DNA of 64,000 nucleotides from Clostridia bacterium (GTDB taxonomy: Bacteria > Bacillota > Clostridia > Christensenellales > Aristaeellaceae): positions 1 through 64,000 of the forward strand of contig JAFRPG010000105.1 of assembly GCA_017429265.1 (NCBI GenBank). The letters are read 5' to 3'. Below are positions 1-64,000 of this stretch, piece after piece. Under the pieces are notes generated by a model. The model was not told the DNA's origin and ran no database searches. It saw only the letters and a list, made by a program, of their open reading frames with translations. Position numbers and translations under genes: made by a program. Each line of letters begins with the position of its first letter. Within the stretch, counting starts at the first letter, position 1.

Positions 1-162
1 CCGAAGGAGTCCAGAGGATTCGGAGCGCCCGGAAAACTGTCCGGGGGACAGTTTTCAGCGGAGAATGGGCGGCAGCCCCGGATCGATCGGAAAGCCCTCT
101 GGTGCGCCCGCAGGCGCATTCCCTCATTAACGGAGTTTCCCATAACTAAACGTGAAGAACCA
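1..162 (+). repeat. Dispersed ~97-bp repeat, copy A, interrupted by a 67-bp insert
   Basis: Bases 1-17 match 14307-14323 and bases 85-162 match 14326-14400 closely, so this is the same element as the right arm of the inverted pair at 14.1-14.4 kb. Here the two halves are separated by about 67 bp (18-84) that contain a perfect 10-bp inverted repeat with a 3-base loop (33-42 and 46-55, AAAACTGTCC/GGACAGTTTT). No open frame with a ribosome site is seen. The element lies downstream of the leftward LRR gene and may start before the window. Confidence 0.7.
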
Positions 163-167
163 TAAAG

Positions 168-213
168 AGACCCGGTCGAACCTGATCAACGTCAGGCCTG
201 ACCGGGTCTTTCG
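168..213 (-). terminator. Terminator of the leftward LRR gene
   Basis: A 10-bp stem AGACCCGGTC (168-177) pairs with GACCGGGTCT (200-209). Read leftward it follows the stop of the LRR gene at 236; the T-tract after it (CTTT) is weak. Confidence 0.55.
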
Positions 214-235
214 ATTGGATCGAATCGCCCGCTGT

Positions 236-3200
236 TCATTCAGCCGCGGCAACGGTGAAGCGGATGCCCTCCCTTACGCAGAAGGATTCCGCGTAGGAGT
301 CCTTCTCCACCGTCATCACCAGCAGCGGACATCTGTAGAAGACGAGGTACCCGATCTGCTCCACGGAAGACGGCACGGTCAGCGACTCCAATCGGATACA
401 GTTCTGGAAGGCATAGCTGCCGATCATCTTCACGCTCCCGGGGATCCGGACAGAGACCGCGTTCAGCGCCGAGACGAAGGCGCACCGTCCGATCGATTCC
501 GTTCCTTCGCGGATGGTGATGACCTCTCCGGGCCGCATCGACGGGCAGCAGATCAGCGTCCGCGTGTCCTTCCCGTACAGAAGGCCGTCCTCCACCTCAA
601 AGTGCGGATGCCCTTCGGGAAGGATGATCTCTCTCAAAGCCGTGCAGGCGCTGAAGGGGTTGTAGCCGATGAAACTCAGGGACATCGGCAGCTCGACGGA
701 CGTCAACGCTTCACAGCTGTAGAACGCATCGCCGCCCAGGATCTCAAGCGTGGACGGCAGCGTCACGGAGACCAAACTGTCGCAGCTGTCGAACGCGAGG
801 GACTCGATCGCCGTGATGCCCTCGCACAGGATGACGCTCTCCAGGGACTTGCCCCGGAAGGTATCGGGTGGAACGGATCCGATCCCGCCGGGCAGAGTGA
901 ACGTCTTCAGGCTGTCGCAGAATGCAAAGGCACCCTCCCCGAGCGAGGTAAGCCCGTCCGGCAGCGAGACCGCCTCCAATGCCCTGCAGTACTCGAAAGC
1001 CCTGTCGCCGATCTCCTTCACGCCGTCGGGGATGCTCACGGTCTTCATCTCTTCATTGCTCCAGAAAGCTTCCGACCCGATCCGGGTGACGCCGGCCGGC
1101 AGGACGACGCTTTCCAATGAGCAGGCGCTGAAGGCCCTGTCGGGGATCTCCGTCAGGCCCTTCGGCAGGGTCACGTGCGCCAGACGGTAGCAGGAATCAA
1201 ACGCTCCCTCGGGAAGCGACGTGACGCTGTCCGGGATCACCACGCCCGTGATCCCGGTGTCGGAGAAGGCACCGGCGGCGATGGCGGTGACGGGGTATCC
1301 ATCCAGCATATCGGGGATCGTCACGTCTCCCCCGCGACCAGCGTATCGGGTGATCCGGACGCCGCCGTCTTCCAAGATCTCGTACTGATACCGACCGCTG
1401 ACCATCGGCGGATCCTTGATCAGACCAAGGTCGAAGACATCGGTGTATGCATATTGCAGCCTGTTCTCCGTGCAGTACCGCTCCGCCTCCGAATCCCTGT
1501 CCGCCACGACGGTGACGCTGTCCGCGCCGAAGAGCATGTTCTCGCCGAATTCTGTCACTCCGGCCGGGAGGATGAGATAGGACAGGGCAGCGCACCGGTA
1601 AAAGGCTCCGTCGCCGATCTCCATGACGCTGTCCGGCACGCGGACGGAGATCAGGCTTGTGCAGCTGTGGAAGGCCTGCTGCCCGATGCCCGTCAGGCCG
1701 GAAGGCAGGGTCACGCTCAGCAGCTTCCTGCATTCGGCAAACGCGGCCGGCGCGATCTCACTCAGGCGGGAGGATACCGTCACGCGCAGGAGGTTTTCGC
1801 ACGACCGGAAGGCCTGCACGCCGAGCGCCGTCACGTTCTCCGGAAGATCGAGGGAAGTCAGGCCGCAGTCGAGGAACGCATAATCCCCGATCACCGTGTC
1901 CGCCGTCGGGAAGGTGATGTCTCTCAGACCGGTGCAGTGCGAGAACAGGCTGTCCGCGATCACCGTGAGCCCGGCCGGGAGCCTGACCGATTCGAGGGAG
2001 CCACAGCCGCTGAAGGCGCCGCTCCCGATCTCCGTCACACTGTCGGGCAGCGTCACGCTCTGCAGTCCGCAGGACCTGAACGCATTCTCGCCGATCCGCC
2101 GAATGCCGTCGGGAATCTCCGCTTTTCGCAGGGCCCGGCAGGAGGCAAACGCATTCTTCGGGATCTCCTGCAGCGCGTCGGGCAGGCTCACGGTCTCCAG
2201 GCTTGCGCAGCGGGAAAAAGCATCCGTCCCCAACTCGGACAGGGTCGAGGGGAACTCGACGGTCCGGAGGTTTTCACAGACGCTGAACGCGTTCGCGTGC
2301 ACGGCGGTCAGTCCTTCCGGCAGACGGACCGTCTCCAGACTTTTGCAGTTGTAGAAAGCGCTGTCGCCGATCGCCGTGATCCCTTCGGGGATCGTGACGG
2401 CCCTGAGAGACTCGCAATTCGTGAACATGTCGTCCGGAACGGTTCCGATTCCGGCGGAAAGGCTTGCTTCCGTCAGCGACTTGCAGCCGCGGAACACGCC
2501 GCTCCCGACCTGCGTCACGCTTTCGGAGATCGTCACGTGCTTCAGACCGTCCAGATTCGCGAACGCATAGCTCTCGATGGAGACAATGTCCTCCGGCACG
2601 GTGTATGTCTCCGCGCTGAAAAGGGGCGTGGCGGAGACGATCCGCTTTTCGTCCGTACGGATCAGCACGCCGTCGGTCAGCGCCAGCACGGGATTGCCCG
2701 GAGAGAGCGTGACCTGCCCGAGCGCCGTGCAGCCGTACAGGAAGCCGGCACCGATCCGTTCCACACCCGCGGGGATCTCAAGTTCCCTCAGGTTTGTGCA
2801 GTGGATGAACGTAAACGATCCGATCGACTTCAGGCTGTCCGGGAGCGTTACGCGCTCGAGCGCATTGCACCAGCGGAACACCTCGTCGCCGAGCTCCTCG
2901 AGTCCCTCCGGGAGATCGATCCGCTTCATGTTTCTGCAGCTGATGAAAGCGGCTTCCCCGATCACCCGAAGGCTGTCCGGCAGAATGACCTCCTGCAGGT
3001 TCATGCAGGCCGCGAATGTCCGGTTGCGCAATTCCGTCACGCCCTCCGGAATGACGACGCGGGCCAGTTTCTCGCAGTAGGCAAACGCGTTGCGGCGGAT
3101 CTCCGTCACGCCCTCCGGGACGCTGAACTCGCTGCCGCACATCGCGCGCAGGACAAGGATCAGCGCGCCGTCCCGCCTGTCATACAGCGCGCCGCTGCGG

Positions 3201-3583
3201 AACACGAGGGTCGGATGCGCGTCCGACAGAACGATCTCCGTCAGGTTTTTGCAATCGGAGAAGGGGTTGATCCCGATCTCCTCCACGCAGTCCGGGATCG
3301 TGATCCGGTGGAAGTCACAGCTGTGCTCATACTTTGTATACAAGCCGGTGGAGAACGCAAAGTCACCGATGCGCGTCACGGGGATCCCGTCCAGTGTCTC
3401 CGGGATCACGAGATCCTCCGCCGCTCCTGCGTACCTGGCGATCTCCGCGCTCCCGTCCCCGCGGATGACATACTCGAAATCCCCGCATGTGAGCATCTCC
3501 GGTTCCGTATCCTCCGCCACGGCCGCGCAGAATGCCAGCAGCGCCGCGATGAGCAGCCATACGGCCAGTCTTGCCTTCTTCAT
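236..3583 (-). CDS. Secreted BspA-type leucine-rich-repeat protein (LRR_5), 1115 aa
   Basis: The ATG at 3583 (MKKARLAVW...) is preferred over upstream in-frame starts because AGAAGGGAAG lies just ahead and a signal peptide follows (basic MKKAR, hydrophobic core, AVAED). The rest is dozens of ~23-residue LRR_5 units of the type 'F..C.SL..V.LP.GL..IG..AF', as in Treponema/Bacteroides BspA surface proteins. Two blocks start with a 'DGYPVTAI' style linker (near residues 75 and 780), so the protein may be two repeat solenoids joined by a spacer. No LPXTG, C-terminal membrane helix or dockerin is seen, so the anchoring mode is unknown. BspA relatives bind host or matrix proteins; no ligand is claimed here. 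It follows the GH3 gene in the same direction, separated by that gene's terminator. Confidence 0.85.
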   Translation of the reverse strand: MKKARLAVWLLIAALLAFCAAVAEDTEPEMLTCGDFEYVIRGDGSAEIARYAGAAEDLVIPETLDGIPVTRIGDFAFSTGLYTKYEHSCDFHRITIPDCVEEIGINPFSDCKNLTEIVLSDAHPTLVFRSGALYDRRDGALILVLRAMCGSEFSVPEGVTEIRRNAFAYCEKLARVVIPEGVTELRNRTFAACMNLQEVILPDSLRVIGEAAFISCRNMKRIDLPEGLEELGDEVFRWCNALERVTLPDSLKSIGSFTFIHCTNLRELEIPAGVERIGAGFLYGCTALGQVTLSPGNPVLALTDGVLIRTDEKRIVSATPLFSAETYTVPEDIVSIESYAFANLDGLKHVTISESVTQVGSGVFRGCKSLTEASLSAGIGTVPDDMFTNCESLRAVTIPEGITAIGDSAFYNCKSLETVRLPEGLTAVHANAFSVCENLRTVEFPSTLSELGTDAFSRCASLETVSLPDALQEIPKNAFASCRALRKAEIPDGIRRIGENAFRSCGLQSVTLPDSVTEIGSGAFSGCGSLESVRLPAGLTVIADSLFSHCTGLRDITFPTADTVIGDYAFLDCGLTSLDLPENVTALGVQAFRSCENLLRVTVSSRLSEIAPAAFAECRKLLSVTLPSGLTGIGQQAFHSCTSLISVRVPDSVMEIGDGAFYRCAALSYLILPAGVTEFGENMLFGADSVTVVADRDSEAERYCTENRLQYAYTDVFDLGLIKDPPMVSGRYQYEILEDGGVRITRYAGRGGDVTIPDMLDGYPVTAIAAGAFSDTGITGVVIPDSVTSLPEGAFDSCYRLAHVTLPKGLTEIPDRAFSACSLESVVLPAGVTRIGSEAFWSNEEMKTVSIPDGVKEIGDRAFEYCRALEAVSLPDGLTSLGEGAFAFCDSLKTFTLPGGIGSVPPDTFRGKSLESVILCEGITAIESLAFDSCDSLVSVTLPSTLEILGGDAFYSCEALTSVELPMSLSFIGYNPFSACTALREIILPEGHPHFEVEDGLLYGKDTRTLICCPSMRPGEVITIREGTESIGRCAFVSALNAVSVRIPGSVKMIGSYAFQNCIRLESLTVPSSVEQIGYLVFYRCPLLVMTVEKDSYAESFCVREGIRFTVAAAE

Positions 3584-3634
3584 CCCGTTGTCTTCCCTTC
3601 TGTATACAGTCTGTTCAGGCCTTCGCCCGTCAGG

Positions 3635-3663
3635 AAAACCCGCCCGGAGACAATGCTCCGGGC
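3635..3663 (-). terminator. Terminator of the GH3 gene
   Basis: Stem GCCCGGAG (3642-3649) pairs with CTCCGGGC (3656-3663), loop of 6, followed leftward by GGGTTTTCC. It lies 20 bp past the GH3 stop and ahead of the LRR gene start. Confidence 0.7.
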
Positions 3664-3683
3664 AGGTCGGATCTGTGTGCAAT

Positions 3684-6092
3684 TCAGTCGATCTGCAGGA
3701 TCAGGGTCAGGATGTGCTTCGCGGCGGTCTCCATGGCCTCGCGCGTCAGCAGGCCTTTTTCCTTCGCCTCCAGCAGACGCTCCGGGAAGCCGCAGCCCAG
3801 CTTGATATCGTTGCCGGCCATGGCCTCCTTGTAGTGCTCGCCGAAGGTCCACCAGTCAGTGGTCACCATGCCCTTCCAGCCCCACTCCTCGCGCAGGATG
3901 CCGGTCAGCAGGTCGCTGTTCTCCGAGGCGCGGTGGCCGTTGATGATGTTGTAGGAGGACATGATGGACCAGGGATCGGACTCCTTCACGATGATCTCAA
4001 ACTGCTTGAGATAGATCTCGCGGATGGCCCGTTCCGAGGCGCGGGAGTCGCTGTTCTTGCGGTTGGTCTCCTTGTTGTTGAGGGCGAAGTGCTTGGGCGT
4101 CGCGGCGATGTGCTCGCTCTGGATGCCCCGCACCAGCGCCGCGGCCTGCTTGCCGGTCAGGAGCGGATCCTCGGAGAAGTACTCGAAGTTGCGCCCGCAG
4201 ATCGGATTGCGGTGGATGCAGACCGCCGGAGTCAGCCACGCGCCGATGTTGTTCTCCTTACACTCCAGCGCACCCGCGCGGCCCACCTCGTAGCAGACCT
4301 CCGGATCCCAGGTGCAGGCCAGGAGGGTCTCGACCGGGAAGGCAGTGGTCGTCACGCCGGTGGGTTCGAGGAAGCGGACGCCCGCAGGGCCGTCGGCGCT
4401 CATGATGTTGGGGATGCCCCAGCGCTCGTTGTTGCCGTATCCGTAGGTATTGGCCAGGCCGGTGTTGGGCTGACCGCCGAGGAGCCAGGCGAGATCCTCG
4501 TCCGGCATGGCCGCCACATAGTCGTCCAGGGTCATTCTGCCCTCGGCCACGTCGATGAGCTGCGGCCGGTCGATGACCCTGCGCGTACGGTGCGGGATGC
4601 TCCGGACGGGCGGCATCTGGCCGTGCATCTGGTCCTGGGTGAGCGGCTTGAGCGCGGTGTACTTCGGATCGTTTGGCTCAGACTGGGGCAGGGGTTCATA
4701 GCTGCCGTCGGCCAGCATGCGCTTCGCGAGGGAGGTGGGCGTCATGCGGGCGGTGAGCTGCTCGACGACGCGGTCGTTCTCCAGTGTCAGTACGGTGCCG
4801 CACAGCCAGGTATCCCGCACGTTGGTGCCGATATGGAAGCGGTAGTCGCCCTTCTCCAGCACCCAGGCCGACTTGCATACCTTGCCCGTGTCGTCGTAGG
4901 AGGCCATCCGGGTGACCGGGAAGGAGACGAAGACCTGCTGGCTCTCGCCGGGCTGGAGGAGGCGTGTCTTCTGATAGCCGCCGAGCACCTTGGCGGGCTT
5001 GCCGAGCCTTCCCTGCGGCGCGCTGTAGTAGACCTGCACCACGTCCTTGCCGGCCGTGCTGCCGGTGTTGGTCACGCGAACCTCAGCCGTCACGGTGTCA
5101 TCCGCCACCGAAACGGCAAACCCGCTCCAGGCGAAGGTGGTGTAGGACAAGCCGAAGCCGAAGGGATACACGACCTTCTCCGCCGCGCCGGGGACCGTCT
5201 CGAAATAGCGGTAGCCGACGTAGATATCCTCGAAGTAGTCCACATAGTCGTCGGACTCGTAGAAAGTCTCGGCGCTGGGATAATCCTCCAGGCGCCGCGC
5301 GAAGGTGTCGGAGAGCTTGCCGGAGGGGTTGCCGATGCCCATCAGCAGCTCCGCCTCGGCCAGGCCGCCTTCCATGCCGCCCTGCCACGCCAGGAGCACG
5401 GCGCCGACGGCGTCATTCTCCTTGAGCCACTCGGTCTCGACCATGCCGCCCACGTTCAGCACCACTGCCACATGCGGGAAGGCCTTCGTCACCTTCTCCA
5501 TCATGGCGCGCTCCGCCTTCGTGAAGTAGAAATCCCCGTCCTCGAAAATGGAGTAGGAGAGCGCGACGATCGGATGGCGGCCGTTCTCCAGGTCCGTGGG
5601 CGCCTCGTTGTCGGTCTTGCGGTCCCAGCCCTCGCCGGAATAGCGGGAGATCGAGATCACCGCCGTGTCGGAGAATGCGCGCGCTTTGACCAGCAGATCA
5701 TCCGGGAGCTCCGGCTCGGGGATCAGGCCCGGCTGGCCGCCCGCGGCATACTGACTGCGCACATAGTCGCGATAGTAATCCGCCGTGCCGTCGAAAACCG
5801 TGCAGGGATCGGCGATCTGCATGAAGCCGTCGTGGATATTGTGCATGTACGGCACGTTCACGTCGCCGCTGCCGCCGCCGCCCTTGACATAGTCGAAGGT
5901 CGCCTTGCCGAAGAGGGCGATCTTCGTTCCCCGCACAAATGGCAGGGTGCCGTTCTCGTTTTTGAGGAGGACCATACCCTCCCTCGCGGCGTTCTTCGAG
6001 ATCGCGATGTGTTCCGGACCGGCCGTCACGCGGCGTCCGTCTTTGCCCAGAGGAATACCGGGAAGATAATTGGCGCGTGTCCATCTCTGCAT
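3684..6092 (-). CDS. GH3 family beta-glucosidase with inverted domain order, 802 aa
   Basis: Hydrolyses terminal beta-linked sugars by a retaining mechanism. The layout is reversed relative to common GH3 enzymes: the alpha/beta sandwich (from 'AREGMVLLKNENGTLP', about residues 35-310) comes first, then a fibronectin-III-like domain (about 320-435), and the TIM-barrel domain is C-terminal (about 485-802). The barrel holds the 'PKHFALNN' lysine-histidine motif and the nucleophile motif 'MVTTDWW', Asp746. This layout is known from Ruminococcus albus and Butyrivibrio glucosidases. No signal peptide, so it is probably cytoplasmic and acts on imported oligosaccharides. The ATG at 6092 has an AAGGGGG ribosome site; promoter at 6143-6171. 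Substrate is not deducible. Confidence 0.93.
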   Translation of the reverse strand: MQRWTRANYLPGIPLGKDGRRVTAGPEHIAISKNAAREGMVLLKNENGTLPFVRGTKIALFGKATFDYVKGGGGSGDVNVPYMHNIHDGFMQIADPCTVFDGTADYYRDYVRSQYAAGGQPGLIPEPELPDDLLVKARAFSDTAVISISRYSGEGWDRKTDNEAPTDLENGRHPIVALSYSIFEDGDFYFTKAERAMMEKVTKAFPHVAVVLNVGGMVETEWLKENDAVGAVLLAWQGGMEGGLAEAELLMGIGNPSGKLSDTFARRLEDYPSAETFYESDDYVDYFEDIYVGYRYFETVPGAAEKVVYPFGFGLSYTTFAWSGFAVSVADDTVTAEVRVTNTGSTAGKDVVQVYYSAPQGRLGKPAKVLGGYQKTRLLQPGESQQVFVSFPVTRMASYDDTGKVCKSAWVLEKGDYRFHIGTNVRDTWLCGTVLTLENDRVVEQLTARMTPTSLAKRMLADGSYEPLPQSEPNDPKYTALKPLTQDQMHGQMPPVRSIPHRTRRVIDRPQLIDVAEGRMTLDDYVAAMPDEDLAWLLGGQPNTGLANTYGYGNNERWGIPNIMSADGPAGVRFLEPTGVTTTAFPVETLLACTWDPEVCYEVGRAGALECKENNIGAWLTPAVCIHRNPICGRNFEYFSEDPLLTGKQAAALVRGIQSEHIAATPKHFALNNKETNRKNSDSRASERAIREIYLKQFEIIVKESDPWSIMSSYNIINGHRASENSDLLTGILREEWGWKGMVTTDWWTFGEHYKEAMAGNDIKLGCGFPERLLEAKEKGLLTREAMETAAKHILTLILQID

Positions 6093-6142
6093 GAGTGAGC
6101 ATCCCCCTTTTCAGGTCGTATCGGTTTTTTCCTTCTGAGACC

Positions 6143-6171
6143 ATGATACCATGGGTTCAGCTCATTTGCAA
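6143..6171 (-). promoter_or_regulatory. Promoter for the GH3 gene
   Basis: Read leftward: TTGCAA (6166-6171), 17-bp spacer, TATCAT (6143-6148). The -35 overlaps the 3' end of recN. Confidence 0.6.
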
Positions 6172-7884
6172 ACCCTTTCTGCAGGATTCCTTCAATTCCT
6201 CCGCCGCGCGGATCATCTGCGCCGCGTGCGTGAGCGCGCTCTCGTCGCTGCCCGCCGCTCCGCCGAGCATCCGGGCGACCTCGCGGACCCTGCCGTCCCC
6301 GTCCAGGCAGCGCACATGGGTGCCGGTGCGGCCGTTCTCCACCGTCTTTTCGACCAGGAGCTGCGTATCCGCCATCGCGGCCAGCTGCGGCAGATGCGTC
6401 ACGCACAGGACCTGGCGCTCCCGCGAGATGGCTGCCAGCTTTTCCGCCACGGCCTGCGCCACGCGGCCGGAGATGCCCGTATCGATCTCATCGAAGACCA
6501 TGCAATCCACGCCGGCCCGGGCCGCTTCCATGTTCTTCAGCGCCAGCATCAGGCGGGACAGTTCGCCACCGGAGGCGATCCTGCTCAGGGGCTTCAGCGG
6601 CTCGCCAGGGTTGGGCGAGATCATGAAGGCCAGGTCGTCATCCCCCGTGGGGCGCGGCATGGGCGGCTTCGCGCTCCGGGGCTCGAAGGCGACTTTGAAC
6701 TCCGTGGCGCCCATGCCGAGGTCGGCGAGCTGCTCCGTCATCCCCTGCTCGAAGCGCGCCGCCAGCGCCTCCCGCGACGCGGTCAGCCGGCGGCTGAGCT
6801 GGCGGTAGTGCTGCAGGAGGCGCTTGTCCTCCTCGGCCAGCTCCTTCAGTTCGCCGTCGATGCCGGCCAGCTGCTGCGCCTCCTCCTTCAGGCTCTCAAA
6901 TGTCCGGAGAATGGCGGGGATGTCCTCCCCGTAGCGGCGCTTCAGGCGGGCGATCAGGGCGAGGCGGTTCTCCACGCGCTCCGCCCGCTGGGCGTCAAAG
7001 GCATCGGAGCCGAGGAGACCGGCCAGCTCGTAGCCGCACTCCTCCAGCTCATAGTAGGTGTTGTGCAGCCGCTCGGCCAGGGAGGCGTATGGCTCGCCGA
7101 AGCGTTTGAGCGTCTCAAGGGCGTCCACCGCCGTTTTGGCTTTCCCCACCGCTGGATCCAGTTCACCGTCGGCGAGGGCCGCATACGCCGTGCGCAGGGC
7201 CTGGGCGATCTTCTCCGCATGGCGGCAGCGGTCGCGCTCCTGGATCAGCTGCTCCTCCTCGCCCTCCCGAAGGCGGGCTTTTGACAGCTCCTCCAGGGCC
7301 TGCGCAACTTCCTCCGTACGGCGGGTCCGCTGATCGTTCTCCCGGACCAGGCGGGCATAGCGCCGGTGGCAGGTGAGGAAGCGGTCGCAGGCCTCCGCCG
7401 TCTCCGACAGGAGTTTCCCGTGTTCCTCGTCCCCCGCCGCGTCCAGGAGCTGCAGATGGTACCTGGGGTCCATCAGAAAGCGGGTCTCGTGCTGGCCGTG
7501 GACGTCCATGAGGAGGGCGGACAGCTCCCGCAGCGTGGTCAGGGGTACAGGAACCCCGCAGACGCGGTTCACGCTGCGGCCCGCCGTGTTGATCTCGCGG
7601 CTCAGGGTCAGCAGGCTGTCCTCGGGGTCGATCATCTGGGCCTCCAGCCAGGGTGCGGCGACCCGGAAGGCTTCCTCTCCGAAGACTGCCTCCACACTGG
7701 CCTTTTCCGTGCCGGTGCGGATCAGCGTGCGGTCTGCCCGGCCGCCGAGGACCAGGTTCACCGCATCCACGATGATCGACTTGCCCGCGCCGGTCTCGCC
7801 GGTCAGGGTATGCAGGCCGCGCCCGAAGTCGATCGTCAGGCGCTCAATGAGTGCGATATTGCGGATGGTCAGGGTTTGCAGCAT
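6157..7884 (-). CDS. recN: DNA repair protein RecN, 575 aa
   Basis: SMC-like ATPase acting early in double-strand-break repair. Walker A GETGAGKS at residues 29-36, a long coiled-coil middle with many Glu/Arg/Leu repeats, then the ABC signature 'SGGELSRLMLALK' and Walker B 'CMVFDEIDTGISG' in the last quarter, and 'VTHLPQLAAMA'. Length is standard for RecN. The ATG at 7884 is preceded by CGGCGGAGG. It is the last gene of nadK-argR-recN, an arrangement conserved in many Firmicutes, and starts 17 bp after argR. No LexA box was noticed directly upstream. Confidence 0.97.
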   Translation of the reverse strand: MLQTLTIRNIALIERLTIDFGRGLHTLTGETGAGKSIIVDAVNLVLGGRADRTLIRTGTEKASVEAVFGEEAFRVAAPWLEAQMIDPEDSLLTLSREINTAGRSVNRVCGVPVPLTTLRELSALLMDVHGQHETRFLMDPRYHLQLLDAAGDEEHGKLLSETAEACDRFLTCHRRYARLVRENDQRTRRTEEVAQALEELSKARLREGEEEQLIQERDRCRHAEKIAQALRTAYAALADGELDPAVGKAKTAVDALETLKRFGEPYASLAERLHNTYYELEECGYELAGLLGSDAFDAQRAERVENRLALIARLKRRYGEDIPAILRTFESLKEEAQQLAGIDGELKELAEEDKRLLQHYRQLSRRLTASREALAARFEQGMTEQLADLGMGATEFKVAFEPRSAKPPMPRPTGDDDLAFMISPNPGEPLKPLSRIASGGELSRLMLALKNMEAARAGVDCMVFDEIDTGISGRVAQAVAEKLAAISRERQVLCVTHLPQLAAMADTQLLVEKTVENGRTGTHVRCLDGDGRVREVARMLGGAAGSDESALTHAAQMIRAAEELKESCRKGLQMS

Positions 7885-7901
7885 CTCTCACGCCTCCGCC
7901 G

Positions 7902-8351
7902 TCAGCGCATCAGTTCGCGCAGCCGTCTCTCGATCTCCGGCGATTCCTGCGCGGAGCGGATGACCGCGAGCACGGTATTGTCCCCGGCGACCGTGCCGAG
8001 CAGTTCCGGCCACCCGAGCGAGTCCATCGCCTCCGCCGCCACGTTGGCGGAGCCGGAGAGCGTGCGGACCACGATCAGGTTCTCCGAGACCGCGACCGAG
8101 ATCAGTGACTCGCGGAGCATCCGGTGGAGCCTGTCGCTGATGGAGCGGTCCGACGACTGTGGCGCCGCGTAGCGGTATCCGCCGGACTGGGTCGGCAGCT
8201 TGGTCAGCCGGAGCTCCTTGATGTCCCGGGAGACGGTCGCCTGCGTCACCTGCATGCCGCGCGCGGCCAGCGCCGCCGCCAGTCCCTCCTGCGTGTCGAT
8301 CTCCTGCTGCTCGATGATCTCCAGAATGGCCGTCTGTCTGCGTGATTTCAT
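7902..8351 (-). CDS. argR: Arginine repressor ArgR/AhrC, 149 aa
   Basis: Transcription factor of arginine metabolism. N-terminal winged helix with 'TQATVSRDIKELRLTK' (about residues 36-51), C-terminal hexamerisation/arginine-binding domain with 'GTVAGDNTVLAVIR' near residue 120. In known ArgR proteins this last motif is usually GDDT with two Asp residues contacting arginine; here the second is Asn, which may change ligand binding. ATG at 8351 with GGAGAGGAG ahead. Lies between nadK and recN, as in many Clostridia. Confidence 0.95.
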   Translation of the reverse strand: MKSRRQTAILEIIEQQEIDTQEGLAAALAARGMQVTQATVSRDIKELRLTKLPTQSGGYRYAAPQSSDRSISDRLHRMLRESLISVAVSENLIVVRTLSGSANVAAEAMDSLGWPELLGTVAGDNTVLAVIRSAQESPEIERRLRELMR

Positions 8352-8385
8352 ATCAATATGCTCCTCTCCTGTATCCCGGCAGCCC

Positions 8386-9189
8386 TCACCGGGACCACTC
8401 GATCAGTTTCTGGTGCACGAGATCGAAGAAGCCCTGCCCCCGCATCCGGATCAGGCGGACGCTTTCCGCCGCCCTCGCGATCTGCACGCGGTCCCCCGCG
8501 CGCAGGGTGCAGCGGCTCTGTCCGTCGATCTGCAGGAGGGCTTCCACCTGCTCCTCCGCGAGGATGGTGAGCTCCACGCGCGCCTCCCCGGATACCACCT
8601 GCGGCCGGTGCTGGAGCGAGTGGGGACAGATCGGCGTGATCAGCATGCAGTCCACCCCCGGCGCGATGATCGGCCCGCCCGCCGAGAGCGAGTAGCCGGT
8701 GGAGCCCGTGGGCGTCGCGACGATCAGTCCGTCCGCCCGGTACTCGCCGGCCCAGGATCCGTCCACCTGCGCCCGGACGCTGATCAGCCTCGCGTATCCG
8801 CCGCGGCTGAGCACGGCGTCGTTCATGGCGAGGTAGCGTTCCTTCCCCACCGTGACCGCGAGCAGTCCGCGCTTTTCCTCGGTGAAGTCCCCGGCGAGCA
8901 GGCGGTGCAGGGCCTCCTGCAAACCGTCCGCCTCCACCTCGGCCAGGAAGCCCATGGTCCCGAGGTTGATACCGAGGAGGGGCAGATCCACCGCAGCCGC
9001 CGTCTGGGCCGCGCGCAGCATCGTACCGTCCCCGCCCAGGGCAACGAGGGCGTCGGGCCTGTCCGCCGCGGAGACAGTCTCCGCCGCGATCACCTCCGCG
9101 CCCGCCTGCCGGAGGATCTCCCCGGCGCGCCGGGCCGCCTCGGCCGCCCGCTCGCTTCCCTGCATCACCGTCAGTCCGATCCGTCGCAT
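8386..9189 (-). CDS. nadK: NAD kinase, 267 aa
   Basis: Phosphorylates NAD to NADP in the cytoplasm. GGDGT motif at residues 52-56 and the 'TPTGSTGYSLSAGGP' nucleotide/substrate loop are intact. A GTG five codons upstream (9204) is possible, but the ATG at 9189 is chosen because GGTGGAGG sits 8 bp ahead of it. First gene of nadK-argR-recN; transcribed from the promoter at 9222-9250. Confidence 0.95.
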   Translation of the reverse strand: MRRIGLTVMQGSERAAEAARRAGEILRQAGAEVIAAETVSAADRPDALVALGGDGTMLRAAQTAAAVDLPLLGINLGTMGFLAEVEADGLQEALHRLLAGDFTEEKRGLLAVTVGKERYLAMNDAVLSRGGYARLISVRAQVDGSWAGEYRADGLIVATPTGSTGYSLSAGGPIIAPGVDCMLITPICPHSLQHRPQVVSGEARVELTILAEEQVEALLQIDGQSRCTLRAGDRVQIARAAESVRLIRMRGQGFFDLVHQKLIEWSR

Positions 9190-9221
9190 ACACAATGCCT
9201 CCACCGTGTCTGATATGCATG

Positions 9222-9250
9222 ATCATACCACAGGATGCATAATCATGCAA
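9222..9250 (-). promoter_or_regulatory. Promoter of nadK-argR-recN with a palindrome
   Basis: Read leftward: TTGCAT (9245-9250), 17 bp, TATGAT (9222-9227). The palindrome TGCATAATCATGCA (9236-9249) overlaps the -35; it resembles an ARG box (TGAATAATTATTCA) at most positions, so self-control by ArgR is possible but unproven. Confidence 0.65.
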
Positions 9251-9355
9251 GCCTCGGCGACAATTCTGTTCCGCCCGCTTTCCCGCGGCTCCACGATGCG
9301 TGGGTAGCATCTCCGCCCGAAACGTGCTACACTGCCTTCGTGGGAGGTGGCCATG

Positions 9356-9982
9356 ATGGACCGATACGTCACCGGCGCCGTGATCCGAAGGCTCCGCGAG
9401 GGCAAAGGGATGACCCAGGAGGAGCTGGCCCGGCGGATCCATGTCAGCGGGAAGGCCGTGAGCAAATGGGAAACAGGCCAGGGGTTCCCGGATCTCAGTC
9501 TTCTCGATCCCCTGGCCAGGGCGCTTGATATCTCTGTGATCGAACTCATGTCCGGAGAGGACAGGCGGAACGGGAATCGCTCCGCCAACATGCTGAAAAG
9601 CCGCTTCTATGTCTGTCCGGTGTGCGGAAACGTGATCCTTGCCGCCGGCGAGGCCGTGATCTCGTGCTGCGGCATCACCCTGCCGCCGCTCACTCCGGAG
9701 GTTCCGGATGCCGGACATGCCCTTCGGGTCGCGGTGTCGGAAGACGAGTACTACGTCTCCTCGGACCATCCGATGGAGAAGGATCACTGCCTCTCGTTCC
9801 TCGCGGCGGTGTCGGATCAGAGCGTACACCTGGTGAAGCTGTATCCCGAGGGCGCGGCGGAAGCGAGGTTCGGGATACGCGGTGTCCGCTGCCTGCTCGC
9901 TTACTGCAGCCGGCACGGGCTGTTCCGGCTGGGTCGGGAAGCCTTCGGGACGGACGTTACTCCCGCACCGTACCGGACCTGA
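9356..9982 (+). CDS. XRE-family regulator fused to a desulfoferrodoxin-like iron domain, 208 aa
   Basis: N-terminal Cro/CI helix-turn-helix (about residues 5-60, 'MTQEELARRIHVSGKAVSKWETG'-type, split here as seen). After a linker, 'YVCPVCGNVI...CC' is like the small rubredoxin-type lead-in of desulfoferrodoxin, and the tail has 'SSDHPMEKDH' and 'LLAYCSRHGLF', matching the His and Cys ligands of the superoxide-reductase iron site (HPM..H and C..HG). A redox- or iron-sensing regulator is inferred. ATG at 9356 is preferred (GGAGG 8 bp ahead); ATG 9353 and GTG 9347 are alternatives. Its end overlaps the converging hydrolase gene by 26 bp. Confidence 0.85.
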   Translation: MDRYVTGAVIRRLREGKGMTQEELARRIHVSGKAVSKWETGQGFPDLSLLDPLARALDISVIELMSGEDRRNGNRSANMLKSRFYVCPVCGNVILAAGEAVISCCGITLPPLTPEVPDAGHALRVAVSEDEYYVSSDHPMEKDHCLSFLAAVSDQSVHLVKLYPEGAAEARFGIRGVRCLLAYCSRHGLFRLGREAFGTDVTPAPYRT

Positions 9983-10757
9983 GGTCTGTCAGCCACCCGC
10001 GGATGAGCGTCCGCATGCGCTCCGGCTCGCGGTCAAAATGGTGGGTTTCGCCGGGGATGATCTCCAGACGGCAATTCCGGTACAGCTCGGCAGCCCGCAC
10101 GGAGTCCTCCGGCGGGACGACGTCGTCCTCACTGCCGTGGAGCAGGAGCACCGGGCCCGCGTAGCGCCCGATCGCATCCTCCGCGCGGACCGTCTGTGCG
10201 ATGCGGATGTAGTTCCCGTCCAGCGTCAGATCCTTGATCGTCGGGATCTCATCCGGAATGCGGAGCGGATCGAAGCGCACGCCCAGCATGCAGCCCTCCC
10301 GGGCGCACCGGGGGATCATGAAGGCCGGCGCACGGAGGATCAGCCCGCTGACGCGGTCGGCCTCGATCGCGCCGGCGAGCGCCGCCGTGAGGCCGCCCTG
10401 TGAGTGGCCCGAGAGCAGGATCTCCGTCACGAAGTCGAGTTTCCGGGCATCATCGATCAGAGCGATCGTGTTGGAGATCCATTTGTGCAAAGTGTGCTTC
10501 CGGAATTCGCCCCCGCTCTCGCCATGGCCGTAGAGATCGGCGCGGAGCGTGGCAAAACCGGCCTCGTGCATTGCCCGGCAGGCCGCGATGTTGTGCGGAC
10601 GGTCCTTGGAGCTCGAAAAGCCGTGCAGCACGATCACCAGCGGGCATCGCTCCGTCCCCACTGGTCTCTCCAGCACCGCGCTCAGTGCGATCCCGTCATC
10701 CATGACCGTCCGACGCGTCCGCACGCAGCCGTCATCCGTGCGTCCATCCTTCCGCAT
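9957..10757 (-). CDS. Alpha/beta hydrolase, cinnamoyl/feruloyl-esterase-like, 266 aa
   Basis: Serine esterase fold: oxyanion region 'VIVLHGFSSSKDR' (about 42-54), nucleophile elbow GHSQGG with Ser119, acid Asp in 'LLLHGSEDDVVPP' and His in 'ETHHFD'. The insert 'IPDEIPTIKDLTLDGNYIRI' resembles the lid of Butyrivibrio cinnamoyl esterase Est1E as I recall it, suggesting release of hydroxycinnamates from plant polymer fragments. No signal peptide. The ATG at 10757 follows AAGGAGGG; longer upstream frames are not supported. Own promoter at 10804-10832. Substrate remains inference. Confidence 0.85.
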   Translation of the reverse strand: MRKDGRTDDGCVRTRRTVMDDGIALSAVLERPVGTERCPLVIVLHGFSSSKDRPHNIAACRAMHEAGFATLRADLYGHGESGGEFRKHTLHKWISNTIALIDDARKLDFVTEILLSGHSQGGLTAALAGAIEADRVSGLILRAPAFMIPRCAREGCMLGVRFDPLRIPDEIPTIKDLTLDGNYIRIAQTVRAEDAIGRYAGPVLLLHGSEDDVVPPEDSVRAAELYRNCRLEIIPGETHHFDREPERMRTLIRGWLTDLRSGTVRE

Positions 10758-10803
10758 GACCGATCCCTCCTTGACTGCCGGTTTACCCGGCATCCCTGCT
10801 CCG

Positions 10804-10832
10804 AGCATATAATCATTCTCCCCATCTGTCAA
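10804..10832 (-). promoter_or_regulatory. Promoter of the cinnamoyl-esterase-like gene
   Basis: Read leftward: TTGACA (10827-10832), 17-bp spacer, TATGCT (10804-10809). Divergent from the promoter at 10890-10918. Confidence 0.75.
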
Positions 10833-10889
10833 GCGAGGCCGTACCCGTCCGTTCCGAATGCGTGTTTCCCCGGCGCAACAGCGCGTTGC

Positions 10890-10918
10890 TTGACAGCGGT
10901 TCCGTTTTCTGCCATGAT
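10890..10918 (+). promoter_or_regulatory. Promoter of the XRE/zinc-ribbon regulator
   Basis: TTGACA (10890-10895), 17-bp spacer, CATGAT (10913-10918), 32 bp before the start codon. Confidence 0.6.
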
Positions 10919-10950
10919 GAAGCCGAACGAAACGGAAGGAGGATGATCCC

Positions 10951-11394
10951 ATGGAACCCTGCACGATTCTCAAGGATCTGCGAGAGAAGCACAACTGGAC
11001 GCAGGAGGAGCTGGCCGGGCGCGTCCTGGTCACCCGCCAGGCCGTCAGCCGCTGGGAGAACGGCGAAACGCAGCCCAACACGGAGACACTCAAGCTGCTG
11101 TCGGCGCAGTTCGGCGTGTCCATCAACACCCTGCTCGGCTCCCCCCGGACGCTGTTCTGCCAGTGCTGCGGCATGCCGCTCACGGAAGACGGCATGATCA
11201 GCCGGGAGCCCGACGGCAGCTTCAACGAGGACTACTGCCGCTGGTGCTACGCCGACGGAGAGTTCACCTACCCGACCGTCGACTCGCTGGTCGATTTCCT
11301 CATGGCACACATGCCGAACCCCGGCGGCGTGCCGGATGAGGAGCGCCGGGCGACGTACACGGGCCATCTCTCGCAGCTGAAGCACTGGAGCTGA
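10951..11394 (+). CDS. XRE-family regulator with C-terminal zinc ribbon, 147 aa
   Basis: N-terminal Cro/CI HTH (about residues 7-62, with 'TQEELAGRVLVTRQAVSRWE'). The second half starts 'FCQCCGMPLTEDGM', continues to 'DYCRWCYADGEF' and so carries a CxxC...CxxC zinc ribbon (about 69-95), followed by a short helical tail ending 'GHLSQLKHWS'. This layout is common in Clostridia as a putative zinc-ribbon transcriptional regulator, role unknown. ATG at 10951 with GGAAGGAGG. Divergent from the esterase gene, which it might control. Ends at a strong terminator. Confidence 0.88.
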   Translation: MEPCTILKDLREKHNWTQEELAGRVLVTRQAVSRWENGETQPNTETLKLLSAQFGVSINTLLGSPRTLFCQCCGMPLTEDGMISREPDGSFNEDYCRWCYADGEFTYPTVDSLVDFLMAHMPNPGGVPDEERRATYTGHLSQLKHWS

Positions 11395-11408
11395 GCCCCT
11401 CCTTCACG

Positions 11409-11434
11409 GCAGCGGACAGACCGCTGCTTTTTTT
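11409..11434 (+). terminator. Rho-independent terminator after the XRE/zinc-ribbon gene
   Basis: Stem GCAGCGG (11409-11415) / CCGCTGC (11421-11427), loop ACAGA, then seven T. Confidence 0.9.
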
Positions 11435-11455
11435 CGCAGTACAGCAAAGAAAGTG

Positions 11456-11513
11456 CGAACATGTGTTTGACTTTTGGGCTGACTGTGCTATACTGTATGC
11501 GAACAATCGTTTG
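11456..11513 (+). promoter_or_regulatory. lexA promoter with two LexA (SOS) boxes
   Basis: Box 1 CGAACATGTGTTTG (11456-11469) and box 2 CGAACAATCGTTTG (11500-11513) both fit the Gram-positive consensus CGAAC-N4-GTTYG. They bracket the core promoter TTGACT (11467-11472), 16 bp, TATACT (11489-11494), so LexA would block its own promoter from both sides. Confidence 0.92.
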
Positions 11514-11530
11514 CAAAGGAAGTGCTTGCG

Positions 11531-12124
11531 ATGCAGAGGCCGCGCGGAGACAACCAGCAGCGCATTCTGGAGTATATCAGGACCACGATCCAGGCCAAGG
11601 GCTATCCGCCCTCGGTGCGGGAGATCGCCGCCGCGGTGGGGCTCAAGTCGACCTCCACCGTGCACGGCCACCTGCAGCGCCTGGAGAAGCGCGGTCTTCT
11701 TCATCGGGACGCCATGAAGCCGCGGGCCATGGAGGTCGTCGGCGAGAACGGGGGCAAGCCGGTCCCCGTCCTCGGCAACGTTACCGCAGGCCTGCCGATC
11801 CTGGCCGAGGAATGCCTCGACGAGTTCGTCATGCTGCCCGAGGCCATGCTCGGCGACGGCGAGCATTTTGTGCTGCTCGTGCACGGCGACAGCATGATCG
11901 AGGCCGGCATCCTCGACGGCGACCACATCATCGTCCGCCGCCAGCAGGAGGCGAACAACGGTGACATCGTCGTGGCCATGATCGACGACAGCGCCACGGT
12001 GAAGCGCTACTACCGCGAGAGCGGCCATTTCCGCCTCCAGCCGGAGAACGCAAGCATGGAACCGATCATCGTTGACGAGGTGACCATCCTCGGCAAGGTC
12101 ATCTCCCTCTACCGCGTCCTGTGA
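11531..12124 (+). CDS. lexA: SOS repressor LexA, 197 aa
   Basis: N-terminal winged helix (residues 1-65, '[20 protein letters not shown]'), Ala86-Gly87 self-cleavage site in 'NVTAGLP', and the catalytic pair Ser121 ('HGDSM') and Lys158 ('ATVKRYY'). RecA-stimulated cleavage derepresses the DNA-damage regulon. The ATG at 11531 is preferred over a GTG at 11522, with AAAGGAAG ahead. Two SOS boxes lie in its own promoter. Followed 16 bp on by the methionine sulfoxide reductase gene, probably co-transcribed. Confidence 0.98.
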
Positions 12125-12140
12125 CCCATCGGAGGACAGC

Positions 12141-12629
12141 ATGAACGACAACGACCGCTCCCCTGTTGACTACGACCTGCTCGGACGTCAGCTTGAATCC
12201 CTGATGGAGGGCTGCACGCACGCCCTGCCGGTGCTGGCCAACGCGGCCGCCCTGCTCTGGCAGGAGCTCCCCGGCCTCAACTGGGCCGGCTTTTACCTGC
12301 GGAAGGACCGGTGCCTCCTGCTCGGGCCCTTCCAGGGCAAACCCGCCTGCACGGTGATCGCCTTCGGACGCGGTGTCTGCGGCACGGCAGCCGCTCGCAC
12401 GGAGACCCAGCGCGTGCCCGACGTCCACGCTTTTCCGGGACATATCGCCTGCGACAGTGCCTCCAACAGCGAGATCGTGGTCCCGCTGGTCGCGGAGGAC
12501 GGTCACCTGCTCGGCGTGATGGATCTGGACAGTCCGCTGACGGACCGCTTCAGCGGGGACGATCAGCGCGGACTGGAGTCTTTCGCCCGGATCCTGGCCT
12601 CGGCGGACTGGTCCGGCCTGGCTCTGTGA
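12141..12629 (+). CDS. msrC: Free methionine-(R)-sulfoxide reductase (GAF fold), 162 aa
   Basis: Reduces free methionine-R-sulfoxide, an antioxidant function. The GAF fold contains 'GPFQGKPAC' (Cys70), 'FGRGVCGTAA' (Cys80) and 'FPGHIACDSASNSEIV' (Cys104); the 10- and 24-residue spacings match the three catalytic cysteines of the E. coli enzyme (84, 94, 118). Full length. ATG at 12141 with GGAGGACAGC upstream. Sits in the lexA transcript, which would couple it to DNA damage; that coupling is inference. Confidence 0.95.
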   Translation: MNDNDRSPVDYDLLGRQLESLMEGCTHALPVLANAAALLWQELPGLNWAGFYLRKDRCLLLGPFQGKPACTVIAFGRGVCGTAAARTETQRVPDVHAFPGHIACDSASNSEIVVPLVAEDGHLLGVMDLDSPLTDRFSGDDQRGLESFARILASADWSGLAL

Positions 12630-12674
12630 CCCAACCGCCGGGAAAACCGGGGAGCTTTTTGTTCTGATTTCCCA

Positions 12675-12714
12675 TCTTTTTTTGCCAAATGAGCCTCCGG
12701 GAGGCAAAAAAAGA
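12675..12714. terminator. Symmetric A/T-flanked hairpin after lexA-msrC
   Basis: TCTTTTTTTGCC (12675-12686) pairs with GGCAAAAAAAGA (12703-12714), enclosing a second palindrome GCCTCCGGGAGGC (12693-12705). The T-tract leads rather than follows the stem on the + strand, so it is an atypical terminator; the two pairings are mutually exclusive. Confidence 0.45.
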
Positions 12715-12715
12715 C

Positions 12716-12744
12716 TGTACAAGCGCGCGAATTTGTGCTATATT
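12716..12744 (+). promoter_or_regulatory. Probable promoter of the zinc-ribbon gene
   Basis: TGTACA (12716-12721), 17 bp, TATATT (12739-12744). The -35 matches 4 of 6 consensus bases. Confidence 0.45.
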
Positions 12745-12791
12745 GCCTCCATGAGCCCACCGATCTCACAGTGTCCTCCTTGGTGCCACGC

Positions 12792-12831
12792 ATCCAATGC
12801 AAGCCAACCGGGAAGCCTGAATCCATTGGAT
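12792..12831 (+). promoter_or_regulatory. Stem-loop in the 5' leader of the zinc-ribbon gene
   Basis: Perfect 8-bp stem ATCCAATG (12792-12799) / CATTGGAT (12824-12831) with a 24-base loop, ending 30 bases before the start codon in a ~110-base leader. It could be an RNA control element; no known riboswitch was recognised. Confidence 0.4.
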
Positions 12832-12861
12832 GGGTGAATCAATCTTAGGAGGGAAACCACC

Positions 12862-13149
12862 ATGTACCAGGATGAAACCCTGACCTGTCGTGACTGCGGC
12901 CGCGAGTTTGTCTTCTCCGCCTCCGAACAGGCCTACTTTGCAGAGCGCGGATTCCAGAACAAGCCCACCCGCTGCCTCGAGTGCCGCCGTGCGAAGCGCA
13001 ACGCCACCAACGGCGGAACCGCCCGTCAGTACTTCAAGGTGATCTGCGACGGCTGCGGCAAGGAGACCGAGGTCCCCTTCCAGCCCCGTGGCGACCGCCC
13101 CGTCTACTGCCGCGAGTGCTTCCAGGCGCAGAATCAGGGCCGCTATTGA
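12862..13149 (+). CDS. Two-domain zinc-ribbon protein (zf-trcl plus CxxC-x17-CxxC), 95 aa
   Basis: The first half has 'CRDCGREF' and 'CLECRRAKR', the pattern of the probable zinc-ribbon family zf-trcl, with the usual 'FSASEQAYFAERGF' between. The second half has 'CDGCGKETEV' and 'YCREC' spaced exactly as a CxxC-x17-CxxC domain. Eight cysteines should bind two zinc ions. Function unknown; such small proteins are widespread and abundant in anaerobic Firmicutes. ATG at 12862 with TTAGGAGGG ahead; own structured leader and terminator, so it looks monocistronic. Confidence 0.9.
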   Translation: MYQDETLTCRDCGREFVFSASEQAYFAERGFQNKPTRCLECRRAKRNATNGGTARQYFKVICDGCGKETEVPFQPRGDRPVYCRECFQAQNQGRY

Positions 13150-13158
13150 TGCGAAAAG

Positions 13159-13184
13159 CCGCTGCCGCGAGGCAGCGGTTTCTT
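13159..13184 (+). terminator. Terminator of the zinc-ribbon gene
   Basis: Stem CCGCTGCC (13159-13166) / GGCAGCGG (13171-13178), loop GCGA, then TTTCTT. Confidence 0.85.
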
Positions 13185-13227
13185 ATTGCCGCAAAACACG
13201 GAAACCGAACGGAAGGAGACGATCGGC

Positions 13228-14103
13228 ATGTCTGAGCAGGCACAGAAGCTCATCGAGGAGTTTACCCGGAATGATGACATCCGCGACGCGGGCCTCACCC
13301 AGCCGGAGGATGTGGAGCGCCTGGACGACATCGTCTACGGCGGCAACGCCCGGTGGCAGGTGATGGACCTCTACCGCCCGAAGGGCTGCGCGGACAGGCT
13401 CCCGGTCATCGTCAGCGTCCACGGCGGCGGCTGGGTCTACGGCGACAAGGAGCGCTATCAGTACTACTGCATGGACCTGGCCCGGCGCGGCTTTGCCGTG
13501 GCGAACTTCACCTACCGCCTGGCCCCGATGTTCAAGTTCCCGGCTCCGCTGGAGGACCTGAACCTCGTCATGACCTGGCTGAAGGCCCGCGCGGAGGAGC
13601 GGCGGCTCGACATGGGCAATCTGTTCGCCGTGGGTGATTCCGCCGGTGCCCACTGTCTGGGGCTCTACAGCGACATCCTCTGCAATCCGGCCTATGCCGC
13701 GCGCTTCCCCTTCACGGTGCCCGAGGGACTCTGTCTGCGCGCCGTCGCCCTCAACTGCGGCGTCTACCGCATGGCCCCGCTCCGGGACGACGAGCCCTCC
13801 CTGCTTCGGGATTACCTTCCCCTCGGCGGTACTCCGGAGGAGATCCGCATGCTCGACATCTGCGGGAACATGGGCGACCGTTTCCCGCCGGCCTTCATCA
13901 TGACCGCCCCGCAGGACTTTCTCAAGCCGCAAGCCGCCGTCCTCGCCGCGCAGCTCGCGGAGAAGAACACGGAGCACGTGCTGCGCTTCTACGTGGACGA
14001 TGCGTGCTCACTGGCCCATGTGTTCCATCTGAACATCCGCAGTCCGTGGGCCGGGATGTGCAACGACGACGAGTGCGCTTTCTTCCGCGCGCACATCGTC
14101 TGA
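13228..14103 (+). CDS. Alpha/beta hydrolase of the HSL/BD-FAE type, 291 aa
   Basis: Esterase/lipase-like enzyme with the HGGGW oxyanion motif at residues 65-69, nucleophile motif GDSAG at 136-140 (Ser138), acid Asp likely in 'TAPQDFL', and base His in 'SLAHVFHL'. 'TYRLAPMFKFPAPLEDL' is typical of the hormone-sensitive-lipase/acetylxylan-esterase-like group. Cytoplasmic (no signal). The ATG at 13228 has GGAAGGAGA upstream; the longer frame from 13186 overlaps the preceding terminator and is not preferred. No separate promoter was clear; it may rely on read-through. Confidence 0.88.
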   Translation: MSEQAQKLIEEFTRNDDIRDAGLTQPEDVERLDDIVYGGNARWQVMDLYRPKGCADRLPVIVSVHGGGWVYGDKERYQYYCMDLARRGFAVANFTYRLAPMFKFPAPLEDLNLVMTWLKARAEERRLDMGNLFAVGDSAGAHCLGLYSDILCNPAYAARFPFTVPEGLCLRAVALNCGVYRMAPLRDDEPSLLRDYLPLGGTPEEIRMLDICGNMGDRFPPAFIMTAPQDFLKPQAAVLAAQLAEKNTEHVLRFYVDDACSLAHVFHLNIRSPWAGMCNDDECAFFRAHIV

Positions 14104-14125
14104 CCCAGGCAAACCGATACGAAAA

Positions 14126-14402
14126 GAGGTTCTTCACGGAAAGCTCGGGAAAACCATATAGGAGAGGGTCCGCGCTCTGCGGAGCGCGCCAGGGGCTTTC
14201 CGATCGCCCCTGGACCCTTCGGGTTCGCATCTTCCTTGTTTGGTATTGGACAAAGCAACGTTGATAAAAACCTTGCAATTCCAGAGCCTATCATTAACGG
14301 AACGGCCCGAAGGAGTCCAGAGGGCGATCGGAAAGCCCTCTGGTGCGCCCGCAGGTGCATCCCCTCATCAACGAAGTTTCCCTAGCAAATCGTGAAGAGC
14401 CC
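14126..14402. repeat. Inverted pair of the ~97-bp dispersed repeat
   Basis: The left arm (about 14126-14223) reversed and complemented aligns along its length with the right arm (about 14306-14402). The best-conserved part is 14177-14223 against 14306-14354, around the core CCGATCG/CGATCGG. Between the arms lie 82 bp, A/T-rich, with no gene. The right arm matches copy A at the window start. This fills the 350-bp space between the hydrolase and mreB genes. It could fold as a long cruciform, or be a MITE-like or REP-like element; no transposase or clear target duplication was seen. Confidence 0.75.
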
Positions 14403-14405
14403 GAA

Positions 14406-14435
14406 AAGAAGCCCGCCGCAGATGACGGGCTTCTT
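14406..14435 (-). terminator. Terminator of mreB
   Basis: Stem AAGAAGCCCG (14406-14415) / CGGGCTTCTT (14426-14435); leftward it is followed by TTCGGGCTC and the U-rich arm itself supplies the T-run. Confidence 0.7.
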
Positions 14436-14454
14436 TGAATTGACGGATTCGGGT

Positions 14455-15480
14455 TCACCGCCGCCAGTGGCGTTTGGTGCCGCTGAGCAGGGCGCGCATG
14501 GCGGGCGTGTTCTCCAAGGCCTGTCCGCAGCCAAGCACCACGCTGGCCTGGGGATCCTCCGCGGCCGCGCATGGAATCCGCAGCTGCTGGTAGACGGCGT
14601 CCTGTAGTCCGCTCAGGGCCGCGCCGCCGCCGGTCAGGATGATCCCCTCCTCAAAGATGTCCGCGGCCAGTTGGGGCGGGGTGCGCTCGATCACGGCCTG
14701 GATCGCCTCGATCAGGGCGTTGACGGGCTCCCGGAGAGCGTCGTAGACGTCGCGGGAGGAGATGGGCAGGGTCTTGGGGAGGCCGGTGATCAGGTTGCGC
14801 CCCGTGGCGTCCATGGTCACGGTGTCGGCGGGCTCGATCGCGCTGCCGAGGTTGATCTTGAGCTCCTCCGCCGTACGTTCGCCGATCAGGAGGCTGTGCT
14901 TTTTCCGGACATAACGGATGATCGCGTCGTCGAAGTAATCGCCGCCCAGGGGGATGCAGGTGCCGACCGTGACCTCGTTCATGGAGAGCACGGCGATGTC
15001 GGTCGCGCCGGCGCCGATGTCCACGATCATGCTGCCGTACGCCTCATCAAAGCGCATGCCGATGCCGAGAGCCGCGGCGATCGGGCGCTCGAGCAGCTGG
15101 GTGCGGCGCATGCCCGCGTCGAACATGATGCTGATGATCGACCGGCGCTCCATCTCGTTGACGCCCGTCGGAACGGAGATCACGGCGCGGGGACGGGAGA
15201 ACACATGCCTTCCGACGGCACGGGTCACCATCTCCGTCAGCAGGGTCTTGACCAGGTCGTAGTCCAGAACGCTTCCCTGGCGGAGGGGACGGATCGCCTG
15301 CATGCTGCCGGGGGTACGCCCCACCAGACGGTAGGCCTCCTCGCCGACCGCCATCACGCGGCTCTGCTCCTTGTCCACGGCGACGACCGCCGGTTCCCGC
15401 AGGATGATGCCGCGTCCGCGCATACAGATCAGAACGTGGGACGTCCCGAGATCCACACCGATATCCCGCACCCTCGCCAT
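14455..15480 (-). CDS. mreB: Rod-shape determining protein MreB/Mbl, 341 aa
   Basis: Bacterial actin that guides cell-wall elongation at the membrane. Actin-fold phosphate loops 'DIGVDLGTSHVLI' (start) and 'SMIVDIGAGATDIAVLS' (about 160), plus the adenosine loop 'GIILTGGGAALSGL' near 285. The ATG at 15480 with AGAGAGGG upstream is preferred to a start 11 codons earlier. No mreC/mreD follows, so it is a stand-alone paralogue, perhaps Mbl-like. Own promoter at 15516-15544, divergent from glnN. Confidence 0.93.
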   Translation of the reverse strand: MARVRDIGVDLGTSHVLICMRGRGIILREPAVVAVDKEQSRVMAVGEEAYRLVGRTPGSMQAIRPLRQGSVLDYDLVKTLLTEMVTRAVGRHVFSRPRAVISVPTGVNEMERRSIISIMFDAGMRRTQLLERPIAAALGIGMRFDEAYGSMIVDIGAGATDIAVLSMNEVTVGTCIPLGGDYFDDAIIRYVRKKHSLLIGERTAEELKINLGSAIEPADTVTMDATGRNLITGLPKTLPISSRDVYDALREPVNALIEAIQAVIERTPPQLAADIFEEGIILTGGGAALSGLQDAVYQQLRIPCAAAEDPQASVVLGCGQALENTPAMRALLSGTKRHWRR

Positions 15481-15515
15481 GCAATCCCTCTCTCTTCCAC
15501 ATGGAGTACCCAATG

Positions 15516-15544
15516 ATTATACCATCGTTTCCCGGAATCGTAAA
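15516..15544 (-). promoter_or_regulatory. Promoter of mreB
   Basis: Read leftward: TTTACG (15539-15544), 17 bp, TATAAT (15516-15521). Confidence 0.65.
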
Positions 15545-15557
15545 GGGGGAAACGCGC

Positions 15558-15587
15558 TTGACAACAGCGGCCCGCCTATCATATAAT
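15558..15587 (+). promoter_or_regulatory. Promoter of glnN
   Basis: TTGACA (15558-15563), 18-bp spacer, TATAAT (15582-15587), 35 bp before the start codon. Confidence 0.8.
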
Positions 15588-15622
15588 CCGCATGATTCCT
15601 ACCATAAAAGGAGGCGGCAGGC

Positions 15623-17710
15623 ATGGAGACCGTGGAAGCCCTGTTCGGCAGCAATGTGTTCAATGACGCCGTGATGCAGCAGCATCTGCCCAAGGACATC
15701 TACCGCGCGCTTCGCAAGACCATCGACGACGGACGTCGCCTGGACCCGACGATCGCCGGTGCGGTGGCGCACGCGATGAAGGAATGGGCCATCGGCAAGG
15801 GCGTCACCCACTACACCCACTGGTTCCAGCCCCTCTCCGGCATCACCGCCGAGAAGCACGACGCTTTCATCACGCCTGTGGCCGGCGGACGGGTGATCGA
15901 GTCCTTCAGCGGTTCCGAGCTGGTCCGCGGCGAGCCCGACGCCTCCTCCTTCCCCTCCGGCGGCCTGCGCTCGACCTTCGAGGCCCGCGGCTATACCGCC
16001 TGGGATCCCACGAGCTACGCCTTCATCAAGGACGGCGTGCTCTGCATCCCCACCGCCTTCTGCTCCTACGGCGGAGAAGCCCTGGACAAGAAGACCCCCC
16101 TGCTCCGCTCAATGGAAGCGCTCTCCCGGCAGGCCGTCCGCGTGCTGAAGCTTTTCGGCAACGACGCGCGCCGCGTGCTCCCCTCCGTCGGACCCGAACA
16201 GGAGTATTTCCTGGTCGACAAGCAGACCTGGACCCAGCGTAAGGACCTGGTCTTCACCGGCCGCACGCTTTTCGGCGCGAAGCCGCCCAAGGGTCAGGAA
16301 CTCGACGACCACTACTTCGGCGTCATCAAGCCCCGCGTGCAGGCCTTCATGAGCGAGCTGAACCGCGAGCTGTGGAAGCTGGGCATCCTCGCCAAGACCG
16401 AGCACAACGAAGCCGCCCCCGCGCAGCACGAGATGGCCCCGATCTACACGGTCGCCAACGTCGCCACGGATCACAACCAGCTGACGATGGAAATCATGAA
16501 GAAGGTCGCCGACCGCCACGGTCTTGTCTGCCTGCTGGCGGAAAAGCCCTTCGACGGCGTCAACGGCTCCGGCAAGCACAACAACTGGTCCATGACCACC
16601 GACACCGGCACGAACCTGCTCGAGCCGGGTGACTCCCCCTACGACAGCGCGCAGTTCCTGCTCTTCCTCGTCGCGGTGATCAAGGCCGTCGACGAGCACC
16701 AGGACCTCCTGCGCGTCTCCGTCGCCGGGGCCGGGAACGATCACCGCCTCGGCGCCAACGAGGCCCCGCCCGCCATCATCTCCATGTTCCTTGGCGACGA
16801 GCTGACCGCAATCCTCCAGGCCATCGACCAGGGCACGGCCTATATCGGCCACGAGAAGGAGGAGATGGCCATCGGCGTCCACGTCCTGCCCAAGTTCCCG
16901 CGGGACAACACGGACAGGAACCGGACCTCCCCCTTCGCCTTCACCGGCAACAAGTTCGAATTCCGTTCCGTCGGTTCCTCCGCGTCCATTGCGGACGCAA
17001 ACGTCGTGATCAATACCGGCGTGGCGGACGCGCTGATGCGCTTTGCCGATGAGCTGGAGCAGGCGGAGGACTTCCAGGCTTCCCTGCACGACCTGATCGT
17101 CCGCGAGATCCGCGCGCACAAGCGGATCATCTTCAACGGAAACGGCTATTCCACCGAATGGGTCCGCGAGGCGAAGAAGCGCGGGCTGAAGAACCTGCCC
17201 ACGACGGTGGACGCCATCCCGTCCCTGATCGACCCGGAGAACATCGAGCTCTTCTCCCGCCACCGCGTCCTCAGCGGCACGGAGCTGCACGCCCGCTACG
17301 AGATCCTGCTCGAGAACTACTGCAAGGTCATCGCCATCGAGGCGGAGACGATGCTGTCCATGGCGCGCCGGGAGATCCTGCCCGCCGTCCTGCGCTCCGC
17401 CGGCGATCTGGCCGCCTCGGCCAAGGCCGTGAAGGACTACGCGCCGGTCTTCTCCACCCTGCCCCACGAGAAGCTGCTGGCCCGCCTGACCCTCGGCGCG
17501 AGCCGTCTGTCCGACGGCATCGAGACCCTGAGCAACGCCGTCATCTCCGTCCCGCGCGCGGCGGACGCCCTGACCCGCGCCATCCACATGCGCGACCGCG
17601 TCCTGACCGCCATGGCGGAGGTCCGCGCGGCGGCGGACGAACTGGAGACGATCGTCGACAAGCGCGACTGGCCCTTCCCGACCTACGCGGAGCTCCTCTT
17701 CGGCGTATGA
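15623..17710 (+). CDS. glnN: Type III glutamine synthetase GlnN, 695 aa
   Basis: ATP-dependent condensation of ammonia and glutamate; the large GSIII form is typical of Bacteroides, cyanobacteria and rumen Clostridia. GSIII landmarks include 'THWFQPLSG' near residue 66, '[11 protein letters not shown]' near 190, '[11 protein letters not shown]' near 315 and '[13 protein letters not shown]' near 445. The length fits the ~700-aa GSIII class rather than GSI (~450). ATG at 15623 after AAAGGAGG. Monocistronic behind a strong promoter; rseC follows with its own promoter. Confidence 0.97.
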
Positions 17711-17714
17711 CCGT

Positions 17715-17742
17715 TTGACATCCTGTCCCAATGGGGTATAAT
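17715..17742 (+). promoter_or_regulatory. Promoter of rseC-trxA
   Basis: TTGACA (17715-17720), 16 bp, TATAAT (17737-17742). Confidence 0.8.
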
Positions 17743-17765
17743 AGACATGAGGGAGGTGCAGCCGA

Positions 17766-18215
17766 ATGGAAAAGGTCGGTGAGATCACGGCCGTGCGAGG
17801 CCGTCAGCTGGAGGTCACCTTCTGCCGTCCGCAGGACTGCGGGCACTGCCACGCCTGCGAGGGCGGTCAGGAGCCCACGGTGATCCGTGTGGAGGGCGAA
17901 GGCCGCGTGGGCGACTACGCCAGCGTGCAGCTGCCCGGCAGCACGGTCTTCAAGGCTTCCCTGCTGGCCTACGCCCTGCCGATCGGCGGACTGTTCGCCG
18001 GTATGCTGGCCGGACGCCTGATCCGGCCCGAAAACGCGCTGATCTCCGCCATCGGCGGCGTGATCGGCCTGGCGGCGAGCCTGCTGGCCGTCTTCCTGAC
18101 CGAGAAGGGACGGGCCGGGTCCGACCGCTGGCGCCCTGTCCTCACCAAGGTGTACCCGAGAGAACTCTACGAATCGAAAGGAGACGAAACCCATGATCAC
18201 GGAACTGACGAATGA
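17766..18215 (+). CDS. RseC/MucC-family membrane protein (SoxR-reducing system type), 149 aa
   Basis: Small integral membrane protein with an N-terminal cysteine cluster (Cys20, 25, 28 and 31 in 'FCRPQDCGHCHAC') and two hydrophobic helices at about 62-83 and 90-110, as in RseC. In Clostridia RseC often travels with Rnf electron-transport genes; here its partner is thioredoxin, whose gene it overlaps by 23 bp. Redox relay between membrane and thioredoxin is an inference. ATG at 17766 with GGGAGGTG ahead. Confidence 0.88.
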   Translation: MEKVGEITAVRGRQLEVTFCRPQDCGHCHACEGGQEPTVIRVEGEGRVGDYASVQLPGSTVFKASLLAYALPIGGLFAGMLAGRLIRPENALISAIGGVIGLAASLLAVFLTEKGRAGSDRWRPVLTKVYPRELYESKGDETHDHGTDE

Positions 18216-18510
18216 AACCTTCAACGACTTTATTGACAAGGCAGACAAACCCGTGCTGGTCGACCTCTGGGCCTCCTGGTGCGGCCCCTGCAAGATGCTC
18301 TCCCCGCTGGTGGACCAGCTGGCCGAAAAGTTTGCCGGCAAGCTGACCGTCGCCAAGGTGAACGTGGACGAGGCCTCCGATGTGGCCATGCAGTTCCGCG
18401 TGAGCTCCATCCCCACCCTGCTCCTGTTCAAGGACGGCGAGCTCAAGGACACCAGCATCGGCTATGTCCCCATGCAGCAGCTGGAAGCCTTTGTCAGCCA
18501 GGTGCTGTAA
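18193..18510 (+). CDS. trxA: Thioredoxin, 105 aa
   Basis: General cytoplasmic disulfide reductase. Classic WCGPC active site at residues 29-33, 'VNVDEASDVAMQFRVSSIPT' with the cis-Pro loop ('SIPT') and 'LLLFKDGEL'. ATG at 18193 with AAAGGAGA, inside the 3' end of rseC, so translation is coupled. A terminator follows at 18532. Confidence 0.97.
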   Translation: MITELTNETFNDFIDKADKPVLVDLWASWCGPCKMLSPLVDQLAEKFAGKLTVAKVNVDEASDVAMQFRVSSIPTLLLFKDGELKDTSIGYVPMQQLEAFVSQVL

Positions 18511-18531
18511 GCCTTCCGAAGCAACCCCGTG

Positions 18532-18553
18532 CCGCTTCTCCGGAAGCGGTTTT
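18532..18553 (+). terminator. Terminator of rseC-trxA
   Basis: Stem CCGCTTC (18532-18538) / GAAGCGG (18543-18549), loop TCCG, then TTTT. Confidence 0.8.
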
Positions 18554-18694
18554 CTGCTGCGGAAAATGCGGGTTCACGAAGTTTTTTCAAAAGATCGGCA
18601 GTCATCCTGTCCTCTGCTTCGTATAGATAAATGGAGGCGCGTTGGAAGCGCCGCCCATGAAAACAGTTCCGCAATGGCGGAAGGAGGAATCTGA

Positions 18695-19711
18695 ATGAAA
18701 CTTATGAAGAAACTGATACCCTGTCTGCTGGTCTGCATGCTGGCCCTCACCGCTGTGCTCGGCGCTTCCGCGGAGAACACCGTCTCCGGAAACGACGTCC
18801 TGGCTCAGCTCAACGGCCAGACCATGACCTTCTCCAGCGGCGTCGGCGCGTGGTCCACCGAGCTGCAGTTCGGCGAGAACGGCAGCTTCAGCGGCCTGTA
18901 CCACGACAGCGAGATGGGCGAAGACGCCGAAGAGTACCCGAACGGCACCGTCTACGGCTGCCTCTTCCACGGCACGCTCTCCGACCCGGAGCAGGTGGAC
19001 ACCAACACCTGGAAGCTGCATGTCTCGCTCACGGCGGACGAAGGCCAGGTCCCGGAGACCATCGAGGACGGCATCCGCTATGTGACCACCGATCCCTACG
19101 GGCTGAAGGACGGCCAGGACGTGATCCTGTACCTGCCCGGCACCCCCGTGGCCGGGCTGCCGGAGGAGCTGCTGTTCTGGACCCACCTGCGGGAGTATGA
19201 CGCGAATTACACCGAGCTGCCTTTCCACGTGATCTGGAACGAGAGCGGCGAGAGCGGCTTTGTCGGCGAGATGCCCGGCACCATGGTCGGCATGATGAAC
19301 CCCTGGGCGGAAGTCAGCGCCGAGGAGCTGGCCGAGCGGACCGGCTGCCGCTTCGGTCTCCCCGAGGGTGCCGAAGACGTGCGCTGCTTCGTGCTGAACG
19401 GCGGTGAGATGGCCGAGATGCAATTCACGCTGAACGGCTGCCGTCTGACCGCCCGCATCGCGGCGGCCGCGGCCTTCACCGACATCTCCGGCATGTACTA
19501 TGCCTGGACGAGCACGGAGGCCTTCAATGTCGCTCAGTGCCCGGCCGTGATCTGGACCGCTCCCGCGGAAGAGGGACAGGCGCAGGTCTGTCTGTGGTAT
19601 GACGCGGTGCCCGGCCTCATGTACTCCGTGAGCGCCTGCGGCGATGCCTGCCCGGACCTGAAGACCGTGGCCGAGGCTCTCTATATCCCCGCGCAGACCG
19701 AAGCCGAATGA
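18695..19711 (+). CDS. Secreted protein of unknown function, 338 aa
   Basis: N-terminal signal peptide (basic MKLMKK, hydrophobic core, 'LGASA|EN' cleavage near residue 26). The mature part is acidic and rich in beta-prone segments; no family was recognised. The C-terminal third ('AVIWTAPAEEGQAQVCLWYD...MYSVSACGDACPDLKTVAEALY') resembles the end of small outer-surface sensor-like proteins with a paired Cys-x3-Cys, but this is only an impression. No lipobox. ATG at 18695 with GGAAGGAGG; the leader holds a small hairpin (18636-18652). Ends at a strong terminator, monocistronic. Confidence 0.75.
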   Translation: MKLMKKLIPCLLVCMLALTAVLGASAENTVSGNDVLAQLNGQTMTFSSGVGAWSTELQFGENGSFSGLYHDSEMGEDAEEYPNGTVYGCLFHGTLSDPEQVDTNTWKLHVSLTADEGQVPETIEDGIRYVTTDPYGLKDGQDVILYLPGTPVAGLPEELLFWTHLREYDANYTELPFHVIWNESGESGFVGEMPGTMVGMMNPWAEVSAEELAERTGCRFGLPEGAEDVRCFVLNGGEMAEMQFTLNGCRLTARIAAAAAFTDISGMYYAWTSTEAFNVAQCPAVIWTAPAEEGQAQVCLWYDAVPGLMYSVSACGDACPDLKTVAEALYIPAQTEAE

Positions 19712-19719
19712 CGGCCCGC

Positions 19720-19762
19720 AGAGGCCGTGCTCCGCAGAATCAGGCGGAACACGGCCTCTTTT
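19720..19762 (+). terminator. Terminator of the secreted-protein gene
   Basis: Long stem with one mismatch: AGAGGCCGTG-CTCCGC (19720-19735) against GCGGAACACGGCCTCT (19744-19759), then TTTT. Confidence 0.85.
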
Positions 19763-19775
19763 GCTGTCCGCGGGC

Positions 19776-19804
19776 TTGTCTCAAATGTCTGTTTGTGGTA
19801 CAAT
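19776..19804 (+). promoter_or_regulatory. Promoter of the topoisomerase pair
   Basis: TTGTCT (19776-19781), 17 bp, TACAAT (19799-19804). Confidence 0.6.
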
Positions 19805-19864
19805 ATATAGTGGTACATGATGACCGCATCATGCTCTCAGCACACATTCAAGGGGTGAATCTGT

Positions 19865-21850
19865 TTGACCCAGACATACGATGCCGGCAGTATCCAGGTG
19901 CTCGAAGGGCTCGAGGCCGTCCGTCTGCGTCCCGGCATGTACATCGGCACCACCTCCTCCCGCGGCCTGCACCACCTCCTCTGGGAGATCGTCGACAACG
20001 CGATCGATGAGGCCAGCAACGGCTACGCGGACTCCGTCACCGTCACCCTGCACGCCGACGGATCGGCCTCGGTGATGGACAACGGCCGCGGCGTCCCCGT
20101 GGACGAGCATCCGACCCTGCACATCTCCGGCGTGGAGGTCATCTATACCCGCCTGCATGCCGGCGGCAAGTTCAACAACGAGAATTATGCCTACTCCGGC
20201 GGCCTGCACGGCGTCGGCGCCTCGGTCGTCAACGCCCTGTCGCGCTGGATGACCGTGGACTCCTTCTGCGACTTCGGCCACTACCGGATGCGCTTCACAA
20301 GCGAGGAAAACCCGGCCACCGGCAAAATCGACGCGGGCAAGCCCGACGGTCCCCTCGAAAAACTCGGCAACACGCGCCGCCACGGGACCCTCGTGCGCTT
20401 CCTGCCGGACGACCGGATCTTTGAGGACGTGCGCTGGAACAGCCAGCAGGTCGCGCGCCGTCTCCAGGAACTGGCCTATCTCAACCGCGGGCTGATGATC
20501 ACCTTCACCGACGAGCGCGTGAAGGACCCGGAGAAGCGCCAGCAGACCTTCTGCTATGAGGGCGGCATCATCGACTACGTCCGCTACCTCAACGAGGGCC
20601 GGACGCCCGTCACCGAGGATGTCATCTATTTTGAAGGTCAGCGCGACACCATCATCTGCCGCGCCGCGATCCAGTACACGCAGGACTTTTCCGAGAACGT
20701 GTTCTCCTATGTGAACAACATCCCCACCCCGGAGGGCGGCACCCACGAGATGGGCTTCAAGACGGCGTTCACCAAGGCCTTCAACGATTATGCGCGCAAG
20801 ATCGGCGTGCTGAAGGACAAGGACGCGAACCTCTCCGGCGAGGACTTCCGCGAGGGTCTGACCTGCGTGCTCACCACAATGGTCAAGAATCCCCAGTTCG
20901 AGGGCCAGACCAAGGGCCGCCTCGGCAACAGCGAGGTCCGGCCCGCGGTGGAGTCCATCGTTGCGGAGAAGCTTGCAGACTGGCTGGACAACCTCAAGAA
21001 CCAGGAGATGGCCCAGCACATCATCGGCAAGGCCGTGAAGGCCGCCCAGGCCCGCGAGGCCGCCCGGAAGGCGCGCGACACGATCCGCTCCTCCAAGGCG
21101 CTCGAGGCCCAGCCCCTCGTCGGCAAGCTTGCCGCCGCCCGCGGCCATAAGCCGGAGGACAACGAGCTCTTCATCGTCGAGGGCGACAGCGCAGGCGGCA
21201 GCGCCAAGCAGGGCCGCGACAGCCGCTTCCAGGCCATCCTTCCCCTGCGCGGCAAGCCCCTGAACGCCGAGAAGAAGAGCATCGACCAGGTGCTCTCCAA
21301 CGAGGAGTTCCGCAGCCTGATCACCGCCCTCGGGACGTCGATCGGCGAGACCTTCAACCTGAACAGCCTCCGCTACCACAAGGTGGTCATCCTCTCCGAT
21401 GCGGACCAGGACGGCGCCCACATCCGCGCCATCCTGCTCACCTTCTTCTTCCGCTACATGAAGGAGCTGATCACCGCCGGCCACGTGTTCATCGGCATGC
21501 CGCCGCTCTACCGCGTGACAAAGGGCAGCCAGGCGATCTACTGCTATGACGACAAGGAGCTGGAGAAGGTCACGAAGAAGGTCGGCAAGGGCTATACGCT
21601 CCAGCGCTACAAGGGTCTCGGCGAGATGAACCCCGAGCAGCTCTGGGAGACGACGATGGATCCGGGCCAGCGCAAGCTGATGCAGGTGTCCATCGATGAC
21701 GCGGCCCAGGCCGACCGCCTCGTCACGATCCTGATGGGTGACAAGGTGGAGCCCCGCCGCGAGTACATCAGCGAGTACGCTGACTTCAACCGCCAGGACA
21801 ACTTCGAGCTGCCGGAGGGACAGGTCAACCCGATGGCAAAGACGCATTGA
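19865..21850 (+). CDS. Type IIA DNA topoisomerase, ATPase (B) subunit, 661 aa
   Basis: GHKL ATPase ('EIVDNAIDEA', 'DNGRGVPVD', 'GLHGVGASVVNALS'), transducer, and Toprim domain ('VEGDSAGGSAKQGRD' near 432, 'SDADQDGAHIRA' near 510), then the 'QRYKGLGEMN' C-terminal motif. Its first residues ('QVLEGLEAVRLRPGMYIGTTSSRGLHHL') look like clostridial GyrB, but the A subunit next door looks more like topoisomerase IV, so gyrase versus topo IV is left open. The start is TTG at 19865, 7 bp after AAGGGGTG. Followed 26 bp later by the A subunit. Confidence 0.93.
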   Translation: MTQTYDAGSIQVLEGLEAVRLRPGMYIGTTSSRGLHHLLWEIVDNAIDEASNGYADSVTVTLHADGSASVMDNGRGVPVDEHPTLHISGVEVIYTRLHAGGKFNNENYAYSGGLHGVGASVVNALSRWMTVDSFCDFGHYRMRFTSEENPATGKIDAGKPDGPLEKLGNTRRHGTLVRFLPDDRIFEDVRWNSQQVARRLQELAYLNRGLMITFTDERVKDPEKRQQTFCYEGGIIDYVRYLNEGRTPVTEDVIYFEGQRDTIICRAAIQYTQDFSENVFSYVNNIPTPEGGTHEMGFKTAFTKAFNDYARKIGVLKDKDANLSGEDFREGLTCVLTTMVKNPQFEGQTKGRLGNSEVRPAVESIVAEKLADWLDNLKNQEMAQHIIGKAVKAAQAREAARKARDTIRSSKALEAQPLVGKLAAARGHKPEDNELFIVEGDSAGGSAKQGRDSRFQAILPLRGKPLNAEKKSIDQVLSNEEFRSLITALGTSIGETFNLNSLRYHKVVILSDADQDGAHIRAILLTFFFRYMKELITAGHVFIGMPPLYRVTKGSQAIYCYDDKELEKVTKKVGKGYTLQRYKGLGEMNPEQLWETTMDPGQRKLMQVSIDDAAQADRLVTILMGDKVEPRREYISEYADFNRQDNFELPEGQVNPMAKTH

Positions 21851-21876
21851 CGCTGACGAAGAAAGGCTGAACGCCC

Positions 21877-24366
21877 ATGGCCAGGAAAAAGCCCCCCGAA
21901 AAGCCCATCGCGAAGGACGATCCCTCACGCATCATCGTCACGTCCATGGAGGACGTGATGCATAATTCCATGATCCCCTACGCCGAGCACGTCATCCTCG
22001 AGCGCGCCCTTCCGCGCGTGGAGGACGGTCTGAAGCCGGTGCAGCGGCGCATCCTTTACACCATGCTTGAGCTGGGCACCACGCCGGACAAGCCGCACCG
22101 CAAGTGCGCCCGCATCGTCGGCGACTGCCTGGGCAAATACCACCCCCACGGCGACTCCTCGGTCTATGACGCCCTGGTGCGCATGGCGCAGGACTTCTCC
22201 ATGCGCGGCCCCATGGTGGACGGCCACGGTAACTTCGGCTCCATCGACGGCGACGGTGCCGCGGCCATGCGTTACACCGAGGCCCGGATGGCTCCGCTGG
22301 CCATGCTCATGCTCCGGGACATCGAAAAGGACACCGTGCCCTTCCGGCTCAATTTCGACGATACGCTCAAGGAGCCGGACATGCTCCCGGCCCGCTTCCC
22401 GAACCTGCTGGTGAACGGCGCCAACGGCATCGCGGTCGGTCTGGCCACCAACATCCCGCCGCACAACCTCGGCGAGGCGATCCGCGCCGCCGTCGTCCAG
22501 ATCGAGAACCCCGATATCAGCCTGGACGACCTGATGCAGATCATCCCGGGACCGGACTTCCCCACCGGCGGCGTGCTGATCAAAAACGATGAGATCCGCC
22601 AGGGCTACCTGACCGGCCGGAGCAAGCTGCAGGTCCGCGCCCGCATCCACACGGAGGACGGCAGCGCCGGGCGGAAGATGATCGTGATCACCGAGATCCC
22701 CTACGGCGTCAACAAGGCCGCCATGCTGGAGAAGATCCAGCGCCTCACGGACGAAAAGAAGGCCGCTCTCAGCGGCATCTACGACATCCGCGACGAGAGC
22801 GACCGCGAGGGCCTGCGCGCCGTCATCGAGCTCAAGCGCGACACGGACCCGGACAAGGTGCTGGCCTATCTCTACAAGTACAGCGACCTGCAGGTGACCT
22901 TCGGCGTCAACATGGTCGCCATCGCCGACGGCAAGCCGGTCCAGATGGGCCTCAAGGCCATGCTCGGCTACTTTATCGATCACCAGAAGCGCGTGGTCAC
23001 CCGCCGCACCGAGTACGATCTCAAGCAGGCGGAAGCGCGCGCCCATATCCTCGAAGGCCTGATGATCGCCGTGGACAACCTCGACGAGGTCATCCGCCTG
23101 ATCCGTGCCAGCAAGAACCCGAAGGAAGCCCGCATCGCCCTGATGGAGGCCTTCGCCCTCGACGAGGTCCAGGCCCAGGCCATCCTCGACATGCGCCTGC
23201 AGCGCCTGACCAACCTGGAGATCCTCGCCCTGCGCAAGGAGTTTGAGGACCTGCAGAAGCTCATCAAGTCCCTCCGAGCCATCCTCGGGAGCGAAAAGAA
23301 GCTGATGGCCGTAATCGCGAAAGAGCTGCGCGAGGTGGAGGAGCAGTATGCCGATCCGCGCCGCACGACCATCGAAACGGTCGAGGAGGTCAAGGCCGAT
23401 CAGATCGACAACACGCCCGTCCCGGACGAGGCGGTCGTCGCCTTCACCGGTGCGGGACAGTTCAAGCGCATGTGGCCCGCAATCTACCGCAAGACGCCTC
23501 TGCCGTCCCCCGCCGAGGACCCGCGGGAGGCGCCGCGCTTCCTCTTTATGACGAAGACGGACGAGACCCTGCTGATCTTCACCGATCTGGGCAACTGCTA
23601 TCCGCTCCCGGTCAGCGCCCTCAACGAGTGCAAGCCGAAGGACCGCGGTCAGCTGCCCGTCGGCCTCCTGCCCAAGCTGGAGGACGGTGAACAGGTGATC
23701 TGGATCGACTGCTGCATGATAAAGGAGATCGCTTCCAGGCCCGAGCTGCTCCTGGTCACCGCGTCCGGCATGGCCAAGCGTCTTGTCGCCGCCGACCTCG
23801 ACGTCCGCTCCAAAAAGTTCACGGTCATGGGTCTCAAGGGTGAGGACCGCCTGGCCTGTATCCTGCCCTTGGCCTCCGACGGCAAGCCGCAGGATGTCCT
23901 CCTCGTCTCCCGCCTGGCCATGAGCATCCGCTTCGCGGCGGACAGCGTCCCGCAGCAGGGACGCACCTCCGCCGGCGTGAAGGCGATCTCCTTGGCGGAG
24001 GACGACAGCCTCCTCCTCGCGACGCAGATCCGGAAGGGCGATGAGCTGCTACTGATCAGCGACCGCGGCAGCGGCAAGCGCGTCCCCGCCATGGCCTTTG
24101 AGCGGCAGAACCGCGCCGGCAAGGGCGTGCGGGCCTTCCCCTTCGTCCGCAACGGGTCGAACGGCACCCGGCTGGCCTGTGCGATCCGCACCGATGCCGG
24201 AGAGGCGGATATCCTGATCACGCAGGCTCAGAGCCAGCCCACCCGTATGCCGAAATCATCCGTCCAGATCCAGCCCATGAGCGGCAAGGGTTCCCCGCTG
24301 GTCATGGCCATCCTGAACGATGTGGTGACGGAAGTCTTCCTGCTGCCGCCGCAGAGCGCAACCTGA
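21877..24366 (+). CDS. Type IIA DNA topoisomerase, cleavage (A) subunit, 829 aa
   Basis: Breaks and rejoins DNA through Tyr133 in '[11 protein letters not shown]'. The winged-helix/QRDR region reads '[20 protein letters not shown]' (from about residue 89). Tower and coiled-coil regions follow, ending '[17 protein letters not shown]', then a C-terminal beta-pinwheel of GyrA_C-type blades. No canonical GyrA box (Q[RK]RGG[RK]G) was found, which argues for a topoisomerase IV-like decatenase or a diverged second gyrase. ATG at 21877 with GAAAGGCTGA. Same operon as the B subunit; a terminator follows. Confidence 0.93.
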
Positions 24367-24373
24367 TTTCCCG

Positions 24374-24399
24374 CCGCAGGGGCTGTCCCCTGCGGTTTT
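24374..24399 (+). terminator. Terminator of the topoisomerase operon
   Basis: Stem CCGCAGGGG (24374-24382) / CCCCTGCGG (24387-24395), loop CTGT, then TTTTC. Confidence 0.85.
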
Positions 24400-24406
24400 C
24401 TCATGG

Positions 24407-24432
24407 AAAAGGACCGCATATGCAGTCCCTTT
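24407..24432 (-). terminator. Terminator of the leftward murB...LRR operon
   Basis: Imperfect stem AAAGG-CCGCATATGC-CCTTT read leftward with CTTTTCC after it; 6 bp past the LRR gene stop. Confidence 0.55.
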
Positions 24433-24438
24433 GCGATC

Positions 24439-25548
24439 CTATTCATCCGCTGTCGGGATCCCGTTCCGCGCGCACCACGCGGCTGTTTCACTGCCGGCGG
24501 GCGTGATCACGGTGACATGGGGCGAACCGTCCAGGAGACCGTCCGGCAGGTCCGCGAGGCCGCCCGGCAGGCGGAGCAGCACGAGATCCGGGCAGTCTGC
24601 GAAGGCGGCAGAACCGATCTCCGTCACACTGTCCGGGACATACAGCCGGTTCGCTCCGCAGGCGCGGAAGGCCTCCGGGCCGATGACCTGCGTGTCCTCC
24701 GGGACCGTCATCACCGGCATGGCCGCAGCAGCCTCATCGGTAATCCGTTCGACCGCCGGATGGATATGATACGGTCCCTCTCCCTGCACGCGCAGGAGAA
24801 CAAGCTCTCCGCCGGTCCAAGCCAGGCGGCACGTTTCATTTCCGGGCGCAAAGAAGGTCAGCCCCGACAGCAGCTGCGCGGTCCCGCTCAAAGGATCACA
24901 GACGACCCCCGCCACCGCGCCGGAGCCGAAGTTCCCGAAAGCGCCCGTGCCGATCGTCCGGACACCGCTTGGCAGCACCACCGTCAGCAGCGAGCTGCCG
25001 TAGAAGGCCTCCTGGCCGATCTCGGTAACGCTCTCCGGGAGGACGATGCGCCGCAGCGTCGGATGCCGGTACACCGCGTTTGCGATGACCTTCTCCACGC
25101 CGTCGGGCACGGTCACCTCCGTCGCCTCCTCATCCACGCCGCGCAGGCAAAGCACACCGCTCTGCCAGATGAGGGCCACGGACGGCGCCTCATAAGGGCA
25201 GAAGGACATGGTCAGATGCCGGGCTGTCTCGCTCTCCAGGGCGCAGCGGATGCGCTTCACCCGCGAGAAGACCGTGCCGAACGCTTCCGTGCCGAAGTGG
25301 GTCAGCCCTGCGGGCAGGTTGACCGTCAGCGAAGTCCTGTCCCGGAAGACGCCGTCGCCGATCCCGCTCACCGGGCGGCCGTCCAGCGTCTCCGGGACGG
25401 TCACCTCGCTGCCGGTGCCGTTCCACGCGGTGATCCACACGGTCCCGTCCGTCTGAAGCGCGCAGGAAAACTCCGCCTCTCCCCGCACTGTCACGGGGCA
25501 GAGCAGCGCACAGAGCAGCACCGCGAGGATCACCCGTTTTCCGCGCAA
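24439..25548 (-). CDS. Secreted LRR_5 (BspA-like) protein, 369 aa
   Basis: Signal peptide (MRGKR, hydrophobic stretch, 'VRGEAEF'), then degenerate LRR_5 units such as 'TVPETLDGRPVSGIGDGVF', '[16 protein letters not shown]' and 'VPDSVTEIGSAAFADC', interrupted by a non-repeat segment (about residues 205-250). Much shorter and less regular than the other three LRR proteins here. No anchor motif. The start is TTG at 25548, 7 bp after GGAGGG. It lies 15 bp behind pepC and is the last gene of the murB operon, an unusual place for a surface protein. Confidence 0.85.
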   Translation of the reverse strand: MRGKRVILAVLLCALLCPVTVRGEAEFSCALQTDGTVWITAWNGTGSEVTVPETLDGRPVSGIGDGVFRDRTSLTVNLPAGLTHFGTEAFGTVFSRVKRIRCALESETARHLTMSFCPYEAPSVALIWQSGVLCLRGVDEEATEVTVPDGVEKVIANAVYRHPTLRRIVLPESVTEIGQEAFYGSSLLTVVLPSGVRTIGTGAFGNFGSGAVAGVVCDPLSGTAQLLSGLTFFAPGNETCRLAWTGGELVLLRVQGEGPYHIHPAVERITDEAAAAMPVMTVPEDTQVIGPEAFRACGANRLYVPDSVTEIGSAAFADCPDLVLLRLPGGLADLPDGLLDGSPHVTVITPAGSETAAWCARNGIPTADE

Positions 25549-25563
25549 GGCAGGTCCCTCCGA

Positions 25564-26895
25564 TCAGTCGGCCAGCGTTCCCATCGGATCCCATGGCTCG
25601 AGCACCTTCGGCTCCTGTGCCGCGAGATCCGCCAGTTCCCCGAGGTATTCCTTCTCAATGGCCGCCTGGAAGACATAGCGGTCGAACCAGGTATCGGAGC
25701 AGACATAGTAGCCCTTCACGCCGTTTTCGCCGCCCCAGCTGTTCTCGATCTTCCAGCGGTTCGGCTTTCCGTCGACGAGATTGACGCCGGTGATGACCAT
25801 CGCGTGGTTCATGGCCGCAAAGCCGTAGTCCAGGGCATCCTCCTTGCTGATCTCCAGATCGAGGCCGCTGAGCATCTCATAGCCGAAGCACCGGTCGTCC
25901 CAGATGCCGCGCTCGCGCTCCCCGTCGTGACCGACGTCGCTGCCGAACCAGACCACCTTGCCGGCCTCCAGCTGGCGGATGATCGCGCTCTTCATCTCCT
26001 CCATGCTCAGGTTGAGATGCACGACCGGGCGGCCGCCCTCCACATTGCCGAGGAAGCGGATCGTGTAGGTCCCGTGCAGTGGCTTGTCCGCGGTGGGCGC
26101 ATGGATCACGCTGACCGTGTCCCGCAGGATCCGGGCGGCATAGCGGTCGGCGAAGGCCCTGGGCGTCAGGCCGCGCTCGGCGTGGAAGACCTTTTCCTTG
26201 TCGGTGTACTCAAAGTCGAAGGTGCGGGGCGGCTCCCCGAAGCAGGAGCAGAGGAAGCCCCAGATCCGGCCGAGGACATCGTTCTTCAGTGCGCGGATCT
26301 CCTCCTCCGGAGCCCCGGCGGCGACAAGCCTGCGCAGCTTCGGCGCAGCGGCCTTCAGAGAGCGGTTGATCAGATAGTTCATCGTGCGGGTGTTGCCGGA
26401 CTGCCAGGTCTCGTCAAAGGCGTCCTTGGGCACGATGCCGTACTTTTCGACGATGTTGACGAACATGGTCCACTGCCCGCCGTCGTGCACGCCAGTCGAG
26501 AGCACGAACGCGACCGTGCGGTCGTCGGTCGGCAGCGCGGCCGTCTCGATGATCCGCTCAAGGAAATAATTGGCGCGCTCGAACTTGTCCCAGAAGGCCA
26601 GCCAGCTCTGGCTGAGTTCAAAGCTCTCCAGCTTCAGCTCCTTCGCGATGCCCTCGCGCAGGACGTTCGCGGCGGCGAAGAGCCAGCAGCGTCCGCTGTG
26701 CTCCTGGTTGGTCACGGGCAGGGTCTCCAGCTCCAGCGAGAAGCGCTGATGCATACGGTTCGCGGCCTGCTGGGAGAAGGCCACCTTTTTGATGTCGCTC
26801 GCGGAGAGCGCCAGCGCGGCGACCTGCCGTTCGGGACTGTTTCTCCAAGCCTCTGTCCACCGGTCGATCTGTTCCTGTCTGACTGTCCGATCCAT
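25564..26895 (-). CDS. pepC: Aminopeptidase C / bleomycin hydrolase (C1B peptidase), 443 aa
   Basis: Cytoplasmic cysteine aminopeptidase, usually a barrel-shaped hexamer. Catalytic Cys70 in 'TNQEHSGRCWLFAA', His in 'AMNHAMVITGV' and Asn in 'KIENSWGGENG' are all present; length matches the ~450-aa family. The first in-frame ATG is at 26913, but the ATG at 26895 is better spaced from AAAGGACG. Starts 31 bp after whiA; probably the fourth gene of the murB-rapZ-whiA transcript. Confidence 0.95.
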   Translation of the reverse strand: MDRTVRQEQIDRWTEAWRNSPERQVAALALSASDIKKVAFSQQAANRMHQRFSLELETLPVTNQEHSGRCWLFAAANVLREGIAKELKLESFELSQSWLAFWDKFERANYFLERIIETAALPTDDRTVAFVLSTGVHDGGQWTMFVNIVEKYGIVPKDAFDETWQSGNTRTMNYLINRSLKAAAPKLRRLVAAGAPEEEIRALKNDVLGRIWGFLCSCFGEPPRTFDFEYTDKEKVFHAERGLTPRAFADRYAARILRDTVSVIHAPTADKPLHGTYTIRFLGNVEGGRPVVHLNLSMEEMKSAIIRQLEAGKVVWFGSDVGHDGERERGIWDDRCFGYEMLSGLDLEISKEDALDYGFAAMNHAMVITGVNLVDGKPNRWKIENSWGGENGVKGYYVCSDTWFDRYVFQAAIEKEYLGELADLAAQEPKVLEPWDPMGTLAD

Positions 26896-26926
26896 GATAT
26901 CGCGTCCTTTCATAATAAGTTCGGAA

Positions 26927-27931
26927 TCATTCCGTGACTGTCCGCCGGTCCGGCTGCCGTGCGCCGTCCTCCCCGGCGGCGTTCAATTCCTCGCGTACCT
27001 CCCGTGCGGCCGCCAGCAGGCGCCGCATGCGCCCGTTGACCCCGCTCTTGCTGATCGGCGGATCCCGCAGCGCGCCCAGCTCCTCGAGGGCCGCGTCCGG
27101 GTGCTCCAGCCGCAGCTCGGCGATCTCCCGCAGGCCGGGCGGAAGCGTATACAGGCCGCGGTGGATCGCCAGCAGCTCGATAGCCTCCACCTGAGCCTGA
27201 GCCGCGGCCAGCTGGCGCTCGCTGTTGTGCTCGTCGCAGTTGGCGACGCGGTTGGCCTGGCCGCGCATCTGCCGGGTGATGCGGATGTTTTCCAGCTTCA
27301 TCATCGCGCCGGGGGCCTCCATCAGGGCCAGGGCGTCGGAGATCTCCTGCGCACCCTTGAGGTAGACGACCGGCAGGCCTCGCCGCACGACACGGTGCAC
27401 CGGCAGCCCGGAGCGTTCCATCTGTTTTCCGAGCAGCTCGCAGAAGCCCTCGTCCCGCGCGACGATCTCGAGATGGTATCCTTTCTCCGGTGACGTGATC
27501 GCACCTGCGCCGAGGAAGGCGCCGCGGATGTACGCCCTCCGGCAGCAGGCCTTGCCGATCTGCGGGTGCGGCAGGGTCCTGCGCAAGACGGGCCTGCCCG
27601 TCTCGTCGGGCTCCATCATGCGCAGCGCCGTCAGCAGCCACACGGCGTCCTCTCCCTCGATTGACAGCACGCAGCTGCGGCGTCCGCCGAGGCGCGCATG
27701 CTCCACAAAGACCAGCTGCGGCGTCAGGCCGAAAGGCTCCTTGAGCATGCGGAAGATCCGCCGCGCCAGCGCCGCGTTCTCCACCTGCCAGGAGATGCCG
27801 AAGCTGCCGCCGCCGCGCATGCTCAGGCTGCCCGATGTCTGCGTCAGGGCAGCCAGCTCCGTGATGGTGCAGCAGTCCCGCTCCAGCGGCAGACGGATCA
27901 GCTCCGCCTTGGCATCAGAGGAAAACGACAT
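26927..27931 (-). CDS. whiA: Sporulation/cell-division regulator WhiA, 334 aa
   Basis: DNA-binding protein with an N-terminal homing-endonuclease-like LAGLIDADG fold ('CCRRAYIRGAFLGAGAITSPEKGYHLE', about 130-155) and a C-terminal HTH ('LEELGALRDPPISKSGVNGRMRRL', about 287-310), both recognisable. Start 'MSFSSDAKAELIRLP' is typical. ATG at 27931, 27 bp after rapZ. In most Firmicutes yvcK (mgfK) lies between rapZ and whiA; it is absent here. Confidence 0.96.
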   Translation of the reverse strand: MSFSSDAKAELIRLPLERDCCTITELAALTQTSGSLSMRGGGSFGISWQVENAALARRIFRMLKEPFGLTPQLVFVEHARLGGRRSCVLSIEGEDAVWLLTALRMMEPDETGRPVLRRTLPHPQIGKACCRRAYIRGAFLGAGAITSPEKGYHLEIVARDEGFCELLGKQMERSGLPVHRVVRRGLPVVYLKGAQEISDALALMEAPGAMMKLENIRITRQMRGQANRVANCDEHNSERQLAAAQAQVEAIELLAIHRGLYTLPPGLREIAELRLEHPDAALEELGALRDPPISKSGVNGRMRRLLAAAREVREELNAAGEDGARQPDRRTVTE

Positions 27932-27958
27932 GCCGGTCCCTCCTTCCGGTCCCGCCGC

Positions 27959-28855
27959 TCAGTTCTGCCCGATCCATCTCGCCTGCTCGAGCTGAACGTC
28001 GCGGTGTTCGATCTGGACGATGCATTCCTGCTCCCTGAACCAGGCGGCCAGGGCCTCGGCGATCGCCACGCTGCGGTGTGCGCCGCCCGTGCAGCCGACC
28101 GCGATGACGAGCCTGCGTTTGCCCTCGGCGCGGTAGTTCGGCAGGAGGAAGGCCAGCAGGTCTTTCGTCTTCTCCAGAAACACCCGCGTCGTCTCATGCC
28201 CGAGCACGAACTCCCGGACATCGTCGTCCAGGCCCGAATGCCTGCACAGTTCCGGGATGTAGAACGGGTTCGGGAGGAAGCGGACGTCGAAGACCAGGTC
28301 CGACTGGCGCGGGATGCCCCGCTTGAAGCCGAAGGACATGATCTCCACGCGCATCGGATCCTGGATGTCGTCGTTGTTCTCCCGGAAGATCTCGCGCAGG
28401 CGCCGCAGCAGGGCTTTGGGGGTCATGCCCGAGGTGTCGATCAGGTAGGACGCCGACTCCCGCAGGGGCTGGAGCAGCGCGCGCTCCCTCGCAATGGCCT
28501 CCGTCAGGGAGACGCCGTCCGCGCAGAGCGGATGCTCGCGCCGGGTCTCCTTGAAGCGGTCCACCAGCACCTCGTCGCTGGCCTCGAGAAAGATCGACTC
28601 GACCGGCTGCTCCAGCTGCTGGGCGTCCCGGAAAAGGGTGTGCACGTTCTGCGCGTCGAACAGGGCGCCCGAGCGCACGTCCACCGAGAAGGCCGCCACC
28701 TGGGCCGAGAGCACCGTCCGCTCGCAGATCGCGATCAGTTCGGGGATCATGCCGGGCGGCAGATTGTCCACGCAGAAAGCGCCGAGGTCCTCCAGGTCCC
28801 GCAGGGCCAGCGTCTTGCCGGCCCCGCTCATGCCGGTCAGCAGCAGGTATCGCAT
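27959..28855 (-). CDS. rapZ: RNase adapter / nucleotide-binding protein RapZ (YvcJ), 298 aa
   Basis: P-loop protein with Walker A GMSGAGKT at residues 8-15 and the characteristic '[30 protein letters not shown]'-type segment (seen here as '[20 protein letters not shown]'), and C-terminal '[19 protein letters not shown]'. Controls glucosamine-6-phosphate synthase levels via small RNAs in enterobacteria; in Firmicutes it affects competence and metabolism. ATG at 28855, 18 bp after murB. Confidence 0.97.
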   Translation of the reverse strand: [298 protein letters not shown]

Positions 28856-28873
28856 TCTGTTCTCATCCCTCCG

Positions 28874-29785
28874 TCACGCTTCGCCGAGGATCCGGATCTC
28901 CGGCTCCAGGCACACGCCGCATTTCTCCTCCACAATGTCCCGGACGCGCCGCATCAGTTCCTCAAAGTCCGCCGCGGTCCCGCCGAGATTGACCAGGAAG
29001 CCCGCGTGCTTCTCGCTGACCGCCGCCCCGCCGACCCGCATGCCCTTCAGGCCGCACTGATCGATCAGAGCCGCCGCGAAATACCCCTCCGGCCGCTTGA
29101 AGGTCGATCCCGCGCTGGGCTGCTGAAGGGGCTGTTTTTCGCTGCGCCTCGCGTTGAGGTCGGCCATCTCCGCCTCGATCTGCGCCCGGTCGCCCTCGCG
29201 GAGCGTGAAGCCGGCCCGCGTCACGATCCCGTCCTCGTCCTGCAGGCGGCTGTGACGGTAGCCGAAACCCAGTTCGTCCCGCGAATAGCGGAAACGGCTG
29301 CCGTCCGGCCGGACACCCTCGGCCCAGGATGTGACCTGACACATCTCCCCGCCGTAGGCCCCCGCGTTCATCAGCACGCCTCCGCCCACCGTGCCCGGGA
29401 TGCCGGAGGCGAAGGCCAGCCCGGCCAGTCCGCTGACGGCGGCATGATGCGCGAGCTCGGTCAGCGTCGTCCCGGCCATCGCCGTGAGCGAGGTCCCGTC
29501 GGTCTCGATGCCTTTCATCCGGCGGCCGATCCGGATCACCAGCCCGCGGATCCCGCCGTCCCGCACGAGGAGGTTGGACCCCCGGCCGATCACCGTCACC
29601 GGGACGCTCCGCTCTCCCGCGAGGGCGAGCATCCGCAGGAGCTCCTCTTCTGTCGCCGGCTCCGCCAGCAGATCCGCGGGTCCGCCGAGCCGCAGCGTCG
29701 TGCAGGCTGCCATCGGACAGTCGCGCTGCAGAGCCTCCGCCGGGAACGCATTCTCAAACGCTCCGATCCAATTCTTGTCCGCCAT
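28874..29785 (-). CDS. murB: UDP-N-acetylenolpyruvoylglucosamine reductase MurB, 303 aa
   Basis: FAD/NADPH-dependent second step of UDP-MurNAc synthesis. FAD-binding motifs 'VIGRGSNLLVRDGGIRG' (about 62-78) and 'GIPGTVGGGVLMNAGAYGG' (about 128-146), with the 'SAGSTFKRPEG' catalytic serine loop near 229; short type IIa-like form. ATG at 29785 after GGGAGGGTG. Heads the operon murB-rapZ-whiA-pepC-LRR from the promoter at 29809-29837. Confidence 0.97.
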   Translation of the reverse strand: MADKNWIGAFENAFPAEALQRDCPMAACTTLRLGGPADLLAEPATEEELLRMLALAGERSVPVTVIGRGSNLLVRDGGIRGLVIRIGRRMKGIETDGTSLTAMAGTTLTELAHHAAVSGLAGLAFASGIPGTVGGGVLMNAGAYGGEMCQVTSWAEGVRPDGSRFRYSRDELGFGYRHSRLQDEDGIVTRAGFTLREGDRAQIEAEMADLNARRSEKQPLQQPSAGSTFKRPEGYFAAALIDQCGLKGMRVGGAAVSEKHAGFLVNLGGTAADFEELMRRVRDIVEEKCGVCLEPEIRILGEA

Positions 29786-29808
29786 TTCACACCCTCCCTG
29801 TCACGGGT

Positions 29809-29837
29809 ATTTTACACGATTTTTGCCCGGCATGCAA
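29809..29837 (-). promoter_or_regulatory. Promoter of murB-rapZ-whiA-pepC-LRR
   Basis: Read leftward: TTGCAT (29832-29837), 17 bp, TAAAAT (29809-29814). Confidence 0.7.
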
Positions 29838-29869
29838 TGGATCGGCAGCAGTTTCTGTCCCTGCGCGCC

Positions 29870-29897
29870 TTGCGTCCTTTCGATTCTGTGGTACAAT
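29870..29897 (+). promoter_or_regulatory. Promoter of the glycerophosphodiesterase gene
   Basis: TTGCGT (29870-29875), 16 bp, TACAAT (29892-29897). Confidence 0.6.
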
Positions 29898-29939
29898 GGA
29901 CGTGCCGTCATATTCCGTTCATGGTCTGGAGGGATCGTC

Positions 29940-30773
29940 ATGCTTCTCGTGTTTCTGTTGATCCCGGTCGTGCTGGCGGGCCTGTATGTGTTCTGCCTGC
30001 TGCCGCAGCTGCCGCGCCGTTCGATGGAGCCGTTCCTCGGCCGGGATTACGCGCACCGCGGGCTGTTCGACAATGAGGGGATCCCGGAAAACTCCCTGCC
30101 CGCCTTCCGCCGCGCCGCGGAGCAGGGCTTCGGCATCGAGCTGGACGTCCAGCGCGCCGCCGACGGCACCCTGATGGTCTTCCACGACGACGGGCTTGAG
30201 CGGATGTGCGGTATCCGCCGCGATCTCGGCGCCTGCACGTTCAACGAGCTGCGCGCGGCTCATCTGCTCGACACAGAGGAGCTGATCCCGACCTTCGCCG
30301 AGGTCCTGCAGACCGTTCGCGGCCGTGTCCCCCTGATCGTCGAGATCAAGGCCGGCGCCAACCTCGCCGGGACCTGCGCGCAGGTGGACGCCGCCCTGCA
30401 GCGGTATCCGGGCCTCGCCTGCATCGAGAGCTTCGACCCGCGCGCCGTCCGCTGGTTCCGCAGGCACAGCCCGCAGCGGATCCGCGGTCAGCTCGTCTTC
30501 TCCCCCTACCGGCACAGACCGCTCAGGCGCGACCTGAAGTCGTACTTTCTCTCCGCCATGCCGGGGAATGTGCTGACCAGGCCCGACTTTATCGCGCACG
30601 AGGTGGAAAGCGCCCGGCATCCGGCTTTCCTGCTCGCGCGAAAACTCGGCGCGCGGACGGTCGCCTGGACGGTCCGGAGCCAGGAGCAGATGGACAGCCT
30701 GCGCGGCAGCTGGGACCTGCAGATCTTCGACAGCTTCGTCCCGGAGCGGCGGAGCGAAGAGCCCTCAGACTGA
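29940..30773 (+). CDS. Glycerophosphodiester phosphodiesterase (GDPD), 277 aa
   Basis: Hydrolyses glycerophosphodiesters to glycerol-3-phosphate and alcohol. One N-terminal hydrophobic segment (about residues 2-20) suggests membrane attachment. The TIM barrel starts 'YAHRGLFDNEGIPENSLPAF', with the metal/catalytic residues His-Arg, 'ELDVQ' (Glu, Asp) and 'VFHDD' (His) in family positions; 'VEIKAG' is the later Glu-x-Lys strand. ATG at 29940 follows GGAGGG. Its 3' end overlaps the converging GNAT gene by 9 bp. Confidence 0.93.
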   Translation: MLLVFLLIPVVLAGLYVFCLLPQLPRRSMEPFLGRDYAHRGLFDNEGIPENSLPAFRRAAEQGFGIELDVQRAADGTLMVFHDDGLERMCGIRRDLGACTFNELRAAHLLDTEELIPTFAEVLQTVRGRVPLIVEIKAGANLAGTCAQVDAALQRYPGLACIESFDPRAVRWFRRHSPQRIRGQLVFSPYRHRPLRRDLKSYFLSAMPGNVLTRPDFIAHEVESARHPAFLLARKLGARTVAWTVRSQEQMDSLRGSWDLQIFDSFVPERRSEEPSD

Positions 30774-31412
30774 GGCGTCCGCCTGTCCGTCCGCGAGGAT
30801 CTCCTCCGGCGGCGCCGGCTCGAAATCCCTCAGCGCCGGGTGATCTGTCAGCGTACGCACGATCCGCCAGCCCATACGGTTCCGCTCGGCGTTGCGCGGG
30901 ATCGGACGGAAGCCGAGGTCAAGGTACACTTTGCAGGCCAGCCAGGTCGTCGTCTGCGTCGGGATGGCGGCGCGGGTGTAGCCGAGTTCCCGCATCCGGT
31001 GCAGCGTGCGCAGGATCAGCGGCTTGGAGAGGCCGCGGCTCTGCTCATCCCTGCGGACGGCCACCCAGTGCAGCATGCCGTTGACCCCGTCGTCCTCCCG
31101 GCGGATGTCGAAGAAAGCCGTGGCCGTGGCGACCTTCTCCCCGGCGCTGTTCACGACGAACAGCATGCGCTCCGGGAGAAGGTCCTCATACAGCGCGTAG
31201 TATCGCTGCCAGGCTTCCTGGCCTTCCTTCTCATCGTCAAACTCCTTTGCGCTCTTCTCGATGGCGATCCACGCGTCCCGGTCCCCCGGCGCATAGAAAG
31301 CGAAGCGGTAGCCCTCCGGCAGCGGGCGCTCCGGCAGGTCCTCCAGCGACCGCTCCAGCGCGAGTTCATAGTACCGGATCCTCGCGTCATGATTGTCGAA
31401 CTCGGGCAGCAA
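30765..31412 (-). CDS. GNAT-family N-acetyltransferase, 215 aa
   Basis: Acetyl-CoA-dependent transferase, substrate unknown. The GNAT core spans about residues 35-175: 'VATATAFFDIR' (beta4), 'GMLHWVAVRRDEQSRGLSKPLILRTL' with a relaxed acetyl-CoA loop (RDEQSRGLS), and 'YLDLGFRPIP' (motif B). Starts with TTG at 31412, preceded by AAGGAAG at 9 bp; the next ATG would remove the first strand. Monocistronic and convergent with the GDPD gene. Confidence 0.82.
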   Translation of the reverse strand: MLPEFDNHDARIRYYELALERSLEDLPERPLPEGYRFAFYAPGDRDAWIAIEKSAKEFDDEKEGQEAWQRYYALYEDLLPERMLFVVNSAGEKVATATAFFDIRREDDGVNGMLHWVAVRRDEQSRGLSKPLILRTLHRMRELGYTRAAIPTQTTTWLACKVYLDLGFRPIPRNAERNRMGWRIVRTLTDHPALRDFEPAPPEEILADGQADASV

Positions 31413-31542
31413 GCGTCAGCACTTCCTTTCCTGATGAACATTGTCTTCATCATACATCGACGGCCCCGGAAGATCAACCGTTTCCGCACATTTCCGTCGG
31501 CCCGGCAAATCCCCTGACCGACAAGATCCGGAGGTGACCTTT

Positions 31543-32979
31543 ATGTCAGCAAAACCGTTTGTCTTCTGGTCCTCGCCCGAGGAAGCCGGCGTTTCCTCGG
31601 CGGGTCTGCTCCGCTTCCTCGACGCGTGGGAGCGGGAGCGCGGCACGGTACAGTTCCACAGCATGATCCTCCTGCGGCACGGGAAGATCGTGTGCAGGAT
31701 GAACTTCGCCCCCTATGACGATGTGACCCCGCACACCATGTTTTCCCTGAGCAAGTCCTTCACCAGCGCGGCCGCCGGTTTCGCGGTCAGCGAGGGGAAG
31801 CTCCGCTGGGACAGCAGCGTCGTCGACGTCCTGCCCGAGGAGATCCCGGAAGGACGCGCGGAGGAACTTCGATGCGTCACGCTGGAGGCCTTGCTCTGCA
31901 TGGGCTCCGGCCTGGATCCGGCCTCGGACTCCCCCTCCCGGACCCCGGGCGTCACCTGGGCGCGCCACGTCCTGAGCCACAAGCTGGTGCACCCGCCCAT
32001 GACCCATTTCCACTACAATTCCTTCGGCACCTATCTGGTCTCCTGCATGGTGCAGAAAGCCGTCGGCGAGAACATCCGGGATTACCTGATCCCGCGCCTG
32101 TTTCAGCCGCTCGGCATCGGGGTCCCCGAGTGGGACATGAGCCCGGAGGGCGTGTGCTGCGGCGGCTTCGGCCTGCACCTGAAGGCTGAGGACATTGCCC
32201 GCTTCGGCCAGTGCCTGCTGCAGAAGGGCGTCCGGGACGGCCGTCAGGTGCTCCCCGAGGGCTGGGTGGAACTCGCCACGCGCGAGCATATCGCGAATTA
32301 CACCGACGAGCGCGAGGAGGGCAACGAGTGGGGCCAGGGCTACGGCTTCCAGTTCTGGCGCTGTATCGGCGGGCGCTATCGCGGCGACGGCGCGATGGGT
32401 CAGGCCTGCATCGTGGACGAGGCCCGTGACGCCGTGCTGGCCGTCACCTGCGGCACCGGCGACATGGGCACCGAGTTCCGGCTGATCCGCGAGCACATCT
32501 TCCCGGCCTTCGATGCCCCGGCCGGCACACAGGCCGAGCAGGCCGCGCTGCGGGAGCGTATCGGCGCCCTCGCCTACACTTTCCCTGCGGACGACGGGAG
32601 CGACCGGCCCCTGCCCGATGGCGTTTTCGAAATGCCCTTCCAGGGCAGGACCCTGCGGCTCAGCCTGCGCATGTTCGAGGCACTGGACCAGCTGGAAATA
32701 CGCATGCGCTTCAGTGAATCGGAGGAGATCCTCTTCTCTCTGCCCCGCGGGAAGGCCGGTCTGTGCGCTGCGGTCCCCAACGGCCGCGTTTTCCTCCGGT
32801 ATTTCGGCTGCTTCGGCTGGGATAAGGGGACCCTGCGCGTCTGCCTGCGCTCTCCGGACGGCCCCGACACGATGGACGGCATCCTCTCCTGGACGCGGGA
32901 CAGCCTGCATTTCGACGGCACCGGGGTCGATTTCCCTTCCGGATCGCTGACCTTCACAAGGGTCCCGGCGCAGGCCTGA
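31543..32979 (+). CDS. Serine hydrolase, class C beta-lactamase/penicillin-binding-like, 478 aa
   Basis: Beta-lactamase-fold esterase or peptidase. SxxK motif with Ser68-Lys71 ('MFSLSKSFT'), a Tyr-x-Asn-like motif in 'HFHYNSFG' near residue 160, and 'GAMGQACIV' in the position of the third (HxG/KTG-like) element near 285. A C-terminal lipocalin-like beta region (about 340-478) follows. No signal peptide, so a cytoplasmic esterase-type activity is more likely than cell-wall action. ATG at 31543 with GGAGGTGACC; an upstream in-frame start at 31441 lies in the intergenic region. Confidence 0.88.
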
Positions 32980-33027
32980 CAGGGCGCTGCGGGGGTCCGT
33001 TCGGAAAGGTGGCGCAGTTTTTACAAC

Positions 33028-33053
33028 ATTCCGTCACAGAATGCCGTTTTTTG
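33028..33053 (+). terminator. Possible terminator of the serine-hydrolase gene
   Basis: Short stem CATTC (33028-33032) / GAATG (33040-33044), then CC-G and six T. It runs straight into the rpsU promoter. Confidence 0.45.
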
Positions 33054-33055
33054 GC

Positions 33056-33084
33056 TTGACGGAAGCACGCATTGGCGCTATAAT
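33056..33084 (+). promoter_or_regulatory. Promoter of rpsU
   Basis: TTGACG (33056-33061), 17 bp, TATAAT (33079-33084). Confidence 0.85.
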
Positions 33085-33157
33085 ACCTGTACGGTTCGCC
33101 CACCGTCCGTCTTGCCGACACCGAGTCAAGGCGAGATGTGCGAGAGGAGGGATTAGA

Positions 33158-33331
33158 GTGTCTGAGGTTCGTGTACGTGAGAACGAGTCGCTGGAAAGCG
33201 CGCTCAAGCGCTTCAAGCGTCAGTGCGCCCGCGCCGGCGTCATCCAGGAAGTCCGCAAGCGTGAGCATTATGAAAAGCCCAGCGTCAAGCGCAAGAAGAA
33301 GGCCGAAGCTGCCCGCAAGCGCAAGTGGTAA
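33158..33331 (+). CDS. rpsU: 30S ribosomal protein S21, 57 aa
   Basis: Small very basic protein of the 30S platform near the anti-Shine-Dalgarno end of 16S rRNA. Sequence '[20 protein letters not shown]' is diagnostic and the tail '[14 protein letters not shown]' is typical. Start is GTG at 33158 with GAGAGGAGGG ahead; a longer upstream frame has no support. Strong own promoter, a ~73-base leader and a perfect terminator make it monocistronic. Confidence 0.97.
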
Positions 33332-33342
33332 TGGCCCGATCG

Positions 33343-33379
33343 AATTCCTCTCCGCATCGCCGGAGAGGAATTTTGTTTT
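33343..33379 (+). terminator. Terminator of rpsU
   Basis: Perfect 12-bp stem AATTCCTCTCCG (33343-33354) / CGGAGAGGAATT (33361-33372), loop of 6, then TTGTTTT. Confidence 0.92.
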
Positions 33380-33407
33380 CTCTGTGCTCTCCTTCCCCAC
33401 GCGAGGC

Positions 33408-33436
33408 TTGCATTCCGGGAGCATATCTGTTACAAT
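33408..33436 (+). promoter_or_regulatory. Promoter of plsX-acpP-rnc
   Basis: TTGCAT (33408-33413), 17 bp, TACAAT (33431-33436). Confidence 0.7.
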
Positions 33437-33465
33437 ACCGGCGTATTCATGGAGGAGGGATCACC

Positions 33466-34467
33466 ATGCGGATCTTTGTGGATGCGATGGGCGGAGACAA
33501 TGCGCCTCAGGCGCCCGTGGAAGGGTGCATCGAAGCCCTGCGCAAGTACCCGGACCTGGAGATCACCCTGGCCGGCGTCCTGAGTGAGGTGGAGCCCCTG
33601 CTGAAGGAGTGCGACGACGTGCGCGGGCGCATCACCCTGCTGGATGCCCCGGAGGTCATCACCAACAACGAGCACCCGATGATGGGCGTGCGGACCAAGA
33701 AAAACTCCGCCACCGTGATCGGCATGCTGCAGGTCCGCAACGGCGAAGCGGAAGGCTTCGTCTCCGCGGGCTCCACCGGTGCGACCCTGGCCGGCGGCAT
33801 GCTGCGCCTCGGACGCATCCCGGGCATCGACCGCCCGGCCCTGGCTCCCCTCCTGCCCGACGGCAAACGCGGAAGCCTCCTGATCGACTGCGGCGCCAAC
33901 GTGGACTGCAAACCCGACTACCTCGTCCAGTTCGGCCTGATGGGCAGCGCTTACATGAAGGGCGTCATGGGTCTGTCCGACCCGCGGGTCGGCCTGATCA
34001 ACATCGGTGCGGAGGCCGAAAAGGGCAACGCCCTCGTCAAGGAGACCTATCCCCTGATGGAGAAGGCCCCCTACCGCTTCGTCGGCAACGTCGAGGCCCG
34101 CGATCTGCTGTCGGACACCGCGGACGTGCTGGTCTGCGACGGCTTCAGCGGCAACCTCGTGCTCAAGTTCATGGAGGGCGTCGCGGGCACGCTGATGAAG
34201 ATCATCAAGACCGAGCTCGTCGCGGACACCCGCTCGAAGATCGGCGCGCTGATCGCCAAGCCTGCCTTTAAGCGCGTGAAGAAGGCCATGGACTACAGCG
34301 AGGTCGGCGGCGCTCCCCTGCTCGGCGTGCAGGGCGCCGTGGTCAAAGCGCACGGATCTTCCAACGGCCACGCCTTTGCCTGCGCCATCGGCCAGTGCGT
34401 CAAGATGATCAGCGGCAAGGTCCCGCAGATCATCGAGGAGGGGCTCTCGGCCCTGACCGCCGAATAA
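33466..34467 (+). CDS. plsX: Phosphate acyltransferase PlsX, 333 aa
   Basis: Makes acyl-phosphate from acyl-ACP for phospholipid synthesis. Starts with the hallmark 'RIFVDAMGGDNAPQAP', with 'GFVSAGSTGATLAGG' near 100 and 'VCDGFSGNLVLKFMEG' near 225. ATG at 33466 with GGAGGAGGG; the longer open frame overlaps the rpsU terminator. First gene of plsX-acpP-rnc, a familiar Firmicutes order, though fabD and fabG, often in between, are missing. Confidence 0.97.
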   Translation: MRIFVDAMGGDNAPQAPVEGCIEALRKYPDLEITLAGVLSEVEPLLKECDDVRGRITLLDAPEVITNNEHPMMGVRTKKNSATVIGMLQVRNGEAEGFVSAGSTGATLAGGMLRLGRIPGIDRPALAPLLPDGKRGSLLIDCGANVDCKPDYLVQFGLMGSAYMKGVMGLSDPRVGLINIGAEAEKGNALVKETYPLMEKAPYRFVGNVEARDLLSDTADVLVCDGFSGNLVLKFMEGVAGTLMKIIKTELVADTRSKIGALIAKPAFKRVKKAMDYSEVGGAPLLGVQGAVVKAHGSSNGHAFACAIGQCVKMISGKVPQIIEEGLSALTAE

Positions 34468-34544
34468 CGAAGAAGCATCTCCGTCACCGACGGATTTGCC
34501 GTATATTACCGATTCATCCCATTCATCGCAAGGAGGAAACCGTC

Positions 34545-34769
34545 ATGTTCGATACCATCAAGGAACTCATCGCCAAGCAGCTCAAAGCCGACCCCGCCGC
34601 CATCACCCCCGACAGCCGTCTGGTGGAAGACCTGAAAGCCGACAGTGCCAACATCATGGTCATGATCATGGATCTGGAAGACCAGTTCGGCATCACGGTC
34701 GAGGACGATCAGATCATGAAGATGAAGACCGTCAAGGACGTGGTCGATTACATCGAGCAGCACAAGTGA
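34545..34769 (+). CDS. acpP: Acyl carrier protein, 74 aa
   Basis: Acidic four-helix carrier for fatty acids. The phosphopantetheine attachment site is in 'LKADSANIMVM'; the usual ADSL becomes ADSA, placing Ala after the modified serine. 'DLEDQFGITVEDDQIMKMKTV' is a normal helix II-III. ATG at 34545 with AAGGAGGAAA. Lies 77 bp after plsX and 73 bp before rnc, probably one transcript. Confidence 0.95.
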   Translation: MFDTIKELIAKQLKADPAAITPDSRLVEDLKADSANIMVMIMDLEDQFGITVEDDQIMKMKTVKDVVDYIEQHK

Positions 34770-34842
34770 TCCACCGATCCAGGGCGCGGTTTGAACAACT
34801 GCGCCTGTTTTGTCGTTGGCTTCGGCCGGAGGTCTGTGTACT

Positions 34843-35532
<690 letters not shown>

Positions 35533-35535
35533 GGG

Positions 35536-35757
35536 TCACGCCTCCGGCTGAGCGGACTGCTTGAAATCCAGGTAAGCCTGGATGTCGGCCAGCACCTGAT
35601 CGACGTCAAGGCCGTGCACCATGCAGGCCATCTCAAGGGACTCGCCGATCGAGGAGGGGCAGCCCACGCAGTGCATGCCGCTGCGCATCAGGACGCCGGC
35701 AATGCCCATGTCATAACGGAGCATTTCGCCCATGGTGGTTTCCTTGGTGATTTCCAT
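35536..35757 (-). CDS. DUF1858 redox-disulfide protein, 73 aa
   Basis: Small domain often found with hybrid-cluster proteins, with the conserved 'SGMHCVGCPSSIGESLEMAC' core (Cys30, Cys33) and 'MVHGLDVDQVLADIQAYL'. The CxxC pair suggests a thiol-based redox or metal role; exact function unknown. ATG at 35757; AGGAGGAT upstream. Own promoter (35800-35828) and terminator, so monocistronic. Confidence 0.9.
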   Translation of the reverse strand: MEITKETTMGEMLRYDMGIAGVLMRSGMHCVGCPSSIGESLEMACMVHGLDVDQVLADIQAYLDFKQSAQPEA

Positions 35758-35799
35758 TGATCATATCCTCCTGACTGAACCGTCATCGGTTCCGCAGAC

Positions 35800-35828
35800 A
35801 TTATAGCGCGTTCGGCGGGACAATGCAA
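35800..35828 (-). promoter_or_regulatory. Promoter of the DUF1858 gene
   Basis: Read leftward: TTGCAT (35823-35828), 17 bp, TATAAT (35800-35805). The -35 abuts the ridA stop codon. Confidence 0.75.
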
Positions 35829-35831
35829 GCG

Positions 35832-36212
35832 TCAATCCCGCACCGCGATGCACTCGATCTCGAGCGCGGCGTTCTTCGGCAGGCAGGCCACCTGGAAGCA
35901 GGCGCGGGCCGGCGCGTTCTCGGTGAAGAACAGGCCGTAGGCTGCGTTCATCTCGGCAAAGTCTTTGATGTCCCGCAGCAGGACCGTGGTCTTGACGACG
36001 TCCTTCATCTCAAAGCCCGCCTCCGCGAGGATGGCCGAGATGTTGCGGAGCGCCTGAGCCGTCTGATCGGCGATGCTACCTTCGAGCAGTTCACCGGTGG
36101 CCGGGACGATCGGGAGCTGTCCGCTCACATAGACGGTATTGCCGGCGAGGATCCCCTGGGAATACGGGCCGATGGCCGCCGGGGCCTGATCGGAATGCAG
36201 AACCTTCTTCAT
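35832..36212 (-). CDS. ridA: Reactive imine/enamine deaminase RidA, 126 aa
   Basis: Trimeric hydrolase that clears 2-aminoacrylate and related enamines from PLP enzymes. Family landmarks 'APAAIGPYSQGI' (near 10), 'VYVSGQLPIVPATGEL', the substrate-binding Arg in 'ARACFQVACLPKNAALEIECIAV'. Full length. ATG at 36212 with GAAAGGAGC. Strong divergent promoter at 36242-36270. Confidence 0.97.
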   Translation of the reverse strand: MKKVLHSDQAPAAIGPYSQGILAGNTVYVSGQLPIVPATGELLEGSIADQTAQALRNISAILAEAGFEMKDVVKTTVLLRDIKDFAEMNAAYGLFFTENAPARACFQVACLPKNAALEIECIAVRD

Positions 36213-36241
36213 GATACATCGCTCCTTTCGCTTTCCCGACG

Positions 36242-36270
36242 ATTATAGAGCAGGCGCCTGCGAATGTCAA
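36242..36270 (-). promoter_or_regulatory. Promoter of ridA
   Basis: Read leftward: TTGACA (36265-36270), 17 bp, TATAAT (36242-36247). A perfect consensus promoter, divergent from lspA. Confidence 0.88.
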
Positions 36271-36299
36271 CGCCGTTTTGCGCCCGCGAGGTTTCACGA

Positions 36300-36791
36300 A
36301 TGAATACAAGCTTCAGGAAAGCCCGCCACACCTTCTGGATCTGTGCGCTGGTGTTCCTCCTCGACCGTGTGACCAAGATCCTGGCCGCGCGGCTGGAGAA
36401 GCCCGTCACGCTGATCCCGGGCGTCATCGGGCTGAACTATACACAGAACACGGGCATCGCCTTCGGCCTGTTTCCGGGCGCGCCGCTGCTGCTCGGGATC
36501 CTGTCCGTGCTGCTGATGACCGGTTTTTTGTGTCTGCTCAGCCGCCTGTCCCTGAAAACCGGGACCTGGGTCTGCGTGATGCTGGTGCTCGGCGGGGCGC
36601 TGAGCAACGCCCTGGACAGGATCCTGCTCGGCCGTGTCCCCGACATGATCGAGATCCTCGCGTTCCGCTGGGGCATCTTCAATGTCGCGGACACGGCGGT
36701 CGTGATCGGTTTTGTGCTGCTGGGCATCCGCTGTCTGACCCATCCGGAGGAGTGGAAGAAGCATCATGGAGATTCAGGAGAGAACCGTTGA
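36300..36791 (+). CDS. lspA: Prolipoprotein signal peptidase II, 163 aa
   Basis: Inner-membrane aspartyl protease removing lipoprotein signal peptides. Four hydrophobic helices; motifs 'NYTQNTGIAFGLF' (about 46), 'LVLGGALSNALDRIL' (Asp about 115) and 'FNVADTAV' (Asp about 137) give the catalytic Asp pair. ATG at 36300 is preferred; the in-frame start at 36264 lies on the ridA promoter. Overlaps rluD by 26 bp, the common lspA-rluD pair. Confidence 0.96.
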   Translation: MNTSFRKARHTFWICALVFLLDRVTKILAARLEKPVTLIPGVIGLNYTQNTGIAFGLFPGAPLLLGILSVLLMTGFLCLLSRLSLKTGTWVCVMLVLGGALSNALDRILLGRVPDMIEILAFRWGIFNVADTAVVIGFVLLGIRCLTHPEEWKKHHGDSGENR

Positions 36792-37710
36792 GGCCGTCGG
36801 GGACGGGCGCCGTCTCGACGTGCTGCTGGCGGAGGCCGCCGGTCTCACCCGCTCCCGCGCCACCGCGCTGATCGCGGAGGGGCTGTGCACGGTGGACGGA
36901 AAGCCCGCCGCGAAAGCCGGCATGCTCCCCCGTCCCGGTGCCGCCGTCCTTCTCATCATCCCCGCCCCCAGGCCGGCCGAGCCGCAGCCGGAGGACATCC
37001 CCGTCCGCATCCTCTACCAGGACGGTGACATCGCCGTGGTCGACAAGCCCTGCGGCATGGTCGTCCATCCCGCGGCGGGGAATGAGGACGGCACGCTCGT
37101 CAATGCCCTGCTCTTCGCCCTCGACTCGCTCAGCGGCATCGGAGGGACCCTGCGGCCCGGCATCGTGCACCGCCTCGACAAGGATACTTCAGGTCTCCTT
37201 CTTGTGGCCAAGAATGACGCGGCCCAGCTCGCTCTGAGCCGGCAGCTGCAGGACCGGACGATGGAGAAGCATTACCTCGCGCTGGCGGAAGGGCATTTCT
37301 CCGATCCGGCGGGTACCGTCATCGCGCCGATTGCCCGCGACAAAAAAGACCGCAAGCGCATGGCCGTCGACCCCGCTGGGCGCGAGGCCGTCACGGAGTG
37401 GCGCGTGCTCGCCGAGGGGGCGCGCTGCACGCTCCTCGACGTCCACATCCTCACCGGCCGGACCCATCAGATCCGCGTTCACCTGCGCTCCCTGCAGCAC
37501 CCGGTCTGCGGGGACCCGATCTACGATCATCCGCACGGTCTGCGCGTCCCCCGGCTGATGCTGCACGCGCGCTCACTGCAGTTCACCCACCCCGTCACCG
37601 GGGAGCGGATGCGTTTCGTCGATCCGCCGCCCGAAGCCTTTCTCCGCGGCCTGCGCGCCGGGGAGATCCCGGAATCCGTCATCGCATCGATACAGAGGGA
37701 TCAACAATGA
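36766..37710 (+). CDS. RluA/RluD-family pseudouridine synthase, 314 aa
   Basis: Isomerises specific uridines in rRNA (23S for RluD). N-terminal S4 RNA-binding domain (about 16-75), catalytic motif 'GIVHRLDKDTSGLLLVAKN' with the nucleophilic Asp near residue 138, and 'LLDVHILTGRTHQIRVHL'. ATG at 36766 inside lspA. The stop overlaps the next gene's ATG (ATGA), so lspA, this gene and the acyltransferase form one translationally coupled operon. Which uridine is targeted cannot be told. Confidence 0.94.
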   Translation: MEIQERTVEAVGDGRRLDVLLAEAAGLTRSRATALIAEGLCTVDGKPAAKAGMLPRPGAAVLLIIPAPRPAEPQPEDIPVRILYQDGDIAVVDKPCGMVVHPAAGNEDGTLVNALLFALDSLSGIGGTLRPGIVHRLDKDTSGLLLVAKNDAAQLALSRQLQDRTMEKHYLALAEGHFSDPAGTVIAPIARDKKDRKRMAVDPAGREAVTEWRVLAEGARCTLLDVHILTGRTHQIRVHLRSLQHPVCGDPIYDHPHGLRVPRLMLHARSLQFTHPVTGERMRFVDPPPEAFLRGLRAGEIPESVIASIQRDQQ

Positions 37711-38372
37711 AGCCAACCGTCCTCTACCGCGTGCTCCGCGGAATCGTCCATATCTTCACAAAGCCGATGAAGGTCGAGTGGGAAGTCCCCTACGACGGGC
37801 GTCCCGCCGTCTTCTGTCCCAATCATGCCGGCGCTTTCGGCCCCGTCGCCATGCTGGCCTACTTTGACCTGTGGAAGAGCACCCGCACCTGGTTTCACGG
37901 CGCCACCATCCACCCGAAGGAAGTCCCGAACTACGTCCGCCACGACTACTGGTGGGACCCGAAGAGCAAGCTTGCCTGGTTCTACAACATCACGGTGCCC
38001 TACCTCGCGGCCCTGCTGCTCCCGCCCATGGTACGGAGCATCCAGGGGATCCCCGTCTACTACGACACCCGCGTCACCTCCACCTTCCGCAAGAGCGTGG
38101 AGGTGCTGAAAAACGGCGAGAACCTGCTGATCTTCCCGCAGCTGCCGGACGGCCACAACAGCCATGCCAGGCAGCTGAACCCGGGCTTCGTGACCATCGC
38201 CCCCCTCGCCTACCGCCGCCTGGGCATCACCCTGAGCTTCTACCCCGTCTTCGTGGACAAGCCCAACCACATCATCCATGTCCTGGCCCCGGTCGATTTC
38301 GACCCCGAGCGCCCGCTCGAGGAGGAAAACGCCCGCCTGCTGGACACCCTGGCCGAGCTGATTCATGACTGA
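37707..38372 (+). CDS. PlsC-like acyltransferase with altered HX4D motif, 221 aa
   Basis: Resembles 1-acyl-glycerol-3-phosphate acyltransferases: motif I region 'VFCPNHAGAFGPVAM' (about 36-50), a middle 'IQGIPVYYDTRVTSTFRKSVEVL' and 'NLLIFPQLPDGHNS' where FPEG normally sits, then 'TIAPLAYRRLGITLSFYPVFV'. In motif I the Asp of NHX4D is replaced by Gly, and Glu of FPEG by Gln, so activity may be changed or lost. No clear membrane helix beyond one hydrophobic segment (about 92-105). ATG at 37707 overlaps the rluD-like stop. Confidence 0.8.
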   Translation: MKPTVLYRVLRGIVHIFTKPMKVEWEVPYDGRPAVFCPNHAGAFGPVAMLAYFDLWKSTRTWFHGATIHPKEVPNYVRHDYWWDPKSKLAWFYNITVPYLAALLLPPMVRSIQGIPVYYDTRVTSTFRKSVEVLKNGENLLIFPQLPDGHNSHARQLNPGFVTIAPLAYRRLGITLSFYPVFVDKPNHIIHVLAPVDFDPERPLEEENARLLDTLAELIHD

Positions 38373-38384
38373 ACAGGGAATCGC

Positions 38385-38411
38385 ACCGGCTTCCGCAGAG
38401 GCCGGTTTTTT
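38385..38411 (+). terminator. Terminator of lspA-rluD-acyltransferase
   Basis: Stem ACCGGC (38385-38390) / GCCGGT (38401-38406), loop of 10, then six T. Confidence 0.8.
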
Positions 38412-38503
38412 GCGTGCTGGATTCACTGCAAAGTCCGTTTGACAGGGCCGCTTCGTCCCTGTGCTATGATGATACCGTCCTTGAACGGAAGGAGGTCACC
38501 GTC

Positions 38504-38545
38504 ATGAAAGAAACGATTGATCTGATGCATGCTCCGATCTCCTGA
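38504..38545 (+). CDS. 13-codon mini-ORF with a strong ribosome site
   Basis: ATG at 38504 opens MKETIDLMHAPIS followed by TGA. It is preceded by GGAAGGAGGT at ideal spacing and by a TTGACA (38439-38444) with TGCTAT at 17 bp or TATGAT at 20 bp, so the promoter is only fair. It lies between the acyltransferase terminator and the separate SPFH promoter. Too short for a family call. It may be a leader peptide, a signalling peptide, or the remnant of a lost gene. Rated on its ribosome site alone. Confidence 0.35.
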   Translation: MKETIDLMHAPIS

Positions 38546-38580
38546 ATTGTTTAAAAATGTGTGAATCACCCCGCGGATGC

Positions 38581-38609
38581 TTGCATGCGTACGGTGGATA
38601 TGCTATGAT
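38581..38609 (+). promoter_or_regulatory. Promoter of the SPFH operon
   Basis: TTGCAT (38581-38586), 17 bp, TATGAT (38604-38609), 45 bp before the TTG start. Confidence 0.7.
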
Positions 38610-38654
38610 CATGAATCAGGAAAGCGACCATAACCATAAAGGAGGCTGGTTTCA

Positions 38655-40019
38655 TTGGCACTCTTTGGGAACAGAAACAACCCACAGCCGTCGATCGTTC
38701 ATCGCACGCTGGATGCGTTCTCCGTGGATGTCATCCAGTGGGAGCCGAAAAACGACGCCGAAGCGTCCGTCATCGCCCACAAGTTTGAGACCGAGGACTT
38801 TCCGTCCGGATCGCAGCTCATCGTCGGCCCCGCCCAGATGGCTGTCTTTGTCAACAACCTGACGGCAGGCAACTCTCTGAACGAACCCGACGGCGGCAAC
38901 GCTCAGATGGCGGTCTTTATCGGTCCTTGCAGAATCAAGCTGGAAACCGGCGAGACGCGCTTTGCCCCGTTCCGCAGCCTGGCCCATGCTCTCACCCGCG
39001 GCGATTCGGCTTACCACAGCACCGTATATTTCATCAATACGACCTTCATGAACGAGCTCAACTGGGGCACTACGGCGCCCATCGTCGTGGAGGATCCCAA
39101 GGAAGAAGTCAACGTACACGTCCGTGCCTTCGGCCTTTTCGGCGCACACATCGAGCACACGGACACGAGCATCGCGGCCGTTCAGGCGCTCAGATTCCTT
39201 CGTAAAGTCGTCGGTACCCGTGCCGATTATACCCGTGATGAACTGATCGGCTTCATGCGTGCCAAGATCCTCGAATACGTGCCGACCCTTCTGGCCGGGA
39301 GCGTGGTCGACCGCCAGATTTCCGTGCTCGAGATCAGCACTAAGCTCTCCGAGTTCTCCGACGAACTGAAGAATAAGCTCACCCCATATTTCGATCAGTT
39401 CGGCCTCACGCTGGACAATTTCTCCTTCCACAGCATCAATGTTCCGGAGGAGGACATCGCCGCGATCAATGAGATGAAGATCGAGCGCAAGCGCCTCCAG
39501 AAGGAAGCCGAGGGGAAGGCGATGGCCATGGATATCGAGTCCGAGGCGATCTCCCGCAAGCGTGAGCGCGAAGGCTACACCTATCAGCAGGAACAGGCCT
39601 ACAACGTCCTCGGTCAGGCTGCCTCCAACGAGGGCACGGCCGGGAGTATCATGGGCACCGGTCTTGGCCTTGGCATGGGGGCCGGCGTAGGTGTTGCCAT
39701 CGGCGGCGGTATGGGAGCGCTTGCCCAGAACATGATACCTCAGGCCCCGCCGTCGGGATCCGGACAGGCGGGCACCGTTCCCTGCCCCGCCTGCGGGAAG
39801 CCCGTGCCTAAGGGTGCAAAGTTCTGCATGGAGTGCGGCACGAAAATGCCGGCCGCTCCCGTCTGTGCCAGATGCGGTTATCAGCTTCCGCCCAACGCGA
39901 AATTCTGTCCGGAGTGCGGCGCTCCCGTGGCTCCGCCCGCTCCTTCCGTTTGCCCAAAGTGCGGCAAGCCCGTGACCCCCGGTGCAAAGTTCTGCATGGA
40001 ATGCGGCGCAACCCTGTAA
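38655..40019 (+). CDS. SPFH-domain protein with three C-terminal zinc ribbons, 454 aa
   Basis: An SPFH (stomatin/prohibitin/flotillin-type) core covers about residues 20-250 of the virion-core/YdjI-like branch; a charged helical segment (270-310) and a Gly-rich hydrophobic hinge (331-358) follow. The tail has three near-identical zinc ribbons (377-394, 404-421, 433-450), each CxxCG...GAKFCxECG-like. No signal peptide; the hinge or partners may hold it at the membrane. TTG start at 38655 with AAAGGAGG 9 bp ahead. First gene of a five-gene operon. SPFH proteins scaffold membrane microdomains; a role here in membrane stress or protein quality control is inference. Confidence 0.85.
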   Translation: MALFGNRNNPQPSIVHRTLDAFSVDVIQWEPKNDAEASVIAHKFETEDFPSGSQLIVGPAQMAVFVNNLTAGNSLNEPDGGNAQMAVFIGPCRIKLETGETRFAPFRSLAHALTRGDSAYHSTVYFINTTFMNELNWGTTAPIVVEDPKEEVNVHVRAFGLFGAHIEHTDTSIAAVQALRFLRKVVGTRADYTRDELIGFMRAKILEYVPTLLAGSVVDRQISVLEISTKLSEFSDELKNKLTPYFDQFGLTLDNFSFHSINVPEEDIAAINEMKIERKRLQKEAEGKAMAMDIESEAISRKREREGYTYQQEQAYNVLGQAASNEGTAGSIMGTGLGLGMGAGVGVAIGGGMGALAQNMIPQAPPSGSGQAGTVPCPACGKPVPKGAKFCMECGTKMPAAPVCARCGYQLPPNAKFCPECGAPVAPPAPSVCPKCGKPVTPGAKFCMECGATL

Positions 40020-40037
40020 GCGAAGGAGGTACAACCC

Positions 40038-40748
40038 ATGAAAAGGATCTGGAAACCGCTGCTGATAATCGGCTGCATCCTCTTTGTTGTCTGGCTGGTT
40101 GTTTATCTGGCCCTCTGCTCCTTCAATTTCGAGAAGGGCAGTCCTGTCGTGATGCTCAGTCTGATCTTCGGTGTGCTCGCCTTTATTCTGACCGCCGTTT
40201 CCCTGTCCGTCACCGGTCTGAACGACATCCGGAACGACGAGGCCTACGCGCTGATGCCGCTGGTGCTGTGCGGGACCTCCCTGACTGTCTCCCTGGTTTT
40301 CAACGCTGTCATCATGCTGGTGGCAAAGGCCAACCCCGATGTGCCCAGATGGCTGATCATCCTAGACATCGCTGCCAACGTCGTCATTCTCGGCTTTGCG
40401 GCCATCGACATGGTCTACGCCATCGCACACATCGGCCGCGTCAGCATCCAGACAGCACAGCTAAGTGACATGCAGTCCAATCCCCTGGGGTTCTCTGCCC
40501 AGCTTGGCAAGCTCCTTGGCATGGCAGGCTCGCCCAAGGTGAAAGCTGCCCTGCTCAGCCTGAAGGAAACCGTCGACATGTCGAGCAACACGACCACGAC
40601 GAACAGCTCCATCCGCGAAAAAGCCTTCGGAGATGCTCTGACCAATCTTGAAAGCAAGCTCATCTGCGGCGCTCCGGAGGACGAGGTCTGCGAACTGGCT
40701 GACACGGCACGCAGAATGTGGCTGGCCCGCAATGCCGTCAGGGGGTGA
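40038..40748 (+). CDS. Four-helix membrane protein of unknown function, 236 aa
   Basis: Hydrophobic helices at about 7-30, 41-62, 74-97 and 104-130, then a soluble tail of ~100 residues with 'SSNTTTTNSSIREKAFGDALTNLESKLI' and 'GAPEDEVCELADTARRMWLARNAV'. No family recognised. ATG at 40038 with GAAGGAGGT, 18 bp after the SPFH gene; 2 bp before the next gene. Probably the membrane partner of the SPFH protein. Confidence 0.8.
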   Translation: MKRIWKPLLIIGCILFVVWLVVYLALCSFNFEKGSPVVMLSLIFGVLAFILTAVSLSVTGLNDIRNDEAYALMPLVLCGTSLTVSLVFNAVIMLVAKANPDVPRWLIILDIAANVVILGFAAIDMVYAIAHIGRVSIQTAQLSDMQSNPLGFSAQLGKLLGMAGSPKVKAALLSLKETVDMSSNTTTTNSSIREKAFGDALTNLESKLICGAPEDEVCELADTARRMWLARNAVRG

Positions 40749-40750
40749 GG

Positions 40751-41569
40751 ATGATGCCCGCCACGGACAGCGGAATGCAATGCGGAGGCTGCGGCTCCGT
40801 GAACGTCACCTTCGATCCCCAACGACGGATGCTGGTGTGCAACCAGTGCGGCCGAGAGGAGTATTACAGCCGCGCGAGCCTGTGCAAAAACAGCAAGGTT
40901 GCCTTCTGTCAGCACAACGCCAAGCAGTTTTTCGCCGACGGCCAGTATGAGATGGCAGAACGTTTTGCGCATGACACGATCAACATCATGCTCGACAACA
41001 CGCCCGCCCTCTACATCATTGCCTTCTACGACGAGTTCACCCGCGGCCGGAACAATGCGCTCAGGGACTTCTTCGCGAAGGTGGCCGACACTCCGCTTGA
41101 ATACGAGGAGGTCACCGACCTGATGGATCTCTTCCTCAGCGCGCCCGGCAGTCTCGGCGAATATGAGCCTCAGGTGATCACGGTTGCTGCCACCAATATG
41201 CAGGATGAGCGCGATGCAGCCCGGCTCTGCGAATTCATCGACAAGCTCTGCCCCTATCTGATCGCCCGGCGTCCGTCCATCAACTACATGACAGAGGAGC
41301 TCGCGGACATGTACCGGGAGCTTGCCGAACACTGCGGCGTCCCGCGGACCTGCTTTGCCCTGCTGAAAGCCATCCGTGAAAACCCCGATTCCCCTTACCG
41401 CGACAATTCTTTCTATCTCAAAGAGCGTTCCTCCTACTTCTATGAGCACTTCGTCGTCCCGATCGGCAAGGTGATCATGGCGATGGCGGAGATCCCGGAG
41501 AAAGATAAGTTTGTCCGCGCCTACCGGAAGTATGCGGAGCAGTACAGGCAGGACGCCCAGATCAGTTGA
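40751..41569 (+). CDS. Zinc-ribbon helical protein of unknown function, 272 aa
   Basis: A single N-terminal zinc ribbon ('MQCGGCGSVNVTF...MLVCNQCGREEYY', about residues 9-36) precedes an all-helical body with TPR-like character ('AERFAHDTINIMLDNTPALYIIAFYDEFTRG'). No catalytic motif seen. Starts at ATG 40751 (or 40754) right after GGGGGTGAGG, 2 bp past the previous stop, so translation is coupled. The zinc ribbon echoes those of the SPFH protein, which suggests both act in one complex. Confidence 0.78.
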   Translation: MMPATDSGMQCGGCGSVNVTFDPQRRMLVCNQCGREEYYSRASLCKNSKVAFCQHNAKQFFADGQYEMAERFAHDTINIMLDNTPALYIIAFYDEFTRGRNNALRDFFAKVADTPLEYEEVTDLMDLFLSAPGSLGEYEPQVITVAATNMQDERDAARLCEFIDKLCPYLIARRPSINYMTEELADMYRELAEHCGVPRTCFALLKAIRENPDSPYRDNSFYLKERSSYFYEHFVVPIGKVIMAMAEIPEKDKFVRAYRKYAEQYRQDAQIS

Positions 41570-41586
41570 AAGAGAGTTGATTTTCC

Positions 41587-43251
41587 ATGTCTGAAGCCAC
41601 GATTCTCAACCGGGTCAACCAAATCGGCAGCGAAGTCAGTGCCCTGAGCAATCAGGTCGGCAGCCTGAGCACGCAAACCAACCGCATCGATAGCAATGTC
41701 AGTGCCATGCGGCAGGAACTCGACCAGCTTCGCACCGATTTCCAGAAGCTGATGCAGGAGCAGCAGCGCTCTGCCGCCCTTCAGCGCGCCATCAGTGAGC
41801 TGGTCCGCGTCCGCCAGGAGATCAGCGACAAGTACGGCAACTATACCGTTGTGCGGCAGACCATGCTCGGCGTGCTGCAGGCCACCGACGTCGCCCTGGT
41901 CAAGAAGTCTACGATCTCCCGTGTCTCCGAGGAGCTCATGCTCTCCACGCCGCAGTACTGGCTCGCGCCATGCCTCGTGGCAGTCTCCGGCTGGATCGCC
42001 AACGACCGCAGCCTGGCCGAGCGTGCCATCGCTGAAGCCATGCGCCGCGATTCCGAAAAGACCGCCCTTGCCATGGCACTGATCTGCCGCCGCAACGGCC
42101 GCATCGACACGGGCTTTGAATGGCTGAGCATCTACTTCTCCAAGCAGAGCGCCGCCAGCATCACCGAGGAAACCTTCACCTACATCGACGCCTATATCAA
42201 CGGCGTGTTCGGTCCTGATGAGAAGCATCGCTGTCAGGGATACATCACCAAGTGGATCGACGAGATCAGGAACAGCGACTCCGGCTTTGAAGAAGCGCAG
42301 GAATCCAAGTGGGAATCCTACTTCAGCACCTATAAGGTCGACACGCGGCCCAGCTTCCCCTTCCTATCAACTGTCAAGGAATTCCCCCAGATCGATAAAT
42401 GCATCGGCGGCCTGAGCTCCTTCGGCACCGTGCGCGGTACCTTCCGGGAGATCTCCGAGGCTTTTATCGACCAGGAGGAAATGAAAAAGACCGTCGATAA
42501 GGAGCTGATCCACCTGATCAGCAACTACGACAAGGCAGAGGTCGAGATCCGCCGTGAGGAGGAGTATCTGCAGCTGGTCAAATCCCTCAACGGCGACGAA
42601 GCGGCGGCCCGCAGTGAAATGGTGCGCCGCGAAGCCCTGCGGCAACAGAAAAAGATGGACTTCATCGAACAGATGGCCGCCGAGATCACCGCCCAGCGCG
42701 AAGGTTCCCCGTCCAAACGCCGTACGGCCGTCACCTTCCTGAGCAACTATATCAACCGGGGCTATGACCGCTACATCGCGAGTGCAAGGGAGTCCTTCCC
42801 CAAGCAGATCACGATCGACGTGAACGGCTGGAGCGGTGTTTCGACCGATGGCAGCGAGGCCGCAGCCCTGACCGCCAGCTATGAGCAGGCGATCAACAGC
42901 CGCCGCCAGGAGGAGATCCACAGGACCTTCACCAGGAAACCACTGCTCATGCTGATCTTTGCCATCATCTTCGTGGTGCTGGGAGCGGCGGGTGTCGGCG
43001 TCGGCCTTGCCATAGCCCGGACTCTGGTCACCGTGCTCGGCGGCGTATTTGTTCTGACCGGCATCGGGCTCTTTATCGGCAGGATCTCCCTGAGCCGCAA
43101 GTCTCGCTGGGTCCAGTATCAGCTGAACAATGACTTCGACACGCAGATCGAGGAGGGTCGCCAGCGGATCGGAGGCGTTCTCACCGAATGGCGCACAGCC
43201 CGCAGCACCATCAAAGCCTTCGATGAGAACGGTGATCACAAAGTTGCATAA
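41587..43251 (+). CDS. Coiled-coil protein with two C-terminal membrane helices, 554 aa
   Basis: The N-terminus is a heptad coiled coil (about 5-80, repeated 'IGSEVSALSNQVGSLSTQTN' type). A helical middle (90-340) follows, a second charged coil (310-380) and two hydrophobic helices at about 453-475 and 480-500, ending in a short basic tail. No known domain recognised. Could be a tethered scaffold. ATG at 41587, 17 bp after the previous gene, fourth in the SPFH operon. Confidence 0.75.
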   Translation: MSEATILNRVNQIGSEVSALSNQVGSLSTQTNRIDSNVSAMRQELDQLRTDFQKLMQEQQRSAALQRAISELVRVRQEISDKYGNYTVVRQTMLGVLQATDVALVKKSTISRVSEELMLSTPQYWLAPCLVAVSGWIANDRSLAERAIAEAMRRDSEKTALAMALICRRNGRIDTGFEWLSIYFSKQSAASITEETFTYIDAYINGVFGPDEKHRCQGYITKWIDEIRNSDSGFEEAQESKWESYFSTYKVDTRPSFPFLSTVKEFPQIDKCIGGLSSFGTVRGTFREISEAFIDQEEMKKTVDKELIHLISNYDKAEVEIRREEEYLQLVKSLNGDEAAARSEMVRREALRQQKKMDFIEQMAAEITAQREGSPSKRRTAVTFLSNYINRGYDRYIASARESFPKQITIDVNGWSGVSTDGSEAAALTASYEQAINSRRQEEIHRTFTRKPLLMLIFAIIFVVLGAAGVGVGLAIARTLVTVLGGVFVLTGIGLFIGRISLSRKSRWVQYQLNNDFDTQIEEGRQRIGGVLTEWRTARSTIKAFDENGDHKVA

Positions 43252-43263
43252 GGAGGAAGAACC

Positions 43264-43443
43264 ATGACGGAAAACAATATGCATACTATGGACGAACCGG
43301 ACGATCTGGACGAACTGGAAAGCCTGTTCGGAACCCCTGAGAGCGAACTGGAACAGGCCGAGAAGATCGAGCTGACTCAAAATCTCGAGGGCTTTGCCAG
43401 CTGTTTCCCGGACTGGGATCTCCATCCGCCGCTTAAATACTGA
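43264..43443 (+). CDS. Small acidic protein closing the SPFH operon, 59 aa
   Basis: ATG at 43264 follows AAGGAGGAAGAACC, a perfect ribosome site 12 bp after the previous stop. The protein starts MTENNMHTMDEPDDLDELES, is rich in Asp and Glu, and ends 'FPDWDLHPPLKY'. No Cys or membrane segment. It is below usual gene-calling length but its position between gene 4 and the terminator, and its strong ribosome site, make it real. A regulatory or adaptor peptide for the operon is a guess. Confidence 0.75.
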   Translation: MTENNMHTMDEPDDLDELESLFGTPESELEQAEKIELTQNLEGFASCFPDWDLHPPLKY

Positions 43444-43465
43444 TTGCCGGGCATAATAAACAACA

Positions 43466-43504
43466 CCGCCGGAGCGATGTGATTCGCTCCGGCGGCGCTT
43501 TTTG
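43466..43504. terminator. Bidirectional terminator between the SPFH operon and fba
   Basis: Perfect 11-bp stem CGCCGGAGCGA (43467-43477) / TCGCTCCGGCG (43484-43494), loop of 6. Rightward it is followed by GCGCTTTTTG; leftward by GTGTTGTTTATT. Confidence 0.9.
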
Positions 43505-43552
43505 TCCGAATCGGTTCCGCTGATCCCGTCATTCGGCGGGGTCTTTCTTGGC

Positions 43553-44518
43553 TCAGGCCTTTCCGTTGCAGCCCAGGACGTCCACGATCTTGTGGCGGAC
43601 CATGGCGCGGATGGCATTGCGGGCGTCGGTCAGGTACTGACGGGGATCGAAGTGGTCTGGATGCGCATAGAAATGCTCACGCACCGCGCTGGTGAAGGCC
43701 AGGCGCAGGTCGGAGTCGATGTTGATCTTGCAGACGGCCATGGTCGCGGCCTTGCGCAGCTGCTCTTCCGGGATGCCCACAGCGTCGGGCATCTTGCCGC
43801 CGTTGGCGTTGATCGTCTTCACGAACTCCTGCGGGACGCTGGACGCGCCGTGCAGCACGATCGGGAAGCCGGGCAGGCGCTTGGAGACCTCTTCCAGAAC
43901 GTCGAAGCGCAGGGGCGGGGGCACCAGGATGCCTTCCTCGTTGCGGGTGCACTGCTCGGCGGTGAACTTGTACGCGCCGTGGCTGGTGCCGATGGCGATG
44001 GCCAGGGAGTCGCAGCCCGTGCGGGTGACGAACTCTTCCACTTCTTCGGGATGGGTGTAGGAGGAATCCTCGGCGGACACCTTCACGTCGTCCTCGACGC
44101 CGGCCAGGGTGCCGAGCTCGGCCTCGACCACCACGCCGTGGTCATGCGCATACTCGACGACCTGACGGGTGATCTTGATGTTCTCCTCAAAGGGCAGGCC
44201 GCTCTTGTCGATCATAACGGAGGAGAAGCCGCCGTCGATGCAGCTCTTGCAGGTCTCAAAGTCGGGGCCGTGATCCAGATGGACCGCGATCGGCAGATCG
44301 GTGTCCGCCACGGCGGCCTCGATCATCTTCATCAGGTACACATGCTTCGCATACTTGCGGGCGCCGGCGGAAACCTGCAGGATCAGAGGAGCCTGCTCCT
44401 CCTTCGCGGCTTCGGTGATACCCTGGATGATCTCCATGTTGTTGACGTTGAACGCACCGATGGCATATCCGCCTTCATAGGCCTTGCGGAACATTTCGGT
44501 CGTGGTGACGATGGCCAT
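43553..44518 (-). CDS. fba: Class II fructose-bisphosphate aldolase, 321 aa
   Basis: Zinc-dependent cleavage of fructose-1,6-bisphosphate in glycolysis. 'GAFNVNNMEIIQGI' (start), zinc/catalytic 'PIAVHLDHGPDFETC' near residue 80, 'EAELGTLAGVEDD' near 132, 'IGTSHGAYKF' and 'IVLHGASSVP' with later His ligands. Full length. ATG at 44518 after AAAGGAGGGG. Own promoter (44551-44579). Confidence 0.97.
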   Translation of the reverse strand: MAIVTTTEMFRKAYEGGYAIGAFNVNNMEIIQGITEAAKEEQAPLILQVSAGARKYAKHVYLMKMIEAAVADTDLPIAVHLDHGPDFETCKSCIDGGFSSVMIDKSGLPFEENIKITRQVVEYAHDHGVVVEAELGTLAGVEDDVKVSAEDSSYTHPEEVEEFVTRTGCDSLAIAIGTSHGAYKFTAEQCTRNEEGILVPPPLRFDVLEEVSKRLPGFPIVLHGASSVPQEFVKTINANGGKMPDAVGIPEEQLRKAATMAVCKINIDSDLRLAFTSAVREHFYAHPDHFDPRQYLTDARNAIRAMVRHKIVDVLGCNGKA

Positions 44519-44550
44519 GGGAAACCCCTCCTTTTTGTTTCGGTAAGTCG

Positions 44551-44579
44551 ATTATAACACAAGAAGACGCAGATGAAAA
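44551..44579 (-). promoter_or_regulatory. Promoter of fba
   Basis: Read leftward: TTTTCA (44574-44579), 17 bp, TATAAT (44551-44556). Confidence 0.6.
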
Positions 44580-44594
44580 GAGGTTTTGACGAAT

Positions 44595-45338
44595 TCAGCG
44601 GAAGGTTCCGCCCAGCTGCTCCGCAAAGACGACGGGATCGATGAAGCCGAAGCGCGCCTTGCGCAGCGGATCGCGGGGATAGACAACATCGAGAGTCGGG
44701 CCTCCGGGCAGCTCGCCGCGAACCGCCACCTCGTTGACCGGCAGCAGGGAGAGCACGTCGCGCGCGCAGCGGAGGGCCAAGCCGGCAAGGAGGCGGTGCT
44801 CCTCGACGCGGTCGGTGTCATCGCCGAGCGCTATGGCGGTGAAGCCGACCTCCGCGCGGTCGCTGCCCGCGGCGCGTACGGTCACCGACTCCGCGTACCG
44901 GCGCAGATCCGCCAGCGGATCGGCAAAGCGGAGCACCTCCGCGTAAGCCGACGTGTCGCCGCTGAGCACCTTCTTTGCGCGCTCATGCAGGAAATGCCAG
45001 ACCTCGGGAGCCGTCTCGCCGTCGTTGGGCTCCGCATGGGTCAGGACTTCCGTCCAGTCCACACGCTCGTCCGCCCGGCGCCAGTACTCCTCAAAGGGCG
45101 GGATCTGCGGCTCCTCGGGCTTCGTCTCCTCCTGAGGAGGCTCCGGCGCGGGCCGTACCGGCAGTCCGAAGGCGCCGGTCTGGACCGGCCTGGACGCGGG
45201 GTCGGCGGGCTTGCTCTCCGCCTTCGGGTTTCCGGTTGCGTTCACGGCATTGAGGAAGGAAGGCCGTTTGTCCGCTGGCCACAGATCGCTGCAGATCTGA
45301 TAGAGCATGTCAAGCGGGTTCGTGCTCTTCTCGCTCAT
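44595..45338 (-). CDS. Protein of unknown function paired with the AAA+ ATPase, 247 aa
   Basis: The first ~90 residues are Pro/Glu-rich and probably disordered ('PVRPAPEPPQEETKPEEPQI'), followed by a compact alpha/beta part (about 95-247). No family recognised. Its ATG (45338) overlaps the stop of the AAA+ gene by 4 bp (ATGA), so expression is tied to it and an adaptor or substrate-selector role is inferred. No Cys cluster, signal peptide or membrane helix. Confidence 0.75.
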   Translation of the reverse strand: MSEKSTNPLDMLYQICSDLWPADKRPSFLNAVNATGNPKAESKPADPASRPVQTGAFGLPVRPAPEPPQEETKPEEPQIPPFEEYWRRADERVDWTEVLTHAEPNDGETAPEVWHFLHERAKKVLSGDTSAYAEVLRFADPLADLRRYAESVTVRAAGSDRAEVGFTAIALGDDTDRVEEHRLLAGLALRCARDVLSLLPVNEVAVRGELPGGPTLDVVYPRDPLRKARFGFIDPVVFAEQLGGTFR

Positions 45339-47227
45339 GCGTTCTCCCTCCCCTCGGTGTCGGTCGTACAGGTCAGCTCCGGCGGATTGGCGCTCACCTC
45401 AAAGTGGGCGATCGTCACGTCCGCGTTCCCGAGAACCTCGTGGTCAAACAGCCAGCGGGACAGCGGGTTGATCAGCAGGCTCTCCACCTGGTTGCCGATG
45501 CCGCGGCCGCCGTTGGACAGGTCCGCCAGCGCCGCCGCGCGCAGTTCGTCATAAGCTTCGTCCGTCACCTTCAGGCGGATCTGCTTCTGCTCCTGCATGC
45601 GCCGGATGATCTTGTTCACCTGGGCCTGCAGGATCGCCTCGCCCGCCTCCTCGCGGATGTAGTCGAAGACGACGATGTTCTCGCCGATGCGGTTGAGGAT
45701 CTCGGGCCGCCCGAGCTCCAGCTTGAAGTGGTCCTCGATCGCGCCGCGAACGCGCGTCTGGACCTCCTCGTAGGGCATGTCCATGGTCACGTTGGCGTGG
45801 CGCTGACCCATGGCGTCCTTGACATAGATGCCGAGGTTGCTGGTGAAGATGATGATCGTCTCGCCGAAATAGACCGTGTTGCCCTGGCCGTCGGTCATGC
45901 GCCCGTCCTCGAGGATCTGCAGGAACTTGTCGAGGATGTTGGTATGCGCCTTCTCGATCTCGTCGAAAAGCAGGATGCAGAACGGGTTGTTCTTGATCGC
46001 ATTGGTCAGCTGACCGCCGGCTTCATAACCGACGTAGCCGGGCGGTGCGCCCATCAGCTTCTGGTCGGAATGGCTCTGGCCGTATTCGCTCATATCAAAG
46101 CGCACGCAGGCGCTCTCGTCGCCGAAGAGTTTCTCGGCCAGCGCCTTGGCTGTCTCGGTCTTGCCGACGCCGGTGGGACCCGCGTAGAAGAGGACGCCCT
46201 TGGGCTTGGAGGTGGAGGAGGAGGACAGGCCGTTCATGCCCGTCACGGCGCGCTTGACCACGTCGAGCGTCCGCTCGAGCGCGGCGTCCTGGCCCTTGAT
46301 CCGCTTCTGGAAGTCCTCCTTGGCCGTCTTCAGGCTCGCCATCGACAGGCGCTCCCAGGGATTGTCCTTGAAGCCGTACTTGTACAGATCCACCACCTTG
46401 CACAGGTCGCGGATCGCGGTCAGTTCCTGCTTGCCGAGGGTGCGCAGGGCGTCAAGCTCGGTGAAGGTCAGGCCCTCGGTGAGGCCGACAAACTTCTCCT
46501 GCAGCTTGCTCAGCTCGTCGGGGTGATCCAGGTACCAGGGCATATCCGTGCGGTAGACCGCGCCGTCGAAGAAGGTGGCGAAGCGGTTTTCGATCAGGCG
46601 CATGCGCTCCTCGCGGTCCGGCGCCTCGAGCGTGATCGCCCGGCAGGCCGGATTGTTGAGGTAGAACCAGGCGGGAAGGTCATTGCGCTTGTTGACCAGC
46701 ACGATCATCAGGTTCCGCCGCTTCCCCATCGGCGTGCGGACCGAAGCCGCCGACAGCGCCGCCTGAAGCAGGCGGTTGAAGCTGTTCACATCCTGCTGAT
46801 CCATGCGATCCGGGGAGGTGATGTAGAAGCTGGCCAGCTCCAGGATCGTCACCGTCGCGGTCTCCTGCTGCGTCATGGCGCGGAAGATCACGTTGGGCGC
46901 GGTGGTCGCGCCGTTGCCCCGCAGTTCCGCCGGGATCACGCCGTTCTTCAGCTCCGCCCTAGCCGCTTTCGCGTAGGTCCGGAGCATCTCCGCGTCATAG
47001 GGGTTGGTCAGGCCGGTCAGGTTGGAATAGAAGGCCACCGACTGCCAGCCCTGGTCGCGGAAGTAGCCCATCAGATAGCGGGGCAGAGGCACGAGTTCGT
47101 CCTCCCCCACGGACCCGGCCACGGGATAGCGGTACTTGTCGGAGATGTTGCCCTCGAGGATCAGCATCGGTTTGACGGTCGAGAACAGTTCGAGTTCCCG
47201 ATGCCATTTGGAGATCAGGGGTTCCAT
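45335..47227 (-). CDS. AAA+ ATPase: P-loop-less N-terminal AAA module plus ClpB-D2-like module, 630 aa
   Basis: The C-terminal half is a ClpA/ClpB second-ring ATPase: Walker A GPTGVGKT with Lys356, 'MSEYGQSHSDQKLMGAPPGYVG' substrate loop, Walker B 'CILLFDEIEKAH' (Asp422-Glu423), sensor 'FTSNLG', arginine finger 'GRPEILNRIG' and a C-terminal D2-small domain. The first half (about 1-270, 'KPMLILEGNISDKYRYP', 'TVTILELASF', 'MIVLVNKRNDLPAWF') is AAA-like but has no Walker A. No Clp N-domain, M-domain or ClpP loop (IGF) was seen, so unfolding without proteolysis is inferred. ATG at 47227; weakly spaced AAAGGC site. Third gene after psuK-psuG. Confidence 0.85.
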   Translation of the reverse strand: MEPLISKWHRELELFSTVKPMLILEGNISDKYRYPVAGSVGEDELVPLPRYLMGYFRDQGWQSVAFYSNLTGLTNPYDAEMLRTYAKAARAELKNGVIPAELRGNGATTAPNVIFRAMTQQETATVTILELASFYITSPDRMDQQDVNSFNRLLQAALSAASVRTPMGKRRNLMIVLVNKRNDLPAWFYLNNPACRAITLEAPDREERMRLIENRFATFFDGAVYRTDMPWYLDHPDELSKLQEKFVGLTEGLTFTELDALRTLGKQELTAIRDLCKVVDLYKYGFKDNPWERLSMASLKTAKEDFQKRIKGQDAALERTLDVVKRAVTGMNGLSSSSTSKPKGVLFYAGPTGVGKTETAKALAEKLFGDESACVRFDMSEYGQSHSDQKLMGAPPGYVGYEAGGQLTNAIKNNPFCILLFDEIEKAHTNILDKFLQILEDGRMTDGQGNTVYFGETIIIFTSNLGIYVKDAMGQRHANVTMDMPYEEVQTRVRGAIEDHFKLELGRPEILNRIGENIVVFDYIREEAGEAILQAQVNKIIRRMQEQKQIRLKVTDEAYDELRAAALADLSNGGRGIGNQVESLLINPLSRWLFDHEVLGNADVTIAHFEVSANPPELTCTTDTEGRENA

Positions 47228-47251
47228 CGGCAGCGCCTGCCTTTCTTGTCG

Positions 47252-48190
47252 TCAGTCTTCGGGAGCCGCCATGGCCTTCGCGACCTCGGCGCCCAGGGCT
47301 GCGTTGTTGTAGACCAGCTGAATGTTCGCCTCCAGGCTCGCGCCGCCGGTCAGCTTCTGGATCTTATCCAGCAGGAAAGGCGTGATCGCCTTGCCGCGGA
47401 TGCCCTTCTCCTCGCACTCCTTCAGCGCGGCGTCGATGTTCGCGTTGATGTAGTCCAGATCCATCGCGTACTGCGGCGGGATCGGGTTGGTCAGCAGCAT
47501 GCCGCCCCGGAGCCCGCAGGCTTGCTTCGCGCGGAAGGCCGCGGCGATCTCGGCGGGCGTGTCCATGCGGTAGTCCACCTGGAAGCCGGAGTGCGTGGTG
47601 TAGAAGGCGGGCATCTCCTTCGTCTGATAGCCGAGGACCGGGACGCCCTTCGTCTCGAGATACTCCAGGGTCAGGCCGATGTCGAGGATGGACTTGCAGC
47701 CCGCGCAGACGACCAGGACCGGCGTCATGGCCAGCTCCTCCAGGTCGGCGGAGATGTCCATGGTGGTCTCCGCCCCGCGATGGACGCCGCCGATGCCGCC
47801 GGTGGCGAACACTTTCACGCCGGCGAGCGCCGCCGCGATCATCGTGGTGGTGACCGTCGTGGCCCCGTCCTCGCCGCGGGCAAGCAGGACCGGCAGGTCG
47901 CGGCGGCTGGCCTTCGGCACGTCAAGGCCGCGTTTGCCGAGGTATTCGATCTGCTCCGGCGTGCAGCCGACGGTCATCCTGCCCCGAATGATCGCGATGG
48001 TGGCCGGGACCGCGCCGTGCTCCCGGATGATCCGCTCCACGTTCAGCGCGGTTTCCACATTCTTCGGGTAGGGCATGCCGTGGGAGATGATGGTCGACTC
48101 CAGGGCGACCACCGGCCTGCCGCTGTCCAGCGCGTCCCGCACCTCCGGCGAGACGGAGAGATACCGCTTCAGATCCTCTGTATGATTCAT
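47252..48190 (-). CDS. psuG: Pseudouridine-5'-phosphate glycosidase, 312 aa
   Basis: Splits pseudouridine-5'-phosphate to uracil and ribose-5-phosphate in RNA salvage. Family signatures 'VALESTIISHGMPYPKN' near residue 28, 'GGIGGVHRGAETTMDISADL' near 131, and 'LGYQTKEMPAFY'. Full length. ATG at 48190 with AGGAGGAATCAC. Follows psuK by 37 bp, the standard psuK-psuG pair; 24 bp before the AAA+ gene. Confidence 0.97.
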   Translation of the reverse strand: MNHTEDLKRYLSVSPEVRDALDSGRPVVALESTIISHGMPYPKNVETALNVERIIREHGAVPATIAIIRGRMTVGCTPEQIEYLGKRGLDVPKASRRDLPVLLARGEDGATTVTTTMIAAALAGVKVFATGGIGGVHRGAETTMDISADLEELAMTPVLVVCAGCKSILDIGLTLEYLETKGVPVLGYQTKEMPAFYTTHSGFQVDYRMDTPAEIAAAFRAKQACGLRGGMLLTNPIPPQYAMDLDYINANIDAALKECEEKGIRGKAITPFLLDKIQKLTGGASLEANIQLVYNNAALGAEVAKAMAAPED

Positions 48191-48227
48191 CGTGATTCCT
48201 CCTGTATTCTGTCTTCCGGCGGGCGGA

Positions 48228-49133
48228 TCAGCGCGCCCGCCCGAGCACCTTCTGCCAGGTCATGTCCGGGTTGACCGCAGCCCGGGATTCGGCGCACAGC
48301 GCGGCGGCGGCCTGACCCATCCGTGCCATGGTGCGGGTGTCCATCCCCTCGAGCATCGCGATCAGGCAGGCCGCGAAGAACGCATCCCCGCAGCCGTTCG
48401 TGCTGACGACCTGCCGCGGGCGCGGCTTCTCCTGCCCGCTGGCTTCGGCATCCGCGTACCAGACCCCCTGCTCGCCAAGGGAGATCATCACACGCCGGAC
48501 CCCCAGGCCGAGCAGGGCGGATGCGGCGACCCGTGCCTCCTCCGGGGTGCCCACCGGCCTTCCGGAGAGCTCGGCGGCTTCCGCGCGGTTGGGCTTGATG
48601 AGGGTCAGGCGGGGCAGGGCGTCCCAAAGCTTCCCCGCCTTGCGGACGGAGACCGGGTCCGCTGCGAGCGGCACCCTGCACTGCTCCGCGAGGAAGCGGA
48701 TGCTCTCCTCCGGCAGGTTGGCGTCGATCACGGCCGCGTCAAAGCTGTTGATGAGGTCGAGGCGTCCGCGCAGGAAATCGGGCGTCACGCAGTCGCAGAC
48801 CCGCATGTCCGAGACCGCGCAGTGCAGCTCACCCTGATCATCGTTGAGGCACAGATAGCTGCCTGTGGGCATGCCGGTGATCTCCGCCGAGGCGCTCATG
48901 TCGATGCCGATGCCCTCGCACTCGGAACGGGCCCACAGACCGTTCCGGTCATCGCCCAGGGCGGTGATGAGGCTCACACCGGCTCCCAGCCGGACCAGGT
49001 TCTCCGCGATGTTCCGCCCGACGCCGCCCAGGGACAGGCTCACATGGCCGGGATTGGAATCGTGTGGGATCAGTTTCGCGGCGGTTTGTCCGGTGATATC
49101 GACGTTCAGGCCGCCGATGACACAGATCTTCAT
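48228..49133 (-). CDS. psuK: Pseudouridine kinase (PfkB family), 301 aa
   Basis: Phosphorylates pseudouridine at O5'. Ribokinase-fold landmarks: 'SLSLGGVGRNIAENLVRLG' (about 33-51), and the C-terminal anion-hole motif 'VSTNGCGDAFFAACL' with catalytic Asp near 250. Assignment to PsuK rests on the adjacent psuG. ATG at 49133 is preferred (GAGAGGAGGGG ahead); the upstream frame crosses the promoter. Heads psuK-psuG-AAA-partner from the promoter at 49156-49184. Confidence 0.93.
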   Translation of the reverse strand: MKICVIGGLNVDITGQTAAKLIPHDSNPGHVSLSLGGVGRNIAENLVRLGAGVSLITALGDDRNGLWARSECEGIGIDMSASAEITGMPTGSYLCLNDDQGELHCAVSDMRVCDCVTPDFLRGRLDLINSFDAAVIDANLPEESIRFLAEQCRVPLAADPVSVRKAGKLWDALPRLTLIKPNRAEAAELSGRPVGTPEEARVAASALLGLGVRRVMISLGEQGVWYADAEASGQEKPRPRQVVSTNGCGDAFFAACLIAMLEGMDTRTMARMGQAAAALCAESRAAVNPDMTWQKVLGRAR

Positions 49134-49155
49134 GGGGTCCCCTCCTCTCCCCGGT

Positions 49156-49184
49156 ATTATAAACCGCGGGGCACGCATCGTCAA
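49156..49184 (-). promoter_or_regulatory. Promoter of psuK-psuG-AAA+-partner
   Basis: Read leftward: TTGACG (49179-49184), 17 bp, TATAAT (49156-49161). Confidence 0.8.
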
Positions 49185-49233
49185 GCGCACCGCAGGCAAA
49201 CGCCCGCGCACTTTTTGACATGTGTCCGGCGCA

Positions 49234-49266
49234 GAAAAACTCCCGTACCCATCACGGGCACGGGAG
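49234..49266 (-). terminator. Terminator of groES-groEL
   Basis: Stem CTCCCGT-(A)CCC (49240-49250) / GGGC-ACGGGAG (49256-49266), leftward followed by five T. Confidence 0.85.
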
Positions 49267-49284
49267 CAGAGTATTCCGGGTCGA

Positions 49285-50934
<1,650 letters not shown>

Positions 50935-50954
50935 TCAGCTCCTTGTCTTTACTG

Positions 50955-51239
50955 TCACTCGACAACCGCGAGGATGTCACTCTGGCGGACGATGATCAGC
51001 TCGTCGCCGTCGATCTTCACTTCGGTGCCTGCATACTTGGAATAGATGACCTTCTGGCCGGGCTTGACCTGCATGGTGATCTCCTTGCCGTCCACCATGC
51101 CGCCGGGGCCGACCGCCAGCACTTCCGCCATCTGCGGCTTTTCCTTGGCTGCGCTGGTCAGGATCAGACCGCCCTTGGTGGTCTCTTCCGCCTCTACGTT
51201 CTTGATGACCACCCGGTCAAACAAAGGCTTAACTGTCAT
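50955..51239 (-). CDS. groES: Co-chaperonin GroES, 94 aa
   Basis: Heptameric lid of GroEL. 'TVKPLFDRVVIKNVEAEETTKGGLILTSAA' (mobile loop) and the C-terminal 'GDELIIVRQSDILAVVE' fit GroES exactly. The ATG at 51239 (AGGAGGGACTCGAA ahead) is used; the frame extends upstream into the CIRCE region without support. Followed 26 bp later by groEL. Confidence 0.99.
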   Translation of the reverse strand: MTVKPLFDRVVIKNVEAEETTKGGLILTSAAKEKPQMAEVLAVGPGGMVDGKEITMQVKPGQKVIYSKYAGTEVKIDGDELIIVRQSDILAVVE

Positions 51240-51265
51240 TTCGAGTCCCTCCTGTACTGGACTTG

Positions 51266-51292
51266 TTAGCACTCGTCTTTGTTGAGTGCTAA
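51266..51292. promoter_or_regulatory. CIRCE operator (HrcA binding site)
   Basis: Perfect TTAGCACTC-N9-GAGTGCTAA (51266-51274 and 51284-51292), between the groESL promoter and the groES start, giving heat-shock control by HrcA. Confidence 0.97.
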
Positions 51293-51304
51293 CCTTCGTG
51301 GCAT

Positions 51305-51333
51305 ACTATACGACATTTTTGCGGAAATGGCAA
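51305..51333 (-). promoter_or_regulatory. Promoter of groES-groEL
   Basis: Read leftward: TTGCCA (51328-51333), 17 bp, TATAGT (51305-51310), directly upstream of the CIRCE. Confidence 0.8.
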
Positions 51334-51409
51334 GAGGGAAAAGCATGTTTTTTCAGAAAATCTGTGCTTTTTCAGAGATTCCTTTCATTTGTCATGATGC
51401 AAGGCAGAT

Positions 51410-51441
51410 AAAACCGCCATGCACGGTCCGGGCATGACGGT
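51410..51441 (-). terminator. Terminator of the K+ channel gene
   Basis: Stem ACCGCCATGC (51413-51422) / GCATGACGGT (51432-51441) with one mismatch; leftward followed by TTTTATC. Confidence 0.7.
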
Positions 51442-51488
51442 GAAGATCATCGGCTGCAGAGCGGAGTCGCACATATGACCCGGCCTAC

Positions 51489-52295
51489 CTATTCCAGCTT
51501 ATGTCCGCAGTAAGGGCAGTACTCCTTCCCATCCGATTCCTTGTCTCCTCCGCTTCGTTCATGGATCACGCTGGAAAACCCGGCGGCGATGATGCCGGTC
51601 GGGATGGCAATGATCCCAATCCCGATGACAGAGATAATCGAAGCAAAGAGTTTTCCCGTCGCCGTGACCGGGTAGACGTCACCGTAGCCGACCGTCGTCA
51701 GCGTGCAGATGGCCCACCACAGGCTGCTGATGACGTTCGGGAACTGCTCCGGCTGTTCAGGATTCTCAACCGTATACATCACAATAGCGGAAAACAGCAT
51801 GACGAACGCACACAGGATGATGGACACGACAAGCTGAGGCGCCGACTTGCGAATGACCTTCATCAGGAGCATGAACGCATCCAGATACCGGCCCAGCTTG
51901 AATACCCGCAGAAGCCGAAACAGACGCAGCAGACGCACCATCCGCAGGAACCGGAGGTCGAGTGGAATGAACGGAATGAAGAACGGCAGGATCGCCAGCA
52001 GGTCGATCACCGCCATGAACGACCTCATGTAACGCAGACGTGGATGCTTCGCGCCGGGATACAGCAGGTCAGCCGTCCAGATCCTCAGAGCATATTCGAC
52101 GGTAAAGACGGCAATGCTGATGCACTCAAAGATCCGGAAAGCCACGGCATAGTTTTGCGCCAGATTCCGATATGATTCCAGAATGATGGAGACGACCGAC
52201 AACACAATCAGGATCATGATGCAGTTGTCGAAAACTTTGCTTGCCCGGTCTCCCTCGTCCGCTTTGGAGATGATCGCAAATATCCGCTTTTTCAT
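51489..52295 (-). CDS. Voltage-gated potassium channel with C-terminal zinc ribbon, 268 aa
   Basis: Six-helix cation channel subunit (tetramer in the membrane). S1 to S3 about 22-105; S4 carries regularly spaced Arg ('RFLRMVRLLRLFRLLRVFK', about 115-133); selectivity filter 'TTVGYGD' near residue 206, K+ specific, and S6 'GIGIIAIPTGIIAAGF'. The last residues 'YCPYCGHKLE' are half of a zinc ribbon, an uncommon tail for such channels. ATG at 52295, GGGAGAGACGG ahead. Leftward, downstream of the TlpA-like gene but separated by an 18-bp palindrome. Confidence 0.92.
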   Translation of the reverse strand: MKKRIFAIISKADEGDRASKVFDNCIMILIVLSVVSIILESYRNLAQNYAVAFRIFECISIAVFTVEYALRIWTADLLYPGAKHPRLRYMRSFMAVIDLLAILPFFIPFIPLDLRFLRMVRLLRLFRLLRVFKLGRYLDAFMLLMKVIRKSAPQLVVSIILCAFVMLFSAIVMYTVENPEQPEQFPNVISSLWWAICTLTTVGYGDVYPVTATGKLFASIISVIGIGIIAIPTGIIAAGFSSVIHERSGGDKESDGKEYCPYCGHKLE

Positions 52296-52317
52296 GATCC
52301 GTCTCTCCCAAGTCCAT

Positions 52318-52335
52318 ACGTTCAGGCCTGAACGT
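52318..52335. promoter_or_regulatory. Perfect 18-bp palindrome upstream of the K+ channel gene
   Basis: ACGTTCAGGCCTGAACGT, 23 bp ahead of the channel start on the leftward strand. It could be a dimeric repressor site or a small hairpin. No -10/-35 pair was clear nearby. Confidence 0.4.
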
Positions 52336-52416
52336 CCGGCCGGTTTGCCGGGTCTGAATCAAATCTCTTCTCAATACGATCCATCGGGATGCATACCCGG
52401 CCGGAGGCAGGTAAAC

Positions 52417-53418
52417 TCATTGATCGCCGAGCAGGGTATCCAGCACGGCCTCGTATTCATCCGGATGGGCACCGACAACGGGCGCCGCGAGGACGGTCCC
52501 GTCCCGGCCGACGAAGAGCGTGGTCGGAATGTATTCCAGCGCAATAAAGTCATAGAGCGAATCCGGCGCCGGGATTACGGGATAGCCGACGCCGTTGTCC
52601 GCGATCAGCCGGCGGGCGGCATCCGGATTGTCATCGGTCAGCATGCCGATGACGCCGCATCCGCGCTCACGCAGGCGGGCATGGAGTTCGCCGAGCGCCG
52701 GCAGTTCTTCGATGCAGGGCCCGCACCAGGTGGCCCAGATGTTGACCACGGTGATCTCATTGCCTGCGAACAGCTCCGCGGAAGATACCGGGTTCCCGTC
52801 AAGGTCAACGGCGGTGAACTCAAGTCTGGCGCCGTTGAGATGGGCGTACGGATCCTCCTTTTTGACGGGTTCAATGAATGTCAGGCCGGCCGCCACCGCA
52901 TCCGCGCTTCCGGCCAGAGCGGTGTACTCCTCCCGGTAGGCCGGATCGATCGCGTCAAGAAACGAGGGGTTGAGGCCTTCCATATACAGATAGTGGGTGC
53001 GGTCACCGGCTTTTCCGACTTCGCGGATGTATTCCTCCGGAATGGCATTGCCGTTGAGGGCATTGAAACTCCTGAACGTCATCCCGCCCCCGAGGGTGAG
53101 AACGGAAAAGAGCGGAATGATCCTGCTTTCCGCCGGAGCCTCCGAATCATGATCATCCAGATAGGCGTTCCACTCTTCCCTTGTCATGGCGCAGTAGAAC
53201 CAGCCGGTATACCAGACATTGTCAAGGATCTCATAGCAGCCGTCCAGGGCCACGACACCGGACGCACGGCGGAAGAGGTCCGGCGGGACAAAGCTGAAGC
53301 CGGCCTCGGGAAAGTCGAGTCCGTCCATGGCTTCCCAGGTACCTTCCGCATGGACGGCGGCGCAGACGGAAACGGCCATGATCATGGCGAGGAGCAGACT
53401 GATCACGTTTTTCATCAC
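52417..53418 (-). CDS. Secreted TlpA/ResA-like thiol-disulfide oxidoreductase, 333 aa
   Basis: Signal peptide (MKNVISLLLAMIMAVSVCAAVHA|EG), an unrecognised N-terminal part (about 25-190), and a TlpA-type thioredoxin domain (about 195-333) with 'VVNIWATWCGPCIEELPAL' (WCGPC near 232) and cis-Pro loop 'YIPTTLFV'. It should act outside the membrane on disulfides. The Cys in the signal peptide could be a lipobox (VCAA), less likely. Start is GTG 53418 (ATG 53415 one codon on); it overlaps the preceding gene's stop by 4 bp. Confidence 0.88.
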   Translation of the reverse strand: MMKNVISLLLAMIMAVSVCAAVHAEGTWEAMDGLDFPEAGFSFVPPDLFRRASGVVALDGCYEILDNVWYTGWFYCAMTREEWNAYLDDHDSEAPAESRIIPLFSVLTLGGGMTFRSFNALNGNAIPEEYIREVGKAGDRTHYLYMEGLNPSFLDAIDPAYREEYTALAGSADAVAAGLTFIEPVKKEDPYAHLNGARLEFTAVDLDGNPVSSAELFAGNEITVVNIWATWCGPCIEELPALGELHARLRERGCGVIGMLTDDNPDAARRLIADNGVGYPVIPAPDSLYDFIALEYIPTTLFVGRDGTVLAAPVVGAHPDEYEAVLDTLLGDQ

Positions 53419-53876
53419 GATGGTTCTCCCTCTTCCTGTTCATTTTGGGGATGTGAAGCACACTGCCGGTCAGGATCGCGGATAAAGCCCTCTGACCATT
53501 CAGCCCGGCCGATCCACCGGCATGAGACCGCCCATTCGGACCGGACGTGTTCTTTCCTCATCTGCTCAAGCGCCGCATATGCCCGGGCTTCAGAGACAAA
53601 GCAGGGGCTTTCGATGATGTCGGTTTCATCAAAGTTTCCGTTTATATTCCAGCCGGCCGCCATGAAGACTTTGCCGTTCCCGGTTTCCGGCCCGCAGACT
53701 TCTGTCCCGTGAATCTCATATGTGCATGGATGGTCGCAAAACCCTTTCACGTGGGCCAGGTAAAAGCCGGCTGTCCTTTCCGCATCTTCCCGCGAAGGAA
53801 AGAGTCCGATATCGAAGCTTTCCCGATGTGATGCGGATGACAATTCCGTATCGATCATGATGAGACGGTACAGCAT
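53415..53876 (-). CDS. Conserved-looking protein of unknown function, 153 aa
   Basis: Cytoplasmic protein with no recognised domain. It contains 'FPSREDAERTAGFYLAHVKGFCDHPCTYEIHG', which reads like a small compact alpha/beta fold, and a Cys-rich middle (Cys47, 51, 62). ATG at 53876 with ACGAGGTGACC and promoter at 53904-53931. Its stop overlaps the TlpA-like gene start, so the two are translationally linked. Confidence 0.75.
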   Translation of the reverse strand: MLYRLIMIDTELSSASHRESFDIGLFPSREDAERTAGFYLAHVKGFCDHPCTYEIHGTEVCGPETGNGKVFMAAGWNINGNFDETDIIESPCFVSEARAYAALEQMRKEHVRSEWAVSCRWIGRAEWSEGFIRDPDRQCASHPQNEQEEGEPS

Positions 53877-53903
53877 TTTCGGTCACCTCGTGGCTTTTCC
53901 ACA

Positions 53904-53931
53904 AGTATAACAAAGAAGTACCGTATGTCAA
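53904..53931 (-). promoter_or_regulatory. Promoter of the unknown-tlpA-like pair
   Basis: Read leftward: TTGACA (53926-53931), 16 bp, TATACT (53904-53909). Confidence 0.75.
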
Positions 53932-54033
53932 TAACAACCGCCATACGATCTCGGGCGCTCGAAAGCGGAAAAGCCTGTACGCCGGCGGGGAGATTCCCTG
54001 GATCTTACGCTCATAGAGCTCTCCGGCAAAAAG

Positions 54034-54070
54034 AAACAACCCCGGCTTTTCATCAGAGTCAGGGTTGTTT
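54034..54070. terminator. Terminator in the 53.9-54.2 kb gap
   Basis: Stem AAACAACCC (54034-54042) / GGGTTGTTT (54062-54070). Leftward it continues TTTCTTTTTG, so it most likely ends the LRR gene stopping at 54177; rightward it also has a T-rich tail. The rest of this ~300-bp gap shows only short frames without ribosome sites. Confidence 0.7.
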
Positions 54071-54176
54071 GTTTGGTGGAGATGACCCGCTGGCTCCTGT
54101 ATGCCATGCAGTGCCACGTCCTATACGGAAGAGACGTCCTTGAATCCAGCCATATCCTGGTATGATTCGCAGGATA

Positions 54177-56267
54177 CTACTCCTCAATCACATGGTATCC
54201 GTTGTTTCTGGCCCACTGCACCCACTCGCTGCCCACGGGCACGATCAGCACCATGCCGGGTTCGAAGGCGTCAGGGGCGATAGTTGTGACACAGGCTGGA
54301 ATACGGACAGCGTCAACGTTCGGAAGTCCGGCAAAAGCCTCTGATTCGATATCAGTCACACCTTCGGGCAGGGTAAGAATCCGGTAGATGCATTTGAGCG
54401 AAGCCGAAGTGAAAGATTTGTTGTCGATTCCTATAGCTATCGACGCCCACTGGTCCGGGGTACCGATGTAGGTTACATGGCTCAGCGAATTACACCAAGA
54501 AAAGGCTCCTCTTCCAATCGTGGTGACTCCATTGTACAGCGTAATCTGTGAGAGGCTATCGCAGTCGCGAAACGCATTATCGCCCACGGAAACCACGCCT
54601 GCCGGAAGCATTATGCTTGTCAGAGAATAGCAGGAGCTGAACGCATTGTCGCCAATTGTGATAACCCTCTCAGGCAGTTTGATACCGGTCAGGCTGCCGC
54701 ATCCATCGAATACGCTTGTGCCAATGGCTGTGATATTGTCCGGAAGCGATATGTTTGTCAGATTACCGCAGTCACAGAAGGCATAGTCGGCGAGAGACGT
54801 CACACTGGGAGGAATGGTCAGGCTCTGTTTTCCTTCCGGGCAACGAATCAGGGCCGTCTTTGCCTTGTTGTACAGAACGCCGTCCACTGAAGCATAGTAT
54901 TGATTATCGGTATCTACATCGATATTCGTCATCTGATAACTATACCTGAATGCATCCGCACCGATACTGGTCACAGTGGCGGGGATCATGATACCGGACA
55001 GACCGTAGCATTCCGAGAAAGCGCGGTTTCCGATCGACGTGATGCCGTCATGAAGCACGACAGTTGTGAAATTCTCACAACCCAGGCACGCTCCGTTGGC
55101 GATTTCTGTCACAGTGGAGGGGATCGAGAGACTCTCCTTGCCGCTCGGACAGCAGATCAGAACGGATTTGTCCTTGTTGTACAGGACACCGTCTTCTTCT
55201 GAGAAATACGGATTGTTTTCATCTACTGCGATTCCCGTCAGGTTGCGCATTCCGGAAAACACGGCGTCACCGACGTTGGAGACGCTCGCAGGAAGGGATA
55301 TCTGTGTCACGTTTTCACAATAAGCGAAGATTTCGCCGCCGATGGTCGTGACGCCCTCAGGAATGATCACGTTTGTCAGATTGATGCAGCCACGGAACAC
55401 ATATTCGCCCATGCTTGTGACATTGATCGGCAGTGTCACCTCCGTCAAGCCATCGCAGCTTTCAAACGCTGAACTTCCGATGTAAGTCACACCGGAAGGT
55501 ATGATGATTTCCGTCAGATTTCGGCAGCCGGAAAATGTTCCGGGTTCAATGCGGATGATGCCCGCTGGAATCGTCAGAGAAGCAAGATTGCTGCAACTGC
55601 TGAAGGCGCATTCTCCGATGGATGTCACGCCGGCGGGGATATCAACACCGGTAAGGTTTGAACACAGCATACATGCATATGGACCGATGCTGGTCACGCT
55701 CGGCAGAATCTGAAGCCGGTTCTTCTTCTCAGGGCAACGGACCAGCGTGGTTCCGTCCTTACTGTACAGCACGCCGGCATCAGACATGAATGCAGGGTTA
55801 TTGCTCACTACATAGATACTTTCCATTCCGTTATTCAGGAATGCATTCTGAGAGATATTGGTTACTCCGGCGGGAATTGTGATCTGTTTTAGTTCACAAC
55901 AGTCCATGAAAGCGTAGTCGCCGATGCGGGTCAGACTGGCAGGCAAGTACACGCTGCTTACGTCAAAACCGCTGAACGCACAATCACCGATAGTCGTCAC
56001 ACCGTCTTCGATCACGACGGATCGCACCCGGTCATTCCATAAGCCATACTCAGAGGAAGAGTATCCGCCAACCCATGGCGCTTCAGCGTATTCGTAATCA
56101 TCCATCGCCCCTGATCCGCTGATCACCAGCATCCCGTCATCGCTCAGCGTCCAGGTCAGATTATCTCCGCAGGTTCCGCTGCTTGCCGCCATAGCTGCCC
56201 CACAGCAAAGCATGACCGTCAGCAAAACCATCAGTGCAATAATCAACCGCAAAGCAGAATTCTTCAT
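54177..56267 (-). CDS. Secreted LRR_5 (BspA-like) protein, 696 aa
   Basis: Signal peptide (MKNSALRLIIALMVLLTVMLCCGAAMAAS), an N-terminal 'SGTCGDNLTWTLSDDGMLVISGSG' module also found in the neighbouring 1962-aa protein, then about 20 LRR_5 units. Three units are replaced by a 'YSKDGTTLVRCPEKKNRLQI' type strand pair (near 165, 365 and 460), which recurs in BspA-like proteins. No anchor. Visibly more A/T-rich than genes before 51 kb. ATG at 56267 with GGGAGGATTGTC. Promoter at 56297-56325. Confidence 0.87.
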   Translation of the reverse strand: MKNSALRLIIALMVLLTVMLCCGAAMAASSGTCGDNLTWTLSDDGMLVISGSGAMDDYEYAEAPWVGGYSSSEYGLWNDRVRSVVIEDGVTTIGDCAFSGFDVSSVYLPASLTRIGDYAFMDCCELKQITIPAGVTNISQNAFLNNGMESIYVVSNNPAFMSDAGVLYSKDGTTLVRCPEKKNRLQILPSVTSIGPYACMLCSNLTGVDIPAGVTSIGECAFSSCSNLASLTIPAGIIRIEPGTFSGCRNLTEIIIPSGVTYIGSSAFESCDGLTEVTLPINVTSMGEYVFRGCINLTNVIIPEGVTTIGGEIFAYCENVTQISLPASVSNVGDAVFSGMRNLTGIAVDENNPYFSEEDGVLYNKDKSVLICCPSGKESLSIPSTVTEIANGACLGCENFTTVVLHDGITSIGNRAFSECYGLSGIMIPATVTSIGADAFRYSYQMTNIDVDTDNQYYASVDGVLYNKAKTALIRCPEGKQSLTIPPSVTSLADYAFCDCGNLTNISLPDNITAIGTSVFDGCGSLTGIKLPERVITIGDNAFSSCYSLTSIMLPAGVVSVGDNAFRDCDSLSQITLYNGVTTIGRGAFSWCNSLSHVTYIGTPDQWASIAIGIDNKSFTSASLKCIYRILTLPEGVTDIESEAFAGLPNVDAVRIPACVTTIAPDAFEPGMVLIVPVGSEWVQWARNNGYHVIEE

Positions 56268-56296
56268 ATGACAATCCTCCCAAGATCAGATAATTC

Positions 56297-56325
56297 ATTT
56301 TACTACAGTTTCATGCAGGACACAA
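56297..56325 (-). promoter_or_regulatory. Promoter of the 696-aa LRR gene
   Basis: Read leftward: TTGTGT (56320-56325), 17 bp, TAAAAT (56297-56302). Confidence 0.65.
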
Positions 56326-56421
56326 GCCTTTCTTTTGCCGCAAAATCTCCCCGAAATGTACTGTCCTCATCTGTCTCGCAGGCAGAAAACCACAAAGCAA
56401 CCGGATACCTTCAGCACAAGG

Positions 56422-56452
56422 AAAACCGCCATGCACGGTTTGCACATGGCGG
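56422..56452 (-). terminator. Terminator of the 1962-aa LRR gene
   Basis: Stem CCGCCATG (56426-56433) / CATGGCGG (56445-56452), leftward followed by TTTTCC. The arms resemble the terminator at 51410-51441. Confidence 0.75.
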
Positions 56453-56521
56453 CGTAGATGTCAGTCAACCCGTTTTTTCAGATTTCAGGCACGCTGAACG
56501 CGCAGTACCTTCCAGGTTCCA

Positions 56522-59500
56522 TCAATACAGACGGTCGATGATCACGTTCGGGCATCCGTCGAAGGCTCCCGCGTCGATCGTTGTCACGCTGGCCGGGATA
56601 TACACATAGACCAGCTTTGTGCAGCCGGCAAAGGCCTGGCTGCCGATGGCGGTGCAGCTGTCCGGAATGATGACCGCCTGGAAGGTAAGCCCGGTAAAGG
56701 CTTCCGCGTCGATGATCTGCAAGCCGGTGGGCAGATGCATCACGGAAAGCGTGCCAAGCGCCGGGATGATGCCGCCGTCCTTGCGCTGAGGCGTGAAGGC
56801 CTCGTTTTCAAAGGCATCGCTGACGTATTCGTAGGCACCAGGCTCGGTGTCGGTCGGAGACAGGACGGCGGCGCGGGTCACCCTGACCGTCTCGCTGTCG
56901 GTGTGGGCCGCGTCGCGGGTGCAGACGCGGGAAGCCGTGACCGCTGTGTTGTCTTCGGACCAGGTGTAGGTGACCTCATCGCTCCAGACATGGCCCAGAG
57001 CGGGGGTCTCAGCCTGCGTCAGGAAGATTGTGCCGCAGACCTCGCAGTGGATTCCGCTGCTCAGGCCGGTGTGCTCACAGGTGGCGGGAACGGCTTCGTC
57101 GATCACATACACGTGCGGGAGCTTCTCCAGGGTCTCCTGCGGGATCAGGATCTCGCCGCAGCGCTCACAGTGACTGCCTTCCGTCAGACCGACAGTCGTG
57201 CAGGTGGGCTCCACGGCTTCGTCGGTGATAAGGATATGGCCCAGGGCCTCCACAGTCTCCTGCGGGACCAGGATCTCACCGCAGCGCCCGCAGTGGCTGC
57301 CCTCGGTGAGACCATGTTCCGTGCAGGCAGGCTCGACCGCTTCGTCGGTGACGGGGATATGGCCCAGGGCGGGGATCTCCACCTGTGCCTGGAAAACCTC
57401 GCCGCAGACGGCGCAGTGCACGCCGCTGGTCAGGCCGGCCGCCGTGCAGGTCGCGGGTACCGGGTCATCCGCCACGTAGGTGTGGGCCACCTTCGGCAGG
57501 ACTTCCTGTGCCGCAAGGGTCTCGCCGCACCGCTCGCAGTGGCTGCCCTCGGTGAGACCGATGGAGGTACAGGTGGGCCCGATCGCCTCGTCGGTCACCG
57601 GAATATGACCCAGCGCTTCGATGTCGGCCAGGGTGACGGTCTGTGCGGTGAATGCCTCGTTGTCGAAGGCTGCGCCGGTGTAGGTGGTCTCGCCGGGAAC
57701 GGTGCAGGTGGGCTCCAGCGTGATCTCGGCTGTCGCGGTGACGGTCTCCGTCTCCGCGTGATCCGCATCATGTGCGCAGACCCGGACGGCGGTGACCTCC
57801 GTATGGTCCTCGTTCCAGGTGTACACGGGTTCGCCCCAGTCATGGCCCAGGGCGGGAATATCCGTCAGGGTCTTGCTCTGCACCTCGAATGCCGGGTTCA
57901 CGAAGGCCGCGCCGGTGTAGGTGGTCTCGCCCATCTCCTTGCAAGAAGGCTGCAGCGTCACAGCCGCGGTTGCGGGGACGGTTTCCGTCTCCACGTGATC
58001 TTCGTCGTTCGCGCAGACGCGGGTCGCGGTCACCTCGGTGTTCCCCCCGTTCCATGTATAGGTGACCTCACCCCAGGCGTGACCCAGTGCGGGGACGATC
58101 TCCTGCGGCACCAGCACCTCGCCGCAGACAGCGCAGTGGCTGCCCTCGGTCAGGCCGGTTTCCTCGCAGGTGGGAGCGACGGCCTCATCCGTCACGGGGA
58201 CATGCTCGTCGCATTCGTCCACCACAAGGATGGTCACCGAATCGGACTTCCCGCTGCCGCCGGCCGTGATGGTCACCTCACCGGGTGCCACAGCGCGTAC
58301 CAGGCCGGACTCGGGGGTCACGATGGCAATGCTCTCATCGCTGCTGGTGAAAGTCACCAAATGGTTTTCCAGCACGTCGCCCCGGGTGGGCGTGACGGCG
58401 GCAGTGAGCTGCATCTGACGGCCTACGATGATCCGGTCCTGCGGTGCTGTGAGTTCCACGGTCTTCACCGGGTAGCACAGGTGGATCACGGCGGTGCGCT
58501 TGATGCCTCGCTCACTGACGGCGGTGATGGTCACATCCCCCGGCTTGGCGGTGGTGACCAGGCCATCGCCGTTCACGGTGGCCAGGTTGGTGTCGGAACT
58601 CTCAAAGCGCAGGGTGACCTCCGCGTCGGAGGGCTCCGGCCAGGCAGTCAGCCGGCAGGTCTCCGTGCGGGCCAGGATCCAGGCTCCCTCGGGAGAGAGG
58701 TTGACTTCGCCATCGGCCCGGTTGACGGTGAGTGTGAGGGTGAAGTCCGTCGCGGCCCGGTAAACGGTAACGGTCACGCTGTCCGTGGCCTGGTCACAGG
58801 TGGCTGTGACGGTCGCGGAGCCGGGCTGCAATCCGGTGATCACCCCGTCCTCCACGGTCAGGACGGCGGGATCGCTGCTGGTCCAGGTGACGGTGGGATC
58901 GTCATAGGTGGGGAAAACGTTGTAAGTCAGGGATCGCACATCCCCAGCGGCCAGGCGGAAATCCTCCTCCAGGGTCAGCTCACGGGCGTCGGAGGGAGAG
59001 ATCTCGTCCAGGTAGACGATGGGCAGCATCTCCCCGTCGGCCCAATAGTCCGCATCGGAGAAGTTATAGCAGTAGATGGTAGGGTTGGAGTTGACAATGT
59101 TGGAGCCGAAAGTATGCACGGATTCGGGGATCACCATCTTGGTGAGGCTGTAGCAGTTATAGAAGGCCTGATCACCGATGCTGGCCACGCCCTCCGGGAT
59201 GGTCACGGCGGTGAGCCCGTGGCAGTACCGGAACGCCTGATTGCCGATACCAATCACGCTGCCCGGGATCGTGATGCTCGTCAAGCCGCCGCAACTGGAG
59301 AAAGCACCGTTGCCGATGCCGGTGACGCTGTCTGGGATCGTGATGCTCGTAAGCCTGCTGCAACCAGAGAAAGCCTGTTCGCCAATGCTGGTCACGCTGG
59401 ACGGGATCGTCATGCTCGTCAGGCTGCTGCAGTTACAGAAAGTATAGTCACCGATACCAGTCACGCCGTCCGGAATCGTGATACTCGTCAGGCTGCTGCA

Positions 59501-62410
59501 GCCAGTGAAAGCCCATTCGCCAATGCTGGTCACGCTGTCCGGGATCGTCACGCTCGTCAGGCTGCTGCAGACATAGAAAGCAGCATAACCAATGCTGGTG
59601 ACGCTGTCCGGGATCGTAATGCTCGTCAGACCGCTGCAGCCATAGAAAGCCCCCTCGCCAATGCTGGTGACGCTGTCCGGGATCGTGATGCTCGTCAGCC
59701 TGCTGCAACCAGTGAAAGCCTGTTCGCCAATGCTGGTCACGCTGGACGGGATCGTGATGCTCGTCAGGCTGCTGCAGTCCCTGAAAGCATAGTCGCCAAT
59801 ACTGGTCACACTGTCCGGGATTGTGATGCTCGTCAAGCCGCTGCAGCCATTGAAAACATAGTTGCCAATGCCGGTCACGCCCTGCGGGATTTCAAAAGTC
59901 TCGACATCGCGATCCACATACGCAAGTTCCAACCCCACAACCTCTTTGTTTTCATAGAGGTAACGCAAGTTGTAGTTTGTGTCAGGTACACGGAATGAAT
60001 CACCATGCTCGCTCCGATAGTAAGCGGCAGCACTCTCCATATTGCAGAGGACTGTGCCCGAATAACCGATAAAGGCGTAATTCCCATTGCTGCCAAAGGT
60101 CACCACGCTGTCCGGAATCGTGATGCTCGTCAGGCTGCTGCAGTTATAGAAAGCAGAGTAGCCAATATCGGTCACGCTCTCAGGGATCGTGATGCTCGTC
60201 AGGCTGCTGCACAAGAAGAAAGCATAGTTGCCAATGCCGGTTACGCTGTTCGGGATCGTAATGCTCGTCAGGCTGCTGCAGTCAGAGAAAGCATATTCGC
60301 CAATGCCGGTCACGCCCTGTGGGATTTCAAAAGACTCGACATCGCGATCCACATACGCAAGTTCCAGCCCCACAACCTCTTTGTTTTCATAGAGGTAACG
60401 CAAATCATAGTTCGTGTCTGGTACACGGAATGAATCACCATGCTCGCTCCGATAGTAAGCGGCAGCGCTCTCCATATTGCAGAGGACTGTGCCCGAATAA
60501 CCGCTAAAGGCGTAATTCCCATTGCTGCCAAAGGTCACCACGCTGTCCGGGATCGTGACGCTTGCCAGACTGTTGCAGTTTGAGAAAACAGAGTAGCCAA
60601 TATCGGTCACGCTCTCAGGGATCGTGATGCTCGTCAGGCTGCTGCAATCGTAGAAAGCACCGTTGCCAATGCCGGTCACGCTGTTCGGGATCGTGATGTT
60701 CGTCAGGCTGCTGCAATTTCTGAAAGCATAGTTGCCGATATCGGTCACGCTGTTCGGGATCGTGATGCTCGTCAGGCTCCTGCAGTCAGAGAAAGCATAT
60801 TCGCCAATACCGGTCACGCTGTCCGGGATCGTGACGCTCGTCAGGCTGCTGCAGCCATAGAAAGCAGTGTTGCCAATGGCGGTCACACCCAATGGGAGCT
60901 CAACAGTCTCGGCATCGCGATCCACATACACAAGTTCCAGACCCACCACCTCATCGTTTTCATAGAGGTAGCGCAATTCATAATTTGTGTCAGGCACGCG
61001 GAAAGGATCTCCGTGCTCGCTCCGATAGTAAGCGGCAGCGCTCTCCAAATTGCAGAGAACTGCGCCTGAATAATTGCTGAAGGTGTAATTGCCATCGCTG
61101 CCAAAGGTCACCACACTGTCCGGGATCGTGATGCTTGCCAGACTGCTGCAGCCAGCGAAAGCATAGTAGCCAATGCTGGTCACGCTGTCCGGGATCGTGA
61201 TGTTCGTCAGATTGTTGCAGTAAGAGAAAGCATCATAGCCAATACTGGTCACACCCTGAGGAATTGTGATACTTGTCAGGCTGCTGCAGCCGGAGAAAGC
61301 TACATTCCCAATTCTGATCACGCTGTTTGGAATTGTGATGCTTGTCAGGTTTCGACAGTCCTCGAAAAGAGAATCACTGATAACGGTCACACCCTCAGGA
61401 ATCGTGACACTGATCAGGCTGTCGCAGCATTGAAAAGCCATTTCACCGATGCTGATCACGCCCGCCGGAATCGTAACGCTTGTAAGACTGTCACAATTGG
61501 AGAACGCATAGTATTTTATGCTGGTCACACCCTCAGGGACCGCTACGGTCTCAGCATCGGGATCCGCACGCACGAATTCCAATCCCGTCTCCTCATTGTT
61601 TTCATAGAGGTAACGCAATTCATAGTTCGTGTCAGGCACGCGGAAAGAATCTCCGTGCTCGCCCCGGTGATGAGCGGCGGCGCTCTCCTGGCTGCAGAAA
61701 ACAGTGCCTGAATAACCGTCAAAGGCGTAATTGCCATTGCTGTCAAAGGTCACCACGCTGTCCGGGATCGTGATACTTGCCAGACTGCTGCAGCCATTGA
61801 AGACACCGTAACCAAGGTCAGTCACGCTATCAGGGATCGTAATGCTCGTCAGGCCGCTGCAGCCAGAGAAAGCAGAATCGCTAATGGCGGTCACGCCGTC
61901 CGGGATCGTGACGCTTGTCAGGCTGCTGCACCCAGAGAAAGCGGAATCGCCAATGCCGGTCACGCTGTCCGGGATCGTGACGCTCGTCAGGCTGCTGCAA
62001 TCAGTGAAAGCATAGTCGCCAATGCTCGTCACACTCATGGGGATCGTGATGCTCGTCAGGCCGCTGCAGCTATTGAAAGCCTCTCTCCCGATTTCGGTCA
62101 CGCTCTCGGGAATCGTGATGCTCGTCAGATTGCCGCAGCCAAAGAACGCACAATCACCGATCCCGGTGATCCCGTCCCCGATCACAATGGCGGTCGCGGA
62201 ATTGCCCCACGGTACAGAATACCATTCATTGTCCCACGTATTGCCGTCTATCGCACCCTGCCCGCTGATGGTCACGGTGCCGTCATCATCCAGCGTCCAC
62301 GTAAACGTGCCGTCTGTGCCGCTGGATTCCGCTGTCGCCGCCGCGCAGCATAACACCATCGTCATCAAAACCGCCAGCCGGATCATCCACCGGAAAGCCG
62401 AATTCTTCAT
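56522..62410 (-). CDS. Giant secreted LRR_5 protein with Ig-like and CxxCG modules, 1962 aa
   Basis: The ATG at 62410 (GAGGAGG ahead) starts a signal peptide ([29 protein letters not shown]). Next come LRR_5 arrays split by four copies of a ~70-residue module ('[20 protein letters not shown]', about residues 221-289, 435-509, 626-700, 771-845). From about 1130 three bacterial Ig-like (Big_2-type) domains follow, then six ~41-residue modules '[15 protein letters not shown]...ALGH' and three ~78-residue 'YTWN...V..TRVC' modules, and two closing LRR units. No anchor motif. Proteins of this layout are surface adhesins or mucin binders in gut Clostridia; binding target unknown. The upstream 18-bp palindrome suggests repression. 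Confidence 0.9.
59875..61750 (-). repeat. Four-fold segmental repeat inside the giant LRR gene
   Basis: The ~220-bp module recurs at about 59875-60096, 60310-60531, 60883-61104 and 61543-61746. The first two copies (435 bp apart) differ at only about a dozen positions by eye, the others more, which points to recent unit duplication. Between them run 69-bp LRR units, also near-identical at 59448-59830. Confidence 0.85.
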
Positions 62411-62434
62411 ACAGCAAAACCTCCTCGGGATAAG

Positions 62435-62471
62435 GTAGTACAATTGTACTACATTTGCGTCAGAGAGGCAA
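62435..62471 (-). promoter_or_regulatory. Promoter of the giant LRR gene with an 18-bp palindromic operator
   Basis: Read leftward: TTGCCT (62466-62471), 17 bp, TACAAT (62443-62448). The perfect palindrome GTAGTACAATTGTACTAC (62435-62452) sits on the -10, a position suited to repression. Confidence 0.65.
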
Positions 62472-62519
62472 CCCCGACTTTTGCTGTCAAATCTTCCCGA
62501 AACGGCATATCCACGGTCT

Positions 62520-62744
62520 TTATTCTTTCCGGTATTCCAGCAGATCCCCCGGCTGGCAGTCCAGGGCCTCACACAGCGCCGCCAGGGTGCCGATGCGGAT
62601 GGCTTTGGCCTTGCCCGTCTTCAGGATGGACATGTTGGCCAGGGTGATGCCCACCCGCTGGGAGAGCTCGGTCAGGCTCATTTTGCGCTTCGCCAGCATG
62701 ACGTCGATGTTGAAGATGATCTCGCCCTTTTCTTCTCTTTCCAT
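62520..62744 (-). CDS. Cro/CI-type HTH regulator (YozG-like), 74 aa
   Basis: Compact DNA-binding protein: '[61 protein letters not shown]' is an entire single HTH_3 domain. Such 70-aa regulators commonly sit next to DUF2975 membrane proteins, as here. ATG at 62744, GGGGTGAG site, 12 bp after the DUF2975 stop. It lies directly ahead of the giant LRR gene and is a candidate for the palindrome at 62435. Confidence 0.9.
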
Positions 62745-62756
62745 ACGCTCACCCCG

Positions 62757-63236
62757 TCAGATGGTCAGGTCGCTCTGCTCCTGCAGGTCCGCCGCCTTGT
62801 ACACCAGGTGGGACAGGCACACCGCCGCCACCGTCACGGCGACCCCGGCAAAGCAGATCAGCAGGGAGGCCAGAAGGATCCCCGGATGGTTCATGCTCAG
62901 GAAAAACAGGACGACGTTCCCCAGGAAGAAGAAGGCCGTATCCCCGGTGGCCAGCCACGCAATGCGCTGCAGCAGACGGGCATTTGCCTCCGAGAAGGAG
63001 CGGTCCCTGCCGATATTCACCGCGATCTTCCAGCCCATGACCAGTGCGGCGAAACACGGAACAGCCGTGCACCAGAGGAAGATCATCCACGGCCAGTGCC
63101 ATCCCGCAAACTCCGGATAGCTCTCGTGCAGCGATTCCCCAATGTCGGGGAGAATGGCGAAGTAAACGACAAGCCCGCAGAGACCGATACCGATGATGAT
63201 CCCCTTGAGCCACGCGGCCAGTTTCTTCTGATTCAT
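62757..63236 (-). CDS. DUF2975 membrane protein, 159 aa
   Basis: Four hydrophobic helices at about 9-30, 47-70, 92-115 and 120-145; 'DRSFSEANARLLQRIAWLA' between helices 2 and 3 is a DUF2975 hallmark. Function unknown; family members pair with a small HTH protein and are often stress or envelope linked. The ATG at 63236 follows AAAGGAGG; earlier in-frame starts fall in the promoter. Perfect promoter at 63262-63290. Confidence 0.9.
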   Translation of the reverse strand: MNQKKLAAWLKGIIIGIGLCGLVVYFAILPDIGESLHESYPEFAGWHWPWMIFLWCTAVPCFAALVMGWKIAVNIGRDRSFSEANARLLQRIAWLATGDTAFFFLGNVVLFFLSMNHPGILLASLLICFAGVAVTVAAVCLSHLVYKAADLQEQSDLTI

Positions 63237-63261
63237 TGCAAAGACCTCCTTTACGGAGGGG

Positions 63262-63290
63262 ATTATATCACCGATATGCATGAATGTCAA
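63262..63290 (-). promoter_or_regulatory. Promoter of DUF2975-HTH
   Basis: Read leftward: TTGACA (63285-63290), 17 bp, TATAAT (63262-63267), full consensus. Confidence 0.9.
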
Positions 63291-63442
63291 TTATATTTAA
63301 TTGTTTTGCGATAATTGAATATCGTAAAAGAAGCAACACCATCACAGCCGATTCTTAAAACGATTGCGCGTATAACAGATGTCGGCGCCTGTCCGGGCGC
63401 CGAAAAACAGAACAATGCGCAAAGCGCAGGAGGATGATTATC

Positions 63443-63607
63443 ATGAATAAGAACGATAGAGCGGAACTGAGCCCGGAAGAAACGGAGGCAGCGAATGGCG
63501 GCGGTTTCCGGGATGATGCCTGGGAGTTCAGCAAGTGCTTTATGGAAGAAAACCGAAAACGTCGTCATCAGGCTGAAGAACTGGGGCTGATCCGACCGGA
63601 CGAGTGA
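63443..63607 (+). CDS. 54-aa peptide with a double-glycine-type leader
   Basis: ATG at 63443 follows GCAGGAGGATGATTATC. The N-terminus MNKNDRAELSPEETEAANGG fits the double-glycine leader pattern (Leu-12, Ser-11, Glu-8, Gly-2, Gly-1), leaving a 34-residue core starting with Gly-Phe and containing one Cys and many charged residues. This resembles precursors of bacteriocins or signalling peptides, but no peptidase-transporter or modifying enzyme is in the window and the highly charged core is unusual. The leader upstream contains a 7-bp G/C hairpin (63383-63402). Alternatively it is just a small cytoplasmic protein. Confidence 0.65.
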   Translation: MNKNDRAELSPEETEAANGGGFRDDAWEFSKCFMEENRKRRHQAEELGLIRPDE

Positions 63608-63625
63608 GGCTCGAAGACCTGTGCT

Positions 63626-64000
63626 TCATCCCTGTGAATGCGCATCCCCAGGGCGTCCGTCCAGCCGGTAGAGGTAGGAGATCATCTCATACTCCCGGTT
63701 TCCCCATCTGTGGGTGCCGGTTTTGTACACTTCCCCGCCCATTCTCTCATAGAATTTCCTTGCTTCGTGATTCTCCCTGAGGCACCATACGATCATGCAT
63801 TTCCGGCCCGAAGCCCGGAAAGCATCGACCGCATCCAGAAACAGCGCCTTTCCGATTCCGCTGTTTCTTTTTGCGTACCTCACGTACAGGGCGACGATCT
63901 CACAGTCCGGCGCCTCGTCATCGATCGTCTGGTTCCATGCGAAGCCCAGGACTTCCTTTCCGTCTGCGGCGACCGTAAAGATCTGATACCGCCGGACTTC
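63626..64000 (-). CDS. GNAT-family N-acetyltransferase, partial (N-terminus beyond the window)
   Basis: The frame is open to the right edge (at least 124 residues). The core has 'DCEIVALYVRYAKRNSGIGKALFLDAVDAF' with the acetyl-CoA loop RNSGIGKA, and 'ENHEARKFYERMGGEVYK' (motif B), so the family call is firm. Substrate unknown. A GTG at 63883 lies inside the acetyl-CoA region and is not the start. Converges with the double-glycine-type peptide gene, 18 bp apart. Confidence 0.85.
   Translation of the reverse strand, partial: EVRRYQIFTVAADGKEVLGFAWNQTIDDEAPDCEIVALYVRYAKRNSGIGKALFLDAVDAFRASGRKCMIVWCLRENHEARKFYERMGGEVYKTGTHRWGNREYEMISYLYRLDGRPGDAHSQG

Follow-up and report, generated by a model that had tools for sequence, protein, structure and literature searches.

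Five closely spaced genes, g1 to g5, in the window (the whole stretch of 64,000 nucleotides that was analysed) raise the question of whether they form a single functional unit and what such a unit would do. The first of them encodes a protein with the ancient stomatin/prohibitin/flotillin (SPFH) fold, and few jobs are known for SPFH proteins in bacteria. An earlier note on this DNA had suggested that the five products build an assembly at the membrane that serves in envelope stress, defence or protein quality control.

Table 1. Features of the five-gene locus (positions in the window).
Feature	Position	Strand	Description
g1	38655..40019	+	SPFH/Band-7 protein, 454 aa, TTG start; candidate membrane scaffold
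g2	40038..40748	+	236 aa, four-helix membrane protein; g1 partner, probably its membrane anchor
g3	40751..41569	+	272 aa, TFIIB-like zinc ribbon and TPR-like helical repeat; putative adaptor
g4	41587..43251	+	554 aa; signature protein and candidate effector
g5	43264..43443	+	59 aa, acidic; signature small protein
Bidirectional intrinsic terminator	43462..43499	.	16-pair stem, T tract on both strands; operon end

An ORF check recovered all five reading frames with the expected gaps of 18, 2, 17 and 12 bp, and clear ribosome-binding sites precede g1, g2 and g5. The closing bidirectional terminator named in the earlier note is present and strong, and is common to the operon and a convergent aldolase gene. 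In contrast, the claim of one promoter was not supported: a search upstream of g1 gave no sigma-70-like site, and two matches elsewhere are at chance level.

To place the locus in a broader context, we surveyed one genome per GTDB species. Single-sequence searches overlooked the family in most genomes, and profiles were required. The survey yielded 51 further loci with a g4 homolog, 39 of which contain all five genes, ruling out chance neighbours. The order is that of the window in 37 complete loci and g3-g4-g5-g1-g2 in the remaining two, so that the check suggested in the earlier note, whether other Clostridia have all five genes in the same order, gave a positive result, and the arrangement extends beyond that class. 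A larger operon is also ruled out, as none of the genes within 10 kb of the loci recurs as a sixth member, and the neighbouring AAA+ pair (44595-47227) lies outside the set. Pairwise distances of g1 to g4 correlate (r 0.51-0.87; 0.83 for g3-g4). These data show that the five genes form a conserved unit with no further member.

The cassette is patchy in its distribution, with signs of horizontal transfer. It is rare, with hosts in Lachnospiraceae, Oscillospiraceae, Christensenella, Erysipelotrichaceae and Atopobium. The majority of the loci originate from dense microbial communities of the rumen and gut. The frequency of g4 is about 1% in 297 genomes of the order, with one clear further match in 398 genomes of the phylum, and none of 60 relatives yielded a second g4. 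The g4 of the window groups with a Christensenella sequence in a clade of mostly Lachnospiraceae and Oscillospiraceae that includes Atopobium, and not with sequences from its own order, L076 and L078 among them. Viral contigs contained no relative of g1 or g4, and no defence gene was a recurrent neighbour of the five-gene loci. The two flanks of the cassette lie on separate contigs in relatives. One g4-like match (L002, in G009) was rejected as chance, there being no operon at the site.

The signature pair consists of g4 and g5, both families without a name. g4 comprises a coiled coil (residues 4-98), a TPR-like region (about 80-228) and a helical C-terminal half, and its single hydrophobic stretch (446-503) forms a membrane hairpin (451-505) in the AlphaFold model (pLDDT 86.8). 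The earlier descriptions of g4 as a coiled-coil protein with membrane helices and of g5 as a small acidic protein (16 D/E versus 2 K/R) are both supported. Pfam, NCBIfam and PADLOC gave no family for g4 beyond coiled-coil noise; in the PADLOC-DB 2.0.0 scan of g1 to g4, its matches were at coiled-coil level (best 6e-4), and g1, g2 and g3 had none. A profile search of solved structures returned coiled coils only, and a fold search with the g4 model found nothing significant in the PDB or among viral models. g5 has no family match in Pfam or NCBIfam, and PHROGs held no convincing family for any of the five proteins. The C-terminal motif of g5, LTQNLEGFASCFPDWDLHPP, has the family consensus GFAsCFPxWDLhPP and is absent from all non-g5 ORFs of the examined loci. 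g5 adjoins g4 in 46 of the 51 loci, as it does in the window. We consider g4 a likely candidate membrane effector, and g5 is predicted to be, probably, its regulator or linear-motif ligand.

The same pair recurs in a second gene set built around an AAA ATPase, found on plasmids, in Acidobacteriota and on a Streptococcus satellite phage. In the satellite, Javan368, g4 and a g5-like ORF lie at the accessory end, and the same two are carried by Comamonas and Komagataeibacter plasmids. The AAA protein matches PADLOC IetA (2e-34) through the AAA domain only, and the set contains no protease gene. IetAS itself combines an AAA ATPase with a serine protease, whereas the five-gene cassette encodes neither.

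g1 matches PF13421 (Band_7_1, 2.2e-26) and Zn_Ribbon_1 (1.6e-24), and its C-terminus consists of three zinc ribbons after a glycine-rich linker, while hydropathy analysis revealed no N-terminal hydrophobic membrane anchor. g2 has four hydrophobic helices within residues 1-135, followed by a C-terminal tail of about 100 residues. Both proteins thus agree with what the earlier note had read from them, an SPFH protein with three zinc ribbons and a four-helix membrane protein. g2 adjoins g1 in the five-gene loci as well as in separate g1-g2 cores, and is likely the partner and membrane anchor of g1. For g3, the domain search gave a weak match to PF08271, and its AlphaFold model (pLDDT 94.5) has TPR and designed helical repeats among its top fold matches. 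The g3 profile weakly matched zinc-ribbon/TIR proteins (L154, 2e-9; L150, 1.5e-5), with zero matches in a stricter domain search. g3 is a putative adaptor.

The g1-g2 core also occurs without g4, next to other partners. TIR_2 matches lie within 5 kb of the core in 14 of 41 cases (24 genomes), against about 0.25 expected, and the further partners include HEPN-like, SIR2-like and zinc-ribbon/TPR genes. Matches above Pfam cut-offs are SIR2_2 in L039 and TIR in L154 and L158; the HEPN matches fall under the cut-offs, and the HEPN-like proteins retain the Rx4-6H motif. All 13 of the core-linked TIR proteins that were inspected keep a putative catalytic Glu motif (WVKNEW-like or WTEREL). Such effector genes, together with modular partner exchange and the carriage of g4-g5 on mobile elements, recall TIR/SIR2/HEPN abortive-infection systems (Thoeris, SPARTA/SPARSA and HEPN modules). 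Those systems, however, have an NADase or nuclease, and the five-gene variant has neither. These links to effector domains and mobile carriers, which point indirectly to defence, belong to other arrangements and not to the five-gene cassette itself.

Of the three roles that the earlier note had left side by side, defence is the favoured prediction because TIR, HEPN-like and SIR2-like genes accompany the g1-g2 core elsewhere, because relatives of g4-g5 reside on plasmids and a phage satellite, and because the distribution is patchy with signs of horizontal transfer. Judged from these genomic patterns, the operon is predicted, with a probability of roughly one half, to be a membrane cassette of immune type that is self-contained and moves horizontally. 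It would probably be an undescribed bacterial defence system, likely directed against phage.

The strongest competing explanation, which we nevertheless regard as unlikely, is an envelope-stress scaffold, in which a g1-g2 platform resembling YdjI and YdjG/H recruits g3 to g5 and repairs or fluidises the membrane with no role in defence. The characterised YdjI of B. subtilis acts in membrane maintenance and positions PspA only with two membrane partners (PMC8581546). g1 is of the YdjI type, an anchorless SPFH protein with a C-terminal zinc finger (PMC8581546, PMC11237479); g2 is analogous by position to a membrane partner, zinc-ribbon proteins are encoded in both sets, and the five-gene variant contains no enzyme. 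However, pspA-ydjGHI includes the ESCRT-III-like PspA, and no PspA domain is found in g1 to g5; nor do g2, g3 or g4 have a Pfam match to the TPM domain of YdjH or the YpeB-like NTF2 domain of YdjG. An ordinary PspA-YdjGHI operon, and with it a match to that characterised set, is therefore ruled out by the absence of these partners. g3, g4 and g5 have no counterpart there, many relatives possess a separate YdjI-like SPFH protein with a TFIIB-zinc-ribbon partner, and the sporadic, mobile occurrence and TIR linkage described above also argue against this role.

A second explanation, gut competition or self-killing, holds that the cassette detects an attack, by membrane-active bacteriocins or otherwise, and responds with cell arrest, with phage not involved. 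The dense communities that supply most loci would suit it, as would the roles of TIR and HEPN effectors in several conflict types (PMC7159879, PMC3710099). We consider it improbable, as the cargo position of g4-g5 on a phage satellite favours phage conflict and the cassette comes with no gene for export or immunity.

SPFH proteins such as HflK/C organise proteases, and a quality-control or membrane-protease adaptor, with an SPFH ring caging a client complex, g3 and g4 as TPR adaptors and the AAA set as an unfoldase version, would fit the TPR-like character of g3 and g4 and the AAA ATPase, but we give it little credence, since no protease gene is a recurrent neighbour of the cassette, partners of the TIR, SIR2 and HEPN-like kinds would not be expected, and the distribution is sporadic rather than housekeeping.

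Under the favoured defence reading, g1 would oligomerise beneath the membrane, anchored by g2, and this platform would sense a disturbance of the membrane, for example by phage entry, by lysis proteins or through depolarisation. g3 would dock on it in the manner predicted for the zinc-ribbon/TPR part of the TIR variants, and hold g4. Upon activation, g4, with its coiled coil and TPR-like arm ending in the hairpin, would come free of the acidic g5 peptide and disturb or assemble in the membrane, halting growth of the infected cell. In other variants, the platform would pass its signal on to TIR/SIR2 enzymes, which cleave NAD, or to HEPN enzymes, which cleave RNA. More tentatively, these arrangements may together represent a new class of prokaryotic immunity, an SPFH/four-helix sensor with exchangeable partners, with g4-g5 used also in an AAA-ATPase system; the partners may be zinc-ribbon/TPR-TIR, SIR2, HEPN or the g3-g4-g5 membrane effector.

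If correct, this proposal would add an SPFH scaffold to the sensors of bacterial immunity, join two unnamed families in two unrelated system layouts, and give a system context to many core-linked zinc-ribbon/TIR genes in gut Clostridia. To our knowledge, no earlier defence family is built on an SPFH scaffold, and a search of the open literature found no paper describing the five-gene set or SPFH combined with TIR or defence. A test would be simple, since the cultured strains Butyrivibrio sp. X503 and INlla18 carry the compact five-gene cassette and a small satellite of Streptococcus has a related set, and the g5 tail GFAsCFPxWDLhPP offers a concrete, mutable handle.

With respect to the g4 effector, its C-terminal half (hairpin and long helices) aligns with ClyA-type alpha-pore-forming components (SmhB, AhlB, MakA and YaxA). 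The g4 model scored Z 8.7 with SmhB, 8.3 with AhlB and 8.2 with MakA, at rmsd 6.2-10 Å, and Z 8.8 with the chemoreceptor 2ch7; at Z 7-9 and rmsd 6-10 Å, the ClyA-type matches lie within the noise of helical proteins. The alignment is a hint, at model level, of an alpha-pore in this half, and unlike these toxins, g4 lacks an export signal and would act from within the cell.

Zinc-ribbon/LRR and zinc-ribbon/coiled-coil proteins, which are not classical effectors, also occur as partners of the g1-g2 core.

The earlier note had placed five closely spaced ORFs (g1-g5) in one operon. All five were located with gaps matching its description, and a 16-pair stem at the operon end agrees with the closing bidirectional terminator it had proposed. 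A consensus scan gave no support for its single promoter. Among the products, g1 (454 aa) joins a Band_7_1 SPFH domain to three zinc ribbons, and g2 (236 aa) contains four hydrophobic helices. A TFIIB-like zinc ribbon is present in g3 (272 aa), which in its high-confidence model (pLDDT 94.5) also has a TPR-like helical array; g5 is acidic, with 59 aa. Pfam and NCBIfam searches returned no family above coiled-coil noise for g4 (554 aa) and no matches for g5. In the g4 model (pLDDT 86.8), a helix of 95 residues is accompanied by a TPR-like region, and the C-terminal half is helical, with a hydrophobic hairpin (451-505). Several alpha-pore-forming components align with this half, with scores as expected among helical proteins, so we treat the likeness as a hint; the PDB and viral models yielded no significant structural match.

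Used as queries, g3 and g4 found nothing in the 11 remaining genomes of the genus. Among 297 genomes of the order, real orthologues occur only in G267, G069 and G162, each with all five genes, ordered g3-g4-g5-g1-g2 in G162. A g4 profile searched against one genome per GTDB species gave 51 loci, which include some near-copies as well as L076, L078 and L092, on the same contigs as loci from the genome search. The set is complete in 39 of the 51, in the window's order in 37 and permuted in two (L092, L095). In six loci the set runs off the contig or locus (L063, L064, L066, L082, L085, L102), L054 and L055 are without g2, L059 is without g1 and g2, L098 is a variant, and L091 and L101 have a different layout. 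Besides generic transporters and regulators, no neighbour outside the five recurs, and the unit is therefore these five genes. Pairwise distances of g1-g4 are correlated (r 0.51 to 0.87).

The five-gene set is real, conserved and mobile and, within the sources searched, not yet described. PADLOC has no model for the operon, and identity with PspA-YdjGHI of B. subtilis was rejected, as the operon is without that system's defining features. In exchanging parts, it resembles modular conflict systems (PMC7159879); an SPFH platform was not found in the text of that survey.

In the g4 tree, the window groups with a Christensenella entry inside a strongly supported, mostly Lachnospiraceae and Oscillospiraceae clade, to which Atopobium deltae (Actinomycetota) also belongs. 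L076 and L078, which belong to the window's own order, are placed in another clade, and L092 lies outside it. GC3 is 0.63-0.80 in the five genes against 0.84-0.92 in seven other window genes. Both the tree placement and the GC3 gap are compatible with a later arrival of the cassette. The genes flanking it are on different contigs in relatives.

The permuted loci divide the cassette into g1-g2 and g3-g4-g5, and both halves are also found elsewhere. The g1-g2 core, whole or, at contig ends, in part, occurs without g4 in L034-L037, L039, L149-L155, L157-L161, L163, L165 and L166, and with a g4-like protein in L156. Zinc-ribbon proteins with varied C-termini adjoin most cores. Ten loci have a TIR-bearing zinc-ribbon/TPR protein as partner, in L158 a separate gene beside the core encodes the TIR, and in L039 a SIR2_2 gene (4.5e-7) joins the core. 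Extra small proteins with an Rx4-6H motif are present in L151, L153, L157 and L160, three of them weakly matching the HEPN pEK499_p136 model, under its cut-off. TIR domains are rare elsewhere (41 matches in 24 genomes, ~44 Mb), and 14 of the 41 are no more than 5 kb from a core, where ~0.25 would be expected by area. The long g3-like protein of L098 (535 aa, zinc-ribbon N-terminus) has a stretch, without a Pfam match, that possibly resembles a degenerate TIR type, and this variant may be an intermediate between both layouts. At L037, the TraG/VirD4-like neighbour, recognised by eye, suggests a conjugative element.

The g4 search also matched Streptococcus satellite phage Javan368, Komagataeibacter and Comamonas plasmids, and a chromosome-sized Fusobacterium record. 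Here g4 occurs without g1-g2. The genes after it encode a g5-like protein of 58-70 aa, a ~170-aa protein and an AAA ATPase, and a ~160-aa protein lies at one end of the set; over the extent of their contigs, the same arrangement is seen in L091 and L101 (Acidobacteriota). The 58-70-aa proteins bear terminal motifs such as LPSWDIVPP, FPAWNLEPP and PAWDLLP, and RR.(I/V)L-type tails end several proteins of this second, likewise conserved set. In Javan368, the genes occupy the end opposite the integrase, which is the accessory position.

Coordinates of features in the window and in compared loci (L-numbers)
Locus	Position	Strand	Feature	Setting
Window	38655-43443	+	g1-g5 operon	
Window	44595-45338	-	247-aa protein	
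Window	45335-47227	-	629-aa AAA+ protein	
Window	236-3682; 54177-56267; 56522-62572	-	three very long leucine-rich-repeat proteins (BspA-like, by eye)	
L037	3753-11065	-	SPFH/four-helix/TIR genes adjoining coupling protein gene	
L098	3221-7097	+	variant locus	Oscillospiraceae
L091	7870-9426	-	caspase-like protein (by eye) adjoining g4-g5-AAA set	Thermoanaerobaculia
L167	11409-11585	+	g5-related 58-aa ORF, unannotated, ending LPSWDIVPPQLLVRRKRQK	satellite phage Javan368
L168	8459-12994		second g4/g5-like/AAA set	plasmids and chromosomes (L168, L169, L171)
L169	1106-5629		second g4/g5-like/AAA set	
L171	8953-13426		second g4/g5-like/AAA set	

YdjI-type SPFH proteins are without an anchor and depend on partner proteins to stay at the membrane (PMC8581546); g2 would be the natural membrane anchor for g1. 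The common third element is the zinc-ribbon/TPR protein, which bears the output domain in many of the cores lacking g4. In the window variant, the output role is apparently divided between g3, as zinc ribbon/TPR adaptor, and g4, with its membrane hairpin, while g5 would be a likely restraint. We infer the steps leading from sensing to killing. Patchy distribution, transfer, the mobile g4-g5 carriers and the core's TIR, HEPN and SIR2 partners make defence the most likely use of the cassette. This support is indirect, coming from other arrangements of the parts and not from the five-gene set, whose proposed function is a probable one.

Elsewhere in the window, a protein without a family is paired with an AAA+ protein whose second domain is ClpB-like and whose N-terminus is unrelated.

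Follow-up and report, generated by a model that had tools for sequence, protein, structure and literature searches.

An AAA+ ATPase gene is found directly downstream of psuK and psuG in a Clostridia bacterium of the family Aristaeellaceae, and it overlaps a small gene that follows it. Does this ATPase serve pseudouridine salvage, or does it form a unit of its own with the small partner? We addressed this question in a stretch of 64,000 nucleotides (contig JAFRPG010000105.1, here called the window) and in homologous loci from other genomes. The original prediction had left the choice between a fortuitous operon fusion and a link of the ATPase to RNA or protein turnover.

Organisation of the locus

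The genes lie on the minus strand in the order psuK, psuG, ATPase, partner and then fba. The features are as follows.

49156-49184, minus strand: sigma70-like promoter match (11/12) 5' of psuK, a consensus match only
48228-49133 (start uncertain, alternatively 49211), minus strand: psuK, PfkB-family kinase, neighbour only
47252-48190, minus strand: psuG, pseudouridine-5'-phosphate glycosidase, Indigoidine_A family (Pfam), neighbour only
45335-47227, minus strand: AAA+ ATPase, 630 amino acids, with a putative degenerate module (about residues 1-290) and a ClpB-D2-type module (about residues 296-608)
46358-47227, minus strand: N-terminal half of the ATPase (residues 1-290), AAA+-like order of strands and helices, P-loop replaced by GN(I/V)xD, sensor-1-like NDLPAW, no ATP-binding motif
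45398-46342, minus strand: D2-type catalytic module of the ATPase (residues 296-610), from Pfam/NCBIfam and motif alignment
45335-45338, minus strand: ATGA, 4 bp in which the ATPase gene ends and the partner gene begins
44595-45338, minus strand: partner, 247 amino acids, no family match in Pfam, NCBIfam or PADLOC

The common direction and close spacing described originally are real, with gaps of 37 bp between psuK and psuG and 24 bp between psuG and the ATPase gene, and the 4-bp overlap is an ATGA shared by the ATPase stop and the partner start. The top NCBIfam match of psuK is pseudouridine kinase, at a score under the cutoff. Because the promoter match sits upstream of psuK and the minus strand has no terminator-like site between this match and the partner, co-transcription from psuK to the partner is plausible in the species of the window. 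An Rfam scan of positions 43400-51500 gave no match.

The attachment to psuK-psuG is fortuitous

A motor that assists pseudouridine salvage, or the turnover of RNA-modifying enzymes, together with PsuK and PsuG could explain the 24-bp gap, the shared strand, the single promoter-like site 5' of psuK and the uninterrupted stretch behind it. Against this stands the survey of other neighbourhoods. Neither psuG nor psuK was found near the ATPase gene in any of 107 other fetched loci, some of which are one genome fetched twice. Within the genus psuG is present in 10 of 12 genomes, and in all eight other members with both genes it is located on a contig other than that of the ATPase. Directly upstream of the ATPase, 67 pair-type loci (those carrying ATPase and partner) show 18 different gene families, most commonly the small membrane protein f5 (20 loci), a VTC-domain gene (14) and family f7 (14). 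We therefore consider the attachment to psuK-psuG fortuitous and, as far as seen, confined to the species of the window, as the first of the two original explanations had it; a link to RNA or protein turnover finds no support in the survey, and a motor that assists PsuK and PsuG is extremely improbable. This result concerns the link only, since the same survey found the ATPase-partner pair itself conserved.

Some further observations were made on these neighbours. psuK lies directly upstream of psuG in 7 of 9 congener loci examined (L144-L152); it is only 48-54% identical between congeners, while the adjoining psuG is 85-90% identical, with 71% in L152. Of the 70 pair-type loci, 29 (L050 among them) have the pair behind an operon of a SNF2 helicase, a CotH/LTD protein, DUF4956 and a VTC-domain gene.

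ATPase and partner form a conserved unit

Searches of 150 family genomes found 25 with the ATPase and 25 with the partner, 24 of them having both; the exceptions are G048, with an ATPase of the operon type described below and no partner, and G007, with a DUF4236 fusion. The genome collection yielded 80 loci, 70 of them pair-type. The partner directly follows the ATPase in all 65 pair-type loci with room for it, with junctions from -17 to +42 bp, and the remaining 5 of the 70 end at a contig edge. The loci are not all independent, as L128 and L129 are near-identical, L177-L180 all belong to a single genus and some of the loci with G handles repeat named ones; where genes were called antisense (L032, L042, L155-L157), ATPase and partner were placed by tblastn. 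In the genus of the window the ATPase is present in 11 of 12 genomes, and the pair sits in lineage-stable places. The unit is thus ATPase plus partner, not psuKG.

Comparison of the window with L038, the nearest fetched relative, gave a dN/dS of about 0.13 for the whole ATPase, about 0.18 for its N half and about 0.07 for D2. Judged from the sequences, the recurrence of the pair is far beyond chance, because it is ordered in 65 of 65 loci and the ATPase has this low dN/dS; the ATPase, its predicted dead module included, is under purifying selection. In some lineages the unit may have a third member, the family f5 gene, which encodes a small hydrophobic protein and lies directly upstream in loci such as L040, L043 and L054.

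An intact D2 module of the HSP100 type

The second half of the ATPase is, as originally read, an intact ClpB-D2-like module, with lysine at residue 356 and Asp-Glu at 422-423. Pfam assigns AAA_2 to residues 342-514 (1.9e-47) and ClpB_D2-small to residues 526-605. The motifs comprise Walker A (K356), Walker B (D422-E423), the pore loop GYVG (397-400), sensor 1 (N464), the arginine finger (R513) and sensor 2 (GGR, 573-575), and all six are kept in 24 of 24 aligned family members. Profile searches of the PDB matched the ATPase to ClpB and ClpC at 1e-70 and better, near 1e-72. In the AlphaFold2 model, D2 superimposes on the C-terminal domain of ClpB with Z 26.4 and an rmsd of 3.3 over 296 residues (VIA-align). 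The two Pfam domains together with the Walker motifs, sensors, arginine finger and GYVG loop place the protein among the HSP100 ATPases.

The original prediction had suggested a search for a ClpP-docking loop. No tripeptide of the form [LIVM]G[FL] is present in the catalytic module in any of 24 rows, the only similar sequence being LGM inside TSNLG in 5 of 24, while ClpC of the same genome, taken as control, carries the docking tripeptide LGF. Since the tripeptide is missing from the ATPase sequence, a partnership with ClpP was rejected and remodelling of proteins appears likelier than ClpP proteolysis.

A conserved, putatively degenerate first module without P-loop

The N-terminal half had been described as AAA-like without Walker A. 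The absence of a P-loop held throughout: none was found in residues 1-295 in any of 24 aligned rows or 42 family members, and 40 of the 42 have a GNxxD-type motif at its position. In 22 pair-type rows of alignment A2, 77 of 290 columns of the N half are invariant.

The AAA-like character is supported by the predicted structure and not by sequence profiles. We modelled the N half within the whole chain (AlphaFold2, mean pLDDT 82.8). The model shows strand 21-26, helix 48-58, strand 63-68, helix 110-119, strand 125-129, helix 144-158, hairpin 162-171, strands 173-178 and 195-200 and lid helices 205-284, the order of secondary structure of an AAA+ module. Structural searches (Foldseek/VIA-align) align the whole chain, residues 3-624, with D1-D2 of ClpB, ClpC and ClpA over 484-505 residues. 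The top rows have an rmsd of about 9-10, and Z is 26.7 for the full length versus 26.4 for D2 alone. Sequence comparisons were negative: residues 1-290 have no Pfam match, hhalign of the N half against D1 of ClpC and ClpB of the same genome, against its own D2 and against D2 of ClpC and ClpB gave probabilities of 0.1-0.7%, and profile searches of the PDB returned chance matches only (E 0.36 or worse). Homology to D1 by sequence was therefore not upheld. Because the profiles are negative and the full-length Z is no higher than that of D2, equivalence to D1 rests on topology; together with the sensor-1-like NDLPAW strand, the modelled topology supports the N half as a degenerate AAA+ module.

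Two further sequences were noted. A ClpB fragment at a contig end of the same genome (L003) has the D1 P-loop GEPGVGNT, with Asn replacing the Walker A Lys, which may be an assembly error. A congener copy of the ATPase (L140, G150:C19:7295-9172) contains one in-frame TGA, attributable to error, decay or recoding.

With ClpB, Hsp104 and Skd3 the ATPase shares a D2 module in which the ATPase and pore-loop motifs are complete, and Skd3, aligned over its nucleotide-binding domain, also functions with a single D2-type module. The window's ATPase differs in its first module without P-loop, in having no room for an M-domain and in its obligate small partner gene. Where ClpB has two ATP-binding modules the ATPase has one, and in the model there is no long insertion corresponding to the ClpB M-domain between the lid helices 205-284 and the start of D2 near 296; on the ClpB equivalog TIGR03346 it scores 263.7 bits, the cutoff being 1232.1. 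ClpC and ClpA resemble it in their tandem AAA+-like modules, seen in the structural alignment over residues 3-624, whereas it has neither the ClpP-docking tripeptide nor an active D1.

The partner protein

The model of the partner consists of an N-terminal helix with a conserved DLW (residues 18-20), a linker of low pLDDT, predicted to be disordered, and a confidently modelled alpha/beta domain of residues 82-247. The protein had been called Pro-rich, and this applies to residues 20-80 (14 of 61) but not to residues 81-247 (10 of 167). It evolves fast, with a dN/dS of about 0.42 between the window and L038. Foldseek found no match to its fold at E<=0.001, and the top VIA-align hit has Z 5.8 over 76 residues.

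A profile of the folded domain recognised the C-terminal part of DUF4236 proteins in L037, L128, L129 and L171, beside PP2C in the latter three. Some DUF4236 proteins (PF14020) thus bear the partner's folded domain at their C-terminus; they differ from the window's partner, which has the DLW helix and linker where they have DUF4236. In the phylum, a search with the partner alignment matched 4 of 299 genomes, two of which have no ATPase nearby; one of them (L194) carries the domain in a DUF4236-like protein, the other (L195) in a coiled-coil protein. A plasmid search with the partner gave no match.

Relatives in a kinase, phosphatase and radical-SAM operon

A search of the phylum with the N half matched 12 of 398 genomes. 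We collected 27 operon-type loci from Lachnospiraceae, other Bacillota, an Aristaeella lactis plasmid, Rhizobium, Caballeronia and Geminocystis. A NrdG-like radical-SAM gene lies on the same strand in 25 of the 27 and within 1.3 kb of the ATPase in 24; the window's pair does not adjoin such a gene, and the radical-SAM family f15 is not among the neighbours listed for pair-type loci, the window included. Other same-strand neighbours are a Ser/Thr kinase (19 loci), an FHA/zinc-ribbon protein (18), PP2C (15), a coiled-coil protein starting with MSGPK (10) and DUF4236 (4). Two short contigs, L136 and L137, show none of the usual neighbours. Only 3 of 150 family genomes have the MSGPK protein, and the genome of the window is not among them.

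A DUF4011-type helicase-nuclease is certain in 6 of the 27 (L128, L129, L185, L186, L187, L189), a count limited to loci with E=0.0 because the raw 19 of 27 is inflated by a kinase domain in the Rhizobium seed; in Rhizobium leguminosarum the helicase-nuclease is fused to a kinase domain. Such proteins are known from the anti-phage systems Hhe, ProA and PDC-S37, and none is encoded near the window's pair. Part of the operon-type relatives are on plasmids, in Aristaeella, Rhizobium and Caballeronia; that of A. lactis (G132, two contigs) measures 44,127 bp. Near the ATPase operon of L178 and L179 (genus g184) are genes that, by eye, we take to be type III CRISPR RAMP-like. All 18 pair-type rows fall on a single side of a branch (SH-aLRT 99) within the operon-type rows, in a quick tree with long branches whose four-row outgroup is not on one side of a branch. 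Whether the pair is nested in this way depends on where the root is placed.

Literature searches, within our library and with the terms used, yielded no description of the ATPase-partner pair or of the kinase/PP2C/FHA/radical-SAM operon. According to an excerpt of one report, DUF4011 and radical-SAM genes flank the Pseudomonas aeruginosa defence hotspot cDHS1 (PMC10250203), and the GAP1-N2 kinase/PP2C/vWA systems, as far as the excerpt of another describes them, differ from the ATPase operon (PMC7159879).

Alternative functions of the pair

The relatives on plasmids, some beside DUF4011 helicase-nucleases or CRISPR RAMP-like genes, bring anti-phage defence to mind. Dodola consists of DolA (DUF6414) and the ClpB-like DolB, and the window likewise has a ClpB-like ATPase next to a small gene; its D2 matches PADLOC DolB (79.9 bits) and PDC-M37B. 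A system of this kind would kill or arrest infected cells. Yet ClpC of the same genome outscores the ATPase on DolB with 94.8 bits, and because an ordinary ClpC scores higher the match is unspecific, which removes the sole direct pointer to Dodola. The partner, matching nothing in PADLOC or Pfam, has no DUF6414, and on these two grounds Dodola itself was rejected. The near-universal presence of the pair in the genus at lineage-stable places and the lack of any match of the N half in 50,697 phage records and in viral contigs also speak against defence, which we regard as unlikely for the window's pair, while a defence function of the plasmid-borne relatives is possible. A PHROGs search gave no significant match.

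It is equally doubtful that the ATPase acts as an unfoldase on a membrane client or in the service of some non-ClpP peptidase. Such a role would account for the small membrane protein f5, whose gene immediately precedes that of the ATPase, on the same strand, in 20 of 67 pair-type loci. But no peptidase is linked, f5 is missing next to the pair of the window and from 47 of the 67 loci, and where present it is separated from the ATPase gene by 66-283 bp. That the pair controls a contractile apparatus, type VI-like or of another kind, is very unlikely. Type VI secretion is controlled by ClpV with the PpkA-PppA-Fha pathway, comprising kinase, PP2C and FHA parts, and the relatives combine a ClpB-type ATPase with the same parts; however, that part of the neighbours which was scanned with profiles showed no family of sheath, tube or baseplate proteins, and the TssH/ClpV model covers the D2 part alone, at 221.9 bits against a cutoff of 884.95.

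A proposed remodelling motor and its adaptor

The data are explained most economically by an HSP100 remodelling motor in which one ring is active and which has an adaptor of its own. There is about an even chance, in our judgement, that the pair is such a remodelling motor and adaptor, domesticated from a larger phospho-regulated system. The ATPase would probably form a hexameric stack of rings in which the D2 ring alone hydrolyses ATP and its GYVG pore loops pull a client protein through. The first ring, its P-loop lost, may have been retained for structural support or as a docking site. The partner, coupled in its translation to the ATPase, would be the adaptor, its DLW helix and flexible linker probably binding the motor and its folded C-terminal domain recognising the client, or the reverse. 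Most likely the motor would disassemble or reshape a specific client complex and not feed ClpP.

The ancestral system presumably comprised a Ser/Thr kinase, PP2C, FHA and radical-SAM proteins, to which a DUF4011 helicase-nuclease and a partner fused to DUF4236 were added in some cases. If evolution went in this direction, the kinase, phosphatase, FHA and radical-SAM genes were lost and Aristaeellaceae retained the pair as a chromosomal, vertically inherited unit. More tentatively, the window could hold what domestication has left of an unnamed HSP100 system, phospho-regulated and linked to a radical-SAM protein. This system would occur in Bacillota, Pseudomonadota and possibly Cyanobacteria, in part on plasmids and in part together with a DUF4011 helicase-nuclease. 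Its ring with a dead first module and its DUF4236/partner proteins might be a conflict or stress machine, of which Aristaeellaceae kept motor and partner domain as a core housekeeping pair. A housekeeping role is argued for by the near-universal presence of the pair in the genus and its stable places.

These data would define a subfamily of HSP100 motors whose first ATPase module is dead yet conserved and whose partner is obligate, tie it to a kinase-phosphatase-FHA-radical-SAM operon and link some uncharacterised DUF4236 proteins to a motor. The pair also offers a testable case of a probable conflict-system motor that has become a core gene.

Other genes in the window

A cluster on the plus strand at 38655-43443 encodes an SPFH/band-7 protein that carries zinc ribbons at its C-terminus, along with a membrane protein, a zinc-ribbon protein and a coiled-coil protein; the other fetched loci contain no homologue of any of them. 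On the minus strand, at 56522-62410 and 236-3583, lie genes for giant BspA-type proteins with LRR_5 repeats, of 1962 and 1115 amino acids, and the 1962-residue protein also has Big_2 domains.
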